A stretch of 57,814 nt of DNA from Burkholderiaceae bacterium (GTDB lineage: Bacteria > Pseudomonadota > Gammaproteobacteria > Burkholderiales > Burkholderiaceae_C), in the NCBI GenBank assembly GCA_031253795.1, contig JAIRVR010000008.1, positions 1-57,814 of the forward strand. The letters run 5' to 3'. Position 1 is the stretch's first letter; each line of letters starts with the position of its first letter. Shown piece by piece: positions 1 to 57,814 of this stretch. Position numbers and translations under genes: made by a program. The notes beneath the pieces were generated by a model that saw nothing but the letters and a program-made list of their open reading frames with translations, was not told the DNA's origin and searched no databases.

Positions 1-582
1 GGCGAGCTGGAGCTGGACCTGCCCGACACCATACGCAGCACGGCCGCCAATGCCGGCTACCTGGACATCAAGATGATCCCGGAGCGCCACAACAACGTGA
101 AGGTGCTGCTGCTCATGGACGTGGGCGGCACCATGGACGAGCATGTGCAGCGCGTCGAGGAACTGTTCTCGGCCGTCAAGAGCGAGTTCAAGCACCTGGA
201 GTTCTACTACTTCCACAACTGCGTCTACGACTTCATGTGGAAGAACAACCGCCGCCGCTTCGCCGAAAAGTTCCCGACCTGGGACATCATCCGCAAGTAC
301 AACAAGGACTACAAGCTGATCTTCGTGGGCGACGCCACCATGAGCCCCTACGAAATCCTGCAGCCCGGGGGCAGCGTCGAGTACATGAACGAGGAGCCCG
401 GCGCCGAATGGCTGCAGCGCCTGACCCATGCCTTCCCGCGCTTCGCCTGGATCAATCCCGAGCCTCCGGGCGTGTGGCAGTACCGCCAGAGCATCAGCGT
501 CATCCAGCAGCTCATGGGCAACCGCATGTACCCTTTGACACTCAAAGGTCTCGAGGAGGCCATGCGCCTGCTGTCAAAATAG
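1..582 (+). CDS. VWA-domain protein, C-terminal part (5' end outside window)
   Basis: The frame is open from the first base, so the gene starts upstream; 193 residues are visible. The segment KVLLLMDVGGTMDEH is a hydrophobic strand followed by a metal-site-like loop, as in von Willebrand A domains of the CoxE-like bacterial group. The usual DxSxS is replaced by DVGGT, so metal binding may be altered. The remainder alternates predicted strands and helices (FYYFHNCVYDFMW, YKLIFVGDATMSPYE) and ends in LSK. The stop lies 4 bp before tamA, which suggests co-transcription. VWA proteins of this kind often pair with MoxR ATPases, but none is visible here. Function is inferred from fold only. Confidence 0.75.
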   Translation, partial: GELELDLPDTIRSTAANAGYLDIKMIPERHNNVKVLLLMDVGGTMDEHVQRVEELFSAVKSEFKHLEFYYFHNCVYDFMWKNNRRRFAEKFPTWDIIRKYNKDYKLIFVGDATMSPYEILQPGGSVEYMNEEPGAEWLQRLTHAFPRFAWINPEPPGVWQYRQSISVIQQLMGNRMYPLTLKGLEEAMRLLSK

Positions 583-586
583 GGCG

Positions 587-2503
587 ATGCCCAAGCTCCC
601 CTCCGCAACTGCGCCGGCACGAGGGCCGGCGTTTTTGTTTCTGCTGAGTGCCGCGCTGCTCCTCGGCGGCTGCAGTCTCCTGCCATCCAAGAATGAGGAA
701 CAGGACCCCTCCCTGGTCGCCGCCACCGGCGACCCGGCCTTCACCCTGGTCGTCGACGCCCCCAAGCAAGTGCGCGAGCTGCTGGAAAAGCACCTCGAAC
801 TGCGCCGCTACCGCTACCAGAGCGATCTGCAGCGGCGCGAACTCACGCGGCTGCTGGGCGCCACCGACGCCAATGTGCGCGAACTCATAGGCACGCTGGG
901 CTACTTCAGCCCCACGGTCTCGGTCGAGATCAAGGAGACGCCGGACAGCGAGGAGGCTCCGCTGGAAGTCACGGTCAAGGTCGACCCGGGCGAGCCTGCC
1001 ACCATCGCACGCAGCCAAGTGCGCTTTGCCGGCGTCAATGCCGACGACCCCGACGGCGCCGCACAGCGCGCCACCATAGAGAGCCAGTGGCCGCTGCAGC
1101 CGGGCCAGCGCTTTTCGCAATCGGACTGGAGCCAGGCCAAGAGCCAGGGCCTGCGCACCCTGCAGGCAAGGCGCTACCCGCTGGCGCGCATCGACTCCAG
1201 CCTGGCCGACATCGATGCCGACACCCAGCAGGCCGATGTCAGCGTGGCCTATGCGCCGGGACCGGCCTATACCTTCGGGCCGCTGCGCATCGAAGGCTCG
1301 CAGCGCTACGACCCCGTGGGCACGGCCCGCATCGCCCGCCTGCCCGAGGGCGAGGTCTATGACCAGACCGCCCTGGTCGATGCCCAGCTGCGCCTGGCCA
1401 GCAGCGGCTACTACGACTCGGTCTTCCTGACCCTGGCCGACGTGCCCCAGCAGGGCGAGAGCGCGGCCGAGGACGAGGAGGCCATCAGGCGCCAGGGCCG
1501 CCAGGTCACCACGCCCGTCATCGCCCAGGTGCGCGAGGCCCAGCTGCAGAAATGGGTGTTCGGCGTGGGCATGAGCACGGACACCGGCCCGCGCCTGAGC
1601 GTGGACCACATCCACAACCGGCTGCCCGGCATAGGCTGGCGCGCCGTCACGCGCCTGCGCCTGGACCGCAAGAACCCGCTGCTTTCCACCCAGTGGACGG
1701 CCCTGCCCGACGACACCCTGTGGCGCTGGTTCACCTCGGCCAAGGCCGAACGCGCGCCCTCGGGCGACTTCGATGTCAACAGCCTGCAGCTGCGGGCCGG
1801 CCGCACCAAGTCCGAGGACCACATCGACCGCAACTACTACCTGCAGTACGACTACGCCAAGACCCAGGGCGTGGGCGCGCCGCCGTCCAGCTCCTCGGTC
1901 ACGGCCAACTATGGCTGGACAGGCCGCTACTTCGACAGCACGCTGGCCCCCTCATCGGGCTTCGGCTTTGCCTGGGAGGTCGGCGCGGGCACCACGCTGA
2001 CCCCCGAGCGCACGCCTTTCGGCCGCGTCTCGGGCCGCTGGCTCAGCCTCATTCCCGTCGGCGAGGCCGATCCCGAGACCAAGCGCCGCAGCCGCCTGGC
2101 GCTGCGCGCCTCGGGCGGCGCCGTGCTGGCACGCAAGGACGCCGACCTGCCCGTCACCCAGCTGTTCATCACGGGCGGCGACAACACCGTGCGCGGCTAC
2201 GGCTACCAGAGCATCGGCGCACGCACCAACAGCGGCCAGGTCATCGGCGGGCGCTACATGGCCGTGGGCAGCGTCGAATGGCAGCGGCCCATCGTCCTCA
2301 AGGGCAACACCCAGGACTGGGAGCACGCCGTCTTCATCGACGCCGGCACCGTGGGCGACGCCCTGAACGCCATGTACATGCGTGTCGGCGTGGGCACGGG
2401 CCTGCGCTGGCGCAGCCCCGTGGGCCCCGTGCAGGCCGACATCGCCTGGGGTGCCCAGGAAAAGCAGCTGCGCCTGCACCTGCGACTGGGCTTCAACTTC
2501 TGA
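587..2503 (+). CDS. tamA: TamA-like BamA-family outer-membrane protein
   Basis: A 638-residue Omp85-family protein. The N-terminal half holds POTRA-type repeats (for example PAYTFGPLRIEGSQRYDPVG around residues 220-245). The C-terminal half is a 16-strand barrel with the typical VRGY motif (DNTVRGYGYQ near residue 530), a GPVQADIAWG strand and a final aromatic FNF. TamA works with inner-membrane TamB in inserting autotransporters and other outer-membrane proteins and in phospholipid transport. tamB follows at a 2-bp spacing, which fixes the identity. Oddity: the signal sequence ends LLLGGC with cysteine at residue 29, a lipobox, so the mature protein may be lipidated, unlike E. coli TamA. The ATG follows the upstream stop by 4 bp. 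Confidence 0.92.
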   Translation: MPKLPSATAPARGPAFLFLLSAALLLGGCSLLPSKNEEQDPSLVAATGDPAFTLVVDAPKQVRELLEKHLELRRYRYQSDLQRRELTRLLGATDANVRELIGTLGYFSPTVSVEIKETPDSEEAPLEVTVKVDPGEPATIARSQVRFAGVNADDPDGAAQRATIESQWPLQPGQRFSQSDWSQAKSQGLRTLQARRYPLARIDSSLADIDADTQQADVSVAYAPGPAYTFGPLRIEGSQRYDPVGTARIARLPEGEVYDQTALVDAQLRLASSGYYDSVFLTLADVPQQGESAAEDEEAIRRQGRQVTTPVIAQVREAQLQKWVFGVGMSTDTGPRLSVDHIHNRLPGIGWRAVTRLRLDRKNPLLSTQWTALPDDTLWRWFTSAKAERAPSGDFDVNSLQLRAGRTKSEDHIDRNYYLQYDYAKTQGVGAPPSSSSVTANYGWTGRYFDSTLAPSSGFGFAWEVGAGTTLTPERTPFGRVSGRWLSLIPVGEADPETKRRSRLALRASGGAVLARKDADLPVTQLFITGGDNTVRGYGYQSIGARTNSGQVIGGRYMAVGSVEWQRPIVLKGNTQDWEHAVFIDAGTVGDALNAMYMRVGVGTGLRWRSPVGPVQADIAWGAQEKQLRLHLRLGFNF

Positions 2504-2505
2504 CC

Positions 2506-5500
2506 ATGGTGGACTCCCGCTTGAACACTCCCGTCCCTTCCGAGTCCCCCGGCGCGCCAGGCCCTGCGGCCGCGCCCCCGGCCGCACCCGCGCCGCGCCG
2601 CCGCCGCCGCTGGCTGCGCGCCCTGCTGTGGTCCGGCCTCGCCCTGGTCCTGCTGTTGGCAGCGGCCCTGGGCTCGGCCTGGTGGTGGAGCGGCCGGGCC
2701 GACTCGCTGGCCACCACCCTGCAGCGCGTGGCCGGCTGGCTGCCCCAGGGCCAGAGCCTGCAGGCCAGGGAGGTCACCGGCACGCTGCGCCAGGGCGGCC
2801 GCATCGGCTGGCTGCAGTGGCAAAGCCCCACCATGAAGGTGGAACTGCGCGATGCCACCATCGCGTGGCAGTTGCGCCCCTTGCTGTCGCGCACCGTGCG
2901 CCTGGGCGAAGTACGCATCGCCGAACTGGACATCGCCAGCACGCCCGACCCCGAGGACAAACAGCCCGTGGAGCCCCTGCAGCAACTGGTGCTGCCCGTG
3001 AAGATCGACGTGCCCTTCCACGTCGATCGCATCGTCTGGCAGGGCCCGCCCCGGGCCGAGGTGCTGGGCCTGCAGGGCCACTATGCCTATGACGGCAACG
3101 AGCACCGGCTCGACGTGCGCGATCTGCAATGGGCCGATGGCAACTACCAGGCCCGGCTGCGCCTGCAGGCACGCGCACCCATGGCCGTCGAGGCCGAACT
3201 GCGGGGCGATCTGCAGGCCCCGGCCCTGAACCCACAGGACGGCAAGACCACCCCGGCCGCGCCCCTGGCCGTGCAGGCCCGCGCGCAGATCGACGGCACC
3301 CTGGCCACGGCCGCCGCGCAGCTGGGCCTCAAGCTCCAGGTCAATGCCCTGGCTGGCGAGACGCCCGCGGCCACGCCACCGACCTCGTCCACGGCCAAGG
3401 CCACCCGGGGCAAGGGCCGCCAGCAGGCCGGACCTGACCCCCAACCCGCGGCCGAGCCCATGCACGCCGACATCGAGGCCAGCGTCCGCCCCTGGCAGCC
3501 CCAGCCGCTGCAGACCGCCCGCGCCCAGTTCAGCCAGCTGGACATCGCCGCCTTCTGGCCCCAGGGTCCGCGCACGCGCATCAGCGGCGAACTGCAGGCC
3601 GGCCCCGACGGCTCGGCCCCCGACTCCGCACAGGCGGCACAGAATGCGGCGCAAGCGCCGGAGGCGGCCCAGGCCCCCGGCTCCGCCATTGCCACCACGG
3701 TCTGGCAATTGCAGACGCGGCTGAACAACAGCCTGCCCGGTCCCTGGGACCGACAGCGCCTGCCGCTGGACCAGATCGACGCCTCGGTGCGCTATGACGG
3801 CCGGCAATGGCAGCTGGAACAGGCGCAGATCTCCGTCGGCACGGGCTCCATCACGGCCCAGGGCCATTTCGAGCCCGCCACCCAGGTCTTCGAAGGCCAG
3901 GCCACGGTCCAGCGCCTGGACCCCGCCAGCCTGTACAGCACCCTCGATGCCGCGCCGCTGCAAGGCGAGTTGCGTGCCAGCGCCAATGCCGAACAGCAGG
4001 TCGATTTCCGCGTGGACATCCGTGCCGCAGCCGCTGCCCAGGGTGGCAAGCACCAGCCGCTGCGCATCGAAAAGCTCGCCACCCAGGGCCGCTGGGCCCA
4101 GCCTGTTCTCACCTTGGAGAACCTGCAGATCGACGCACTGCAGGCATCGGTCAGCAGCCGCAGCCTGCAATTCGACACCGCCCAGCAAAGGCTGCAGACC
4201 GTGCTCCAGGCCCGGCTGCCCGGGGCCGAGCTTTCGCTGGACGGCCACATCAGCCCCACGGCGGGCCAGGGCGGCACCCGGCTCAAGCTGAGCTCCCTCA
4301 CCGCGCTCACGCAGTGGCTGCGCCAGTTGCCCGGCGTGAACGACCCGCTGGCCGGTGCCCTGCTCGAAGGCCAGGCCCAGCTCGACGCCAGCTGGCGTGG
4401 TGGCTGGGGTGCCCTGCAAAAGCGCCTGGCCGCCGCCCCCGGACAGCCCCTGCCCGCCAGCGGCCTGCAGCTGCAGGCCGCGCTGCAGGCCAGCCAGCTG
4501 CGCTACCTGCCCGCCGGCACGCCCCCCGAACAGGCGCTGGAACTGCCCACGCTGCGCCTGGACCTCAAGGGCGCGCCTGAACAGGCCGATCTCACGCTGG
4601 CCGGCCAGGCACGGCGCGGCAGCCAGACCGCCCAGATCGACACCGCCCTGCAGGCCGGCCTGGCCACGGGGCGTGGCGCCGCGCCGCTGGACTGGCAGGC
4701 CCGCATCGCCTCGCTGACGGCCCGCCTGCATCCGGGCCAGGACCACCCCGGCCCCTGGCAACTGCAGCTGGCCGGCAGCCAGGGCCTGCAGATCGCCCAG
4801 CGCACCTCGGGCCGCACCGTGCTGGCCACCGCCTATGCCATCTCGGCCGCCAGCCTGCAGGTCACCCCGCCCACCCTGGCACAGCGCCGCGCCAATGCCG
4901 AGCCCCCTCAGCCCGTGCTGCTGGCCTGGGACGACAGCCAGGTCGCCCACGGCGGCGATGGCCGATGGACCGTGCGCAGCACGGGCCGCGCCCAGGCCCT
5001 GCCCCTGGCCTGGGTCGATGCCCTGTCCATGGCCGACGAGCCGCCGCTGGCGGCCATGGGCCTGAGCGGCGACCTCAGCTTCAATGCGCGCTGGGACCTG
5101 GACACCACCGGCCCCGCGCTCAAGGCCGAGCTGCTGGTCGAGCGTGCGGGCGGCGACCTGCGCCTGGCCGTGGAAGACGGCTCGGGCACCACGGTCATCC
5201 GCACCACCGGCCCCAGCGCCGGCAAGCCTGGCGAAGTGCGCACCCGCACAGTGCGCGGTGCCGGCATGCGCGCCCACATCAAGCAAGCCCGTGTCAGCGT
5301 GCGCGCCCAGGGCGACGACGTGCAGGCACGCATCGACTGGGACAGCGAACGCGCCGGCACCCTCACGGCCCAGCTGGGCACCCGTCTGGCCCAGCAGGAC
5401 GGCAGCTGGACCTGGCCCGAAAAGGCACCGCTGTCCGGCCGCATCGACGCGCGCATGCCCGACATCGGCATCTGGGCACTGTTCGCGCCACCGGGCTGGC

Positions 5501-6825
5501 GCGTCACCGGCTCGCTACAGGCCAAGGCCGACATCGGCGGCGATCGCCAGAACCCGCAGTGGCAGGGCGAGCTCTCGGCCGAGGGCCTGAGCATCCTGTC
5601 CGCTCTGGACGGCATCGACCTGCAAAACGGCGTGCTGCGCGCCCGCCTGCAGGGCAACCGGCTGGACCTGACCGAACTGCGCCTGCAGGGCGGGCGCGGC
5701 AGCAATGCGCGCATCCTGGGCTACAGCGGCAACCTCAGCGCGGCCCCGCGCGAAGGCGGCGAGCTCACGGGCTCGGGCTTCGTGCGCTGGGAGCCGCCCA
5801 GCGCCGACGGCAGCAACTCCGGCCTGACCATGGACCTGCGCGCCCAGGCCCGCAAGCTCCAGGTCCTGGTGCGCGCCGACCGCCAGGTCAGCGTCTCGGG
5901 CGATCTGCGCGCCCAACTGGACCAGGGCCAGTTCACGCTGCGCGGCGACCTGAGCACCGACCGTGCCACCATCATCCTGCCCGAGGAATCGGCCCCCTCG
6001 CTGGACTCCGACGTGGTCGTGCACTCCGCCGCCTCGCGCAAGGCCGAGGAAGAGGCTGCGCGCAAGCAGCAGCAGGCCGCGCAAAAGGCCCAGGCCCGCG
6101 CCGAAACACGCAAGCTGCCCGACATCCTCGTCAAGCTGGACCTGGGCCGCGACTTCGCCCTGCAGGGCTATGGCATCACCACGCGCCTGGAAGGTGCGCT
6201 GGAGGTGCAGGGCCCCACCGTGGCCGGCGGTCCGCCGCGCATCACGGGCGAAATCCGTACCGTGCAGGGCCGCTACCGCGCCTGGGGCCAGTCGCTGGAC
6301 GTGGAAACCGGCCTGATCCGCTTCAACGGCCCCTACGCCAACCCTTCGCTGGACATCCTGGCCCTGCGGCCCAACATCGCCGTGCGCGCCGGCGTCCAGG
6401 TCCAGGGCACGGCCAACGCCCCGCGCGTGCGCCTGTACTCCGACCCCGAACTGCCCGATGCCGAAAAGCTGTCCTGGGTGGTCATGGGCCGCGACCCCGC
6501 CACCGGCGGCGCCGAAAGCGCCCTGCTCCAGCAGGCCGCCCTGTCCCTGCTCAGCGGCGGCCGCAACAACAGCGGCAAGATCGCCAGCAACCTGGGCCTG
6601 GACGAAATCGGCTTCAAGGGCCCGGGCGGCGACGGCTCCACCGGCGCCGCCCTCACCCTGGGCAAGCGCCTGTCCAGCGACCTCTATGTCACCTACGAGC
6701 AAAGCCTCTCGGGCGCCATGGGCACGCTGTACATCTTCTACGACCTCTCGCGCCGCCTCACCCTGCGCGGCCAGACCGGCGAAACCAGCGCCATGGACCT
6801 GATCTACACCGTGCGCAAGGACTGA
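2506..6825 (+). CDS. tamB: TamB, inner-membrane translocation/assembly module subunit
   Basis: 1439 residues starting at the ATG 2 bp after the tamA stop; the open frame extends upstream inside tamA, but the out-of-frame portion there is not coding. Residues about 30-36 are an arginine cluster followed by one transmembrane helix (about 37-60). The bulk is the repetitive beta-rich, amphipathic DUF490 scaffold that spans the periplasm as a lipid-conducting groove. The C-terminus carries the diagnostic TamB domain, with FNGPYANPSLDILALRP, a PDAEKLSWVVMGR-type motif and the barrel-like ending YDLSRRLTLRGQTGE...IYTVRKD. The translational-coupling spacing suggests that TamA and TamB are made together. 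E. coli TamB is 1259 residues; the extra length lies in Ala/Gln-rich linkers. Confidence 0.95.
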   Translation: MVDSRLNTPVPSESPGAPGPAAAPPAAPAPRRRRRWLRALLWSGLALVLLLAAALGSAWWWSGRADSLATTLQRVAGWLPQGQSLQAREVTGTLRQGGRIGWLQWQSPTMKVELRDATIAWQLRPLLSRTVRLGEVRIAELDIASTPDPEDKQPVEPLQQLVLPVKIDVPFHVDRIVWQGPPRAEVLGLQGHYAYDGNEHRLDVRDLQWADGNYQARLRLQARAPMAVEAELRGDLQAPALNPQDGKTTPAAPLAVQARAQIDGTLATAAAQLGLKLQVNALAGETPAATPPTSSTAKATRGKGRQQAGPDPQPAAEPMHADIEASVRPWQPQPLQTARAQFSQLDIAAFWPQGPRTRISGELQAGPDGSAPDSAQAAQNAAQAPEAAQAPGSAIATTVWQLQTRLNNSLPGPWDRQRLPLDQIDASVRYDGRQWQLEQAQISVGTGSITAQGHFEPATQVFEGQATVQRLDPASLYSTLDAAPLQGELRASANAEQQVDFRVDIRAAAAAQGGKHQPLRIEKLATQGRWAQPVLTLENLQIDALQASVSSRSLQFDTAQQRLQTVLQARLPGAELSLDGHISPTAGQGGTRLKLSSLTALTQWLRQLPGVNDPLAGALLEGQAQLDASWRGGWGALQKRLAAAPGQPLPASGLQLQAALQASQLRYLPAGTPPEQALELPTLRLDLKGAPEQADLTLAGQARRGSQTAQIDTALQAGLATGRGAAPLDWQARIASLTARLHPGQDHPGPWQLQLAGSQGLQIAQRTSGRTVLATAYAISAASLQVTPPTLAQRRANAEPPQPVLLAWDDSQVAHGGDGRWTVRSTGRAQALPLAWVDALSMADEPPLAAMGLSGDLSFNARWDLDTTGPALKAELLVERAGGDLRLAVEDGSGTTVIRTTGPSAGKPGEVRTRTVRGAGMRAHIKQARVSVRAQGDDVQARIDWDSERAGTLTAQLGTRLAQQDGSWTWPEKAPLSGRIDARMPDIGIWALFAPPGWRVTGSLQAKADIGGDRQNPQWQGELSAEGLSILSALDGIDLQNGVLRARLQGNRLDLTELRLQGGRGSNARILGYSGNLSAAPREGGELTGSGFVRWEPPSADGSNSGLTMDLRAQARKLQVLVRADRQVSVSGDLRAQLDQGQFTLRGDLSTDRATIILPEESAPSLDSDVVVHSAASRKAEEEAARKQQQAAQKAQARAETRKLPDILVKLDLGRDFALQGYGITTRLEGALEVQGPTVAGGPPRITGEIRTVQGRYRAWGQSLDVETGLIRFNGPYANPSLDILALRPNIAVRAGVQVQGTANAPRVRLYSDPELPDAEKLSWVVMGRDPATGGAESALLQQAALSLLSGGRNNSGKIASNLGLDEIGFKGPGGDGSTGAALTLGKRLSSDLYVTYEQSLSGAMGTLYIFYDLSRRLTLRGQTGETSAMDLIYTVRKD

Positions 6826-6897
6826 GCCCCCACCGCAGGCCGCATGGGGCGCGGTCTGCGGTGCCAGGGTCGCATGGGTTTACAATCGTGGTCTTGC

Positions 6898-6972
6898 CTC
6901 CTCGTAGTTCAATGGATAGAACGGACGCCTCCTAAGCGTCAGATACAGGTTCGATTCCTGTCGAGGGGACCA
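6898..6972 (+). tRNA. tRNA-Arg (anticodon CCT)
   Basis: Cloverleaf read by eye. The 7-bp acceptor pairs 6898-6904 with 6962-6968 (one T:G wobble). T8 and A9 are present, the D-arm is GTTC/GAAC, and the anticodon stem GACGC/GCGTC encloses loop CTCCTAA with anticodon CCT at 6931-6933. The T-arm has the GGTTCGATTCC core. Discriminator A and an encoded CCA end at 6972. It decodes AGG, a rare codon in such GC-rich genomes. A strong terminator follows at once, and an AT-richer accessory segment lies downstream; minor arginine tRNAs are common island attachment sites. Confidence 0.95.
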
Positions 6973-6976
6973 TGAC

Positions 6977-7015
6977 AAGGCCGTCAGCTTTCAGAAGCTT
7001 CCGGCCTTTTTCTTT
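6977..7015 (+). terminator. Rho-independent terminator of tRNA-Arg
   Basis: Arms AAGGCCG (6977-6983) and CGGCCTT (7002-7008) enclose an inner stem AGCTT/AAGCT, followed by a T-rich tract. It sits 4 bases past the CCA end, on the sense strand for the tRNA. Confidence 0.88.
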
Positions 7016-7118
7016 TTGCAGGGCAAAAAATGGAGCAGGCGATTTCTGCCCTGCGCTTCAGGGTCAGAGTTGCTTTGCAGCATCTGCCCTCATGTGAAGC
7101 GGCCAGACAACAAAGCCC

Positions 7119-9263
7119 TTAGCCAGCCGTCCCAGCCTGATGCCTGCTCCAGGCCACATCGACCATTTCACGGAAGGCCGCGTCTTCGTCGATCGAATGC
7201 TGTGCAATGTCATCCAGTGTGGCCCGGTACAGCTTTTCAGCAACCTCAGCGCTCTTGGCATCATTCAATGCCTGACTGAAACTTTGCCTCGCATCCTCCG
7301 TGTCACCCAATAGCCACTGCACGTAGGCGAGATTGCCTCGCAACATGCCATCGCCGCTCCCCAACTCAAGGCCTGCAAGCAGGTCTGCCTTTGCCTGCCG
7401 CAGTAGCTCCGCAACGAGGCCTTTGTCTGACCACTCTCGCTTGGCCTTTAAAAGATACTGAAAGCCTTTGCCGTTATAGGCCCGCGCGACCTGATCTTGA
7501 AGCGCTGGCGTGGCATCTCCCGCGTATGCGGCAATCAGCTGGTCGTAAACGGCCACACCCTCCTCTGGCCGCTGCATCTGTCCTAGGGAAATTCCCTTGC
7601 AAAGCATGGCCCTGGCCACCTGCTCGCGAAGCGCTGGCGAAGCATCATCCGCGTACATGGCAATCAGCTGTTCGTAGATGGCCAGTTCATCTTCCTGCTT
7701 CTCCAACTGTCCGAGCGTGATTCCCTTGCCAAGCATGGCTCTGGCCACCTGCTCGCGAAGCGCTGGCTTGGCATCACTCACATATTTGGCAATCAGCTGC
7801 TCGTAGACAGCCACCTCATCCTCCAGCCTCTGCATCTGTCCGAGGATGATCCCCTTATTAAGCATGGCTTTGGCCACCTGCGCGCGTAGCGCTGGCGTGG
7901 CATCACCCGCATACGTGGCAATCAGCTGCTCGTAGACGGTCGCCTCTTCCCCCTGCTTCTGCATCTGCCCAAGGATAACCCCCTTGTTGAGCATGGCCTT
8001 GGCTACCTGCTCGCGAAGCGCTGGCGTGGCATCACCCGCGTAGGTGGCGATCAGCTGTTCGTAGACGGCCACCCCATCCTTAAGATTCTGCATTTTCCCG
8101 AGGGTGATTCCCTTGCCAAGCATAGCCGCAGCCACCTGCGCGCGAAGTGCTGGTGTGGAATCACGTGCGTAGGTGGAAATCAGCTGTTCGTAGACGGCCA
8201 ACGCCTCCTCCGGCCTCTGCATCTGCCCCAGGGTGATCCCCTTGTTGAACATGGCCCCGGCCACCTGCTCGCGAAGTGCTGGTGTGGCGTCACCCCAGTA
8301 CGTGGCAATCAGCTGTTCGTAAACTGCCACCTCCTCCTTCGGCTTATGCATCTGTCCCAAGGTGATTCCTTTGTTGAACATAGCACGAGCCACCTGCTCT
8401 CGAATAGCAAGCATGGGGTCATCGAAGTAGGCATCGATCAATTGCCCGTAGCTCTCAAGTGCTTCACCAAATCGCTTGAGGTCGCCCAGCGCAACCGATC
8501 GATTGAAACCTGCTTGCAGCGCATTAATTGAACCTGCACCAGTCACTGTGCTCGCACGTTTCCAATACAGTGCCGCATCTTCATATTTTCCCGAACGATA
8601 GGCTTCAAACGCACGCGTATTCCAATCATCAAATGAGTAATTCGCTTCCGGCTTTTCCTTGAGTTCTTCAGCGCTTTGATGGAGGGCTTTTTCGCCCGCC
8701 TCGCTAATAGGCTGCGCCTTTTCGCCAGAGGCGTTGATTCTCTTCTGCATCTGCTCCATCGCCTGTTTGCTGTATTTCTCCGTATCGCTCACAGACGAAT
8801 CAATTTTCAAGCGCCCTTGAGATGCGGCATGTTCCAGCTCCTGAATGCGCTCCAGCAGGCTATTCTGATTTTTTCTGAACCATTCCTCACTGGCCTTATT
8901 GGCCTCATCCGCCGATTTTTTGGCGATGGAGAAATAGCCGAACAAACCGAGGAAGGCCAATATACCCCCCAGGGCAATTGCCCAGCGATCCACCGACTGC
9001 CCTATATCGCCGACACGACTGCCATGGTCATCCACCCGCTTGTCGAATGCATCGATGCGGGATTTCATGGCCTCCATGTCCTTTTGCACAATTTCCCGGC
9101 CATTGTCTATTTTCAGCAGCAGGAACTCCTTCTGGGCATCCAGCAGCTCCTTGCTGACCGGTTCATCGGCAAAGGCGATGAGTGCAGGACAGAGCAAGAG
9201 GCCCAGTGCCAGCCGTCGAAGGACCCAGATCCCGCATGAGCGAAGGTGAAAAAGCATGGACAT
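7119..9263 (-). CDS. Membrane-anchored TPR-like repeat protein (unknown function)
   Basis: With the chosen ATG the product has 714 residues. It has a hydrophobic signal-like segment (residues 1-32, ending ALIAFA), a heptad-like region, and a transmembrane helix at about 94-113 (WAIALGGILAFLGLFGYFSI). A charged coiled-coil stretch runs to about residue 200. Eight tandem 43-residue helical repeats follow at about 270-613, of the form YEQLIATYAGDATPALREQ...KGITLGQMQ. The repeats have TPR-like character: paired helices and a small-residue/aromatic pattern. An N-terminal extension to 9314 is open but lacks a better ribosome site and would hide the signal peptide. Base composition is clearly less GC-rich than tamAB, suggesting acquisition. 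It probably acts as a protein-interaction scaffold at the membrane; no catalytic motif is seen. Confidence 0.75.
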   Translation of the reverse strand: MSMLFHLRSCGIWVLRRLALGLLLCPALIAFADEPVSKELLDAQKEFLLLKIDNGREIVQKDMEAMKSRIDAFDKRVDDHGSRVGDIGQSVDRWAIALGGILAFLGLFGYFSIAKKSADEANKASEEWFRKNQNSLLERIQELEHAASQGRLKIDSSVSDTEKYSKQAMEQMQKRINASGEKAQPISEAGEKALHQSAEELKEKPEANYSFDDWNTRAFEAYRSGKYEDAALYWKRASTVTGAGSINALQAGFNRSVALGDLKRFGEALESYGQLIDAYFDDPMLAIREQVARAMFNKGITLGQMHKPKEEVAVYEQLIATYWGDATPALREQVAGAMFNKGITLGQMQRPEEALAVYEQLISTYARDSTPALRAQVAAAMLGKGITLGKMQNLKDGVAVYEQLIATYAGDATPALREQVAKAMLNKGVILGQMQKQGEEATVYEQLIATYAGDATPALRAQVAKAMLNKGIILGQMQRLEDEVAVYEQLIAKYVSDAKPALREQVARAMLGKGITLGQLEKQEDELAIYEQLIAMYADDASPALREQVARAMLCKGISLGQMQRPEEGVAVYDQLIAAYAGDATPALQDQVARAYNGKGFQYLLKAKREWSDKGLVAELLRQAKADLLAGLELGSGDGMLRGNLAYVQWLLGDTEDARQSFSQALNDAKSAEVAEKLYRATLDDIAQHSIDEDAAFREMVDVAWSRHQAGTAG
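7425..8456 (-). repeat. Eight tandem 129-bp coding repeats
   Basis: DNA encoding the eight 43-residue units of the TPR-like protein. The inner copies are very similar at both protein and base level (recurring cgtagacggccacctcctc-like and gcgaagcgctggcgtgg-like blocks on the plus strand). The first and last copies are the most divergent, as expected when a tandem array grows and shrinks by recombination between inner units. Confidence 0.85.
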
Positions 9264-9371
9264 GCAACAAATTATGTCAGCACCGGAACCAGGCACGCCC
9301 CATGCAAGCCCCATCGCCCGCAGGCCTACACGGCGCCGATCCCGGCCATGCAGTATTCCGCAGCATGCGCC

Positions 9372-9824
9372 TCAGATCTCAATCGACCACTCGCAAAGCT
9401 CCGCATATTTGAAGACCTCATCCACAAAGTCCGCGCGGCGAAAGCTGAGCGGTGCAATGGCCGGCAGCCACTCGATATGGGTCATTGCCCAGTCCATGGC
9501 GAAGCCAAAACGGGACCAGACAAATTCGCTGTCCAGGCAGCTCTGCTCGGCCACCAGCACGGTGCAGTGCAGGTCCATGTCGTCAGGGCATATGAGCAGC
9601 GGCACATGGGATACCTGCCCCACATGGCAGGCCAGCAAGCGGTCCCACGCCAGCGCAAGCTCCTCTTTATCCCAGAGCCAGGAGTGCGCTGGCACCAGCT
9701 GCGTGATTTCCGCGTTCTTCGTCAATTCCGCAATGACGATGGCGAGCGAACGCCCGTCCAGCTGGAGTTCGGGATAGTCATCTGGCGCACCTGTGCGCAA
9801 TCTCATGTCCGCCGTGAGCTTCAT
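9372..9824 (-). CDS. Hypothetical protein in accessory segment
   Basis: A 150-residue product when started at the ATG at 9824, which has an AGAGG ribosome site 9-10 bases upstream; an upstream in-frame ATG at 9872 has none. I do not recognise the family. The sequence is mixed alpha/beta, rich in Trp, Leu and acidic residues (HSWLWDKEELALAWD, DLHCTVLVAEQSCLDSEFVW, FGFAMDWAMTHIEWLPA). It has no signal peptide or membrane helix, so it should be cytoplasmic. It lies between the double-HTH regulator gene and the TPR gene on the same strand, with a stem-loop in its leader. Small acidic Trp-rich proteins of this kind include immunity proteins and antitoxins, but nothing here demonstrates such a role. 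Confidence 0.6.
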   Translation of the reverse strand: MKLTADMRLRTGAPDDYPELQLDGRSLAIVIAELTKNAEITQLVPAHSWLWDKEELALAWDRLLACHVGQVSHVPLLICPDDMDLHCTVLVAEQSCLDSEFVWSRFGFAMDWAMTHIEWLPAIAPLSFRRADFVDEVFKYAELCEWSIEI

Positions 9825-9851
9825 GGCCTGTGCCTCTGTTGATTTTTTTCG

Positions 9852-9870
9852 GCAGCTTGGGACAAGCTGC
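9852..9870 (-). other. Stem-loop in leader of the 9372-9824 gene
   Basis: Perfect arms GCAGCTTG and CAAGCTGC with a 3-base loop. On the minus strand it is followed by an A-run rather than a T-run, so it is not a standard terminator in that direction. It sits 28 bases upstream of the start codon and could attenuate read-through from the regulator gene. Confidence 0.5.
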
Positions 9871-9919
9871 ACAGAGCGATGTGGAAAGGGCGCGCAGGCA
9901 GCCTGAAAATCCTGGGCCT

Positions 9920-10480
9920 TCAGGACGACCGAGCCAGCAGGGCCGCCAGCGTGCGCAGCGCGGCGCGCGCCTCTTCGCCGGCCTGCTGGTAGTGCTGCAG
10001 CAGGGCCCGGGTACCGTCATCGGCATCTGCACCGGCATGGCTGCCCGCGCGCAGCGAGAGCAGCACATGGGCCACGTCCACGCCGGCCGCGTGCAATTTC
10101 TGCAGGGCCGTGGCATCGGGAACCAGCTCGCCCGATTCGAACTTCGTCAGCGCCACCCGGTCCACGCCGGCCTTGTCGGCCAGCTGGACCGCGGTGAATT
10201 GCAGGCGCTTGCGCTCTTGCTGCAGGCGCTCTGGCAGCGTGGCTGCTACTTCGCCATGAGGCGCGGCGCTGGGATCGAAAGCGCGCACCCCCATAAGCAG
10301 GTAAACAACATCGGCCCCCATTTGCTGGACTCTGCCCAGATAGCCCACATCGGGTAGCCGGGTGCCAGATTCGTAGTTGAACTGCGCATTCTTCGAGACT
10401 CCCGCAGCAGCGCCGAACCCGTCCTGACTCAGGCCGAGGCGTTTCCGCTCTTCGCGCAGTCTCTGAGGAAAATTATCCAT
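9920..10480 (-). CDS. XRE-type regulator with two HTH domains
   Basis: 186 residues. The first helix-turn-helix occupies about residues 5-60 (RLREERKRLGLSQDGFGAAA...NYESGTRLPD). A second, clearly related one occupies about 80-140 (RLQQERKRLQFTAVQLADKAGVDRVALTKFESGELVPD). Both have the Xre/Cro layout of a scaffold RLR.ER.RL helix followed by the recognition helix. A short helical tail ends the protein. Two HTH units in one chain would let it bind a long symmetric site as monomer or dimer. A perfect palindrome lies 20 bp upstream of its own ATG, pointing to autoregulation and control of the divergent gene at 10671. Confidence 0.85.
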   Translation of the reverse strand: MDNFPQRLREERKRLGLSQDGFGAAAGVSKNAQFNYESGTRLPDVGYLGRVQQMGADVVYLLMGVRAFDPSAAPHGEVAATLPERLQQERKRLQFTAVQLADKAGVDRVALTKFESGELVPDATALQKLHAAGVDVAHVLLSLRAGSHAGADADDGTRALLQHYQQAGEEARAALRTLAALLARSS

Positions 10481-10500
10481 TTGAATACCAAATCAGATTG

Positions 10501-10526
10501 ACTTTCACACGTTTGTGTGTGAAAGT
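10501..10526. promoter_or_regulatory. 26-bp perfect-arm palindrome, probable operator
   Basis: Arms ACTTTCACAC and GTGTGAAAGT are exact reverse complements separated by 6 bases (GTTTGT). The site lies between the divergent double-HTH regulator (start 10480) and the gene at 10671, and overlaps a TTGACT hexamer at 10498. Position and symmetry suggest the operator of the adjacent regulator. Confidence 0.7.
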
Positions 10527-10670
10527 TCGCCATATGTTGTAGCAACTTCGCTCCGGATCCTACATGACCACCCCAGCCCACCTGCCCCGCCCACGCAGGG
10601 CCATGGCCGAGGCCCTGCACCCTGGTCTGTCCGCCCTGCGCGTCCCCCAACCGCCGTGTCCGGCCAGGCC

Positions 10671-11372
10671 ATGAAGCAGGCCGCCAAAAGCCCTCGGCCC
10701 CGGCGCCAGTCAAGGCCTGGCGAGGACCTGCAGGCCGCCGAGGACCGCACCCTGTTCCGGCATGCCGCCCGGCTGCTGCGGCAGGCAGCCATGACCGATG
10801 AGGCCCACCGGCACAGTGGAGAGTCCGACCGGCTGCTGCGCATTGCCAGCGATGTATCGCGGCGTGCCGCCCGGGCTCCTGCATGCAAGGATAGGCACAA
10901 CAGGGCCTATGACGTGGCCGCCTGCATCAACGCGGCACGACTGGTGCCGGGTGATGCGGAGTCCGCGCAGCGGTCCGCCCTGCTGGCCGAGGCGGCCGGG
11001 CAGCTGGCGAGAATTTCGGACATACCGCCCGAGGCCATCGTGTTCCCGCGTCCTGCACTGTCGGCGCTGTGGGCCCGGATGGAGGGCGAGGAAGACAGCG
11101 GGGGCGGCCAGTTGCCGCACGCCTGGCGCGCGCTGGCCCGCGAGGCACAACACGAGGCCCTGCAGCTGGCCCGGGCCCTGCTGCACCTGGGCGCCGGCGA
11201 GGCCGGCCAGGAGCCGGCCGTGGTGCACGGCATGGTGGCGCGGATGGCGCAGCTGATGGAGATCACCTACCTGGCCGCCGCCCTGCACGGGGAGCGCCAC
11301 GACCGCCGGGGCATGCCGGATCTGGACGTGCTGCGGGAGCTGTTCGAGGGTGGATGGGGCCCGCTGGCCTGA
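10671..11372 (+). CDS. Hypothetical protein, divergent from the double-HTH regulator
   Basis: 233 residues from the ATG at 10671; the frame is open back to 10515, but the upstream part is Pro/Arg-rich and overlaps the operator region. The product is alpha-helical and Ala/Arg-rich, with no signal peptide or membrane segment (LFRHAARLLRQAAMTDEAHRH, AHRHSGESDRLLRIASDVSRR, LMEITYLAAALHGERHD). The family is not recognised. An antisense frame covers the same stretch, but it has low-complexity shadow character. The palindrome about 145 bp upstream suggests control by the neighbouring regulator. Start and even strand carry some doubt. Confidence 0.5.
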   Translation: MKQAAKSPRPRRQSRPGEDLQAAEDRTLFRHAARLLRQAAMTDEAHRHSGESDRLLRIASDVSRRAARAPACKDRHNRAYDVAACINAARLVPGDAESAQRSALLAEAAGQLARISDIPPEAIVFPRPALSALWARMEGEEDSGGGQLPHAWRALAREAQHEALQLARALLHLGAGEAGQEPAVVHGMVARMAQLMEITYLAAALHGERHDRRGMPDLDVLRELFEGGWGPLA

Positions 11373-11388
11373 ACGCGGGGCCCGCGCC

Positions 11389-12726
11389 TCAGCCCTGAAC
11401 GACCACGTTCTCCAGGCGCAGAACGGCTTCGCGCACTTCGCCCAGGCGTGTGTCCTGCGCCTGCGATGCCTGGATGATGCGGTCCATGATGCCGCTGGCA
11501 TTCACCGCCGCCGTGCGCATCTGCTTCATCATCTCGCCCGACTCGTTGACGCGCTCGAAGCCCAGTTGCACGCTTTGCGTGGAGGCGCCGATGACGGATT
11601 TGACTTCCCGGGCAGCTTCGGCGCAGCGGCTGGCCAGGGTGCGCACTTCGCCAGCCACGACGGCAAAGCCGCGCCCCTGCTCGCCCGCACGCGCCGCCTC
11701 GACGGCGGCGTTGAGTGCCAGCAGATTGGTCTGGAAGGCAATGCCATCGATCAGGCCCACCATTTCGCCGATGCGGCGGGAATCGCGCGAGATGCTGGAC
11801 ATGGCGTCGACCGCACTGTCCAGGGCCGCATCGCCGCGCTGGGCGAGGCAGGTGACGTCGCGGGTCTGGGCATGGGCGTCCAGGGCCTGGACGGCGCTGT
11901 CGCGCACCAGTTGCTGCAGTTGCTCGAAGGCCGACTGCACGAGGCGCGTGGCCTCGAAGCGCTGGGTGATGTCGGTGGCGTATTTGACCACCTTGAAGGG
12001 CTGGCCCGACTGGTCGAGCACGGGGCTGTAGTGGGCCTCGATCCAAACGTCGTTGCCACGGCGCCCCAGGCGCCGGAACTGGCCCCGGTAATGCTTGCCC
12101 CGTGAAAGATGCGACCAGAAGGCCGCGTATTCGGGTGAGTTGCGCTCCTGTGCCGCAACAAACATGCTGTGGTGCCGGCCCACCAGCTCGTCCTCCGACG
12201 CATAGCCCATGGCATCGAGGAAGTTGCGGTTGCAGCGCAGGATGTGGCCATCCAGGCTGAACTCGATCACCGCCTGGGCCCTGCCCACGGCGGCCAGCTG
12301 GCTGCTGGCCTCGGCGTCGCGCAGCACTTCGGCCGAGATGTCCATGGCGTATTTGACGACCCGCACCACCCGGCCGCGACTGTCGAGCACCGGGCTGTAG
12401 TTGGCCTGCAGCCACACATCGCGCCCTTGGCTGGTGATGCGCCGGCAGCGTCCCACGAAGGCCTCGCCGCGCCCGAGACGGGCCCAGAAGTCCCGGTAGT
12501 CCTGGCCCTCGGCATCGGCCGGCTCCATGAAGATGCGGTGGTGCTGGCCTCGCAGGGCTTCAAGGCGGTAGCCCATCAGATCCAGGAAGCGCGCATTGGC
12601 AAAGAGGATGCGGCCTTGCCCATCGAACTCGATGACGGCCTGGGTGCTGTACAAGGCCTTCAGCTGGGGACTGGGGGAATCGGAACACAGGCCGAGCCTG
12701 GACAGGAGGAAGCGGATGCCACGCAT
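11389..12726 (-). CDS. Soluble PAS-PAS chemoreceptor (BdlA/Aer-like)
   Basis: 445 residues from the ATG at 12726, which has an AAGG ribosome site 7 bases upstream; an in-frame ATG at 12873 lies in the AT-rich promoter zone. Two PAS domains with PAC motifs sit at about residues 24-130 ([20 protein letters not shown]) and 146-250 ([20 protein letters not shown]). The methyl-accepting signalling hairpin follows ([20 protein letters not shown], then [19 protein letters not shown]). There is no transmembrane helix or HAMP, and the signalling domain is short. This is the layout of Pseudomonas BdlA, which senses redox or nutrient cues through PAS and controls biofilm dispersal via c-di-GMP; the function here is inferred from that similarity. 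Confidence 0.88.
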
Positions 12727-13052
12727 GGAAGAACCTTGGTATTGCGCGCTGAGTGGGCACGGTACGCACGAAGCCGCTGCACGGCTTTTCAAGACCGCCC
12801 AATCGACCTGGAAACCATTGTATCCATTTGCTTCATTTTTACTTATAGGCTTACGCCGTGTATTGCCATGCACGGCAGGGATGAAAAATTCTCAAGACAT
12901 TGATAATTAACAATTGTTTGCTTTCTCGTGAAGAAACGGAAACTCCTACCAGGAGAACGGTTTTGCGCCCGTACAGAAACATATGTAACTATTTGATTTA
13001 GAGTTTATGTCTTCGCGCCGTACCGTGCGGTGCATCCACCACTCCCATCCAC
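12727..13052. other. Intergenic, AT-rich divergent promoter region
   Basis: 326 bp between the divergent PAS chemoreceptor and the roadblock-like gene. It is noticeably AT-rich around 12830-13010. It holds small inverted repeats (GCCGTG/CACGGC near 12855 and CTCCT/AGGAG near 12944) and AT-rich near-palindromic sequence around 12898-12915. No gene seen; probably carries both promoters. Confidence 0.5.
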
Positions 13053-13901
13053 ATGTGTTCCGGTATCCGGGTAATCGATCTGACCTCCAGCCTGGGCGGC
13101 CGCGCCCTGGCCAAGCTGGGGGTGGCCTATGCACCGGGCCAGCCCCGCATGCAGGTGAGGCTGGCTGCGTCCGAAGCCGCGCCCGTCATGGATTGGGGCG
13201 GTCCCCCGGGTGCGGACGAACCTCTGTGCAGCCCCGGAGGGCCATCGGCCCTGGTGCTGCTGATTGGCCCCGGCTCGGTGCGCCAGGCCAGTGCGCTATT
13301 TCAAAAGGCATTGAATGAAGCGGTGGATTGCATTCGCCTTTTTCTCATGCCCAGCGCCATCATGGAAGAGGTTGCGCTACGGCAGATGCTGGCCTCCAGC
13401 CAGCCTGCCGTTCAGCTATACCGATTACCCGACAGCAGTTCTGAAACCCTGTGGTTTGTGTTGATCGAGGAAATATCAAAAATCTCCGCCAGATTTTCCA
13501 TGGGCGGAAATGGCGATTACCGAAAAAGCGAGATTCCCATGACAAGCAATTTATCCCAATCCATGCAATCCATTATGGCCATCGAAGGCTCGATCGCAGC
13601 CGCCCTGGTGGATCACCAGAGCGGCATGTGCCTGGCCCAGGCCGGCGGGGGCATGGACCTGGAGCTGGCTGCGGCAGGCAACACGCAGGTGGTCAGGGCC
13701 AAGCTCAAAACCATGGAGTCCCTGGGACTGCGCAAGGGCATCGAAGACATTCTGATCACGCTGGGCGACCAGTACCACCTGATCCGGCTCATTCCCCACA
13801 GCCCTGGACTGTTCCTGTATCTGGTGCTCGACAAGGCACGCGGCAATCTCGCCCTGGCCCGCTACAAGCTGACGGATATAGAGCGCTCATTGAAGGTGTG
13901 A
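13053..13901 (+). CDS. Roadblock/LC7-like protein with N-terminal extension
   Basis: 282 residues if the first ATG is used. The last 120 residues, from the ATG at 13539, resemble a roadblock/LC7 fold: a helix (LSQSMQSIMAIEGSIAA), strands AALVDHQSGMCLAQAG, a long helix, then DQYHLIRLIP and LFLYLVLDKARGNLALARYKL. Such domains form dimeric platforms that bind small GTPases or kinases in bacterial polarity and motility circuits. The N-terminal 160 residues are not recognised. Neither start has a convincing ribosome site, so a 120-residue protein from 13539 is possible. A second roadblock-like gene lies at 27362-27766. Role unknown; neighbours suggest signalling. Confidence 0.6.
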   Translation: MCSGIRVIDLTSSLGGRALAKLGVAYAPGQPRMQVRLAASEAAPVMDWGGPPGADEPLCSPGGPSALVLLIGPGSVRQASALFQKALNEAVDCIRLFLMPSAIMEEVALRQMLASSQPAVQLYRLPDSSSETLWFVLIEEISKISARFSMGGNGDYRKSEIPMTSNLSQSMQSIMAIEGSIAAALVDHQSGMCLAQAGGGMDLELAAAGNTQVVRAKLKTMESLGLRKGIEDILITLGDQYHLIRLIPHSPGLFLYLVLDKARGNLALARYKLTDIERSLKV

Positions 13902-14011
13902 GCCGCAAAGCCAGTACTCGCTGACAATTGATGAAAGCAATGAATTGCTTCACATCTATTTGTTTTTACCCAGATTCAATAGAATGCTCCATTCACAAAG
14001 TAGGAGCAGAT

Positions 14012-14695
14012 GTGAGAGCTTTCCTCAAGACTGCCGTGGCAAGCGCCCTGCTGGGCACCTGCCTGATGGCCTCGGCCCAGTCGGTCACCTATACGGCAGC
14101 CCCGGTCGGGACCTATACGAACATCACCAACTTCGTGCCTGCGTGCAGCATTGCACCCTGCCTGGACTACACGACGGCCATGGCCCCCTCGGGCTCGTTC
14201 ACGGTGGCTACGCGCCTGCCCGCATCCTTCAGCGGCGACGTGAGCGCACAACTGACCGGTTACAGCTTCAGCGATGGACTGAACACCTACGCCCGCACCG
14301 ACCCGGAGGTCAGGATCCGCGCCTTCAACGTCACCACGGACGGCACGGGCGCCATCACCAGCGCCACCATCACGCTGCAGCGCTGGATAGACCCCGCGTC
14401 CCATTTCGCCGGCGCGCGCATTTCCCTGGCAGAGTTCGGTGTGCCTGGTGGAGCCATCCAGAACAATTTCATGTGCATAGCGCACGACACGGTGACGGAT
14501 TCGTGCGACCTCACCCTCGCCGACAGCAGTTCCTCGTCCCAGGCCCAGGGCGTGGCCCTGACCTGGTCCAGCCCACCGCCCGTCGTCGTGGCACCCGCGG
14601 CCGTTCCCAGCACATCGGTCTGGGGCCTGGCCCTGCTCTCGGCCCTGCTGGGCATGGCAGGCCTGGCCACGGCGCGCTCCAGGCGCCAGGGCTGA
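14012..14695 (+). CDS. Secreted surface protein with IPTL-CTERM-type sorting tail
   Basis: 227 residues starting at a GTG preceded by AGGAG at 5-base spacing. The signal peptide is RAFLKTAVASALLGTCLMASA. The body is beta-rich and Thr/Ser-rich with four cysteines that could form disulfides. The tail has the three-part sorting layout: VPSTSVWGL motif, hydrophobic helix (ALLSALLGMAGLATA) and basic end RSRRQG. This is the IPTL-CTERM signal, thought to be processed by an exosortase-like transpeptidase in Burkholderiales, leaving the protein at the surface or in the matrix. No exosortase gene is in the window. An ATG-initiated form from 13928 would bury the signal peptide. Confidence 0.8.
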   Translation: MRAFLKTAVASALLGTCLMASAQSVTYTAAPVGTYTNITNFVPACSIAPCLDYTTAMAPSGSFTVATRLPASFSGDVSAQLTGYSFSDGLNTYARTDPEVRIRAFNVTTDGTGAITSATITLQRWIDPASHFAGARISLAEFGVPGGAIQNNFMCIAHDTVTDSCDLTLADSSSSSQAQGVALTWSSPPPVVVAPAAVPSTSVWGLALLSALLGMAGLATARSRRQG

Positions 14696-14719
14696 GCGCG
14701 GGCCCACCAGGACCCACGC

Positions 14720-14744
14720 AAAAAAGCCCCGCATGCGCGGGGCT
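14720..14744 (-). terminator. Rho-independent terminator of the porin gene
   Basis: Arms AGCCCCGC and GCGGGGCT around a 4-base loop. On the minus strand the stem is followed by six T. It lies about 90 bases past the porin stop and also separates it from the convergent IPTL-CTERM gene. Confidence 0.85.
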
Positions 14745-14794
14745 GGCTTGATACGGTCTGGAGGCTTCCCCACCCGGAGGCCCAACCCGTCAAG

Positions 14795-14824
14795 CCAGGC
14801 ATGCGCGACGGCGCGCATGCCTGG
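14795..14824 (-). other. 12-bp perfect stem-loop just past the porin stop
   Basis: Arms CCAGGCATGCGC and GCGCATGCCTGG around a 6-base loop, 7 bases beyond the porin stop codon. No T-run follows, so it may act as a 3' mRNA-stabilising hairpin ahead of the terminator at 14744-14720. Confidence 0.65.
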
Positions 14825-14830
14825 CAAGGC

Positions 14831-15862
14831 TTAGAAGTTGTGGCGCAGGCCGATTTCGTAGCCGGTCATGTTCTTGCCCGTGGCGGGCGTGGGCGCCAGC
14901 GCGGAACCGAGCTTGCGCGCAGCCTTGTCATCGTTGCTCATGTGGGCCACGGCCGCGTAGAGTTCCGTGCGCTTGGACAGCTTGTAGCCATAGCCCAGGG
15001 CCAGGCGCTGGGAGTCGGCATCGCTTTGCTTCTTGTCCTTGTACATGGAGTAGGCGGCGCGCAGTTCGCCCTGGCCCAGGGCCATCTTCAGGCCCACGCT
15101 GTACAGGTCCACGCGCTTGTTGTTGCCACGGTCCGAGGCGATCAGCACCATGGGCGTGAAGGCGCCCATCTGGTAGGAAGCGCCCAGGTTGAAGGTCTTG
15201 TAGTCCATGCCGGCAGCGGCCGTTCCGCCGCGCACGATGCCAAAGGCCGTGGCCACGTTCAGCGGGCCCGCCGCGTAGCCCAGGCGCAGGCCGGTGCTGC
15301 TGGCCAGGCTGCTGTCGCCAGCCTGTTCGCCAAAGCTGTGGGTCACCTGGCCGTACACGCCGCCGAGCTTGGGCAGCAGGTAGCTGATGCCATTGGAAAA
15401 GCGCTTGGGGTTGGAGCCTTCGGGCGTGCCGGCAGCCGAGCCGCTGATCAGGCTGTGGCCATTGATGGCGCCCATGCCGGTGTCGCCAAAGGCATGGAAG
15501 GTTTCCAGGTTCTGGTAGGCCGGGGTCTTGTCGCGGCCCAGGCGCACTTCACCGAAGCTGCCCAGCAGGCTGACGGTGGAGCGGCGGTCGAACTTCAGGC
15601 CGGCGGAAGTGCCGTCATCGACGCTCAGGCTGCCTTCCAGCCAGAAGTCGGCCTTCAGGCCGCCACCCAGATCCTCCACACCACGCACGCCCAGACGGCT
15701 GCTGGAATTGCCACCGTTGGCCAGGCCCGTCACGTTCTTGCCGGAGGTCGAGATATGGGCGACCGAGACGTCGGCCACGCCAAAAATGGTCACGCTGGAG
15801 CTTTGGGCCATGGCACCGGCGCTGAGGGTCAGGGCGGCAAGGGCGAGGAGGTGTCGTTTCAT
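14831..15862 (-). CDS. Gram-negative trimeric porin (Omp32-like)
   Basis: 343 residues from the ATG at 15862, giving a clean signal peptide (MKRHLLALAALTLSAGAMA, cleavage before QSSSVTIFG); the open frame upstream adds a non-signal leader. The first barrel strand SSVTIFGVADVSV, the loop-strand RLGVRGVEDLGGGLKADFWLE and the last strand YEIGLRHNF with terminal Phe are the Porin_4 hallmarks of betaproteobacterial general porins. Omp32 of Delftia acidovorans, an anion-selective channel, is the best-known relative. Basic residues along predicted strands fit anion preference but were not modelled. A terminator and a stable 3' hairpin suit an abundant transcript, and a 14-bp palindrome lies 117 bp upstream. 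Confidence 0.92.
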   Translation of the reverse strand: MKRHLLALAALTLSAGAMAQSSSVTIFGVADVSVAHISTSGKNVTGLANGGNSSSRLGVRGVEDLGGGLKADFWLEGSLSVDDGTSAGLKFDRRSTVSLLGSFGEVRLGRDKTPAYQNLETFHAFGDTGMGAINGHSLISGSAAGTPEGSNPKRFSNGISYLLPKLGGVYGQVTHSFGEQAGDSSLASSTGLRLGYAAGPLNVATAFGIVRGGTAAAGMDYKTFNLGASYQMGAFTPMVLIASDRGNNKRVDLYSVGLKMALGQGELRAAYSMYKDKKQSDADSQRLALGYGYKLSKRTELYAAVAHMSNDDKAARKLGSALAPTPATGKNMTGYEIGLRHNF

Positions 15863-15978
15863 GCTGTTCACTGTGTTTATGGAAATAGGAAAGTCCCTGC
15901 AGGCCAATGGCTGCAAGCCAGCCATTTCCTCCCTCGGGACTGAATCCATTGGACAAAATGAAAATGAAACATCAGTTA

Positions 15979-15992
15979 CAACCCTAGGGTTG
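15979..15992. promoter_or_regulatory. 14-bp perfect palindrome upstream of the porin gene
   Basis: CAACCCTAGGGTTG is fully self-complementary. It lies 117 bp upstream of the porin start codon in a 245-bp gap with no other gene. It is a plausible regulator-binding site or upstream element for a highly expressed gene; the binding factor is unknown. Confidence 0.5.
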
Positions 15993-16107
15993 GTTACTGC
16001 ACCACACTGTCATCAAGGCGTCTTTTCAAAGGCCGACAGCGGCCTCTCCCCAGGGTCCACGCAACCGCCCAGGCGTGGACCCGGCCGGCCCGTGGCCTTG
16101 CCGCCGC

Positions 16108-18063
16108 CTACTGCGAACTCCAGACCTGGTAGGCCACGCCCTCGTACTTGAAGGCCGGATAGTTGGCGACCACGAAATCGCGCTCGGCGGCATTGATGGT
16201 GTAGAAGTGCGCACCGGTCTGCAGGTTGAAGAAGCGGTACATGGGCACGGAGTCCGTGCCGGCCTGCGCAAGCGCATACCAGACCGATCCCTCATCCTTG
16301 AAGCTCTTGTAGTAGATGTTCACCTGCTGGCGCTCGAAGGCGTCGATGGTGTAGAAGTGCGCGCCCGTGCTGGTGTTGTAGAAGCGGAAGACGGGGCTCA
16401 GGCCCTGCAACTGCTGCGTGGCCGCATAGAAGGCCACGTTCTCGTACTGGAACTCGCGGTAGTTGGCGATGACGTAGTCGCGCTCGGCCACGTTGGCCGT
16501 GTAGAAGTGGGCACCCGTGCGCGTGTTGAAGAAGCGGTAGACGGGAACCCGCACGCTGGTCGAGCCCGGCGTGGCAGGCACGCTGGCACCGGGAGGCTGG
16601 GTGGTCGAAGCGGGCGCGCGGGAGCCCTCCAGCCATTGCCGTATGGCGGGGTAGAGCTTGTCCAGGCGGCCGTAGTACGAGACGTTGTACGGGCTGCAGC
16701 TCGTGCCGCTGTCCTGGCCATTGGCGCCACCATACAGCGTGCCCACCAGCTTGCCGTCCACGAACAGACCCGAACCGCTGCTGCCGCCTTCGGTGCGGCC
16801 CTGCGACCACTCGATGCGGTAGAAGTTGCCGCCCCCCTGCCCCGGGGTCGAACAGGCGAAGCCACCGGCTGCGCCAGGCGTGCAGTCGCGTGCGCTCTGG
16901 AGCCTGCCGAAGGCGAGTTTCTGCAGACCCCCCTTGGGGTGGTGCATGCCCACCACGTCGGCTCCCAGGTCCGGCATGGCCGTGCTCCAGGCCGCGAACA
17001 CCGCACCCGCAGGCGGCGCCTCCCTGAGCTGCAGCAGGGCGCCATCCTGGTCGGCCGAGGCATACAGCAAAACGGCGCCCCCCCTGAGGGTCTGGGCGGC
17101 GGAGGACCGGTCGGTACAGGAGGCCGAGCGGTAGAACCACATGGTCTCCAGCGTGGAGGCCACCGTCTGGCTGCTGATGCAATGGTTGGCGGTCAGGAAA
17201 TACGGCGTGCCGCTCTGGGCCAGGTCGTTCATCAGCGTGCCTGTGCAGACATAGGCCGACCCATCGGAGACGAAATACATGCGGGCCACGGCCTTGCTCT
17301 GCGTGGCATAGGCGTCGTAGCAGGCCACGTCCAGCTGACAGTCCAGCGCCTGGGTTTCCATCTGCTCCTCGCCGCGCATTGGCAGCGACAGGTTCTCGTG
17401 CACATGCACGACCCGGGGAATGGCCACGCGCAGCATGTCTGGCGGCGTGCCCGGGGGCAGCTCGATTTCCAGCGTGGCCTCGTCGCCACCGCTGTCGGGC
17501 GTCCACCAGGTGCGGCCATTGGCGCTGGCATCGCCAGCTTCCTGGTTGGCCTGGATGATTTGCAGCACGCGCTGGCCCGCGATTTCATAGGCCTTGCCAC
17601 GCCGGCCCTGGGCATAGACGCGCAGCAGCGCACTGCCAGGCAATTGGTCGATTTCCACGCCCAGGCGCAGGCCATAGGCCCCCTCGGAGCGTACGCTGAC
17701 CGCGGCCAGCCAGCCGCCGTTGACCGAGCGCTTCCATTGCAACTGAGAGCCCAGGGCCTCGGCGCTGGCGGTTTGCCTGCTCGGGCGCTGGGCGCCCACC
17801 TGCCGCAGGCCGTCGGTCCTTGCAGAGGAGGCCTGGACCTGCAGCCAGGTGCCCAGCTCCACGCGCAGCGGCCTGACGGCCTGGACCGGAGCCAGGCTGC
17901 TGGCAGCCAGGAATTCGCGGGGTGCATCGGCGGGCTGGACCCGTGCGCCCACGCCGACCGCAGGACCCGGATCGGCGGCCTGCCCGTGTGCGAGGCCCGC
18001 AGCCAGGGTCAGCGCGAGGGCGTGCAAAAGCCCGCGCACCGAAATATTGAACGAAACGCGCAT
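16108..18063 (-). CDS. Secreted trypsin-like serine endopeptidase with three DUF5648 repeats
   Basis: 651 residues with a strong AGGGAG ribosome site and a signal peptide ending ALTLAAGLAHG. The central domain resembles lysyl endopeptidase (S1): YVCTGTLMND, histidine in YFLTANHCISS, an aspartate candidate in SADQDGALLQL, and serine in GGSSGSGLF, with several cysteines for disulfides. The propeptide-like N-terminal 200 residues precede it. The C-terminus has three 47-residue DUF5648 repeats (YRFFNTRTGAHFYT, FRFYNTSTGAHFYT, YRFFNLQTGAHFYT), probably binding glycan or another extracellular target. It likely digests external proteins. An Ala/Pro linker joins protease and repeats. Substrate specificity for lysine is likely by family but not shown. 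Confidence 0.88.
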   Translation of the reverse strand: MRVSFNISVRGLLHALALTLAAGLAHGQAADPGPAVGVGARVQPADAPREFLAASSLAPVQAVRPLRVELGTWLQVQASSARTDGLRQVGAQRPSRQTASAEALGSQLQWKRSVNGGWLAAVSVRSEGAYGLRLGVEIDQLPGSALLRVYAQGRRGKAYEIAGQRVLQIIQANQEAGDASANGRTWWTPDSGGDEATLEIELPPGTPPDMLRVAIPRVVHVHENLSLPMRGEEQMETQALDCQLDVACYDAYATQSKAVARMYFVSDGSAYVCTGTLMNDLAQSGTPYFLTANHCISSQTVASTLETMWFYRSASCTDRSSAAQTLRGGAVLLYASADQDGALLQLREAPPAGAVFAAWSTAMPDLGADVVGMHHPKGGLQKLAFGRLQSARDCTPGAAGGFACSTPGQGGGNFYRIEWSQGRTEGGSSGSGLFVDGKLVGTLYGGANGQDSGTSCSPYNVSYYGRLDKLYPAIRQWLEGSRAPASTTQPPGASVPATPGSTSVRVPVYRFFNTRTGAHFYTANVAERDYVIANYREFQYENVAFYAATQQLQGLSPVFRFYNTSTGAHFYTIDAFERQQVNIYYKSFKDEGSVWYALAQAGTDSVPMYRFFNLQTGAHFYTINAAERDFVVANYPAFKYEGVAYQVWSSQ

Positions 18064-19034
18064 GAACTCCCTCTTGCCGTCAATCGCATGGTTCTGATGA
18101 AAAAAGCCGCCAGCGACCTACCGGACACACAGGGGCATGCGTCGATGACCGTGACCGGAACGGTGTTCCGGCAGTCACATCGCGCGCTGGATTGTGCTTC
18201 GACCCAAGCCGCGCCGACTTGAGCGCAGGGACAAGACCCCAGGGACGCACATGCGGCACGTCCGAGGGCTGGATCTGGTTGGCCCGGCCTTGCCGGCAGG
18301 CCCTTTCAGGGCATTCCGGGCCTGCAGGCGCTCCCGATGGATCTGGCCTGGAGATGCCTACCCCGCTCACCCGAGATGTCGGGCGGCACGGAATTCCGGC
18401 TGCCGGCCCCGGGCCCGGCCACCCCTGTGCCTGTCCCCGAGGGCCGCACCAGGGACCACCGCGGCATCACGCCGGCCGGCATGGTGCGCGCGCCGAAACG
18501 CACACCCAACGCGGCGCACCGGACGCCAGGGACCGGTGCTGGGGCCGTGCGGCCGAAACCCGCAGGCGCGCAGGCCGGCGCCTCATGCAGGACAGGGGAG
18601 TCCGGCCCGGCGGCGGGCATGGGGCCCATGATCCGGACGCGGCCAGGGCGCACAGCCCAGGCCCCTGCCAGGGCCTGCAAGGCCTTGCGCATCAGGAGGG
18701 TGAACAGGAAATGCATGGACGTACCTTTTTCGCGGCAGAGCGTATGGGTAGGGTTCTGCCAGGTGGATCGGAGCTGCCACCGGGGGCGTTCCCACGGTCT
18801 GCGGGATGCCTTTCGGATGGCCTGCGTCCATGCTATCGGCGGGATGCACACGGCGGGGACCGGATTGCGGTCCGCTTTGACGCTCCGCGCACGTCATGCG
18901 CACACAGACGCATCCGCAATGTTGTTGTCATGTTTTGGCACCCCGTGGCGAAGGGCCTGGCGGCACTTTCAGGCCCGGTGAAGGACTGGGCTAGGATGGA
19001 CGGCTGTCCTTTCACATTCCGCCCTTGCGCCGCC
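18064..19034. other. 971-bp GC-rich intergenic stretch without a confident gene
   Basis: Between the protease promoter and the GST gene. Several frames are open, but all have the Arg/Pro/Ala-rich make-up of GC-rich non-coding DNA. The best candidate is a minus-strand frame starting at 18716 (MHFLFTLLMRKALQALAGA, with an AAAGGT site upstream) running to 18306. Its later residues look random, so I do not call it. Confidence 0.5.
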
Positions 19035-19658
19035 ATGCTGCTCTACGCCGATTCGCAATTCGCCTCCCCCTATGCCATGTCCGTCTTCGTCTCGCTGCGC
19101 ACCAAGCGCCTGGATGTCGAGTTGCGCACGCTGGACCTGTCGACCGGCCAGAACACGGCGGCGGATTATGTGGCGACCTCGCTGACGGCACGCGTGCCCA
19201 CCCTGGTGGACGGCGATTTCAGCCTGTCCGAATCCTCGGCCATTTCCGAATATCTGGAAGACCGCTTCGAGGGCGAGCGCCTGTACCCGCAGGATGCACG
19301 GCAGCGGGCACGCGTGCGCCAGGTCCAGGCCTGGCTGCGCAGCGATCTGATGGCCCTGCGCGCCGAACGCAGCACGGCGGTGGTGTTCTACCGCCCCACG
19401 TCCACGGCCCTGTCGGAAGCGGGACAGGCCGCGGCACGCAAGCTGTTCGCGGCGGCCGCCTCCTTCATCGGCACAGAGCACGACCATGTGGCCGGCGCCT
19501 GGTCGATCGCCGATGTGGACCTGGCCCTGATGCTCAACCGCCTGGTGCTCAATGGCGATGCCGTGCCCGCCCCCCTGGCCGCCTATGCGCGCCGCCAGTG
19601 GCAGCATCCCGCCATCCAGGAATGGCTGGCCCTGCCCCGTCCGCCTCTGGCCGGCTGA
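19035..19658 (+). CDS. yfcF: YfcF-like glutathione S-transferase
   Basis: 207 residues. A thioredoxin-fold N-terminus (LLYADSQFASPYAMSVFVSL) has SPY in the glutathione-site region and the conserved RVPTLVDGDFSLSESSAISEYLEDRF segment, with the GSH-binding ES pair. The helical C-terminal domain contains QAWLRSDLMALRAERST and WSIADVDLALMLNRLVLNGD, both characteristic of E. coli YfcF, which has GSH-dependent peroxidase and transferase activity and contributes to oxidative-stress tolerance. The length matches the family (about 210). Cytoplasmic. The short gene at 19681 follows 22 bp later. An in-frame ATG 39 bases upstream is possible, but the chosen start fits the family N-terminus. Confidence 0.9.
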   Translation: MLLYADSQFASPYAMSVFVSLRTKRLDVELRTLDLSTGQNTAADYVATSLTARVPTLVDGDFSLSESSAISEYLEDRFEGERLYPQDARQRARVRQVQAWLRSDLMALRAERSTAVVFYRPTSTALSEAGQAAARKLFAAAASFIGTEHDHVAGAWSIADVDLALMLNRLVLNGDAVPAPLAAYARRQWQHPAIQEWLALPRPPLAG

Positions 19659-19680
19659 AACGCCAGGACCCGCGATCGCG

Positions 19681-19905
19681 ATGGACAGCATCCTCTACAT
19701 GGGCGTTCGCATCACGCCCGATTCACAGGCCGACGCCACGCATCCTGGCCGCTGGCTGCCCCATGCCCGCCTCGAGGACAGCGCCACGGGCGCGCCGCTG
19801 GAGGCCGTGTCCGATGACGAGGCCTGCGAAAGCCAGGCCGATGCCGACGCCCGCGCGCTGCGCCTGGCCCGGCGCTTTGTCATGAAAAAGCTGCACCAGG
19901 GCTGA
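19681..19905 (+). CDS. Small hypothetical protein (74 aa)
   Basis: A 74-residue acidic product, downstream of the GST gene on the same strand. It starts DSILYMGVRITPDSQ, has the central motif GRWLPHARLEDSATGAPLE, an acidic middle (AVSDDEACESQADADARA) and a basic C-terminal helix (LRLARRFVMKKL). It has no signal peptide or membrane helix. I do not recognise a named family, but the composition is protein-like rather than shadow-like. The ribosome site is weak; translation could depend on the upstream gene. Confidence 0.55.
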   Translation: MDSILYMGVRITPDSQADATHPGRWLPHARLEDSATGAPLEAVSDDEACESQADADARALRLARRFVMKKLHQG

Positions 19906-19921
19906 GGCAATCCGGACCCGC

Positions 19922-20452
19922 TCAGTCCATCTGCACCGCGACCAGCTTCCAGCCCGCGAGGCCCTCGCGCCGAAACACAAAGCCGCCGCCCTCGCGCTTG
20001 GGATGCACGAAGACCTTGGACCAGCCCTGGTACTCCACGGCGTAATCCTTGCGCGGCGGCCCGCCCTGGGTGTCCACGCCCACGCCCGCGGCGGCCACGT
20101 CGCCCGGCTTGCCAGGCTTGCCCTTTTCCAGCATGAGCATGACGCCCTCGGGCGAGACCAGGGCTTCCGTGAACTGGCTGACCAGTCCCTGGGCCAGGGT
20201 CTGGCCGAAGTTGCCCAGGGGGTTGTCAGCCGGGCCACGGCCTCCCATCTGGGCATTCAGCCGGGCCATCATCTGGGTCTTGATGCTGTCGCGCAGGGCC
20301 GGAAAGTCCACATAGGCCGACACGGCCTGCGCATCCTTGCGCTCCACGGCCTTGCCCAGCTGGTGCAGGGCGATATAGGGCGTGGCGTACAGCCATCCCG
20401 CCGCCGCCACGCACAGGACTGCCACGGCCGTGGCAAGGGTTTTGGGCTTCAT
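19922..20452 (-). CDS. DUF2939-type protein, exported or membrane-anchored
   Basis: 176 residues from the ATG at 20452, which has an AGGA site 6 bases upstream. The N-terminus is a single hydrophobic helix (TLATAVAVLCVAAAGWLYATP). Next comes PYIALHQLGKAVERKDAQAVSAYVDFPALRDSIKTQ, the core pattern of DUF2939: an N-terminal anchor, then a small domain in which paired helices precede VDFPALR. A Gly/Pro-rich linker leads to a C-terminal beta segment (GFVFRREGLAGWKLVAVQMD). The function of the family is unknown; it probably faces the periplasm. It is convergent with the small gene ending at 19905. Confidence 0.85.
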   Translation of the reverse strand: MKPKTLATAVAVLCVAAAGWLYATPYIALHQLGKAVERKDAQAVSAYVDFPALRDSIKTQMMARLNAQMGGRGPADNPLGNFGQTLAQGLVSQFTEALVSPEGVMLMLEKGKPGKPGDVAAAGVGVDTQGGPPRKDYAVEYQGWSKVFVHPKREGGGFVFRREGLAGWKLVAVQMD

Positions 20453-20831
20453 GGTTTTCCTCGGATCGCCAAAAAGCCTGGATTCTAGGGCCAGCCCCGC
20501 TCCCCCGGCGCTTTTGCAACCGCCACTCACATCCGCACACATTGCCGGTGCAACCCGGGACAAATCCATGGCCATGGCGCCATTGCCGAAGCCATTGCAC
20601 ACCAATCCATTGATCCGCATCAAGGAGGGATTGCAATTGCCGTCAAAGCTTTTATCATGCTCGATGTAACAAAAGGTTCCAAATCCTCCAAACAAGATGG
20701 AACACCCTCGGCCCGGCACAGCCGACGGGTTGTACAGGCTCCACAGCCATTGAGTCCGGCGCCTCGACTCCACCAGGGTGCCTGTGCCCCTTCTCCACCC
20801 CAGGTTCGCAAATTCCGCAAAAGGACGCAGT
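20453..20831. other. Intergenic region before the chemoreceptor gene
   Basis: 379 bp between divergent genes. It becomes AT-richer at 20630-20700 and probably contains the chemoreceptor promoter there. I looked for a flagellar sigma-28 promoter; CAAAG near 20644 followed by GCTCGATG has the wrong spacing. No gene seen. Confidence 0.45.
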
Positions 20832-22433
20832 ATGAATAATTTCAAGTTATCCACGCGCCTGACCGCGCTCATTGGCTTTCTCTCAATCATCATGGTGGCC
20901 ATTGGGGCATTTGGTCTCTATGGCATCAGCGAATCCAATCGACGATTCCAGGTGGTCTATGAGGAGCGTCTCGTGGCACTGGGCCATCTGCTCGAAGTGC
21001 AGCGCCTGCTGCTGCGCAACCGCAATGCGGTGTCCAGTGCCGTCGCCATCCACGAGCCGGACCACACGCAGCAAAAGCAGCAGGAAATCCAGACCAATAT
21101 CGCCGATGTGAACAAATACTGGGCCGCCTTCCGCCAGACGCGCCTCACCGCCGAGGAGGCGCAAATGGCCGACCGCTTCGACAGCGCGCGCGCCGAATTC
21201 CTCAAGGGCTTTCTTCGGCCGGCGCAAAGCGCCCTGCAATCGGGTGACCTGGACCAGACCCGGCAATTGCTGATAGACAAGGATGAGGCGCTCTATGCGC
21301 CGCTGCGCGATCTCATCGTCCAGCTCACGCAATTGCAAACGGATCTCGGCAAGCAGGAATATGAGGCGGCTCAGTCGCTGTACCGCATCGTTTTGGCCGT
21401 GGCCATTGCATCGATCGCGGGTGGCGTGCTGCTGGGTGCGCTGCTGGGCTGGTCCATCATCCGCAACATGGCGCGCTCGCTGAAACAGGCCATACGCACG
21501 GCCGATGCCGTGGCCGCGGGCGATCTGACCCATCGCATCGACGTGCGCGGACGCGACGAGGTCTCCATGCTGCTGCGCGCCCTGCAGACCATGCAGGAGG
21601 GCCTGCGCGGCGTGGTGCAGCAGGTGCACCAGGGCTCGGTCGGCGTGGCGGCGGCCAGCAGCCAAATTGCCCAGGCCAACCAGGACCTTTCGGCCCGCAC
21701 CGAAAGCCAGGCCAGTGCGCTGCAGCAGACGGCGGCCTCCATGGAGCAGCTCAGCGCCACCGTGCGCCAGAACGCGGACAACGCCCAGCTGGCCAACAAG
21801 CTGGCCCTGGGAGCATCGACCGTGGCCGAGCAGGGGGGCCAGGTCGTGCTCCAGGTGGTGGAGACCATGCGCGGCATCAGCGACTCCAGCCGCCAGATCG
21901 CCGACATCATCAATGTCATTGACGGCATCGCCTTCCAGACCAATATCCTGGCGCTGAACGCCGCCGTGGAAGCGGCGCGGGCCGGCGAGCAGGGCCGGGG
22001 TTTTGCCGTGGTGGCCAGCGAGGTGCGCGGCCTGGCCAGCCGCAGCGCCGAGGCCGCCAAACAGATCAAGCAGCTGATCACCGACAGCAGCAGCCGCGTG
22101 CACAACGGCAGCGCCCTGGCCGACCAGGCCGGCAACACCATGACCGAGGTGGTGGACGCCATACGCCGCGTGACCGATCTGATGGGAGAGATCAGCGCGG
22201 CCAGTTCGGAGCAGAGTTCGGGCGTGGCCCAGATCGGCGAAGCCGTGACGCAGATGGACCATGCCACCCAGCAGAACTCGGCCCTGGTCGAGGAAATGGC
22301 CGCCGCCGCCTCCAGCCTGCGCGGCCAGGCCGGCGAGCTGGTGCGCACGGTCAGCGCCTTCAAGCTCGATGGAGCCCGGGTCCATGAAGCCCAGGTGCTG
22401 GCGCCGCCTGGCGCCCGCCTGGCCCTGGCCTGA
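20832..22433 (+). CDS. Methyl-accepting chemotaxis protein (4-helix-bundle sensor)
   Basis: 533 residues from an ATG with AAGGA 7 bases upstream. TM1 spans about residues 11-33, a periplasmic four-helix bundle 34-185, TM2 186-209, and HAMP about 210-262 (IRTADAVAAGDLTHRIDVRG). The kinase-control hairpin has the tip sequence [19 protein letters not shown] followed by [20 protein letters not shown]. Glutamine/glutamate pairs typical of methylation sites flank it. It should sense a periplasmic ligand and signal through CheW/CheA. No che genes for flagellar chemotaxis are nearby; the Pil-Chp system is 25 kb away. The ligand is not predictable. It is convergent with the GGDEF gene, 12 bp apart. 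Confidence 0.93.
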   Translation: MNNFKLSTRLTALIGFLSIIMVAIGAFGLYGISESNRRFQVVYEERLVALGHLLEVQRLLLRNRNAVSSAVAIHEPDHTQQKQQEIQTNIADVNKYWAAFRQTRLTAEEAQMADRFDSARAEFLKGFLRPAQSALQSGDLDQTRQLLIDKDEALYAPLRDLIVQLTQLQTDLGKQEYEAAQSLYRIVLAVAIASIAGGVLLGALLGWSIIRNMARSLKQAIRTADAVAAGDLTHRIDVRGRDEVSMLLRALQTMQEGLRGVVQQVHQGSVGVAAASSQIAQANQDLSARTESQASALQQTAASMEQLSATVRQNADNAQLANKLALGASTVAEQGGQVVLQVVETMRGISDSSRQIADIINVIDGIAFQTNILALNAAVEAARAGEQGRGFAVVASEVRGLASRSAEAAKQIKQLITDSSSRVHNGSALADQAGNTMTEVVDAIRRVTDLMGEISAASSEQSSGVAQIGEAVTQMDHATQQNSALVEEMAAAASSLRGQAGELVRTVSAFKLDGARVHEAQVLAPPGARLALA

Positions 22434-22445
22434 ACCAGGCCCCGC

Positions 22446-23480
22446 TCAGTGCAGGGCGGCCAGGCCGTGCCGCTGGCCGCCGCGCGACAGCTTGACGCGG
22501 TACATGGCGGCATCGGCCTTTTGCAGGGCATCGCCGGCGTCGGTGGCGTCGGCGCGCAGGCACACCACGCCCACACTGGCCCCGCCGTAGTCCAGCGTGC
22601 AGCCTTCGGGAAGGGCCAGCTGGAATACCGATGCCGCCGCCACGCGCTCGCGCAGCTCGCCGGCCACGGCGTCCCCGTCCTCGGTGAGCGCCGGGCCGGC
22701 GCCGATGAAGACGAACTCGTCGCCACCGAAACGCGCCAGCATGTCGCCCGTGCGCACCTGGGCCGCCAGCCGCTCGGCCATGGCGCGCAGCAGGGCGTCG
22801 CCGGCCTCGTGGCCGTGGCTGTCATTGATCTGCTTGAAACGGTCCAGGTCCACAAAGCCCACGATCACCCATTCCTGGCTGCGCTCGCAGCGCGCGATCA
22901 GACGCGTCAGCTCCTCGGTCAGGCAGCGCCGGTTGGGCACGCCCGTCAGCGGATCGAGCATGGCCAGGGCCGCCAGTTCCTGGTTGCGCTGGTTCAGCGT
23001 GGCGATGAGCTGCTCGCGCTCCAGGCGCTCGGCGATGAGGCGCGCGAACAGGCTCAGAATGCTTTGCGCCTCCAGGCCCAGGGGCATGGGCTTGTCGCTG
23101 GCCGCGCACAGCGTGCCGTACAGCCGGCCATCCGAAAAGCGCACGGGTGCACTGGCATAGGTGCGTATGCCCAACGCACGCGCGGCATCGGAGTCACCCC
23201 AGCAGTCGGCCACATCGGGCGTGTACATGCGGCCCTCGTCCAGCGCGCGCTTGCACAGCGTGTCGCCCCAGGGGACGACCAGCCCTTCGGGTATCTGCAT
23301 CTCCTGCACGTTGCGTGCATAGAGGACCTCCTGCTCTCCCTTGCCCTCGTCGACGCGGGTCAGATAGGTGGATTCAAGATGCGTGGCCTCCTCCAGCATC
23401 TTGAGCATCGGGCGGGTGAGCTCTTCCAGCGATTGCGCCTGAGCCAGGGACTCGGACAGGCGCTGAACAACGGACTCCAT
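22446..23480 (-). CDS. GAF-GGDEF diguanylate cyclase
   Basis: 344 residues with an AGAGGT ribosome site. An N-terminal GAF domain (about residues 10-155; ESTYLTRVDEG, VVPWGDTLCKRAL, APVRFSDGRLYGTLCAAS) is followed by a linker helix and a GGDEF domain. The domain starts LDPLTGVPNRR, has VDLDRFKQINDSHGHEAGD, and carries an intact GGDEF at residues 252-256. RTGD at 243-246 is the product-inhibition I-site at the correct five-residue spacing. It should make c-di-GMP, with activity set by a small molecule or redox cue at GAF and by feedback inhibition. It is soluble. It lies next to a chemoreceptor gene but in opposite orientation. Confidence 0.93.
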   Translation of the reverse strand: MESVVQRLSESLAQAQSLEELTRPMLKMLEEATHLESTYLTRVDEGKGEQEVLYARNVQEMQIPEGLVVPWGDTLCKRALDEGRMYTPDVADCWGDSDAARALGIRTYASAPVRFSDGRLYGTLCAASDKPMPLGLEAQSILSLFARLIAERLEREQLIATLNQRNQELAALAMLDPLTGVPNRRCLTEELTRLIARCERSQEWVIVGFVDLDRFKQINDSHGHEAGDALLRAMAERLAAQVRTGDMLARFGGDEFVFIGAGPALTEDGDAVAGELRERVAAASVFQLALPEGCTLDYGGASVGVVCLRADATDAGDALQKADAAMYRVKLSRGGQRHGLAALH

Positions 23481-23580
23481 TCAATGACCTCTTCTTGATT
23501 CTTGGTGACAGCGGCGGCGGCTTGGTGCGCCGTGAGCATTGTGTACCGTCCGCCACAACGCGGGGTCCGCCTTTGTCAGC

Positions 23581-24972
23581 TCATGCAACAGGGTTTGCCA
23601 GAGGCCAGACCACCTGTACGCGCAGGCCGTCCAGGGTGGGCGAACGGTCCAGCACCAGCCTGGCGCCATGGCGCTCGGCAATGGTCTGCACGATGGCCAG
23701 GCCCAGGCCGCTGCCACCGGCCTGCTGCCCCGCCGAAGGCCCGCGCACGAAGCGGCGCAGCACCTGGGCGCGCTCGCCCTCGGCAATGCCCGGCCCCGAG
23801 TCTTCCACGACGAGGGCGCGGCCCTGGGCATCGACGCGCCAGCCCACGTCCACACGGCCGCCCGCAGGCACGTACTTGACGGCATTGTCGAGCAGGTTGC
23901 GCACCAGCATCTGCAGCGCCTGGGCATCGCCGGCCACGGAAAATGCCTGCTGCATTTCCGGGGCCTCGCTCACGCCCATGTCCAGCCCGCCGTGCTGGGC
24001 CGCCACGGCCGTTTCGGCCAGGGCCTGGGCCACGACCTCGCGCAGGTCCACCACGGCCTGGGCAGGCTGTGCATCGCGGGCTTCCTGCCGCGCCAGGCTC
24101 AGCAGCTGCTCGACCAGGCGCGTGGCCCGCTCTATGCCCTGGGCCAGCCGCTGCACGGCTTCCTCGCGGGCCGATGCATCGGGGGCGCGGCGCAAGGTCT
24201 GCAGCTGCAGGCCCAACGCCGCCAGTGGTGAGCGCAGTTCGTGCGCGGCGTCGGCCACGAAGTGCTGCTGGGCCTCGAAGGCCTGGCCCACGCGCTGCAG
24301 CAGCGCATTGAGCTCGGCCACCAGGGGCCGGACTTCGTCGGGCAGGCCATGCTCGGGCACGGCCGACAGATCGGTGGGCCGGCGCGCCGCCAGCTCGCGG
24401 CGCACGCGCTGCACGGGGGCCAGCGATTGGCGCACCACCCACCACACGGCCAGCGCCAGCACGGGCGCCAGCAGGGCGATGGGCAGCAGGCTGCGCCAGG
24501 CCGCGTCGCGCGCCAGCTCGCGGCGCACGCGCATGTCCTGGGCCACCTGTATCACCTGCGATCGCGTCTGCAGCGAGAACACGCGGTAGACCGTGCCGCG
24601 CGCCGGCACGTCGGCAAAGCCCAGCACGGCCATCTGCGGCAGGGCCGCGCCCAGGGCCGATTCGAAAATGCGCAGGCCCTCGTTGGTCCAGACCTGGACG
24701 ATGAAGTCGTCGTTCTCGTCCTCGGGCGGCGTGCCCTCGGGCCGCCCCCTGGCATCGACGGGCAGTCCCGCGCGCAAGGCAAAGGCCGTCTGCTGCATCT
24801 GGTAGTCGAACAAGGTATCGGTCTGCAGCAGGGCATTGCGGTAGGCCAGCAGGGCCTGCAGCAGGGCCGTGAACACGATGGCCGCGCCGATGAACAGCAA
24901 AAGCCGTGTACCCAGGGCGGCCGGCAGGCGGGCGCGCAGGCGGTCCATGGCGGATGGCAGCGGCGTCTTCAT
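23581..24972 (-). CDS. Sensor histidine kinase (QseC/TctE-like)
   Basis: 463 residues; the start codon overlaps the response-regulator stop as ATGA. TM1 is about residues 20-42 (LLLFIGAAIVFTALLQALLA). A periplasmic 2CSK_N-type domain follows (LFDYQMQQTAFALRAGLP...FIVQVWTNEG), then TM2 (LLPIALLAPVLALAVWWVV) and HAMP. HisKA carries the phospho-acceptor in FVADAAHELRSPLAAL. The ATPase domain has an N-box (NLLDNAVKYVPAGG), G1 (VEDSGPGIAEGE) and G2 (GGSGLGLAIVQTIAERHG). It is a bacterial sensor of the QseC/TctE group, whose members respond to metals, carboxylates or quorum cues; the signal here is unknown. It probably phosphorylates the regulator encoded just upstream. Confidence 0.93.
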   Translation of the reverse strand: MKTPLPSAMDRLRARLPAALGTRLLLFIGAAIVFTALLQALLAYRNALLQTDTLFDYQMQQTAFALRAGLPVDARGRPEGTPPEDENDDFIVQVWTNEGLRIFESALGAALPQMAVLGFADVPARGTVYRVFSLQTRSQVIQVAQDMRVRRELARDAAWRSLLPIALLAPVLALAVWWVVRQSLAPVQRVRRELAARRPTDLSAVPEHGLPDEVRPLVAELNALLQRVGQAFEAQQHFVADAAHELRSPLAALGLQLQTLRRAPDASAREEAVQRLAQGIERATRLVEQLLSLARQEARDAQPAQAVVDLREVVAQALAETAVAAQHGGLDMGVSEAPEMQQAFSVAGDAQALQMLVRNLLDNAVKYVPAGGRVDVGWRVDAQGRALVVEDSGPGIAEGERAQVLRRFVRGPSAGQQAGGSGLGLAIVQTIAERHGARLVLDRSPTLDGLRVQVVWPLANPVA

Positions 24973-25649
24973 GGCTTGGGCACCATGTAGCCCACACCGC
25001 GCACGTTGAGGATCACTCCCGTTCCGAGCTTCTTGCGCAGGCCGTGGATATAGACCTCGATGGCATTGCTGCTGACCTCGTCGCCCCAGCCGTACAGCTT
25101 GTCCTCGATCTGCTGGCGCGACAGGGTGCTGCCCGGGCGCGCCAGCAAGGTTTCCAGCACCGCCCATTCGCGGCCCGACAGCACCACGTCGCGGCCCTGC
25201 ACGCTGGCCTCGCGCGTGGCGGGATTCAGGCGCACGCCTTCACGCTCGTAAAGCGGCTCGGCCCCGCCCGAGGCACGGCGTGCCAGCGCACGCAGCCGGG
25301 CCAGCAGCTCGTCCAGGTCATAGGGTTTGACCACGTAGTCATCGGCACCCGCATCCAGGCCCGCGATGCGGTCGCGCACGGCGTCGCGCGCCGTGGCCAC
25401 CAGCACGGGCGTGCGGTCGCGGCGCGCACGCAACTGGCGCAGCACCTGCAGGCCGTCCTGGCCGGGCAGGCCGAGGTCCAGCAGCACCAGGTCGTAGCCA
25501 TGCCCCGGGCCGGCTCCCGTGCCGCCGCGCAAGGCGGCGTCGGCATGCAGGCCGTCGCGCACCCAGTCCACCACATGGCCTTCGCCACGCAGCAGCGTGT
25601 CCACGGCTTCTCCGATCATGGCGTCGTCTTCAACAAGCAATAGGCGCAT
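24969..25649 (-). CDS. OmpR-family response regulator (QseB/PmrA-like)
   Basis: 226 residues. The receiver domain has acidic EDD at residues 7-9, the phospho-acceptor in DLVLLDLGLPGQDG, Thr/Ala in VATARDA, and lysine in DYVVKPYDLDEL. The C-terminal winged helix (LSGREWAVLETLLARPGSTLSR, then SNAIEVYIHGLRKKLG, ending GVGYMVPKP) is typical of OmpR/PhoB. It forms a two-gene operon with the downstream kinase, overlapping by 4 bp. Members bind tandem direct repeats; such a pair occurs upstream of degP at 31178-31196 but not visibly at its own promoter. The upstream flank is the AT-rich patch at 25650-26625. Confidence 0.93.
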   Translation of the reverse strand: MRLLLVEDDAMIGEAVDTLLRGEGHVVDWVRDGLHADAALRGGTGAGPGHGYDLVLLDLGLPGQDGLQVLRQLRARRDRTPVLVATARDAVRDRIAGLDAGADDYVVKPYDLDELLARLRALARRASGGAEPLYEREGVRLNPATREASVQGRDVVLSGREWAVLETLLARPGSTLSRQQIEDKLYGWGDEVSSNAIEVYIHGLRKKLGTGVILNVRGVGYMVPKP

Positions 25650-26625
25650 GGCATGAGGATAGCGTTCACCGGACCGCCGTGCGCCCTCTCCTCCCGTGCC
25701 TCAGATGGTTTTCGCCAAGAGCTCCATGAATGGAGCGCTTGCTGGTTTCGCCAAATACTGGCGTTGGAAAAACAAATAGCGCGCACAAGCATTTCTTTTG
25801 CACCAAACAGACTTAGGCCGTTTACTTCAGACCAAACCATGTAAACATATTGGCTGCATGGTGTGGCATCTCCAAAAATTCATGCATTTTATATGCTGAC
25901 AAAGCAGGCGCTCCATCCGCCAGGTCTAATCCCCAAAATACCATTATCCGCCAAACTCTTTTGCTCTGCGAAATACAAGCCCGTCCCGATTCCGTCCAGC
26001 GCAGGGAAACAATGCATGAAATCAGAAGTCAAAACAGCCTACACCATCATCCCTGCTGCCCACATCAACAAATCCCTTGGTGGATTGAGCCCAACCACAC
26101 CATCCACCAAGCGATAGTCCCCCTGGAAACCGGAGATGCCATCCCGACCCAGGCAGAAATCGTGTCTTTGACATAGACAACCATGCTCCATTGATCAGGC
26201 TTATTAGATGGCCTTCCTATTTCAATCATCTTCGGCATCGATCAAATATTCCATACCAATTCCCGCCGGATTGACTCCGAATTGATATCCAGTGGCGAGA
26301 AGATTGAAGAATTCGGCAATATCACAGACCACACAATCTTATCGACAAAGCTCAGCATGGCGATCCACTGAGAGTGCTCCAGGAGTGAATCGCCACATCA
26401 CAGACTCGACCACGCCGCAGGTGCAAGCCAAGGATGAAGTGCCATGTCCACGCCATGGGGTTGCAAGTTTCCAAACACGCATACGGCAATCCACGCCACG
26501 GCAGTTTCAACCCTCATTTCATATGGAGGCTCCACACCCAATACACGATTTTCTCCACTCTCAAAATTTGCCGCCATTCTTTAAGAAAAGATGGCCTCAC
26601 TTTCCGATTCCAAAGGACATAGCAC
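25650..26625. other. 976-bp AT-rich stretch without a recognisable gene
   Basis: Base composition drops sharply compared with both flanks. Short open frames exist (for example 25850-26176 and 26292-26648 on the plus strand), but they overlap each other in different frames, lack ribosome sites and show no family features. It may be decayed, horizontally acquired DNA carrying the promoter of the 26626 gene. Confidence 0.5.
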
Positions 26626-27033
26626 ATGAACCCGAAAGTCACCGTTAACAATAGCACCTCCAGCGACATCTTCATCGCCAGCGATCCCAACTGGGATGAT
26701 CAAATCCTGACGATTGATGGGGTCAAACAGAATACCCCATTCAAGCTCACTTCGTCAGGCATTGTGGTTGTCAGTGTGACTTACGATATCGGAACCCAGA
26801 AATCCAGCGTTCGTGGCACCGATGACCGTTATGAGATGGGCATCATCTTTTCCGCATCGAAGGACTTCGATACGGATCCGGACGGCTACCAGCTGGTGAT
26901 CGGAAAAAACGGCGCTGGCAAGCTGGACGTGACCGACGGTGGCCCGGAAGAGGCAACACCCAGCTTCAATTACAGGATCAGCGATCAAAATCCTGAATCC
27001 ATGCTCATGACTTTCATCAGCGCTATCAATTGA
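26626..27033 (+). CDS. Orphan beta-rich protein in AT-rich patch
   Basis: 135 residues, with AAAGGA 8 bases before the ATG. The product is acidic and beta-strand-rich, with no signal peptide, cysteine or membrane segment. Blocks are VTVNNSTSSDIFIASDPNW, LTSSGIVVVSVTYDIGTQK, DDRYEMGIIFSASKDFD and DGYQLVIGKNGAGKLDVTDGG. The alternating hydrophobic pattern suggests a small beta-sandwich, as in lectin-like or pore-forming toxin folds, but no catalytic or binding motif identifies it. Codon use is far less GC-biased than in neighbouring genes, consistent with recent transfer. I do not recognise the family. Confidence 0.7.
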   Translation: MNPKVTVNNSTSSDIFIASDPNWDDQILTIDGVKQNTPFKLTSSGIVVVSVTYDIGTQKSSVRGTDDRYEMGIIFSASKDFDTDPDGYQLVIGKNGAGKLDVTDGGPEEATPSFNYRISDQNPESMLMTFISAIN

Positions 27034-27361
27034 TGGCCTGCACTCTATCAATTCCACCGGATAACGAGGCGTTTGATTGACGGTGCACTTTGCAGTGCAC
27101 GCTAGAAAAACCGCCACTTCTGGTTTCCTTGGCACCCAGTGAGCACGGGTGCCGGGCGACTCGCCATGTCCGGCCCCGTCATGCTCCGGTGTGCTTCGGC
27201 GCGTCCCCTGGCAATGGCAGGGAGCGGCGAAGCATTGAGCGAAACGGCAGGCACCGGTTTTCCCAGGCCTGCAAAAAATTCCGCGCCTGTCCTTCGCCCC
27301 AGAGATAGCCGACACGGCGGCCTCCCCCATGCGGACGCAATGGCCCGGGAACGACCATCGC
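27034..27361. other. 328-bp intergenic region with one hairpin
   Basis: It holds a 7-bp stem (GTGCACT/AGTGCAC, loop TTGC) at 27083-27100, about 50 bases after the orphan gene, followed by a short A-run. It could end either convergent transcript but lacks a T-run. Composition returns to GC-rich over this interval, marking the edge of the AT-rich patch. No gene seen. Confidence 0.5.
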
Positions 27362-27766
27362 CTACACCGCCGCCTCGATGCGCGGCATGGCCATGCGCGC
27401 CTTGGTCAGCGCCATGCCCAGGTTGGCCGTGCGGCGGCAGACGAAGACCGCCACGTAGTCGGGCATTTGCTTGCCGCGCAGGAACACGTGGATCAGGTTG
27501 TCGCTGTTGACGATCAGCTCCTGGAAGTAATGGTGGCCGTCGTCCTTGAGGCCGCGCGATTTCTTGAACAGGCTTTCGATCATGGACACATTGGGCCCGT
27601 TGAACAGGTCGGCCGTGGCGGCAGCCACGAGGTCGATGACTTCGCGCGGGTGCGAGTCCACGGTGCGTATGGCCAGCAGCATGCCGGAGGCAGCATCGAC
27701 ATAGCCGATGGCCAGGCACTCGGGCACCGAGGTGGCCACCTCGCTCAAAACGTTATCCAGGCTCAT
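27362..27766 (-). CDS. Roadblock/LC7-like protein, partner of the ABC-phosphatase fusion
   Basis: 134 residues with an AAGGAAAG ribosome site. The pattern resembles a roadblock/LC7 domain: N-terminal helix (LDNVLSEVATSVP), strand pair ECLAIGYVDAASGMLLAIRTV, helix DLVAAATADLFNG, then HYFQELIVNSDNLIHVFLRG and DYVAVFVCRRTANLGMALTKARMAM. Such domains form homodimers that regulate GTPases or act as signalling platforms. It lies 34 bp downstream of the ABC-ATPase/phosphatase gene on the same strand, so the two are probably co-transcribed. No GTPase gene is nearby. Family assignment is by pattern and moderately sure; function is unknown. Confidence 0.65.
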   Translation of the reverse strand: MSLDNVLSEVATSVPECLAIGYVDAASGMLLAIRTVDSHPREVIDLVAAATADLFNGPNVSMIESLFKKSRGLKDDGHHYFQELIVNSDNLIHVFLRGKQMPDYVAVFVCRRTANLGMALTKARMAMPRIEAAV

Positions 27767-27800
27767 GGCAGCTTTCCTTTTTTCGATGGATGTGATTCGG

Positions 27801-29324
27801 TCAGCCGATCTTCAGCAGCAGCGCGGCCTCGTAGTCGTGCAACAGCGCCTCCTGGGCGCCGGACTGCACGTACCGGGCATCGATGAGGCGCACGCGGCGC
27901 AGCGCTTCATCGGCCGTGAGCCCTTCGCGCACCAGCCAGGCGGCCAGCACCGTGCCCGTGCGGCCCAGGCCCGCCAGGCAGTGCACGGCCAGCACCTCGC
28001 CCTTGCGCAGCATGGCCGACATGCGGGCCAGCAGCATCTGGATCTGGGCCACGGTCGGCGATTCCTGGTCATGGACCGGCAGGTGCAGGTTGCGCAGGCC
28101 ATGGCGTGCCAGTTCGGGCTGGGGCAGGTCGCCGTCGGTCAGCGTGATCAGCACGGTGACGCCACAGCGGCGCAGCGCCTGCAGGTCGGTGTCCATGGAC
28201 TGGACGATGCCGGGCTGGGGCGTGCCCGCCAGGCGGCCGGCCACCAGCCAGGCAAAGCCCTGGGGACCCCGGCTGGCGGGCACGGCATCGGGAGCGGCAG
28301 CCAGTGGCTGCCAGTCCACCAGCACGCCAGGGCCGACCTCGCGCGGCCGCGGCGCAGCGGTCCGCGCGGCGATGACCGGGTCCGGCCGTGCCGCAGGTGG
28401 CGGCACGGGGATGGTCTCCGCTACCGGCACCGGCGGGTTGCCGCGCTGGAAGGCCGACACCGCCGCCAGGGCTGCCGCAGGCAAGGCAGGAGGCAGGGCC
28501 GCGCCGGCCTCCAGGTCCTCGGGACGCGCATCGGGCGAGGCCACGGCGCAACTGCCGGTGCGCACGAACTGCTGGCCCGCCAGGGACAGGGGAGCGCGCA
28601 CAAAGGCCTCCATGGACTGGGCTTCGAGGATGCGGCCACCGGCCAGCAGCAGCATGTCCCGCGCCACAGCCTGCGCATGCTGCTGCTGGTGGGTGCACAT
28701 GAGCACGGCCGTGCGCCGTCCCACCTGGCGCAGCAGGTCCAGCAGCACAAAGGCCTCATAGCCCTGCAGCCCGGCCGTGGGCTCGTCCACCATCAGCAGG
28801 GCAGGCTCGGCCAGGGCCTCGCGCAGCAGGGCCACGGCGCGCTGCTGCACCGGAGGCAGCTGCAGGGCCGGGGTGTCCAGCAGCGGGGCCAGTTCGGAAA
28901 ATCCATAGGCCTGCAATTGCTCGCGGCACCAGCCGCGCAGCGCATGCTGCGGCATTTGCAGCCGGGGCCGGACCTGCTCCATCAAGGCATCGAAGGTGCT
29001 GGCCTGCATCAAACGCGCCTGTTGCTGCACCAGGCGCGGTGCCGGCATGCCTGCCTGCCACGGCCGGCCCGCATAGTGCACGCAGCCCCAGCGGCGAAAG
29101 CGCGGATTGGCGGCCTGGAGATCGGCCAGGGTGCGCAGCAGCGTGGACTTGCCTGCGCCCGAGGGGCCCAGCAGGGCCGTGATGCCCTGGCGTGGCAGCT
29201 GGAAGTCGACCTCGGCCAGGATGACGCGCGCTCCGAAGGACACGCCCAAACCCGCCACCTGCACGCTGTAGTCCTGCTCCAATGCCCTGCCCTTCCTGTG
29301 CTGCGATGCGCCCTCTTGGAGCAC
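27801..29324 (-). CDS. ABC ATPase fused to a dual-specificity/tyrosine phosphatase
   Basis: 507 residues from a GTG preceded by GGAGG at 5-base spacing. Residues 20-258 are an ABC ATPase resembling PstB: Walker A GPSGAGKST (53-61), Q-loop region VQQQ (99-102), Walker B LLMVDEPTAG (176-185) and H-loop histidine 212. The signature LSGGQ is replaced by LPPVQ (156-160), so ATPase coupling may be altered. A Pro/Ala-rich linker (about 265-350) joins a phosphatase domain (354-505) with general-acid loop HDQESP (D419) and the CX5R signature HCLAGLGRT (C449, R455). No permease gene is adjacent. Coupling of nucleotide binding to dephosphorylation is inference; the fusion is continuous in one frame. Confidence 0.88.
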   Translation of the reverse strand: MLQEGASQHRKGRALEQDYSVQVAGLGVSFGARVILAEVDFQLPRQGITALLGPSGAGKSTLLRTLADLQAANPRFRRWGCVHYAGRPWQAGMPAPRLVQQQARLMQASTFDALMEQVRPRLQMPQHALRGWCREQLQAYGFSELAPLLDTPALQLPPVQQRAVALLREALAEPALLMVDEPTAGLQGYEAFVLLDLLRQVGRRTAVLMCTHQQQHAQAVARDMLLLAGGRILEAQSMEAFVRAPLSLAGQQFVRTGSCAVASPDARPEDLEAGAALPPALPAAALAAVSAFQRGNPPVPVAETIPVPPPAARPDPVIAARTAAPRPREVGPGVLVDWQPLAAAPDAVPASRGPQGFAWLVAGRLAGTPQPGIVQSMDTDLQALRRCGVTVLITLTDGDLPQPELARHGLRNLHLPVHDQESPTVAQIQMLLARMSAMLRKGEVLAVHCLAGLGRTGTVLAAWLVREGLTADEALRRVRLIDARYVQSGAQEALLHDYEAALLLKIG

Positions 29325-29499
29325 GGTGTCCTCCGAGGCGGCGGGTAGCCGCCTGCGCGATGGGCCGGCAGTCTAAGCGCATTCCCCTTGGCTCAAAACG
29401 TCACAAAAAGAAACACTACTAACGCAAAAGGACGTCATTTCACAGGAGGCAACCGTTCAGGCGCAGAACCACCCTGCCCCTTGCACGCCTCCGCCATGC

Positions 29500-29531
29500 A
29501 AAAGCCCCGGCCCATTCGCATGGACCGGGGC
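29500..29531 (-). terminator. Rho-independent terminator downstream of degP
   Basis: A 12-bp stem (GCCCCGGCCCAT at 29504-29515 with its near-perfect complement at 29520-29531, one mismatch) and a 4-base loop. On the minus strand it is followed by TTTT. It lies about 50 bases beyond the degP stop. Confidence 0.8.
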
Positions 29532-29580
29532 GCGCGATCAATTTCTACTGGTGATACTTCGTGGTGCTACCTCCTTTCGC

Positions 29581-31119
29581 TTACCCCAGGCGTACGGGGA
29601 CAAAAATCCTGTTGCCATCGCGCCAGATCAGCACGGCCACGGTCTTGCCGGCCTTGGCCATGGCGGCGCGCACGGCCGCGATATCGCCCGCTGGCGCACC
29701 GTTGATGGACAGCAGCACATCGCCTTCGGTGATGCCGGCCTCGGCCGCAGGTCCGGCCGCATCGGCCACGACCATGCCGGCCTGCACGCCGACCTGCTGC
29801 TTTTCGTCGGGCTGCAGCGGCCTCAGCGCCAGGCCCAGCTTGCCCTTGCCGGCATCGGGCTGGTTCTGGGCCACCTTGGCGGCCTTGTCGCTGGCGTCAC
29901 CGAGCACGGCGTTCAGCGTGCGGGCCTCGCCGTTGCGCCAGACTTCCAGAGTCACCTTCTGGCCCGGCAGCGCCTGGCCCACATAGGCAGGCAGATCGCC
30001 CGACCCCACGATGGCCTGGCCGTCGATCTTGCGTACCACGTCACCGGGTTCCAGGCCGGCCTTCGCGGCCGGTCCGCTCTTGTCCACGCTGGCCACCAGG
30101 GCGCCTTCGGGACGGTCCAGCTTGAAGGAGTCGGCAAAGGCCTGGTTGACCTCCTGCACGGCCACGCCCAGGCGCGCATGCTGGACCTTGCCCGTGGCGA
30201 CGATCTGCTGCTGCACGCGCGTGGCCACCTCGATGGGGATGGCGAAGGACACGCCCTGGTAGCCGCCCGAACGCGAATAGATCTGGCTGTTGATGCCTAC
30301 GACCTCGCCGCGCGCATTGAACAGCGGGCCGCCCGAATTGCCGGGGTTGATGGCCACGTCGGTCTGTAGGAAGGGCACGAAGGAGTCATCGGGCAGGGTG
30401 CGGCCCTTGGCGCTGACCACGCCGGCCGTGACACTGCTTTCGAAGCCGAAGGGCGAGCCTATGGCCAGTACCCAGTCGCCCACGCGCAGGTCGGCCGTCT
30501 TGCCCAGGGTGACCGTGGGCAGATCCTTGGCCGCGATGCGCAGCACGGCCACGTCGGTCTTGGGATCGGCGCCCAGCACCTTGGCGCTGAATTCGCGCCG
30601 GTCGGTGAGCTTGACCGTGACTTCCTTGGCGCCTCGCACCACGTGGGCATTGGTCAGGATCAGGCCATCGCTGGAGATGATGAAGCCGGAGCCCTCGCCA
30701 TGCATGGGCACGTCGCGCTGCGGCTGGCCTCCACCGGGCATGCCGGGCACGCCGAAGCGCCGGAAGAACTCGAAGAAGGGGTCGTTGGGGTCCATGCCCG
30801 GCACGTCCTGCGGGCCCTTGCGCGCCGCGGCTTCGTCGCCGTCATCGCCCATGGCCCTGGCATTGCCGACCACGCTGATGTTGACCACGGCCGCGCCGTT
30901 GCGCGCCGTGATGTCGGCAAAATTGGGCGCCACCACGGCAGCCGGCGCGGCGGCGGGGGCCGCGCCCGGAGCCGCCGGTGCGAACAGCGTCGAGGCGGCG
31001 CGGGCATCGCCGTGGACGGCGCCGACCAGGCCGGCGCCCGTGGCGCCCAGGGCGCCGATGGCACCCGCGGCCACCAGGGCCAGGACCAGGCGGCGGGGTG
31101 TGGACAGAATCTTGTTCAT
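29581..31119 (-). CDS. degP: Do-family periplasmic serine protease (DegP/MucD)
   Basis: 512 residues. The signal-anchor is LVLALVAAGAIGALGATGAGLVGAV. The protease domain has histidine in LTNAHVVRG, aspartate in DPKTDVAVLRI and serine in INPGNSGGPLFN. Two PDZ domains follow (ARLGVAVQEVNQ...GLEPGDVVRKIDG; and GLALRPL...GITEGDVLLSING). It is a heat- and envelope-stress protease/chaperone that clears misfolded periplasmic proteins. The Ala/Pro-rich segment after the signal and the Gly/Pro-rich loop (FGVPGMPGGGQPQ) are typical of Burkholderiales MucD. The ribosome site AGGAAAGG is good. Tandem 11-bp direct repeats about 60 bp upstream suggest control by an OmpR-type regulator. Confidence 0.95.
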   Translation of the reverse strand: MNKILSTPRRLVLALVAAGAIGALGATGAGLVGAVHGDARAASTLFAPAAPGAAPAAAPAAVVAPNFADITARNGAAVVNISVVGNARAMGDDGDEAAARKGPQDVPGMDPNDPFFEFFRRFGVPGMPGGGQPQRDVPMHGEGSGFIISSDGLILTNAHVVRGAKEVTVKLTDRREFSAKVLGADPKTDVAVLRIAAKDLPTVTLGKTADLRVGDWVLAIGSPFGFESSVTAGVVSAKGRTLPDDSFVPFLQTDVAINPGNSGGPLFNARGEVVGINSQIYSRSGGYQGVSFAIPIEVATRVQQQIVATGKVQHARLGVAVQEVNQAFADSFKLDRPEGALVASVDKSGPAAKAGLEPGDVVRKIDGQAIVGSGDLPAYVGQALPGQKVTLEVWRNGEARTLNAVLGDASDKAAKVAQNQPDAGKGKLGLALRPLQPDEKQQVGVQAGMVVADAAGPAAEAGITEGDVLLSINGAPAGDIAAVRAAMAKAGKTVAVLIWRDGNRIFVPVRLG

Positions 31120-31177
31120 GGCAGACCTTTCCTCAAAAGCAGCGCAATGTGCTGCGTTGGGAAGAAGTCTGAAGCGC

Positions 31178-31196
31178 GAGACTTAGACGAGACTTA
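31178..31196. promoter_or_regulatory. Tandem 11-bp direct repeat upstream of degP
   Basis: GAGACTTA occurs at 31178-31185 and again at 31189-31196, an 11-bp period (one helical turn), giving CTTAG-N6-CTTAG. This is the geometry bound by OmpR/PmrA-type regulators. It lies about 60 bp upstream of the degP start codon and just past the end of arsC. Confidence 0.55.
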
Positions 31197-31222
31197 GGCG
31201 ACGAATCCGCTGTCCACCGGTC

Positions 31223-31591
31223 TCAGATCAGCGCCAGCACCTTTTCGGGCGGGCGGCACAGGGCCGCTCCCTTGGGCGTGACCACGATGGGCCGGTTCAG
31301 CAGCACGGGGTGGGCGGCCACGGCGGCGATGCGCTGCGCATCGGTGACCTGCGCGCCGCCCAGGCCCAGCTCGCCGTAGACCGCCTCCTTGCTGCGCAGC
31401 AGCTCGCCCACGGGCACGCCCAGCCGCTGCACCAGGGCCTGGAGCTGGGCCTGCGTCAGAGGCTCGGCGATGTAGTCCACGATGGTGGGCTCGATGCCAT
31501 GCTCGCGCAGCAGGGCCAGGGCACCGCGCGAATTGCTGCAGCGGTTGTTGTGATAGATGGTGATGTCGGAGCGGGGGGCGGTGGAGTTCAT
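31223..31591 (-). CDS. arsC: ArsC-family arsenate reductase
   Basis: 122 residues, the usual length is 115-140. The catalytic cysteine lies in IYHNNRCSNSRGALALL, matching the HNPxCxxSR motif of glutaredoxin-dependent ArsC. Later family blocks are EPTIVDYIAEPLTQAQL, LLRSKEAVYGELGL and HPVLLNRPIVVTPKGAALCRPPEKVL, which includes the conserved LNRPIV with the substrate-contacting arginine. It reduces arsenate to arsenite using glutathione and glutaredoxin. No arsR or arsenite pump gene is next to it, so it may be the housekeeping YffB/ArsC-like type rather than a resistance operon member. The purine permease gene ends 33 bp upstream on the same strand. Confidence 0.9.
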   Translation of the reverse strand: MNSTAPRSDITIYHNNRCSNSRGALALLREHGIEPTIVDYIAEPLTQAQLQALVQRLGVPVGELLRSKEAVYGELGLGGAQVTDAQRIAAVAAHPVLLNRPIVVTPKGAALCRPPEKVLALI

Positions 31592-31624
31592 GGCCGCAGT
31601 GTAGGCCCCGCCGCTCCCCTGGCC

Positions 31625-32941
31625 TCAGGCGGCCACGTCCTCGGCGTGCTCGTCGACCTCGCGGCCCGGCAGCGCCAGGTTCAGCGCCACGGCCACCAGG
31701 GCCCCCACCGTGATGCCCGAGCCGAAGACCTCGCGCACGAAGGCAGGCATCTGCGACAGCAGGTCGGGCCGCACCGTCACCGCCAGGCCGCAGCCCAGCG
31801 ACACGGCGATGATGAGGCTGCCGCGGCGCGAGGGCGGGCTGCCGCTGAGCATGCGGATGCCGGCCGAGATGATCATGGCGAACATCATCAGCCCCGCGCC
31901 GCCGAGCACGGGCTGGGGAATGGTCACCACCAGGGCCCCCAGCACGGGAAACAGGCCGGCCAGCAAAAGCAGCACGCCGGTCAGCATGACCACATGGCGG
32001 CTGGCGACGCCCGTCAGCGAGACCACACCCACGTTCTGGGCGAAGGTGGACAGCGGAGGGCTGGACATCACGGCCGCGAAGGCCGAGCCCACGCCATCGC
32101 ACAGCATGCCGCTGGCCAGGCGTTTGCCGTCGATGCGGGTCTGCGTGGCCGCACCAAGGGCCATGAAGGTGCCCGTGGTCTCGACGATGGTCACGAGAAA
32201 GGCGATGGACATGGCGACCATGCCGGCCACGGGAAAGCTCATGCCGAAATGCAGGGGCTGGGGAATGGCGAAGACCGGGGCCTCGCGCACCTGGGTGAAG
32301 TCGATCAGGCCCAGGGCCAGGCACAGGACGTAGCCGCAGGCAATGCCCAGCACCACGGCGGAGGCCGAAACGATTCCCTTGCCCCATTGCACGAAGCCGA
32401 TGACCAGGGCCAGCACAAAGCCCGCGATGGCCAGATGGCCCACGGCCCCATAGCTGGAGCTGCCCACGCCGCCAGCCGCCCAGTCCACGGCCACGGGCGT
32501 CAGCGACAGGCCGATCATGGTCACAACCACGCTGGTCACGGTATGCGGGAAGAACTTGCGGATCACGGGCATGAAATAGCTGCCCACGATCATCACCAGC
32601 GACCCCACCAGGGACGAGCCCAGGATGCCGGGCACGCCATGCTCCAGCCCCACGCTGATGCCCGCGCCCACGAAGGCGAAGCTGGTGCCCATCACGCAGG
32701 GCAGGCGTATGCCCACCGGCCCCACGCCCCGGCACTGGATGATGGTGACCACGCCCGAGCCCAGCAGGGCCGCGTTGACCAGGGCCACGATCTGGTCGGC
32801 CGGCAGCTTGAGCGCGCCGCCGAAGACCAGAGGGACGGCGATGATGCCGCCCAGGGCGGCCAGAAGATGCTGCAGCGACAGCAGCACCGTGGTGATGAGC
32901 AGCGGTGGTCGGTCTTCCACCTTGTAAAGCAGTTGTTCCAT
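31625..32941 (-). CDS. Purine/pyrimidine NCS2 permease
   Basis: 438 residues with a strong AGGAG ribosome site. About 12-14 transmembrane helices. NCS2 hallmarks are LLSLQHLLAALGGIIAVPL near the N-terminus (QH motif), CRGVGPVGIRLPCVMGTSFAF, FLVTIVETTGTFMALGAA with the proton/substrate glutamate, and SSPPLSTFAQNVGVVSLTGVASR. This is the nucleobase:cation symporter-2 family (UraA, XanP, PucJ). With the 8-oxoguanine deaminase gene directly upstream, import of an oxidised purine or guanine is more likely than uracil. It probably shares a transcript with the deaminase gene, although a 171-bp gap separates them. Confidence 0.9.
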   Translation of the reverse strand: MEQLLYKVEDRPPLLITTVLLSLQHLLAALGGIIAVPLVFGGALKLPADQIVALVNAALLGSGVVTIIQCRGVGPVGIRLPCVMGTSFAFVGAGISVGLEHGVPGILGSSLVGSLVMIVGSYFMPVIRKFFPHTVTSVVVTMIGLSLTPVAVDWAAGGVGSSSYGAVGHLAIAGFVLALVIGFVQWGKGIVSASAVVLGIACGYVLCLALGLIDFTQVREAPVFAIPQPLHFGMSFPVAGMVAMSIAFLVTIVETTGTFMALGAATQTRIDGKRLASGMLCDGVGSAFAAVMSSPPLSTFAQNVGVVSLTGVASRHVVMLTGVLLLLAGLFPVLGALVVTIPQPVLGGAGLMMFAMIISAGIRMLSGSPPSRRGSLIIAVSLGCGLAVTVRPDLLSQMPAFVREVFGSGITVGALVAVALNLALPGREVDEHAEDVAA

Positions 32942-33112
32942 TGTCTTGTCTCCTGTGTCCTAACCGTCCGGCCTCTTGTCGTTGAGGCGCTTGTAGATGT
33001 GTCGAAGGGGTATCCCGGAAAGGCGGTCGCTGGTGCCTGGCTGTGTGTTGTGCTCCTTGGCTGCGGTGAAGTGGGAATCCACGCCGCGGACGGCGTGAAA
33101 GGGACCGGTGGA

Positions 33113-34498
33113 TCAGTGGCCCGCGGCGCGCTCGAACAGCGTGCGGGCCAGGTCGCGGTGGCGGCCCAGCACCACGGGCAGGTCGGCCGTGAGCAGGCGG
33201 CCGCCCTCCACCACCACGCGGCCGTTGATGACGCTGGTGTCCACATTGGCCGGCGTGCAAAACACCAGGGCGGCCACGGGATCGTGGCCAGCGCCCGCGT
33301 GGCCCACGCCAGACAGATCGAAGGACACAAAGTCGGCCGACATGCCCGGCGCCAGCGCGCCGATGTCGTCGCGATTGAGAACGCGCGCCCCGCCCAGCGT
33401 GGCGATCTCCAGCGCATCGCGCGCGCTCAGCGCGGCCGGTCCATGGCCCACGCGCTGCAGCAGCAGGGCCTGGCGGGCCTCGCCCAGCATGTGGGCGCCG
33501 TCGTTCGACGCGCTGCCGTCCACTCCCAGGCCCACGGGCACGCCCGCATCGCGCATGCGGCGCACGGGAGCGATGCCCGATGCCAGGCGCATGTTGGAAC
33601 AGGGGCAGTGGGCCACGCCGGTGCCCGTGCGGGCAAACAGGGCAATGCCCTCCGGGTCGAGCTTGACGCAGTGGGCGTGCCAGACATCGCGGCCCACCCA
33701 GCCCAGGCTCTCGGCGTACTGCGCGGGCGTGAGGCCGAACTTCTCGCGCGAGAAGGCCACGTCGTTGTCGTTCTCGGCCAGATGGGTGTGCAGGGACACG
33801 CCGTGGGCGCGCGCCAGGATGGCCGACTCGCGCATCAGCTCGCGCGTCACCGAGAACGGCGAACAGGGTGCCAGCACCACGCGCAGCATGGAATGGCGCG
33901 CGCTGTCGTGGTACTGCTGGATCAGGCGCAGGCTGTCGCGCAGGATGGCCTCCTCGTCCTCGACCACCACGTCGGGCGGCAGGCCGCCCTTGCTGCGGCC
34001 CAGGCTCATGGAGCCGCGCGCCGCATGAAAGCGCATGCCCATCTGCCGCGCGGCGTCGATGGCGTCATCGAGGCGCGCGCCATTGGGATACAGGTAGAGG
34101 TGGTCGCTGGTGGTGGTGCAGCCCGACAGCATGAGTTCGGCCATGGCCGTCTGCGTGGAAACATGGACCATCTCCGGCGTCAGGTGCGACCACAGCATGT
34201 AGAGATTGGTCAGCCAGGAAAACAGCTCGGCGTCCTGGGCCGCGGGGACGGCGCGCGTCAGGCTCTGGTACATATGGTGGTGGGTGTTGACCAGGCCGGG
34301 CATGACCACGCGGCCCCGCATGTCCAGCGCCTGGGCGCGGCCCTCGTCCAGCAGGCGACGGTAGGCCGCAGGCAGTTCCGCCGTGGGGCCCACCCATTGC
34401 ACGGCGGGCCCTTCGGCGACCAGGGCACCGTCGCGTATCTCGCGGCGCTGCTCGTCCATGGTCACGAGTACATCGGCGTGCAGGGCAATCAAAGTCAT
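33113..34498 (-). CDS. 8-oxoguanine deaminase (TrzN/AtzA amidohydrolase family)
   Basis: 461 residues. Amidohydrolase metal ligands are visible: HxH in PGLVNTHHHMYQSLTRA, histidine in VSLHTHLAENDNDV, WHAHCVKLDPEG, and aspartate in GLGVDGSASNDG. NTHHHMYQSLTRA...LFSWLTNLYMLWSHLTPEM is closely shared with characterised 8-oxoguanine deaminases, which convert 8-oxoguanine to urate and ammonia. It is cytoplasmic. The LysR gene lies upstream on the same strand, with a symmetric site between them, and the NCS2 permease gene follows. This gives a small salvage or catabolic unit for oxidised purines. Isocytosine or guanine as alternative substrates cannot be excluded by eye. Confidence 0.88.
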   Translation of the reverse strand: MTLIALHADVLVTMDEQRREIRDGALVAEGPAVQWVGPTAELPAAYRRLLDEGRAQALDMRGRVVMPGLVNTHHHMYQSLTRAVPAAQDAELFSWLTNLYMLWSHLTPEMVHVSTQTAMAELMLSGCTTTSDHLYLYPNGARLDDAIDAARQMGMRFHAARGSMSLGRSKGGLPPDVVVEDEEAILRDSLRLIQQYHDSARHSMLRVVLAPCSPFSVTRELMRESAILARAHGVSLHTHLAENDNDVAFSREKFGLTPAQYAESLGWVGRDVWHAHCVKLDPEGIALFARTGTGVAHCPCSNMRLASGIAPVRRMRDAGVPVGLGVDGSASNDGAHMLGEARQALLLQRVGHGPAALSARDALEIATLGGARVLNRDDIGALAPGMSADFVSFDLSGVGHAGAGHDPVAALVFCTPANVDTSVINGRVVVEGGRLLTADLPVVLGRHRDLARTLFERAAGH

Positions 34499-34580
34499 TT
34501 GGCGCAGTTCTTCTCAGTGGCAAAGGTCGCCAGTCTAGGAAGATGCCTGTATCGCCGATAGCGCCGAATAACGCTCACCA

Positions 34581-34599
34581 TGTCCACATTTTGTGGACA
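34581..34599. promoter_or_regulatory. 19-bp inverted repeat, probable LysR-type operator
   Basis: Perfect arms TGTCCACA and TGTGGACA with TTT between. It sits 83 bp upstream of the deaminase start and just after the LysR stop codon. It fits the T-N11-A symmetry of LysR-family sites, so it is the likely activation site for the deaminase/permease genes. Confidence 0.65.
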
Positions 34600-34620
34600 C
34601 ATCGAATGCCTGCGCCAGGC

Positions 34621-35529
34621 TCAGCGCCCCGGGCCGAACAGCCGCGCCAGCGCCTGGCCCATGCTTTCGGCCATCAAATCCGCTGCCGCGCTCAGCTGGC
34701 CCCTGGCACGTGCGGCCAGCACCAGGGTCTGGCGCTGCAGGTGGGCATCGCGCAGGGGCACGAAGACCAGGGCATTGCGACTGCGCTCCTCCATCACGTC
34801 CAGCGGATTGAGCAGGGCAATGCCCTCGCCCAGCATGACCAGGCGCTGGATGAAGGCCATGGAGGTCGATTCCGCCACGGGTGTGACTTCGATGGCATTG
34901 CGCGCAAAGGCCTCGTCCAGCAGCGTGCGTATGGTCAGCGGCGGCGCGGGCAGGATGAGCGGATGGCCTATGCATTCGCCCAGCAGCACCGAGGATTGGC
35001 GCGCCAGCGCATGGCGCGGCGGCACGATGGCGCCTATCTGCCACTCGCTCACGGCCAGCGTGCGCAGTGCGGGCCGGCCCGGCAGGTCGTAGCCCAGGCC
35101 CAGGTCGGCATCGCCGGCCTCCACGGCCGCCGAGATGCCGTCGATGGGCAGATCGACGACGCGCACCGCAATGCCCGGATGGCGCTGGCGGAACTCATGG
35201 ACCAGGGAGGGCAGGAAGGAGCCGGCCAGCCCCGCCGTGGCCGCCACCGTGATCTCGCCGCGCCGCGCGCCCTTGAACTCGGCGATGCGCTCGCGCAGGG
35301 CCGCGTGCTCGCGCAGGGTGCTGCGCACATGGGCCAGCACCATTTCTCCCGTGGGTGTCAGGCGCAGGCGCCGGTGTATGCGCTCGAACAGCGGCGCACC
35401 CAGCTCGGCCTCCAGGTCCAGGATCTGCCGGTTGACGGCCGTGGGAGCCACGTGCAGGTACTCGGCCGCCTTGCGGATGGAACCGCGGCGGACCACTTCG
35501 TCGAGATAGCGCAGGACTCTGGCGTGCAT
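34621..35529 (-). CDS. LysR-family transcriptional regulator
   Basis: 302 residues, family-typical. The N-terminal winged helix (RVLRYLDEVVRRGSIRKAAEYLHVAPTAVNRQILDLEAELGAPLFER) is followed by the linker helix and a substrate-binding domain of two alpha/beta lobes (EITVAATAGLAGSFLPSLVHEF, DADLGLGYDLPG, MLGEGIALLNPLDV). It is encoded just upstream of the 8-oxoguanine deaminase gene in the same direction rather than divergently. The inverted repeat between the two genes is a likely target. The effector is probably a purine, inferred only from neighbours. Confidence 0.92.
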   Translation of the reverse strand: MHARVLRYLDEVVRRGSIRKAAEYLHVAPTAVNRQILDLEAELGAPLFERIHRRLRLTPTGEMVLAHVRSTLREHAALRERIAEFKGARRGEITVAATAGLAGSFLPSLVHEFRQRHPGIAVRVVDLPIDGISAAVEAGDADLGLGYDLPGRPALRTLAVSEWQIGAIVPPRHALARQSSVLLGECIGHPLILPAPPLTIRTLLDEAFARNAIEVTPVAESTSMAFIQRLVMLGEGIALLNPLDVMEERSRNALVFVPLRDAHLQRQTLVLAARARGQLSAAADLMAESMGQALARLFGPGR

Positions 35530-35587
35530 GCCGCGAGCGTAGCCGGCTTTGGCGGTCTGTGCCCGGCTCCGGTCCGGACGCCGGGAT

Positions 35588-37285
35588 TCAGCGCGCCGCG
35601 GCCGGGCGCTCGGCGCGCAGCGTGCGGCTGAGCATGATGACCGGGATCAGGCCCACCAGGACCAGGGCCAGCGACGGCAGGGCCGCCTCGCCCAGGCGCT
35701 CGTCGCGCGCCAGCTGGTAGGCCACCACGGCCAGGGTATCGCTGTTGAAGGGGCGCAGCACCATGGTGGCCGGCAGCTCCTTCATCACATCGACGAAGAC
35801 CAGCAGCGCGGCGGCCGCCGTGGAGCGCTTGAGCAAGGGCCAGTGCACGCGCGATAGCATGCCCCAGGGCCCCGTGCCCAGCATGCGGGCCGAGTCGTCC
35901 AGGCTGACGGGAATGCGCGCATAGCCGCTTTGCATGGACTGCAGGGCCACGGCGCAAAACCGCACCAGGTAGGCCCAGACAATGCCCACGGCCGTGGCCG
36001 TGATCAGGCCGGCGAAGCCCCATTCGGGCCGCGCCTGCTGTATCCAGCCCACGGGCAGCAGCAGGCCGACGACGATGACGGCGCCCGGCACCGCATAGCC
36101 CAGGCTGGCCAGTTGGACCACGCCGCGCGTCAGCGCCGAATGTTTGTCGCGCCGAACGGCAAAGGCCAGGGCCAGGGCCACGATCACGGCCAGGGCCGCC
36201 GTGATGGCGCCCAGGCGCACGCTGTTGAGCGCCCAGTCCAGGAAGCGGTCCCAGGGCAGGACCGACCAGTCGGCCGCCAGGGGGCGCAGCATGAAGACCA
36301 CGGGTGCCACGAAGCCCATGAGCACGGGCAGCAGGCACAGTACCCAGGCCAGGGCGCAGCGCCAGCCGCGCAGACCCAGGGGCTGGGCCTCGGTCGATCC
36401 CGCGCGGCCGGTGCCGCCGGTCACGAAGCGCATGCGGCGCTGGGCGCGCAGCTCCAGCTGCAGCAGCAGCACCACCAGAACCAGCAGGAACGTGGCCAGC
36501 TGGGCGGCCGCGATGCGGTTGTCCATGGACAGCCAGGCCTTGTAGATGCCCGTGGTGAAGGTGGTGATGCCGAAATAGCTGACCACGCCGAAGTCGGCCA
36601 GCGTTTCCATCACCACCAGGGCCACGCCGGCCGCCACGGCCGGCCGCGCCAGCGGCAGGGCCACGGACCAGATGCGCCGTGCCAGCGGCGCACCCATGAG
36701 GCGCGCGGCCTCCATCAGGTGGGCGGCGCGCTCGCCCAGCGCCGTGCGCGCCAGCAGGTAGACATAGGGATAGAGCGAGAAGATGAAGACCCAGACCGCG
36801 CCGCCCAGGCTGCGCACCTCGGGCAGCAGCCGGCCCTCGAGGCCATAGGTTGCGCGCAGCCAGGTCTGCAGCGGGCCGCTGAACTGCAGGAAGTCGGTAT
36901 AGGCATAGGCCGTGACATAGGCCGGCATGGCCAGCGGCAGCAACAGCAGCCATTCCAGCAGGCGCCGGCCGCGGAAGTCGAACAGGGTCACGGCCGCCGC
37001 CGTGCCCGTGCCCACGATGGCCGCACCCAGGGCCACCAGCAGACCCAGCCAGACCGTGGTCCACAGGTAGCCGGGCAGCACGGTGGCGGCCATTTCGCGC
37101 AGGATGGGGCCGGACTGGGCATCGCCCTGGCCCAGGGGAAGCCAGGAGGCGAGCACGGCCAGCACGGGCAGCATCAGCACCAGGGCCAGGGCCAGCAGGG
37201 GAAGGGAGCGGAGTACGGACGGCAGACGGCGCAAGACGGCAGGCTCGAAAAAGGGAGAGGGGGCAGGAAGGGGCGGACGCGCCAC
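35588..37285 (-). CDS. fbpB: Fe(III)-type ABC transporter permease (FbpB-like)
   Basis: About 565 residues from a GTG at 37285; a TTG at 37339 would add 18 residues but overlaps the inverted repeat at 37341-37365, so I prefer the shorter form. It is a double permease: two sets of about six transmembrane helices, each with an EAA-type loop (EAARLMGAPLARRIWSVALPLARP; DDSARMLGTGPWGMLSRVHWPLLKR). Conserved stretches are LPLAMPAYVTAYAYTDFLQFSGPLQ and ADFGVVSYFGITTFTTGIY, typical of ferric-iron permeases of the FbpB/SfuB group. It should work with the ATPase encoded divergently at 37385. No periplasmic binding protein gene is in the window. Confidence 0.88.
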   Translation of the reverse strand: MARPPLPAPSPFFEPAVLRRLPSVLRSLPLLALALVLMLPVLAVLASWLPLGQGDAQSGPILREMAATVLPGYLWTTVWLGLLVALGAAIVGTGTAAAVTLFDFRGRRLLEWLLLLPLAMPAYVTAYAYTDFLQFSGPLQTWLRATYGLEGRLLPEVRSLGGAVWVFIFSLYPYVYLLARTALGERAAHLMEAARLMGAPLARRIWSVALPLARPAVAAGVALVVMETLADFGVVSYFGITTFTTGIYKAWLSMDNRIAAAQLATFLLVLVVLLLQLELRAQRRMRFVTGGTGRAGSTEAQPLGLRGWRCALAWVLCLLPVLMGFVAPVVFMLRPLAADWSVLPWDRFLDWALNSVRLGAITAALAVIVALALAFAVRRDKHSALTRGVVQLASLGYAVPGAVIVVGLLLPVGWIQQARPEWGFAGLITATAVGIVWAYLVRFCAVALQSMQSGYARIPVSLDDSARMLGTGPWGMLSRVHWPLLKRSTAAAALLVFVDVMKELPATMVLRPFNSDTLAVVAYQLARDERLGEAALPSLALVLVGLIPVIMLSRTLRAERPAAAR

Positions 37286-37340
37286 GGAGCCGGTGCATGG
37301 CCGGGTCTCGGGCCTGCATGGCGAAGCGGCACCCGCCAAT

Positions 37341-37365
37341 GCAAATGCGAATTCTAGTCATTTGC
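37341..37365. promoter_or_regulatory. Inverted repeat between divergent iron-ABC genes (Fur-like)
   Basis: Arms GCAAATG and CATTTGC with an 11-base AT-rich spacer, 20 bp before the ATPase ATG and overlapping the far-upstream TTG of the permease frame. Composition and position resemble a Fur box shared by two divergent promoters; the match to the 19-bp Fur consensus is only partial. Confidence 0.5.
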
Positions 37366-37384
37366 GGGGTTCTACAATCGGCCC

Positions 37385-38467
37385 ATGTTTTTGACCGTTT
37401 CCCAACTCGAGGTGCGCTATGCAGGCCGCGACCGGCCTGCGGTGCAGGATGTGACGCTGAACCTGGCCGCCGGCGACATCGGCGTGCTCATCGGTCCCTC
37501 GGGCTGCGGCAAGACCACGCTGCTGCGCGCCGTGGCGGGACTGGAGCCCGTCAGCGGCGGCGAGATCCGCATCGACGGCCAGCTGGTGGGCAGCGCACGC
37601 TTTTCGCTACCGCCGGAGCAGCGGCGCATCGGCATGGTGTTCCAGGACTATGCCCTCTTCCCCCATTTGTCCGTGGGCCGCAACGTGGCCTTCGGCATAC
37701 ATCACCTGCCCAAGGCGCGCCAGGCCGAGCGCGTGGCCGAGGTGCTAGAGCTGGTCGGCCTGGCCGGCAGCGCCGACCGCTTTCCGCACGAGCTGTCGGG
37801 CGGCCAGCAGCAGCGCGTGGCCCTGGCCCGCGCCCTGGCGCCAAGCCCCCAGCTCATGCTGCTGGACGAGCCCTTTTCCAACCTCGACGTGGACCTGCGC
37901 GAACGCCTGGCCCACGAGGTGCGCGGCATCCTCAAGGCCGCGGGCGCCACGGCCCTGTTCGTGACCCATGACCAGCTGGAAGCCTTTGCCATCGGCGACA
38001 TGATCGGCGTGGTCCACCAGGGCCGCCTGCAGCAGTGGGACGATGCCTATTCGCTGTACCACCGGCCTGCCACGCGCTTCGTGGCCGACTTCATCGGCCA
38101 TGGCGTCTTCGTTCCGGCCACCCTGGTGCCCAAGGCCGATGGCGGCGTGGTGGCGCATACCGCCCTGGGCGACCTGGAAGACCCGCAAAGCTGCCCCCTG
38201 CCCTCGCAGTTCGCGGGGGGCGAATGCGATGTGCTGCTGCGCGCCGACGACGTGGTGCACGACGACCGCTCGCCCGTACAGGCACGCGTGCTGCGCAAGG
38301 CCTTCAGGGGTTCGGAATTCCTGTACACGCTAGAGCTGGCCAGCGGCCACAGCGTCATGGCCCATGTGCCCAGCCACCACGACCATGCGGTAGGCGACTG
38401 GGTGGGCATACGCCTGGACATGAACCATGTCGTGGCCTTCGCCCGCGAAGGGACGACCCCGGCCTGA
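37385..38467 (+). CDS. fbpC: Fe(III)-type ABC transporter ATPase (FbpC-like)
   Basis: 360 residues, typical for FbpC/PotA-type ATPases. Walker A is LIGPSGCGKTTLLRAVAG, Q-loop GMVFQDYALFPHLSV, signature HELSGGQQQRVALARALA, Walker B LMLLDEPFSNLD and H-loop LFVTHDQLEA. A C-terminal TOBE-like regulatory domain (about residues 250-355) contains DVLLRADDVVHDD, as in Neisseria FbpC. It powers import through the divergently encoded permease. The intergenic inverted repeat suggests iron-responsive co-regulation. The ATG follows directly from an AT-rich promoter segment. Confidence 0.9.
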   Translation: MFLTVSQLEVRYAGRDRPAVQDVTLNLAAGDIGVLIGPSGCGKTTLLRAVAGLEPVSGGEIRIDGQLVGSARFSLPPEQRRIGMVFQDYALFPHLSVGRNVAFGIHHLPKARQAERVAEVLELVGLAGSADRFPHELSGGQQQRVALARALAPSPQLMLLDEPFSNLDVDLRERLAHEVRGILKAAGATALFVTHDQLEAFAIGDMIGVVHQGRLQQWDDAYSLYHRPATRFVADFIGHGVFVPATLVPKADGGVVAHTALGDLEDPQSCPLPSQFAGGECDVLLRADDVVHDDRSPVQARVLRKAFRGSEFLYTLELASGHSVMAHVPSHHDHAVGDWVGIRLDMNHVVAFAREGTTPA

Positions 38468-38528
38468 GGACGGTGGCACGGTCCCGTACCTGGGCCGGCT
38501 GTCATGGGCTGGTCATAGGGGGAATCCA

Positions 38529-38554
38529 GAATTGTTCACATCTTGTGACAATTC
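38529..38554. promoter_or_regulatory. Inverted repeat immediately upstream of siaA
   Basis: Two nested arms, GAATTG/CAATTC and TCACA/TGTGA, around TCT, with one bulged T on the left side. It ends 9 bases before the siaA ATG, where a ribosome site would be expected; no good Shine-Dalgarno is visible. It could be an operator or an RNA hairpin that limits translation. Confidence 0.55.
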
Positions 38555-38563
38555 GAGTTCACC

Positions 38564-39898
38564 ATGTTCGCACTGGACCCCTCCGCCACGCAGAGCCCTG
38601 CCCTCGCCCCGGCACCCGGTTCCTCCCGCCTCGTGGCCCGCGCAGGCCAGCTCAGCCAGCCCACGGCACCGATTTCCCCCGAGACCAGCAATGAAGAGGT
38701 ACACCGCCTGTTCAGCGAGCAGCCCCAGCTCGAAACCCTGGCCGTGGTCGCCGAGCAGCGTCCGCTGGGCCTGATCAACCGCCAGCGCTTCATGGAGCAG
38801 TACGCGCGCCCCTTTGCGCGCGACGTGTTCGGTCGCCGCACCTGCCTGGTCTTCACCGACACCGCGCCCATGGTGGTGGCGGCCAGCCTGCCCATCGACC
38901 AGTTGGTCCACCAGGCCCTGGCCAGCGGCAGCCGCGTGCTCAAGGAAGGCTTCATCACCACCGAGGAAGGCTGCTATGCCGGCATAGGCACGGGCCATGC
39001 CCTGATGGCAGCCATGTCCGACATCGAGGCCGACAAGACGCGCCAGCTCATGGCCAGCATCGACTACGCCAGCCTGATCCAGCGCTCGCACCTGGTCGAA
39101 TCCGATCGCGTGCTGGCCAGCCACCTGCCCGATCACGGCCTGCTGTGGGAGCCGCGCGACGTGGTGGGCGGCGACGCCTACTTCTTCCGTGCCACACCCC
39201 AGGGCCTGCTGGGCTGCGTCTTCGATTGCACGGGCCATGGCGTGCCCGGCGCCTTCATGACCCTGATCGCCCTGTCCTTCCTGGAGCAGGCCGTGACCCC
39301 GTCCGCCGGCCCGCTGGACCCGGGCGCCCTGCTGGGCCAGATGAACCGCTACATCAAGCGCGTGCTGCAGCAGCGCAACCGCGATGCGCAGCCGGCCTGG
39401 GGCGTGCCCCAGGCCGCCGAGGGCCTGCCCGCGGAAAAGACGTCGAGCGACGGCCTGGACGCCGCCCTGTTCCTGCAATCGGCCTGCGGCACGCGGCTGC
39501 GTTTCGCGGCCGCGCGCCTGGACCTGCTGATCGCACCGCCTGGCGCGGAAGATGCCGCCCAGGTGCGCGTGGAGTCCGGCGACAAGATGGGCATAGGCTA
39601 TGCCACCACACCCGATGATGCCGCCTGGAGCACGCAGGAGCTGGAGCTTGCGCCGGACTCCTTGCTGATGATCGCCACGGACGGCGTCATCGACCAGCTC
39701 GGCGGACCGCGCCACATCGCCCATGGCCGCAAACGCCTGACGCGTTTTCTGCAGGAGCAGCAGGCCCGGCCCGCGGCCGAGGCCTGCGCGGAATTCCAGC
39801 AGGCCTTTGCCCTGTGGCAGGGCACCCAGCGCCGGCGCGACGATGTCTCGCTGCTGGTGTGGCGCAACCAGGCCGTGGCGGCGGGAGCGGCGGCATGA
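38564..39898 (+). CDS. siaA: SiaA-like PP2C/SpoIIE phosphatase with CBS-like N-terminus
   Basis: 444 residues. The N-terminal ~150 residues resemble a CBS-pair module found with GGDEF proteins (ERPLGLINRQRFMEQYARPFARDVFGRR, KEGFITTEEGCYAGIGTGHALM). A helical linker leads to a SpoIIE-type phosphatase domain with metal aspartates in PRDVVGGDAYFF, VFDCTGHGVPGAFMTLIALSF, LMIATDGVIDQLGG and RRDDVSLLVW. In Pseudomonas SiaA dephosphorylates SiaC, activating it. There SiaA is a membrane protein with a HAMP; here the sensor is soluble and CBS-like. siaB overlaps its stop as ATGA and siaC follows, so the operon assignment is firm. Confidence 0.88.
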   Translation: MFALDPSATQSPALAPAPGSSRLVARAGQLSQPTAPISPETSNEEVHRLFSEQPQLETLAVVAEQRPLGLINRQRFMEQYARPFARDVFGRRTCLVFTDTAPMVVAASLPIDQLVHQALASGSRVLKEGFITTEEGCYAGIGTGHALMAAMSDIEADKTRQLMASIDYASLIQRSHLVESDRVLASHLPDHGLLWEPRDVVGGDAYFFRATPQGLLGCVFDCTGHGVPGAFMTLIALSFLEQAVTPSAGPLDPGALLGQMNRYIKRVLQQRNRDAQPAWGVPQAAEGLPAEKTSSDGLDAALFLQSACGTRLRFAAARLDLLIAPPGAEDAAQVRVESGDKMGIGYATTPDDAAWSTQELELAPDSLLMIATDGVIDQLGGPRHIAHGRKRLTRFLQEQQARPAAEACAEFQQAFALWQGTQRRRDDVSLLVWRNQAVAAGAAA

Positions 39899-40518
39899 AC
39901 CCCACGGAATTCGCGCGCCTGCGCGCCCAGGCCGAACACAACGGCCTGCTGCTGTACTACGCAGGCCCCTTCAATCCGAATGTCATCCAGGCCGCGGCCG
40001 ACACGCTCAAGGGCCGGCTGGCCAGCGAGGACGGATCGAGCAGCGCCAAGCGCAAGCTGTTCTCGACCTTCATCGAGATGGCGCAGAACGTGCTGCACTA
40101 CGCGGCCCCCCTGCCCAGCAGCGAGCCCGGCGATGCAGGCGCACCCATGGCGCGCGGCGCCATCGGCGTGGGCCGTGTCGAGGCCCTGGACCCGGCCGGC
40201 GACGAGGACGGCCACCTGTCCCAGGCACATTTCTGGATCGCCTGCAGCAACGCCGTGCAAAACGCCCATGTACCGCGCCTGGCCGCCAAACTGGATGCCG
40301 TGCGCGCCATGAGCCTGCCCGAAATCAAGGCCGCCTACCGTGCCCAGCTGCACAACACCCACCACGGCGAGGAAGACGACATCAGCCGTGGCGCCGGCCT
40401 GGGCTGGCTGACCATCGCGCGCGATGCCTCGGCACCGCTGCAATACCACATCGCCACCGGCGAGGATGCCACCGAGACCGCGCCCCACGCCGTGTTCCAC
40501 GTCAAGGCACTGATCTGA
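39895..40518 (+). CDS. siaB: SiaB-like protein kinase
   Basis: 207 residues; the ATG overlaps the siaA stop (ATGA), indicating translational coupling. The product matches the SiaB family kinase pattern: GLLLYYAGPFNPNVIQAAADTLKG, the helix FSTFIEMAQNVLHYA with an E..QN nucleotide-binding N-box, and a late glycine-rich block (ISRGAGLGWLTIARDA). SiaB phosphorylates the small protein SiaC and opposes SiaA, setting whether SiaC can bind and activate a diguanylate cyclase. It is cytoplasmic. The neighbouring genes siaA and siaC complete the switch. Confidence 0.9.
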   Translation: MNPTEFARLRAQAEHNGLLLYYAGPFNPNVIQAAADTLKGRLASEDGSSSAKRKLFSTFIEMAQNVLHYAAPLPSSEPGDAGAPMARGAIGVGRVEALDPAGDEDGHLSQAHFWIACSNAVQNAHVPRLAAKLDAVRAMSLPEIKAAYRAQLHNTHHGEEDDISRGAGLGWLTIARDASAPLQYHIATGEDATETAPHAVFHVKALI

Positions 40519-40556
40519 ACGCAGCGCCTCCCCCAACGAACCGATTGGCCGTCACC

Positions 40557-40943
40557 ATGCAAGCACTGAAATCCGAACGCACCTCCGTCACGCCCGAAGT
40601 GGTCTTCTCTCCGGCCGATCAGCTTCTGCGCATCGAAGGCGAGTGCTATCCCGAAAACCCTCTGCCCTTTTTCAACCCCATCCTGACCACGCTGGGCCAG
40701 TACTTCGCTGCCCACCAGCCCGGCAGCTTCGTGGCCGAGATGAAGCTGCAGTACATCAACAGCGCATCGACCATGGGCCTGCGCTCCCTGTTCGCCCTGC
40801 TGGACCAGGCCGGCGAAAAGGGCACGGACATCCGCGTGGTCTGGGCCTATGACGAGGAAGACGACGCCATCGAGGAACTGGGCGCGGACCTGGTGGAGGA
40901 CTTCTCCAACCTGGTGCTGGAGCGCCAGCCCTACGGCAACTGA
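40557..40943 (+). CDS. siaC: SiaC-family regulatory phosphoprotein (DUF1987)
   Basis: 128 residues. The family pattern is clear: VVFSPADQLLRIEGECYPENPLPFFNPIL, then SFVAEMKLQYINSASTMGLRSLFALLD, which contains the Ser/Thr cluster equivalent to the phosphorylation site, then RVVWAYDEEDDAIEELGADL. SiaC is an anti-sigma-antagonist-like fold that binds and activates the cyclase SiaD when unphosphorylated. No siaD is adjacent: the next gene is a convergent GNAT whose stop overlaps the siaC 3' end by 13 bp. A GTG slightly upstream is an alternative start. Confidence 0.9.
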   Translation: MQALKSERTSVTPEVVFSPADQLLRIEGECYPENPLPFFNPILTTLGQYFAAHQPGSFVAEMKLQYINSASTMGLRSLFALLDQAGEKGTDIRVVWAYDEEDDAIEELGADLVEDFSNLVLERQPYGN

Positions 40944-41437
40944 AGACTGCCGCCGGGCAGCAGGGCCTTGGCCATGAGCACCGTGGTCAGGCCGCTGTCC
41001 CATTCCTCGTCGGGATAGGTGGCCAGCTGCGCATAGCCCTGACCGCTGTAAAAGCCCAGGGCCTGGGTGTTGAAGGTATCGGTCTCCAGCCGTGCCTGCG
41101 CACGGCCAGCGGTGCGCATGGCGGCCTCGGCATGGGCCAGCAGGGCCCGGCCCACGCCACGCCCCTGCCAGCGGGGCAGCACATGCAGGGCGTCGATGAA
41201 ATCGCCCTCCCAATCCACGAAGCCGGCCAGTGTGCCGTCGCACTCGGCCACCTGGAAATGCGCCAGGCGCGACTGCACATAGCGTGCGGTGCTGCCCGAC
41301 GCGCGCAATTGCGCGTCCCGGTCGGCCGACAGCTGGGGCCTCCAGGTACTCTCGTAGGTGGCCCAGAGGATGGCATTCAGTGCCGCGGCATCGCCGGGTC
41401 CCGCCGGTCTCAGCAGGGGAGTGGGCAGGATGGCCAC
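40931..41437 (-). CDS. GNAT-family N-acetyltransferase
   Basis: 168 residues from a GTG 4 bp after the plsC stop; upstream in-frame ATGs fall inside plsC and read as a shadow. GNAT features are LRPAGPGDAAALNAILWATYESTW, the beta-4 strand LAGFVDWEGDFIDALHVLP, the acetyl-CoA P-loop RWQGRGVGRALLAHAEAAMR (Q/RxxGxG/A), and LETDTFNTQALGFYSGQGYAQL. The acceptor is unknown; the family acetylates small amines or protein N-termini. It lies at the end of the pyr-plsC run and is convergent with siaC, with a 13-bp tail overlap. Confidence 0.85.
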   Translation of the reverse strand: MAILPTPLLRPAGPGDAAALNAILWATYESTWRPQLSADRDAQLRASGSTARYVQSRLAHFQVAECDGTLAGFVDWEGDFIDALHVLPRWQGRGVGRALLAHAEAAMRTAGRAQARLETDTFNTQALGFYSGQGYAQLATYPDEEWDSGLTTVLMAKALLPGGSLQLP

Positions 41438-41441
41438 GGCC

Positions 41442-42191
41442 TCAGCCCTGGCGCAGCCGGTCCACCTCGGCATGCAGGTCCAGCGCCCAGGCGCGGCGGT
41501 CGCGGCCATCGGGCGTCTGTGCCTGGCCGTAGTGGACATGGGCCACCAATTCGTCGGCACACAGCGTGCGCCAGATCGACCCCAGCAGGGTTTCATCGCC
41601 CTCGTAGCTGGGCGCGCGGCTGATGGGACCGGCCTCGCCATCCGTGAAACGCAGGCCTACGGGCAGCACAGGGGCCTCGATCTGCACGGCGGCCTGCAGC
41701 AGGTTGGCATGAAAGGGCAGCAGCCGGTGTCCGTCGCCCGTCGTCCCCTCGGGGAAGATGGCCAGGATCTCGCGGCGCTGCAGAGATTCCTCCATGCTCT
41801 GCACCATGCGGCGCGCATCGCGCCGCGAGCTGCGCTCGATGTAGAGCGTGCCGGCCGCCGTGGCCAGGGTGCCGATCAGCGGCCAGGCCTTGACATCGGA
41901 CTTGGAGATGAAGCGGCAATGCCGGGCCGCATGCAGCACGGGGATGTCCAGCCAGGAGATGTGGTTGCTGACCAGGAGCACCGGCCCCTGGCGCGGCGGC
42001 TGGCCCTCGATGCGCAGGCTTACGCCCGCATGGGCCAGCAACTGCATGGCCCATGCCTGGACATGGGCGTGCTGGCGCTCCTCCGACAGCTGGGGAAAGC
42101 GCAGCGCGACGATCCACAGGCCCTTGAAGATGTGGCCGAACAGGCGCGCAGCGCGCCCGGCGGCGCGCAGGGCATTGCGCAGGCGTTTCAT
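41442..42191 (-). CDS. plsC: 1-acyl-sn-glycerol-3-phosphate acyltransferase
   Basis: 249 residues. The acyltransferase motifs are in order: NHISWLD (motif I, HX4D), a substrate segment GTLYIERSSRRDARRM, FPEGTTGDG (motif III) and a following VLPVGLRF (motif IV). The N-terminus has an amphipathic/hydrophobic helix (LFGHIFKGLWIVALRF) for membrane association. It adds the second fatty acid to lysophosphatidate in phospholipid synthesis. It sits 33 bp after pyrC' and 4 bp before the GNAT gene, likely in one transcript with the pyrimidine genes. Confidence 0.93.
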   Translation of the reverse strand: MKRLRNALRAAGRAARLFGHIFKGLWIVALRFPQLSEERQHAHVQAWAMQLLAHAGVSLRIEGQPPRQGPVLLVSNHISWLDIPVLHAARHCRFISKSDVKAWPLIGTLATAAGTLYIERSSRRDARRMVQSMEESLQRREILAIFPEGTTGDGHRLLPFHANLLQAAVQIEAPVLPVGLRFTDGEAGPISRAPSYEGDETLLGSIWRTLCADELVAHVHYGQAQTPDGRDRRAWALDLHAEVDRLRQG

Positions 42192-42224
42192 GGCAGAGGC
42201 GCGAAGCGGCTCGGGCGGCCCATT

Positions 42225-43520
42225 TCAACCCCTTTCGAATGCCACGCGGCCTTCGACAAGGGTCAGGCGCACGCGGGCCGGCAGCTCGTAGCCGGCGAAG
42301 GGCGTGCTCTTGCCCTGGCTGGCCAGGGCCTGGGGCTGGACGGTCCAGGCCGCCTGAGGATCGACGATGCACAGGTCGGCCACGCCACCCTCGGCCAGGC
42401 GGCCCACCTGCTCCTGCAGCTCGCCCAGCGAGCGGCCCAGCACCTGCACGGGCGAAACCGTGATGGCTGCCAGGGCGCGCGACAGCGGCACCTGGCCATC
42501 CTGGGACCATTTGACGGCCAGCGACAACAGCAGCTCCACGCCCGTGGCACCGGGCTCGGCCTCGGCGAAGGGCAGGACCTTGGCGTCCTCGTCCACCGGC
42601 GTGTGGTCCGAGACCAGCGCGTCGATCGTGCCATCGGCCAGCGCGGCCGACAGCGCATCGCGGTCGCGCTGCTGGCGCAGCGGCGGCGTCAGGCGCGCGC
42701 TGCTGTCGAAATAGCCGATGTCGGTGTCGGTCAGGTGCAGCGAATTGATGGACACGTCGGCCGTGACCTGCAGGCCCTCGGCCTTGGCACGGCGCACCAG
42801 CTCCACGCCCGCGGCGCTGGACAGGCGGCACAGGTGCACGCGGGCCTGGGTGCCGCGCATGAGTTCGAAGATGGTGTGCAGCGCAATCGTCTCGGCCGCC
42901 ACGGGCACGCCGGACAGGCCCATGCGCGTGGCCAGCGGCCCGCTGGCCGCCACGCCCTTGCCCAGATGCAGCTCCTGCGGGCGCAGCCACACGGTGTAGC
43001 CGTACGTTGCCGCGTACTGCAGGGCGCGCTGCAGGGTCTGGGTACTGGTCAGCGGCACCTCGGCCTGGCTGAAGCCCACGCAGCCCGACTCGGTCAGCTC
43101 GGCCATCTCGGTCAGCACCTCGCCCTGGAGGCCCAGGGTCAGCGCGCCCAGCGGAAACAGGCGCGACTGGTGCAGCTTCTCGGCGCGGAACTTGAGCATC
43201 TCGACCAGGCCCTGCTCGTCGAGCACGGGCTCGGTGTCGGGCGGGCAGACCAGGCTGGTCACGCCACCCGCCACGGCGGCGGTCATCTCGGACTGCAGCA
43301 TGCCCTCGTGCTCGTGGCCGGGCTCGCGCAGGCGCACGGCCAGATCCACCAGGCCCGGCAGCACCCAGCATCCGGCGGCATCGATGTCGCGATCGGCCGC
43401 GAAGCCTTGGGGTGTCTTGCCGACGGCCAGCACCTTGCCGTCGGCGATGGCCACGTCGGCCTGCTGGTCGAAGCCGCGTGCAGGGTCCATCACCCGGCCG
43501 TTGCGTATGAGTATCTTCAT
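42225..43520 (-). CDS. pyrC': Inactive dihydroorotase-like ATCase subunit
   Basis: 431 residues of the dihydroorotase/amidohydrolase fold (MKILIRNGRVMDPARG, CWVLPGLVDL, GVTSLVCPPDTEPVLD, LVSDHTPVDED). The metal-binding HxH that normally follows PGLVDL is replaced by AVR (residues 61-63), and the later TPHH-type block reads SINSLH. It should therefore lack dihydroorotase activity. Pseudomonas PyrC' is the known parallel: a non-catalytic partner needed for assembly of the dodecameric aspartate transcarbamoylase. pyrB lies upstream on the same strand. An active dihydroorotase must be encoded elsewhere. Confidence 0.9.
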   Translation of the reverse strand: MKILIRNGRVMDPARGFDQQADVAIADGKVLAVGKTPQGFAADRDIDAAGCWVLPGLVDLAVRLREPGHEHEGMLQSEMTAAVAGGVTSLVCPPDTEPVLDEQGLVEMLKFRAEKLHQSRLFPLGALTLGLQGEVLTEMAELTESGCVGFSQAEVPLTSTQTLQRALQYAATYGYTVWLRPQELHLGKGVAASGPLATRMGLSGVPVAAETIALHTIFELMRGTQARVHLCRLSSAAGVELVRRAKAEGLQVTADVSINSLHLTDTDIGYFDSSARLTPPLRQQRDRDALSAALADGTIDALVSDHTPVDEDAKVLPFAEAEPGATGVELLLSLAVKWSQDGQVPLSRALAAITVSPVQVLGRSLGELQEQVGRLAEGGVADLCIVDPQAAWTVQPQALASQGKSTPFAGYELPARVRLTLVEGRVAFERG

Positions 43521-43704
43521 GGTTTGCTACCCCAGAGTCCGCGGGCGGCGCCTGGACGACGGCCCGCGTCAATCAAAAACATGTGCATTCACCAAAGCGC
43601 CTGGACTCGGCCCAGGGCGCCGGGCATGGAAAAGGCATGGCCCAGCCCAGGGACGCCAGGCAAGAGTCCATGCCGGCCGCGCCGCCCCGCAGCGAGGGCA
43701 TCGT

Positions 43705-43735
43705 CCCCCTCCCTCGCGAAGCGAGTGGAGAGGGG
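43705..43735. repeat. REP-like intergenic hairpin between pyrB and pyrC'
   Basis: Left arm CCCCCTCCCTCGC and right arm GCGAGTGGAGAGGGG around GAA form a strong imperfect stem. A second small stem (AGCGA/TCGCT) follows. The CTCCCTCGC-loop-GCGAGGGAG pattern resembles dispersed intergenic repeats of Comamonadaceae genomes. It occupies most of the only large gap in an otherwise tight operon. Confidence 0.6.
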
Positions 43736-43768
43736 AAAGCGATGCAGTCGCTCAGGGGGTGCTTCATT

Positions 43769-44731
43769 TCAGGCCTCATTGCCTGCGACGATGGACATCA
43801 CGGCCATGCGCACCGCGATGCCGAACGAGACCTGCGACAGGATCACGGCCTGCGGGCCATCCACAACCTCGGAGTCGATCTCCACGCCGCGGTTGATGGG
43901 GCCGGGATGCATGACGATGGCATCGGGCTTGGCCAGGCGCAGCTTCTCGGCCGTGAGGCCGAAGCTCTTGAAATACTCCTGGCTGGACGGCAGCAGCGCA
44001 CCGCTCATGCGCTCGTTCTGCAGGCGCAGCGTGATGATGACGTCGCAGTCCCTGATGCCCTCTTCCAGCGTGTGGAAGACGCGCACGCCCATTTGCGACA
44101 GGTCCGAAGGCACCAGGGTGCGCGGGCCGACCACGCGCACCTCGGCCGCGCCCAGGGTGGTCAGCGCGTGGATGTCCGAACGCGCCACGCGCGAATGCAG
44201 CACATCGCCCACGATGGCCACGCGCAGATTGGCGAAGTCCTTCTTGTAGTGGCGTATGGTGTACATGTCCAGCAGGCCCTGGGTGGGGTGGGCATGGCGG
44301 CCATCGCCGGCATTGACCACGTGGACATGGGGCGCCACGTGCTGGGCGATGAGATAGGGCGCGCCCGACTCGCTGTGGCGTACGACGAAGATATCGGCGG
44401 CCATGGCGGAGAGGTTGGCGATGGTGTCCAGCAGGGATTCGCCCTTGCTGGCCGAGCTGCGCGCGATGTCGAGATTGAACACGTCGGCCGACAGGCGCTT
44501 GGCCGCGATCTCGAAGGTCGTGCGTGTGCGCGTGCTGTTTTCGAAGAACAGGTTGAACACGCTCTTGCCGCGCAGCAGCGGCACCTTCTTGACCTCGCGG
44601 TCATTGACGCTGACGAAGTTGGCGGCCGTGTCCAGGATGTGGGTCAGTATGTCCTTGGACAGGCCCTCGGTGGACAGCAGGTGTATGAGTTCGCCGTTCT
44701 TGTTGAGCTGGGGGTTGCGCTTGTACAGCAC
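43769..44731 (-). CDS. pyrB: Aspartate carbamoyltransferase catalytic subunit
   Basis: 320 residues from a GTG start 2 bp after pyrR. The carbamoyl-phosphate motif is [19 protein letters not shown]. The [11 protein letters not shown] loop, the carbamoyl-phosphate histidine in [17 protein letters not shown], and the aspartate-site [12 protein letters not shown] complete the family pattern. It makes carbamoyl aspartate, the first committed step of UMP synthesis. With the dead dihydroorotase encoded downstream it should form the large PyrB-PyrC' complex typical of pseudomonads and relatives. No regulatory pyrI subunit is present. Confidence 0.96.
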
Positions 44732-44733
44732 GA

Positions 44734-45252
44734 TCAGGCCTCTTGGATGCGGAATTGGAAGGCGCCGGCGTCATCGCGCGCCAGCGACAGCAGGCGGTCG
44801 GCCGGCAGTGCCACGCGGGCTGCGGCAAAGTCGGCCTGGAAGGGCAGTTCGCGCCCGCCACGGTCCACCAGCACCGCCAGGCGCACGCAGGCCGGGCGGC
44901 CGTAGTCATAGAGTTCGTTGAGCACGGCGCGCACGGTGCGGCCCGTGTAGAGCACGTCGTCCAGCACCAGGATGTCGGCGCCGTTGACCTCGAAGTCGAT
45001 CTGGGTCTGGGCACTGGTGGCCATGCCGCGCTGCGCGAAATCGTCGCGGTGCAGGGCCGAGGACAGCACGCTGGGGTTGCCGGGCAGGTCCAGGTCCTTG
45101 TGCAGGCGCTCGACCAGCCAGGCCCCGCCCGATGTGATGCCGGCCAGGCGGGTCTGGGGCCCCATGAGGCTGCGCACGCCGCGCAGCAGTTCGCGGTACA
45201 GGGCCTCGGCGTCCAGCACCAGGCTGCCGCTTCCCGCAATGGTTTCACTCAT
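44734..45252 (-). CDS. pyrR: PyrR, pyr regulator / uracil phosphoribosyltransferase
   Basis: 172 residues. The PRPP loop is [22 protein letters not shown], the hallmark of PyrR. The N-terminal part has [26 protein letters not shown] and the hood region DDFAQRG. In Gram-positives PyrR binds mRNA to attenuate pyr genes; in pseudomonads PyrR acts on pyrB expression and as uracil phosphoribosyltransferase. It overlaps ruvX by ATGA upstream and leads into pyrB with a 2-bp gap. I see no clear attenuator hairpin in front of pyrR, since the genes overlap. Confidence 0.94.
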
Positions 45253-45707
45253 GGAAGACTCCTCAAAAACTGTTCAAGAATGATGCAGGCCGAGGCCGCA
45301 TCGGCATCCGACGCACCGCCGGCCAGGGCCTCGGTGGTGCTGTAGCGCTCATCCACCTCATAGACGGGCAGGCCGAAGCGGCTTTTGAGCTGGCGGCCGA
45401 ACTTCCTGGCGCGCGCCGTGTTCTCATGGGCGGCGCCATCGGGGTGGTAGGGCACGCCGATGACCAGGGCGTCGGGCTGCCACTCCCTGATGCGCTCGCC
45501 GGCCTGGGCCAGCCGGGCCTCGCCGGCCTCGGCACGTATGGTGGACAGGGGATTGGCCGAACGCAGCATGCGCGTGCCCACGGCGCAACCCGTGCGCTTG
45601 GCGCCGAAATCAAAGGCCACGAAGCTCTGGAAATGGGAGGGAACGGAAGGTGGCAGGGCCGTGCCGGCTGCGGCTGCTGCCTGGGACGCGGGGGCCGGCA
45701 GGCTCAT
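45249..45707 (-). CDS. ruvX: Holliday junction resolvase-like nuclease (YqgF)
   Basis: 152 residues, slightly longer than the usual 138 because of an Ala/Pro-rich N-terminal tail of about 28 residues. The RNase H-like core has the first catalytic aspartate in FVAFDFGAKRTGCAVG, then ALVIGVPYHPDGAAHENTARARKF and the acidic block VYEVDERYSTTEAL, ending SACIILEQFL. It is needed for 16S rRNA 5'-end maturation and also described as a putative Holliday-junction nuclease. Its ATG overlaps the yqgE stop (ATGA), and its own stop overlaps pyrR, so it is embedded in the operon. Confidence 0.93.
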   Translation of the reverse strand: MSLPAPASQAAAAAGTALPPSVPSHFQSFVAFDFGAKRTGCAVGTRMLRSANPLSTIRAEAGEARLAQAGERIREWQPDALVIGVPYHPDGAAHENTARARKFGRQLKSRFGLPVYEVDERYSTTEALAGGASDADAASACIILEQFLRSLP

Positions 45708-46303
45708 GCGCGCCCCGCTTCGGGAGACAGCATCCAGCGCTGCAGGCCCAGCAGGGCCAGGGCGCCATCGTAACGCTCCCCCACGGGGGTGTCGAAGATG
45801 ACCCTGGCGTCGGCGCTCACGGTGAGCCAGGCATTTTCGGCGAGCTCGGACTCCAGCTGGCCCTCGCCCCAGGAGGCATAGCCCAGCATGACCATCAGGC
45901 GCCGCGGCCCCGCGCCGTCGGACAGGGCTTCCAGCACATCCTTGGAAGTGGTCATTTCCAGGCCACCCGGTATGGTCATGGTCGAGGCATAGGCCGACTC
46001 GTCGGCGGCACCGCCCTCCACCAGCATGGGGTCGTGCAGCACGAAGCCGCGGTCGGTCTGCACGGGCCCCCCATGGAAGACGGGCAAGCCCCGCAGGTCC
46101 TCGCGGCCCAGGGCCAGATCCACCTTCTCGAGCAGGCCTTCGAGCGTGAGCGGCGAGGGTTTGTTGATAATCAGGCCGAGCGCTCCGCGCTCGCTGTGCT
46201 CGCACAGGTAGACCACACTGCGCGAGAACGCTTCGTCTTCCAGTCCAGGCATGGCAATCAGGAAGTGGTGCGTCAGGTTGATAGGCGCAGTTTCAGCAGA
46301 CAT
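45704..46303 (-). CDS. yqgE: YqgE/AlgH family protein
   Basis: 199 residues from the ATG at 46303, which matches the family start (SAETAPINLTHHFLIAMPGLEDEAFSRSVVYLCEHSERGALGLIINKP). Other conserved blocks are VFHGGPVQTDRGFVLHD, TTSKDVLEALSDG and MLGYASWGEGQLESELAENAWL. It is the first gene of the yqgE-ruvX-pyr run, and its promoter region is shared with divergent phrB (23-bp gap). AlgH affects alginate regulation in Pseudomonas, but the molecular role is unsettled. Confidence 0.95.
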   Translation of the reverse strand: MSAETAPINLTHHFLIAMPGLEDEAFSRSVVYLCEHSERGALGLIINKPSPLTLEGLLEKVDLALGREDLRGLPVFHGGPVQTDRGFVLHDPMLVEGGAADESAYASTMTIPGGLEMTTSKDVLEALSDGAGPRRLMVMLGYASWGEGQLESELAENAWLTVSADARVIFDTPVGERYDGALALLGLQRWMLSPEAGRA

Positions 46304-46326
46304 AGCAGCGATTTTACCGGCGATCC

Positions 46327-47808
46327 ATGTCACCTTCTTACCCAGTGGGCTTGGTCTGGCTGCGGCGCGACCTGCGCCTGGCCGATCACGCCGCCCTCTA
46401 CCACGCCCTGCGGCAATGCGGGCAGGTGCATTGCATCTTCGTCTTCGACGACGACATCCTGGCCCCCCTGCCCCACGCCGACCGGCGCGTGGAATTCATC
46501 TGCCAGAGCCTGGCCGCGCTGGACCAGGCCCTGGGCGAGGCCGGTGGCCAGGCCCGTTGCGGACTCATCGTGCGCCGGGGCCGTCCGGTGGACCAGATCC
46601 CCGCCCTGGCGCGCAGCCTGGGCGCCCAGGCCGTGTTCTGCAACTGGGACGACGAGCCCGAGGCCCTGGCCCGCGATGCACGCGTGCGCCAGGCCCTGGC
46701 CGCCGAAGGCGTGGCCCTGCACAGCTTCAAGGACCACATGGTCTTCGCGCGCGACGAGGTGCTGACCCAGGCCGGCGCCCCGTTCTCCGTGTTCACGCCC
46801 TACAAGAACGCCTGGCTGCGCCAGATCAACCCCTTCTTTCTGTCGGCCTACCCCAGCGAGCGCGATCTGCCGGCCCGGCTGGCGCCACGCCCCGAAGGCG
46901 AATGCCGGCCCGTACCCACGGCGGCCGACCTCGGCTTTGCCCCCGGCGCACTGGATGGCCTGCGCCTGCCCGCGGGCTGCGCAGGCGCCGAGCAGTTGCT
47001 GGCCGACTTTCTGCCGCGCCTGCCACGCTACAAGCAGGCCCGCGACTTCCCCGCCATCAAGGGCCCCAGCTACCTGAGCACGCATTTGCGCTTCGGCACC
47101 GTGTCCATACGCCGCCTGGCGTGTCTGGCCTGGGAGCAGACCCGCCAGCAGCCGCAGGACAGCGAGGGAGCAGCCACCTGGCTGTCCGAGCTGGTGTGGC
47201 GCGACTTCTACTTCCAGATCCTGGCCCACCACCCCCATGTGGTGCACGCCAGTTTCCGTCCGGCCTACGACGCCATTGCCTGGGATCGCGGCCCAGAGGC
47301 CGATGCACTGTTCGAGGCCTGGTGCGAGGGCCGCACCGGCTACCCCCTGGTCGACGCCGCCATGCGCCAGCTGGCCAGCACAGGCTACATGCACAATCGC
47401 CTGCGCATGGTGGCTGCCAGCTTCATGGTCAAGGACCTGGGCATCGACTGGCGCCGTGGCGAAGCCTGGTTTGCGCGCCTGCTCAACGACTTCGACCTGG
47501 CGGCCAACAACGGTGGCTGGCAATGGGCGGCTTCCACGGGCTGCGATGCCCAGCCCTGGTTCCGCATCTTCAACCCAGTCACCCAGAGCCAGAAATTCGA
47601 CCCCGACGCCCGCTTCATCGCGCGTTACGTGCCCGAACTGGAGCGCCTGCCCGCGCCGCTGCGCCATGCACCCTGGCAGGCCCGGCCGCTGGAGCTGGCC
47701 GAGGCCGGCATCACCCTGGGCACGGATTACCCCCACCCCGTCGTGGACCATGCCGCCGCGCGCGAACGCACGCTGGCGCGCTACGCGGTGGTCAAGCAGG
47801 CAGGCTGA
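46327..47808 (+). CDS. phrB: Deoxyribodipyrimidine photolyase
   Basis: 493 residues. The Rossmann-like antenna domain (GLVWLRRDLRLADHAALYHAL) is followed by the helical FAD domain with LSTHLRFGTVSIRR, WLSELVWRDFYFQIL, GRTGYPLVDAAMRQLASTGYMHNRLRMV and NNGGWQWAASTGCDAQPWFRIFNPVTQSQKFD. These are class I CPD photolyase signatures. It uses blue light to reverse cyclobutane pyrimidine dimers. It is divergent from yqgE and ends at a bidirectional terminator shared with chpA. Confidence 0.96.
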   Translation: MSPSYPVGLVWLRRDLRLADHAALYHALRQCGQVHCIFVFDDDILAPLPHADRRVEFICQSLAALDQALGEAGGQARCGLIVRRGRPVDQIPALARSLGAQAVFCNWDDEPEALARDARVRQALAAEGVALHSFKDHMVFARDEVLTQAGAPFSVFTPYKNAWLRQINPFFLSAYPSERDLPARLAPRPEGECRPVPTAADLGFAPGALDGLRLPAGCAGAEQLLADFLPRLPRYKQARDFPAIKGPSYLSTHLRFGTVSIRRLACLAWEQTRQQPQDSEGAATWLSELVWRDFYFQILAHHPHVVHASFRPAYDAIAWDRGPEADALFEAWCEGRTGYPLVDAAMRQLASTGYMHNRLRMVAASFMVKDLGIDWRRGEAWFARLLNDFDLAANNGGWQWAASTGCDAQPWFRIFNPVTQSQKFDPDARFIARYVPELERLPAPLRHAPWQARPLELAEAGITLGTDYPHPVVDHAAARERTLARYAVVKQAG

Positions 47809-47836
47809 AAAAAAGAGCAGCGGATGCTGCTCTTTT
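47808..47836. terminator. Bidirectional terminator between phrB and chpA
   Basis: Arms AAAAGAGCAGC (47811-47821) and GCTGCTCTTTT (47826-47836) around GGAT, with A/T tracts on both sides, so it can end both convergent transcripts. It overlaps the last base of the phrB stop codon. Confidence 0.88.
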
Positions 47837-47860
47837 CCTTGTGGCGGCACGGGCCTGCAC

Positions 47861-50800
47861 TCAGGCCTCTTCGCCCTGGGGCTCGGGGTCGGCCTGCTGG
47901 GGTGCGGGTTCGGTGCTTCCACCCTGCAGGGCATAGTGCTGGATCAGGCCCAGCAGCTCCTCGTCCGAATAGGGCTTGCCCAGGTAGTGGTTGGCGCCCA
48001 GCTGGCGCGCCAGCTCACGGTGCTTTTGGGCAATGCGCGAGGTGATCATCTCCACGGGCAGGTCGCCAAGCGCCTCGTCGGCCCGGATGTTACGCAGCAG
48101 GTCGAAGCCGTCCATGCGCGGCATTTCGATGTCGGACAGCACCAGGGTCGGGCGCTCCTCGGCCAGGCGCTCGATGGCCTGCAGCCCGTCGGCCGCCAGC
48201 GCCACCCGGTAGCCTTCACGCTGCAGCAGGCGCTGGGTGACGCGTCGCACGGTGATGGAATCGTCCACCACCAGCACCAGGGGCACGGACACGGGGCCGG
48301 TATCGGCCGCCAGCAGGCCTTCGCCACCGGCTTCGCCGGCCGCCTGCTCGGCAGCCTCGGTCATGGCGCGCACTTCATCGCCATAGACGTTGGCAAGCGC
48401 CACGGGGTTGTAGATCTGCACCACGGCGCCAGAGGCCAGCACCGACATGCCGGTCAGGCCCGGCAGGCGGGCCAGCTGGGGGCCAAGGTTCTTGACCACG
48501 ACTTCCTGGTTGCCCAGCACTTCGTCCACGTGCAACGCGATGCGCTGGGCTGCGCTGCGCAGTATGACCACGGGCCGCGTGCGACCCACGCTTTCCTCGC
48601 TGCGCAGCGAGGACTGCCACAGCGCGCCGGCCCAGTAAAAGGGCAGGGACTCGATGCCGTCATCGAAACCGTGCTCGCGGTAGGCCTGCTGCAGCTGGTC
48701 CAGCGATGCGCGGCGCACGATTTCCACCAGACTGGCCGGCACGCCGACCAGCATGCGGCCCGCGCGCAGCATGACCACCTGGGTCACGGCCGTGGTCAGC
48801 GGCAGCACCAGGCGGAAGGCACTGCCCCGGCCCGCCTCGCTGTGGGTTTCTATGCGTCCGCCCAGGGCGTTGACTTCGGAGCGCACCACGTCCATGCCGA
48901 TGCCGCGGCCGGCCACGCCGGTCACTTCGGTGGCCGTGGTAAAGCCCGGCTCGAAGATGAGGCGGCCCGCGTCTTCCGTGGTCAGCACCTGGTCCGCAGG
49001 CCACAGGCCCTGGGCCACGGCCTTGTCACGGATGCGCTCGATGTTGAGGCCGGCGCCATCGTCCTCCACCGACAGCGCCACGTCGTTGCGCTCCTGGCTG
49101 AGGATGATTTCAATCGTGCCCATGGCGGGCTTGCCCGCCGCGGTGCGCTGCTCGGGCGGCTCGATGCCATGCGCCACGCAGTTGCGCAGCAAATGCTCGA
49201 AGGCCGGCATCATGCGGTCCAGCATGCCCCGGTCCATTTCGATGGTGCCGCCCAGAATGTTCAGGCGCACCTGCTTGCCCATTTCCTTGGAGGTCTGGCG
49301 CACGACGGCATACAGGCGCTCGGCCAGGGAGTCGAACTCCACCATGCGCGTGCGCAGCAGATCGCGCTGCAGGTCGCGCGCCTGCCGGCCCTGCGCCACC
49401 AGATCGTCTTCGGCACCAGCCATGTCGCGCTGCAGGTTGCGCTGCACGGTGGCCACGTCGTTGACCGACTCGGCCATCATGCGCGTGAGCTCCTGCACCC
49501 GCGTGAAGCGGTCGAACTCCAGCGGATCGAAGCCTGCGGCCGAATCCTTGGACAGGGCCAGGCGCGATTGCATCTGGCTTTCGGCCTGGACCTCGATGTC
49601 GCGCAACTGCATGCGCAGGCGCTCCAGATTGCCGGCCAGCTCGTCCAGCGAGCCACGGGCCTGGGCCAGGCGTGCATCGACGCGCGAACGCGCGATCAGC
49701 ACCTCGCCAGCCTGGCTGATCAGGCGGTCCAGCAGTTGGGCACGTACGCGCACCGTCTGCTGGGCCCCGGCGCGCAGCGGCGGAACCACAGGCGCGGGCA
49801 TGGCGGCCGGCGCGGCAGGCTCGACCATGGCGGCCCGGGCCTCGGGCGCACCCGCGGCGGCCTCCGGCATGGTGGGCTCGTCGGCGGTGTCCAGCGGCAT
49901 GTCCTGGGCCTGTTCGCCCACGACGCGCAGCACGTCGAAGCCGGCCTGCAGCGCATCGAAATGGCCCAGCAGGGGCTCGATCTGTTCAGCCGAAGGCAAC
50001 TCGCCATCGACCTGCTCCACGGCCGATTCCAGGCGGTGGGCCATTTCGCCCAGGCGCATGGCGCCCGCCAGGCGCGCACTGCCCTTGAGCGTGTGCAGGG
50101 CGCGCAGCACTTCGTTGCGCGCCTCGTCCAGCGAGGGCCGGCCATGCCAGCGGCGCAGGGCTGCGCCCAGGCGTGGCAGCAGCTCCACCGCCTCTTCCTC
50201 GAAGATGGGGAACAGGTCGGGATCCACCTCGTCGAGGGCATCGATGTCATCGACCAGCTCATCGCCCATGGACACGGCATGGGCGATGGCCTCGTCGATG
50301 CGGCGCTGCAGCTCGGCCTCGTGGCCCACATCGTTGACGAGAGGGCGCATGGAGTAGGCCAGGGGCGGCGTGGCCGCGTCGGTGGCATCTTCCACGGGCA
50401 GGGCCGCGTCGATCGCGGCATCGCCGCCGGCCTCCTGCACCTCGGCCACCGGATCTTCGGCATCCAGCAGGCTGTCGGGTGCATCGGCGGGCTCGATGTC
50501 CAGCGCCAGAATGGCCTGCAGCGCTTCCTCGACACCGGCTACGGGTGTCTTGAGGAAACCGGCCGCGAACTGGTGCAGCAGGCGCCGCACCTCGTCCGAA
50601 GCCGCGATGCAGTCGGCCATCTGCTGCGGCGTGCCGCGGCGCTGGGGTTGCAGATGGGCCAGCGCATGTTCGAGCAGGCGCGCCAGATCCGACAGGGCCT
50701 TGAAGCCCACGGTGGCTGAACTGCCTGCCAGCGAGTGCGCGAACGCGATGGCATCCTCGGGCACGGGTTCGCCGGGCTCGCCAGCCCATTGCTGCAGGCT

Positions 50801-53800
50801 CAGATCCAGGCGGCGCGACCATTCGTCGGCCTCGTTGAGGTAGACGTTGTACAGCGGTGCGCTGATGCGCAGGCCGTCCACCACCTTGATGCCCTCACCG
50901 GCCAGCGCATCGGCATCGGCATCGGCATCGGCATCGGCATCCGGCACGGCCGCGGCTTCGGCGGCCGGCAATTCGGCAGCGGCCGGCACCGGCTCGGTCA
51001 GTTCCAGGTCGATGCCGTCGAAAGGCGAGGCCAGGGGCTGCAGCGGCGCCGGCGCGGGTGGTTCGTCCTCGGCGGCATCAGGGGGCTGGGCGGGCTCGGG
51101 AAGTGTTTCGGTGATGGCGGCCAGCGACTCCTGCTCGCTGTCTCGCATGGCGGCCTCGAAGGCCGCGAAGTCGAGATCCTCCACCGCGTCGGCCGCCAGG
51201 ACAGAAGCGGGCTCGGCGGGCAGTTCCAGCTCCGGCTCGGGCTGGGCCACCGCAAGCGCCGGCTCCGGCAGCGGAACGGCTGGCGCATCGACGGCCGGCC
51301 CCACAGAGGCCGGCAGGTCGAGGAAGCTGAAATCCAGCGGAAGGTCGAGTTCGGACACCGAGGCCTGGGCGGGCGCGGCCGGCTCGTCGGCCACAGGCTG
51401 GGCCTGCGCCTCGTCCGCGGCCGGTGCCTGGACGGGAAAGTCGAAGACATCGGCAGCAGTTGCGGCCGCACGGTCGGCGCGCGGGGCCAGGGCCACCTCG
51501 GCGCGCTCGCCCGTCAGGCGCATGGCATCGGCCGCGGCGCGGAAGGGCGTGGCCTGCCAGGCAGCGGCCTGGCCCTGGCCTATGGCCTGGGCCCAGGCGC
51601 CGAAGGCGCGCAAGGCCTCGCCCGCCAGCTGCTGCATGGGCTGGGGCATGGGCTTTTGCTCGGCCAGCCAGGCATTGAGCATTTGCTCCATGGCCCAGCC
51701 GGCTTCGCCGAACTCGTCCAGGCCCACCATGCGCGAGCTGCCCTTGAGCGTGTGGAAAGCGCGGCGCAGCGTGGTCTGTTCGCTGAGGTTGCCGGGTTCG
51801 TCGGCCAGGGCGTTCAAGGCCTGCAGGCCGTTGTCCACCACCTCGCGGGCCTCTTCCAGGAAGATGCCCAGCAGCTCATCGTCCGAGTCGTCGGCGGCGA
51901 AGGACAGATCGGCAGCCGGCGCAGGCACGGGCACGGGCGCGGCCACAGGGGCTGGCGGCGGTGGAGGCGGCGGCAGGACCTGGACCTCGGCGGGTACCGC
52001 CTCCTGTGCCGGCAGCACGGCGGCGGGTTCGGCCACGGGTGGCTGGGGCACGGGCAGCGGCTGGGCCACGGCCACGGCTTCGCGCCGGGGCGGCACGGCC
52101 TGGTCGTCGAGGACGGGCAGTTGCTCGGGCGCCTTGTCTGCATCGCTGGCGCGGTGGCTGCGCCGGCCCATGACCATGCGCAGGCCGCCTTCGGCCTCGT
52201 CATAGACGAACAGCTTGCGCGCCATGTTGCGCTGGTAGCTGAGCATGTCGATCAGAAAGCCCATGGCTCCCAGGCTGTTGCCCAACTTGTCGAAGACCTG
52301 GGCACGCTGGTCCTCGGCGATCTCGCCCAGCACCAGCCGGTCGACGGTGTCGCGCATGCGCTGCATGGCCTGTGTGGCCTGGTCCAGACCCAGCACCGAC
52401 AGCACGCCACGCATCTGGGCCATCTGGCCCGACACGGGCGCCAGTACGGCGGGATCCGCAGGGTTGCGGAAGAACAGGTCCAGATGGCGCTCGGCCTCGG
52501 CCAGGGTGGAGCGCAGCTCGCCCACGACCGAGCCCATGGTCTGGTGGTCGCTGGCCTGGCGGTACAGCTCTTCCATCCAGGATTCCAGCGGACGGGCGGG
52601 CGCGCCCTGCAGCGATTCCTCCAACCGCTGGACCAGGCTGGCCGACTGGCCGGACAGCTCTTCGTCGCCAAGGTCCATGGTCGCAAACGCGGCCTGCAGG
52701 TACAGCACGGCCGTGGCCACTTCCATGGCCAGCTCGGCCGGTGGCGGCTCGCCGATGCGCGCCACGGTCTCGGCCACGCGGATCAGCATGCGCGCCAGCC
52801 CATGGCTGGCGGGGTGGAGCTTGACCAGGGACTCGGCCACCTGGGCGAACTGGTCCACGACGATCTTGGTGCGCGCGCGGTCACCGCCGGCCAGGGCCGA
52901 CCAGGTCTCCGCGGCGGTGGTGATGCGCTTGCGCGCCTGCTGCAGCACGGCCGGATCGAAGCGGCCGAAGCGCGTGACCTGGTAGTTGGCCTGGGGCTCG
53001 TCCCCCTGCATGCCATAGGCCTGGCGCACGGCCTGCAGGGCCGGGCCGCCCTGCTCGGCCGGACGCGCCTGGGCGCAGAAAAACAGCAGGTCCTGCAGCA
53101 GCCGGGCCGGCGGCGTGCCATCGCCCTTGGCCATGGCGGCGTACTGCAGCAGCACGCGCGAGGCCATGCGCTTGACGAACAGGTCCACGGCGATCAGACC
53201 GCGCGACTGTCCGTCGAAGAAGCCGGCCGCCACCTTCCAGAAGCTGCGTGCCGTGACATCCTCGTCCTGGCCCGCGGCAAAGCGCAGGCACAGGTCGCGC
53301 ATTTGCGCGGCGGCCTCGCGGTCGTCGCTCTTGACCATGCGCAGCACAACGCCGTCCAGCAGGGCGCGCGCGCCGGCGCCATAGGCCAGCGGCTCGGGCC
53401 GGGCCTGGGTCCAGGCCGGCTCATGGGCACGGCGCTCGGCAGGCCACAGGTCGGCCGGGTGCACCTTGTCGTTGCCGGCCAGCGCCTGGGTGTCGCGGTA
53501 TTGCGGAAACAGGGCCACAGCCGGCACGTTCTTGCCGGCGAGCACGGTTTCCAGGTATTCGATCAGGGCGAAGCTGGCGCGCTCCAGCGCGGCCGCGGCC
53601 TCGTCCGTGCACAGCTCGGGCCGCTGCACGAAGCGCTGCACCGCGTTCTCCATGCCGCGCAGCACCAGGGCCGGGCTGCTGAGCCCCACCATCTCCAGGG
53701 CGCCACAGGCCTGGTGCAACTGCTGGCGCGCGATGCGCAGCGCCGAGGTGTCCAGGCTTTCCAGATCCGAGGCGCGTGCGGCATCGGCATCGCGGACGAA

Positions 53801-53932
53801 GCGGCCCACGGCCTTGCTCGCCCCTTCCAGCGACTTGCGCAGCTCATCGAGCACCCAGGCCAGAGGGCCCAGATCCTGTTCGGTGTGCGCGGCCTGCACC
53901 GCGCCCGTTTGCGAGTCGTCAACCACTGACAT
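47861..53932 (-). CDS. chpA: ChpA/PilL hybrid chemotaxis histidine kinase of the Pil-Chp system
   Basis: 2023 residues. The N-terminus (to about 580) is FimL/Hpt-like without a phospho-histidine (LHQACGALEMVGLSSPAL). Three Hpt domains follow: FHTLKGSSRMVG near residue 725, HSLAGSSATVG near 1065 and LHTLKGSARLAG near 1280. Then come dimerisation, CheA-type ATPase (LLRNCVAHGIEPPEQR; DDGAGLNIERIRDKA; TGVAGRGIGMDVVRSEV), a CheW-like domain and a receiver with LSDIEMPRMDG near 1932. Long acidic Pro/Ala linkers include a hexanucleotide repeat tract. Pseudomonas ChpA has more Xpt domains. It relays surface contact from PilJ to PilG/PilH and cAMP. Genes pilJ, pilI, pilH and pilG follow upstream on the same strand; pilK and chpB homologues are absent. 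Confidence 0.95.
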   Translation of the reverse strand: MSVVDDSQTGAVQAAHTEQDLGPLAWVLDELRKSLEGASKAVGRFVRDADAARASDLESLDTSALRIARQQLHQACGALEMVGLSSPALVLRGMENAVQRFVQRPELCTDEAAAALERASFALIEYLETVLAGKNVPAVALFPQYRDTQALAGNDKVHPADLWPAERRAHEPAWTQARPEPLAYGAGARALLDGVVLRMVKSDDREAAAQMRDLCLRFAAGQDEDVTARSFWKVAAGFFDGQSRGLIAVDLFVKRMASRVLLQYAAMAKGDGTPPARLLQDLLFFCAQARPAEQGGPALQAVRQAYGMQGDEPQANYQVTRFGRFDPAVLQQARKRITTAAETWSALAGGDRARTKIVVDQFAQVAESLVKLHPASHGLARMLIRVAETVARIGEPPPAELAMEVATAVLYLQAAFATMDLGDEELSGQSASLVQRLEESLQGAPARPLESWMEELYRQASDHQTMGSVVGELRSTLAEAERHLDLFFRNPADPAVLAPVSGQMAQMRGVLSVLGLDQATQAMQRMRDTVDRLVLGEIAEDQRAQVFDKLGNSLGAMGFLIDMLSYQRNMARKLFVYDEAEGGLRMVMGRRSHRASDADKAPEQLPVLDDQAVPPRREAVAVAQPLPVPQPPVAEPAAVLPAQEAVPAEVQVLPPPPPPPAPVAAPVPVPAPAADLSFAADDSDDELLGIFLEEAREVVDNGLQALNALADEPGNLSEQTTLRRAFHTLKGSSRMVGLDEFGEAGWAMEQMLNAWLAEQKPMPQPMQQLAGEALRAFGAWAQAIGQGQAAAWQATPFRAAADAMRLTGERAEVALAPRADRAAATAADVFDFPVQAPAADEAQAQPVADEPAAPAQASVSELDLPLDFSFLDLPASVGPAVDAPAVPLPEPALAVAQPEPELELPAEPASVLAADAVEDLDFAAFEAAMRDSEQESLAAITETLPEPAQPPDAAEDEPPAPAPLQPLASPFDGIDLELTEPVPAAAELPAAEAAAVPDADADADADADALAGEGIKVVDGLRISAPLYNVYLNEADEWSRRLDLSLQQWAGEPGEPVPEDAIAFAHSLAGSSATVGFKALSDLARLLEHALAHLQPQRRGTPQQMADCIAASDEVRRLLHQFAAGFLKTPVAGVEEALQAILALDIEPADAPDSLLDAEDPVAEVQEAGGDAAIDAALPVEDATDAATPPLAYSMRPLVNDVGHEAELQRRIDEAIAHAVSMGDELVDDIDALDEVDPDLFPIFEEEAVELLPRLGAALRRWHGRPSLDEARNEVLRALHTLKGSARLAGAMRLGEMAHRLESAVEQVDGELPSAEQIEPLLGHFDALQAGFDVLRVVGEQAQDMPLDTADEPTMPEAAAGAPEARAAMVEPAAPAAMPAPVVPPLRAGAQQTVRVRAQLLDRLISQAGEVLIARSRVDARLAQARGSLDELAGNLERLRMQLRDIEVQAESQMQSRLALSKDSAAGFDPLEFDRFTRVQELTRMMAESVNDVATVQRNLQRDMAGAEDDLVAQGRQARDLQRDLLRTRMVEFDSLAERLYAVVRQTSKEMGKQVRLNILGGTIEMDRGMLDRMMPAFEHLLRNCVAHGIEPPEQRTAAGKPAMGTIEIILSQERNDVALSVEDDGAGLNIERIRDKAVAQGLWPADQVLTTEDAGRLIFEPGFTTATEVTGVAGRGIGMDVVRSEVNALGGRIETHSEAGRGSAFRLVLPLTTAVTQVVMLRAGRMLVGVPASLVEIVRRASLDQLQQAYREHGFDDGIESLPFYWAGALWQSSLRSEESVGRTRPVVILRSAAQRIALHVDEVLGNQEVVVKNLGPQLARLPGLTGMSVLASGAVVQIYNPVALANVYGDEVRAMTEAAEQAAGEAGGEGLLAADTGPVSVPLVLVVDDSITVRRVTQRLLQREGYRVALAADGLQAIERLAEERPTLVLSDIEMPRMDGFDLLRNIRADEALGDLPVEMITSRIAQKHRELARQLGANHYLGKPYSDEELLGLIQHYALQGGSTEPAPQQADPEPQGEEA
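50907..50941. repeat. Hexanucleotide microsatellite inside chpA
   Basis: GCATCG occurs five times perfectly and nearly a sixth time, encoding alternating Asp-Ala in a linker between Hpt domains. Because the unit is 6 bp, slippage changes linker length by Asp-Ala pairs without frameshift. Confidence 0.9.
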
Positions 53933-53986
53933 GGACAGTTCCCCAAGCCCCTAGGGCCTGTGCGTAGATGTGGGCGGTGTGCCCGA

Positions 53987-56236
53987 TCAGGCGATCTTGA
54001 AACGCGCCACCGACTGGCGCAGTTCCTCGGCCATGTGCGACAGCTCGCGCACCTGCTGTGCCGTGGTGCGCGTGCCCTCGCCGGTCTGTTCGGTCACCGC
54101 GAAGATGTGCTGGATATTCTCGGCCACATCGTTGGCCAGATCGGCTTCGCGCAGCGTGGACGAGGAAATCAGTTCGATCAGCTCGGCCAGACGGCGCGAC
54201 ACGGTATCGATCTCGGTCAGCGCCGTGCCGGCGGAGTCGGACAGGCGCGCCCCTTCGACCACGCCCTGGGTGGAGCGCTCCATGGCGGCCACGGCGTCCT
54301 GGGTGTCGGTCTGAATGGCCTTCACCAGTGCCGCGATCTGGCGCGTCGCGTCGGCCGAGCGTTCGGCCAGGCGCTGCACTTCTTCGGCCACGACCGAGAA
54401 GCCGCGGCCCGCTTCACCGGCCGAGGCGGCCTGGATGGCCGCGTTCAGCGCCAGCACGTTGGTCTGTTCGGTAATGTCGGAAATCAGCTCTGTGATTTCA
54501 CCGATCTCCTGCGAGGACTCGCCCAGCCGCTTGATGCGCTTGGAGGTTTCCTGGATCTGGTCGCGGATGGAGTTCATGCCGCCGATGGCGTTCTGCACGG
54601 CCTTCAGGCCCGAGTCCGCGGCCTGCAGCGACTGGCGTGCCACCTGGGCCGATTCCTGGGCCTGGGTGGACACGTCGTTGATGCGGCCGGCCATGTCGAG
54701 CACGGAGCGGCCGGTTTCGCGGATCTCGCGCAGCTGTTCGGTCGAGGCCGCCAGCAGTTCGGTGGAGTTGGCATCCACCTGGGCCGTGGTCTGGGCCACG
54801 CGCGTTGCCGTGTTCTGCACGCTGCCCACCAGGGCGCGCAGCTCTTCCACCGTGTAGTTCACCGAGTCGGCAATGGCGCCCGTGATGTCTTCCGTCACCG
54901 TGGCTTCCTGGGTCAGGTCGCCTTCGGCCACCGACTGCAGTTCGTTCATCAGACGCAAAATGGCGGCCTGGTTGGCGTCGTTGATGCGCTTGGCTTCCTG
55001 CTCCTGCACGCGCGATTCGGCCTGGCGGCGTTCGGCCGCTTCCTGGCGCAGGCGGCTGTCGAGCAGCTGCACGCGCGACAGGCCCATGCCGCACAGCAGC
55101 ACCAGCACGATCACCAGGGCCAGCAGACCCATCTGCAGACCACCCACGCCGGCACCGCCCTGCAGCTTGGTCTGCAGGTCTTCGAGCTGGCGGCGCAGCG
55201 GTTCGCTGTCGGCGTTGATCGAGGTCTGGGCTTCACGCGCCGAGACCAGGCCTTGCAGGTTGCCCAGAATGGCGCTGGCCTGGTTGCGCGTTTCCTCGTA
55301 GAGCTTGATCAGGGCCTCGATCTGCTCGCGCGTCTGCGCATCGCGCGTGGCGGGCAGGCGCAGCTCGCTGCTGCCGTTGAGCAGGCTTTCGGAGATTTCC
55401 TTGAACGAGTTCAAGTCCTTGCCCAGAAGGAACACGGCCTCGGGACTCACGCCTTCGGCGGTCTGGAATTCGTTGGCTGACTTGCCGATACGCTGGGTCA
55501 GCATCACCAGCTGGCCGGCGGCCGAGATCTCGGCCGGGCTCGCGCTCTGCTGCAGCTTGAGCGAGGAAATGGTTTCCGCGATTTCCAGCAGGTCCGAAGA
55601 CTGGCGGTTGATGGTGCGCAGCGCGTCGCCGACCTGGGTCAGGATCTGCTTCTGGTCCAGGATGACCTTGGCGCTTTGCTCGGCGCGCTCCATCAGCGGT
55701 GTGATGGCGGCCAGCTCGGTGGCGTAGGAGTCGCCGAGCGGGCGCACGCCCATGGCGTCGTCGCCCGAAGCCACGGCGCGCACGTTGCGCGCCAGAACAC
55801 CCGAGCTTTCCTGCACGTCGATGAAGGACGAGGCCGCGCCGGTCAGCGCCTGCGAGGCCGATTTGGCCAGGCGCTGGGATTGCATCAGGGCCTGGCCCGT
55901 GGCAGCCAGCTGCTGGGCCGATCCGTCAGCCTGGCGCAGGGCCCAGGCGGCGGCCAGCACCAGGGCCAGCACCAGCACGCCCATCAGCGTGGACAGGGTG
56001 CGCTGGTGGCGCGCCGCGGGCGCCGTGCCCAGCAGGGGCAGGGTCACCTGGTCATGCTCGGCGGCCAGCGCCGTTTCCGAGCGCGCAAGGCCCGGATCAC
56101 CGCGTCCGTCGCTCAGCGGTGTATCGATGGCATACATATCCTGGGAGACCGTATCCCCCAGCATGCTGTCGCCGACCGTGCCGGTGTCGGCCGGCTTGCG
56201 TTGGAACCAATTTGCGAAACGTTGCGCGAATGACAT
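53987..56236 (-). CDS. pilJ: PilJ, twitching/surface-sensing chemoreceptor
   Basis: 749 residues. A cytosolic N-terminal stretch (QRKPADTG...) precedes TM1 ([17 protein letters not shown], about 85-101). Next is a periplasmic region with two PilJ/NIT-like four-helix modules ([25 protein letters not shown]), then TM2 ([16 protein letters not shown], about 369-385). After a coiled coil and HAMP-like segment comes the signalling tip [39 protein letters not shown]. This tip sequence ([11 protein letters not shown] rather than [11 protein letters not shown]) is specific to PilJ-class receptors. It detects pilus retraction or PilA and activates ChpA. Confidence 0.95.
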
Positions 56237-56254
56237 GACACGGCCTTCAGGGAC

Positions 56255-56782
56255 TCAAGCACGAATGCTCAGAAACTCGGAGGTTTGGGACAGCCGCTGC
56301 AGCTGCAGCTCCTGCCAGCGGTTGCCCGCTGCATCGATATGGACGGGCCCGAAGAACGCGGGCGAGGACTCGGGCGCGCTTTCCGTGCCCACGAAGGCAT
56401 CGGCGCCGCGCAGGCCCTGCAAGCGGTCCACCAGCAGGGCGGCGTTGACTTCCAGCGCGGCGTTGAAGGCCAGCAGGCTGGCCTCGGCCAGAGCCGGTTC
56501 GCTGCGCGCCGAGCCATGGCCCAGCAGGGCCGCGAGATCAACCACGCCGGCCAGCGTGCCGCGCAGGTTGGCAATCCCCAGGAACCAGGGCTTGGTATAG
56601 GGCACGGGCTGCACACCCGTCCAGGGAAAGATTTCCCCGGATTGGCCCAGCGGCAGCAGATAGCCGCGGCCGCCGGCCTGGACGGCCAGCCAGGCAGCGA
56701 CCTTGACGCCTTCGCTGCGCGCAGCCTGCAGGCGGCCCGCCAGGCGCGACTGCAGGTCCCTCAGTGCTTCACGGTTCGCCAT
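56255..56782 (-). CDS. pilI: PilI, CheW-like adaptor of Pil-Chp
   Basis: 175 residues. CheW-like beta-barrel blocks are GGRGYLLPLGQSGEIFPW, VPYTKPWFLGIANLRGTLAGVVDLAALLG and the late segment HIDAAGNRWQELQLQRLSQTSEFLSI. The N-terminal helix (NREALRDLQSRLAGRLQ) is typical of PilI. It couples the PilJ receptor to the ChpA kinase. The gene lies between pilH (15 bp) and pilJ (18 bp), in the conserved order. Confidence 0.92.
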   Translation of the reverse strand: MANREALRDLQSRLAGRLQAARSEGVKVAAWLAVQAGGRGYLLPLGQSGEIFPWTGVQPVPYTKPWFLGIANLRGTLAGVVDLAALLGHGSARSEPALAEASLLAFNAALEVNAALLVDRLQGLRGADAFVGTESAPESSPAFFGPVHIDAAGNRWQELQLQRLSQTSEFLSIRA

Positions 56783-56797
56783 GGGCAGCGCACCGCG

Positions 56798-57163
56798 TCA
56801 ATTCAGTGCCGCGATCTTGGCCTGCAGCTCGCCTGCATCGACCGGCTTGGTGATGTAGTCACGCGCGCCCTGGCGCATGCCCCAGACCCGGTCGGTTTCC
56901 TGGTTCTTGCTGGTGCACATGATGATGGGCAGGTCGGCGTACTGCGGATCGCGCGTGATGGCACGTGTGAGCTGAAAGCCGTTCTGGCCCGGCATGACCA
57001 CATCCATGAGGATGAGGTCGGGGCGGTCTTCGGCCAGGCTGCGCAGCGCTTCTTCGCCGTTTTCGGCCGTACGCACTTGCAGGCCCTGCTTTTGCAGCAA
57101 GTCGGTCAGGAACATCAGTTCGGTTTTGGAGTCGTCCACGACCAGGACTTTGCGGATGGGCAT
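56798..57163 (-). CDS. pilH: PilH, CheY-like response regulator
   Basis: 121 residues. The single receiver domain has VLVVDDSKTELMFLTDLL, phospho-acceptor in DLILMDVVMPGQNGFQ, Thr/Ser in IMCTSKNQETD and lysine in DYITKPVDAGEL. The ATG overlaps the pilG stop (TGATG), with AGGAG 7 bases upstream, so the longer open frame seen from 57628 is not the gene. PilH acts with PilG on pilus extension and retraction and in cAMP signalling; it is often a phosphate sink. Confidence 0.94.
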   Translation of the reverse strand: MPIRKVLVVDDSKTELMFLTDLLQKQGLQVRTAENGEEALRSLAEDRPDLILMDVVMPGQNGFQLTRAITRDPQYADLPIIMCTSKNQETDRVWGMRQGARDYITKPVDAGELQAKIAALN

Positions 57164-57561
57164 CAATGTGCTCCTATGGTTTGCTTGCCGAACTGCTCCA
57201 CGGCCTGCAGCAGCTGGTCTTTGGTGAAGGGTTTCGTGAGGTAGTCCTGGCAGCCCACCATGCGTCCGCGCGCCTTGTCGAACACGCCATCCTTGGAGGA
57301 CAGCATGACCACGGGCGTATCGGCGAACCGCGCATTGCGCTTGATGATGGCGCAGGTCTGGTAGCCATCGAGCTTGGGCATGAGGATGTCGCAGAAGATC
57401 AGCTGCGGCTGGTAATCGTTGACCTTGGACAGTGCATCGAAACCGTCGTCGGCCAGCAACACTTCGTGGCCGCCCTGCTTGAGGAAGATCTCTGCGCTGC
57501 GGCGGATGGTGTTGCTGTCGTCCACCACCAGCACGCGCAAGGGTGTGCCCGTTGTCGTCAC
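57163..57561 (-). CDS. pilG: PilG, CheY-like response regulator
   Basis: 132 residues from a GTG with GGAGG 7 bases upstream. Receiver-domain residues are VLVVDDSNTIRRSAEIFLKQGGHEV, acceptor in LIFCDILMPKLDGYQT, Ser in VMLSSKDGVFDKARGR and lysine in DYLTKPFTKDQLL. CFARGR-like DKARGR and GYQT are typical of PilG. It is the main output regulator for pilus extension in the Pil-Chp pathway and a polarity factor. First gene of the pilGHIJ-chpA run. Confidence 0.94.
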   Translation of the reverse strand: MTTTGTPLRVLVVDDSNTIRRSAEIFLKQGGHEVLLADDGFDALSKVNDYQPQLIFCDILMPKLDGYQTCAIIKRNARFADTPVVMLSSKDGVFDKARGRMVGCQDYLTKPFTKDQLLQAVEQFGKQTIGAH

Positions 57562-57608
57562 TGTGAAACCTCCCAGAATTCAGTTGATCGGCGCGGGTGG
57601 TCCCGCGC

Positions 57609-57782
57609 TCAGATTTCGACCATCTCAAAATCTTCTTTACGTGCTCCGCATTCAGGGCAGGTCCAGTTCATGGGGACGCTTTCCCAACGCGTTTCGGGCG
57701 CGATGCCATGCTCGGGGCAGCCTTGCGCCTCGTCATAGATCCACCCGCAGATCAAGCACATCCAAGTTTTAGGGTCGGTCAC
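57609..57782 (-). CDS. Rubredoxin
   Basis: 57 residues from a GTG start (TDPKTWMCLICGWIYDEAQG...). Iron ligands are C9xxC12G and C42PEC45GA, with the conserved Trp and aromatic core (WMCLICGWIYDE; NWTCPECGARKEDFEMV). One extra cysteine (C22) is unusual. It is a one-electron carrier; in betaproteobacteria it is almost always encoded next to pilG, though no functional link is established. The ribosome site is weak; only 32 bases lie upstream inside the window. Confidence 0.93.
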   Translation of the reverse strand: MTDPKTWMCLICGWIYDEAQGCPEHGIAPETRWESVPMNWTCPECGARKEDFEMVEI

Positions 57783-57814
57783 AGCTTAAAGGGCCTTCAC
57801 ATAGAATGCAACGA

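Follow-up and report, generated by a model that had tools for sequence, protein, structure and literature searches.

To our knowledge, bacterial modules of Ras-like GTPases and roadblock proteins have mainly been described for Myxococcus polarity and for the Streptomyces conservons. According to the abstract of PMC10329633, RomR, MglC and MglB of M. xanthus are associated in a complex, and the polarity module is under the influence of the Frz chemosensory system. We analysed a stretch of 57,814 nucleotides from a Burkholderiaceae bacterium (the whole stretch is hereafter called the window) which contains a gene for an ABC-type ATPase fused to a dual-specificity phosphatase, followed by a gene for a protein of predicted MglC-like roadblock fold. 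In some related bacteria, this pair was found in gene clusters together with a Ras-like GTPase. The first-pass annotation of the window had mentioned that no system of such composition was known to it, and our literature search likewise found no description of an ABC-phosphatase fusion accompanied by a roadblock protein. The features of the pair are the following.

27801..29282, minus strand: ABC-ATPase/dual-specificity phosphatase fusion gene (open frame, start shared by relatives, Pfam)
28557..29264, minus strand: ABC-type ATPase domain, residues 21-256 of a 507-residue reading (Pfam ABC_tran over 37-184, NCBIfam ABC models over 22-254)
29142..29168, minus strand: Walker A, GPSGAGKST (Gly58, Lys59 and Ser60 invariant in 23/23 aligned fusions)
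28845..28859, minus strand: ABC signature position, where LPPVQ replaces LSGGQ (SGGQ missing in 23/23 and in 6/6 further fusions)
28779..28799, minus strand: Walker B, LLMVDEP, with the catalytic Glu (Asp-Glu-Pro in 23/23)
28305..28556, minus strand: Pro/Ala-rich linker that aligns poorly and evolves fast (alignment, Ka/Ks)
27804..28292, minus strand: dual-specificity phosphatase domain, residues 345-507 (Pfam, PDB profile matches)
28068..28070, minus strand: candidate general acid Asp419 (Asp in 22/23)
27954..27983, minus strand: phosphatase P-loop, HCLAGLGRTG (HCxxGxGRTG invariant in 23/23)
27362..27766, minus strand: MglC-like roadblock-fold protein of 134 residues (profile comparison, structure)

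The fusion lies in a single open reading frame (27801-29324, minus strand) that is free of stops between the two domains. Its start had been placed at a GTG codon at position 29324, yielding 507 residues. This codon is not the start common to the Delftia and Comamonas relatives, which share the TTG at position 29282, and the gene was therefore shortened to 493 residues. The composition announced at first pass, namely an ABC ATPase joined in one frame to a phosphatase by a Pro/Ala linker, was confirmed by Pfam matches above the cut-offs: ABC_tran was detected over residues 37-184 with 53.5 bits (cut-off 25), and the phosphatase domain was detected by Tc-R-P (76.2 bits), PTP-SAK (68.6 bits) and DSPc (41.7 bits, cut-off 33.5). 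When the phosphatase-domain profile was compared with solved structures, the nearest were 25xa (1.8e-39), which is named a dual specificity protein phosphatase family protein, and human DUSP23 (4.4e-29). Both domains were found in one frame in 26/26 loci examined. In five comparisons, the Ka/Ks values were 0.20-0.32 for the ABC part, 0.17-0.31 for the phosphatase part and 0.32-0.62 for the linker. Taken together, the frame common to all loci and the Ka/Ks values argue that the fusion is more than a chance event. The most constrained part of the pair is the 134-residue partner, with Ka/Ks values of 0.03-0.10 in five comparisons. With 10 sequences as input, AF2 yielded only a poor model of the fusion (pLDDT 51.4).

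We surveyed the motifs of 29 fusions, consisting of the 23 aligned ones and 6 more. Walker A, Walker B and the phosphatase P-loop are retained in all of them and the ABC signature (LSGGQ) in none, while the H-loop His is kept in 22 of the 23 aligned fusions. The motif assignments of the first-pass annotation were thus found again across the fusions, both for the intact Walker A, Walker B and H-loop (23/23, 23/23 and 22/23) with an altered signature (LPPVQ in the window, SGGQ missing in 29/29), and for the intact HCxxGxxRT site with its plausible general acid (23/23 and 22/23). As a control, SGG[QEM] is kept in 14/14 ABC loci (L017-L030) corresponding to other ABC matches of the family search. 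In an ordinary ABC dimer, each ATP site is completed by the signature of the opposite head. Lacking it, the fusion is unlikely to perform a normal hydrolytic ABC cycle; binding of ATP by the ABC head is still expected from its motifs. The best NCBIfam match of the ABC domain is PstB, and the fusion had accordingly been described as PstB-like. It scores 93.4 bits with the PstB model (TIGR00972), under the cut-off of 343.2, so that the likeness, as judged from the sequence, is just a distant ABC similarity.

The partner gene begins 34 bp past the stop of the fusion. The first-pass annotation had given this spacing and had called the gene roadblock/LC7-like. The spacing is correct and the fold was recovered by profile and structure, but no Pfam model matched the 134-residue protein at E up to 1, including Robl_LC7 (PF03259), and none in NCBIfam did. 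Among the Pfam domains expected at first pass, ABC_tran and DSPc were thus found in the fusion and Robl_LC7 was not found in the partner. A PDB search with the single sequence returned nothing significant. The protein has the alpha-2beta-alpha-3beta-alpha topology of the roadblock fold. Comparing its family profile (A5) with the PDB, the sole match under E 0.01 was the MglC protein of Myxococcus (7ct3, 2.8e-4). The roadblock relation was also detected by hhalign between profiles A5 and A4, with a probability of 93.6 and a P value of 2.1e-7, against 0.3 and 0.1 for the control profiles A6 and A8. The assignment of the partner as a roadblock-fold protein, which rests on profile comparison and structure, is therefore supported. 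The residues by which MglC binds MglB (the FDI residues F25, D26 and I28) correspond to positions of A5 which are not F, D and I, in an alignment whose N-terminal part scores just 4.9 bits and was extended by eye. Among the RomR-binding KRR residues (K104, R106 and R110), R110 alone is matched, by R124. Another ORF of the window (13575-13901), considered as a possible roadblock-like gene, was left unconfirmed with 5 bits.

The distribution of fusion and partner was analysed in 200 genomes of the family, the window's own included. Fusions were counted at E 2e-27 or better, weaker matches being left out because they resembled other ABC ATPases. Strong matches were obtained for the fusion in 16 genomes and for the partner in 16: both were present in 15, the fusion only in 1 (G066), the partner only in 1 (G121) and neither in 183 (Fisher 2e-20, a value which ignores shared ancestry). 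The partner is present in 14 of the 141 genera of this sample. Adding 10 named loci to the 16 loci of the family search (window included), we found the partner next to the fusion in 25 of 26 loci, 21 downstream and 4 upstream, with one locus having both. For two loci (L172 and L199), six-frame and tblastn scans replaced the gene calls, whose strand was apparently wrong. The exception is L015 in G066, for which no partner was found within 20 kb or genome-wide. Three partner genes occur without a fusion, one in G121 and two as second copies in G018 and G126. Among 274 genomes of the class, the strong matches to the phosphatase domain (E<1e-50) and to the partner (E<1e-60) were found in the same five genomes. 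A phosphatase frame of 540 residues in genome G216 turned out not to be an ABC fusion. On the points by which the first-pass proposal could have fallen, there is no stop between the domains, the phosphatase HMM is positive and the co-occurrence of fusion and partner is strong (15 genomes with both among 200).

In five genomes, four of which are outside the window's family, the pair shares a predicted operon with a small Ras-like GTPase. The gene ordering is the same in L195, L196, L159, L160 and L073: a wHTH- or receiver-like gene, the Ras-like GTPase, the fusion and the MglC-like gene. L073 is the one such cluster within the window's family. A PF03259 roadblock gene then follows in 4 of the 5 clusters, directly in L195, L196 and L073 and after a globin gene in L160; none was seen in L159. 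At L197, the fusion and partner are accompanied by a roadblock gene, and a GTPase-like frame lies two genes further. The gene at the head of the clusters was labelled receiver-like or wHTH-like by eye; the copies tested with Pfam had no match above cut-off and at most weak helix-turn-helix matches under it. A profile of 13 aligned GTPases had Sec4 as best PDB match (1.6e-10) and also matched MglA (7e-8), and among the 60 matches listed all were Rab/Ras-type GTPases and MglA. Four fusion-linked GTPases tested with Pfam exceeded the cut-off in ATP_bind_1 only. Their G3 motif is GTPGQ in L159 and L160, GAPGQ in L195 and L073 and GVPGQ in L196 (GTPGQ in 2/5). GTPGQ is given in part of PMC4316618 as the G3 motif of MglA groups 2-5.

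In most loci of the family, no GTPase gene was seen near the pair, whose neighbours vary, and none was seen beside the window's pair. Both components of the module are nevertheless enriched in the genomes that encode the fusion. PF03259 was detected above cut-off in 9/16 fusion genomes versus 19/184 others, and the GTPase in 8/16 versus 17/184, the p-values ignoring shared ancestry in both cases. Including matches under the cut-off, the PF03259 counts become 10/16 versus 20/184; we preferred the former counts, and the match in G003, which is under the cut-off in a frame resembling a dehydrogenase, was not counted. The GTPase search used one query, taken from the GTPase-positive genome G086, and diverged copies could have escaped it. 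In the window's own genome, which is 59% complete, a PF03259 gene was found and this single-query search detected no GTPase of MglA-like type. G128, a genome of the same genus, has two GTPase-roadblock gene pairs elsewhere. In a maximum-likelihood tree, the fusions of L159, L160, L195, L196 and L197 fall outside a 24-row clade made of the pair-only fusions and that of L073 (support 93/74, below the star limit of the tool, with a midpoint root and long branches). Their position suggests, without proving it, that the GTPase operon is an older state than the pair alone.

From the gene clusters shared in some related bacteria, the pair is probably a phosphatase arm of a Ras-like switch. More precisely, we consider it moderately likely that the fusion and its partner constitute a phosphatase arm, gated by ATP, of a signalling module of roadblock proteins and an MglA-type Ras-like GTPase. 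The best reading of the family loci is that the pair has become detached from the GTPase module in most Comamonadaceae loci seen. The MglC-like roadblock adaptor, whose fold is taken from model and profile, would be dimeric and would dock the fusion, linking it to the Ras-like GTPase and to the canonical roadblock protein as in the clusters of the other families. The ABC head would bind ATP and, having no signature, would probably not form the usual hydrolysing ABC sandwich. It would likely gate the phosphatase by switching slowly, in an ATP-dependent manner, between conformations or dimerisation states. The phosphatase domain, in which the catalytic residues are present, would dephosphorylate a phosphoprotein. 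A nucleotide-gated protein phosphatase with a dimeric platform had been put forward at first pass. Its ingredients are in place, in the form of the phosphatase motifs, the signature-less ATP head and the roadblock-fold partner, and from them we infer the gating, the dimerisation and the complex.

Partner homologues were also found in more distant relatives. Twelve distant loci (11 in class genomes and one in an order genome) comprise 13 of them, without fusion. In 9 of the 12 loci the gene ordering is receiver-like, GTPase, roadblock and MglC-like, with the partner homologue at the end of the operon; these genes were recognised with profiles built partly from the same loci, and PF03259 was confirmed by Pfam in L162, L163 and L169. 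GTPGQ is the G3 motif of 8 of 9 GTPases from the distant loci. In 7 of the 12 loci, the next gene is convergent, on the opposite strand, and encodes a protein of about 503-526 residues with a C-terminal calcineurin-type phosphoesterase domain. The N-terminal domain of these proteins has K, E, D, N and D columns, invariant in 7/7, which by eye make it appear kinase-like; its profile had no PDB match up to E 10. The link of this gene to the MglC-like gene is weak because the seven proteins are one family and are not co-directional with it. At L161, a PP2C gene lies upstream on the same strand. Finally, a plasmid search retrieved partner homologues on 5 Ruegeria plasmids, all typed as non-mobilizable, and in one of these records the MglC-like gene is surrounded by four genes annotated as dynamin family, and a protein kinase gene lies in the vicinity. 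It is possible, and we propose it only tentatively, that MglC-like proteins are general adaptors which connect Ras-like GTPase switches (in Ruegeria perhaps dynamin-like ones) to protein phosphorylation or dephosphorylation, each lineage plugging in a different enzyme. The window would then hold the ABC-phosphatase version, with the signature-less ABC head as ATP gate. The enzymes plugged in would comprise the ABC-dual-specificity phosphatase, the kinase-like/calcineurin-type phosphatase, the PP2C phosphatase and the protein kinase.

The loci of the family could also be read as those of a pair that is self-contained in Comamonadaceae and has no tie to a GTPase, the roadblock protein regulating the fused ATPase only and the clusters elsewhere being remnants or local arrangements. 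The pair does stand alone in most family loci among varying neighbours, 8 of the 16 fusion genomes had no GTPase match, and a general role of the roadblock superfamily in regulating NTPases has been predicted (Koonin and Aravind 2000, as relayed in part of PMC4316618). We regard this reading as unlikely, while giving it real weight, in view of the enrichment of GTPase and PF03259 genes in fusion genomes, of the two GTPase-roadblock gene pairs elsewhere in G128, and of the diverged copies that a search by one query may have missed. A transport function, in which the fusion would be, or would regulate, the ATP-binding subunit of a phosphate transporter or of one for some other solute, appears very improbable. 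The best NCBIfam match of the fusion is PstB (93 bits) and its Walker A, Walker B and H-loop are all in place, yet the domain stays far under the PstB cut-off, and the signature lost in 29/29 fusions is kept in 14/14 controls. What keeps transport in play as a weak rival is an ABC permease gene (PF00528 in the copy of the window) that occurs in 8 of 29 neighbourhoods; in L040 and L071 it is the next gene upstream, on the strand of the fusion. The statement made at first pass that no permease is adjacent is consequently right for the window, where the permease is 6 kb away, and not for these two loci. This gene was not found in the other 21 neighbourhoods, and in 8/8 loci, which partly share synteny, it adjoins another ABC ATPase gene (in the window, one with a TOBE domain). 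We thus read it as part of a separate transporter which needs no fusion. The idea of a phosphate-linked signalling unit, also raised at first pass, is not supported, given the missed PstB cut-off, the loss of the signature and the fact that no phosphate-transport gene was recognised beside the pair in the neighbourhoods listed (by eye and partly with Pfam).

The patchy distribution of the pair may also evoke defence against phages or another conflict function, with the ATPase as sensor and the phosphatase as effector. The names of the two best Pfam phosphatase models presumably stem from work on polymorphic toxins and conflict systems, and PADLOC gave ABC-type matches to the fusion (mad3, 1.2e-13). 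The six PADLOC matches span P-loop ATPase stretches only, however, and there was none for the partner. Moreover, the partner was found in no phage record at E 1e-5, the phosphatase domain on no plasmid at E 1e-20, and the Ruegeria plasmids bearing partner homologues are non-mobilizable in all 5 cases. With a neighbourhood that is in addition stable across Delftia and Comamonas, we hold a conflict function to be highly improbable. The substrate of the phosphatase could alternatively be a small molecule or a lipid phosphate instead of a protein. Enzymes of the dual-specificity phosphatase fold act also on phosphoinositides and other small molecules, and the profile matches include chains of PTEN and phytase. 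As the nearest solved structures are 25xa and human DUSP23, such a substrate seems very improbable to us, although similarity does not settle the substrate.

Regarding the output of an ATP-gated phosphatase arm, the window holds one further feature of interest.

47861..57561, minus strand: Pil-Chp-type chemosensory operon with a ChpA-like hybrid kinase, PilJ, CheW and two receiver proteins (Pfam including PilJ PF13675, gene calls)

This operon is on the same strand as the fusion, about 18.6 kb upstream. In G129, response-regulator, CheW, MCP and CheA-hybrid genes come immediately before the pair. At least 6 of the 16 fusion genomes have a PilJ match no more than 30 kb from the fusion, but those with such a match share a syntenic block. 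PF13675 is found in 175/200 family genomes and in 16/16 fusion genomes (Fisher 0.23), so its presence is uninformative and its position alone is suggestive. Control of motility, or of type IV pilus/chemosensory functions, would be the likeliest output, as weakly hinted by this position.

As in the MglA/MglB/MglC/RomR module of M. xanthus, a Ras-like GTPase, a canonical roadblock protein and an MglC-like protein are clustered in several of the loci described here. These loci differ by their phosphatase-ABC ATPase fusion, of which no equivalent was found in the portions of the MglC literature covered, by the FDI and most of the KRR residues of MglC, which are not conserved in the partner family, and by a cluster head protein which, with at most weak helix-turn-helix Pfam matches under the cut-off, would at best be a candidate RomR. 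The Streptomyces conservons (CvnA-D) likewise combine a small GTPase, in one operon, with a roadblock protein and signalling partners, as presented in part of PMC4316618. Here, by eye and partly with Pfam, no histidine-kinase-like gene was recognised, and MglC-like and phosphatase genes are found instead. Operons of small GTPases and roadblock proteins are thus known, and what appears new, after our literature search, is the ABC-phosphatase fusion as their partner. If the proposed role is true, a phosphatase arm would give GTPase/roadblock modules an enzymatic output or a feedback, like the phosphatases of eukaryotic small-GTPase pathways, and such modules would be accessible in tractable Delftia and Comamonas species. 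With DUSP23-type phosphatases, the fusion shares a profile match (4.4e-29) and a complete HCxxGxxR active site, but its phosphatase is placed C-terminal to an ABC head, after a long linker. With PstB and other ABC ATPases it shares Walker A, Walker B and the H-loop, whereas it has lost the signature, carries a fused phosphatase and has no dedicated permease. A signature-less ABC head that keeps its ATP-binding residues would, if the proposal holds, represent a non-transport use of the ABC fold.

The pair formed by the ATPase-phosphatase fusion and its MglC-like partner gene was retrieved with identical match figures at two surveyed loci, L038 and L039, from one record labelled Paenacidovorax caeni and another labelled Comamonas suwonensis, which may reflect either recent transfer or contamination. 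A short fusion devoid of the linker was found at L069 (9358-10533, genome G066), and a genome-wide search of G066 returned no MglC-like match. Putative flagellar genes (FlgN, FlgM and FlgA, assigned by eye) adjoin this short fusion. MglC-like genes with no fusion nearby were detected at L067, L068 and L065, being second copies in genomes G018 and G126 and the sole copy in G121.

Five features of the window were noted alongside the pair:

13575-13901 (+), 108-aa frame that includes the roadblock-like segment VDHQSGMCLA
26626-27033 (+), 135-aa frame that converges on the MglC-like gene
35588-38467, genes for an ABC permease and, divergently oriented, a TOBE-type ABC ATPase
38564-40943 (+), SiaABC-like set: SpoIIE-type protein, DUF6272 protein and SiaC
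47861-57561 (-), Pil-Chp-type chemosensory operon, from gene calls and Pfam

Against the MglC-like profile, the 108-aa frame scored only 5 bits. The 135-aa frame scored weakly for coding potential and matched no Pfam family. A similar permease and ABC ATPase set was found in 8 of the 29 fusion neighbourhoods compared, its permease directly adjoining the fusion at L040 and L071. The SiaABC-like set constitutes a second phospho-signalling unit close to the fusion. The Pil-Chp-type operon encodes PilJ, CheW, two receiver proteins and a 2021-aa hybrid kinase that resembles ChpA and contains Hpt domains.

MglC-like genes were also detected beside other enzymes. At seven distant loci (L162, L163, L164, L165, L167, L168 and L169), they are convergent with genes for kinase-like/calcineurin-type phosphatase fusions of about 503-526 aa, whose N-terminal domain was not recognised by Pfam. 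On the Ruegeria plasmid NZ_CP065362.1 (L200, 1-14399), the MglC-like gene (36.6% identity) lies among four genes annotated as dynamin family members, and a protein kinase is encoded close by.
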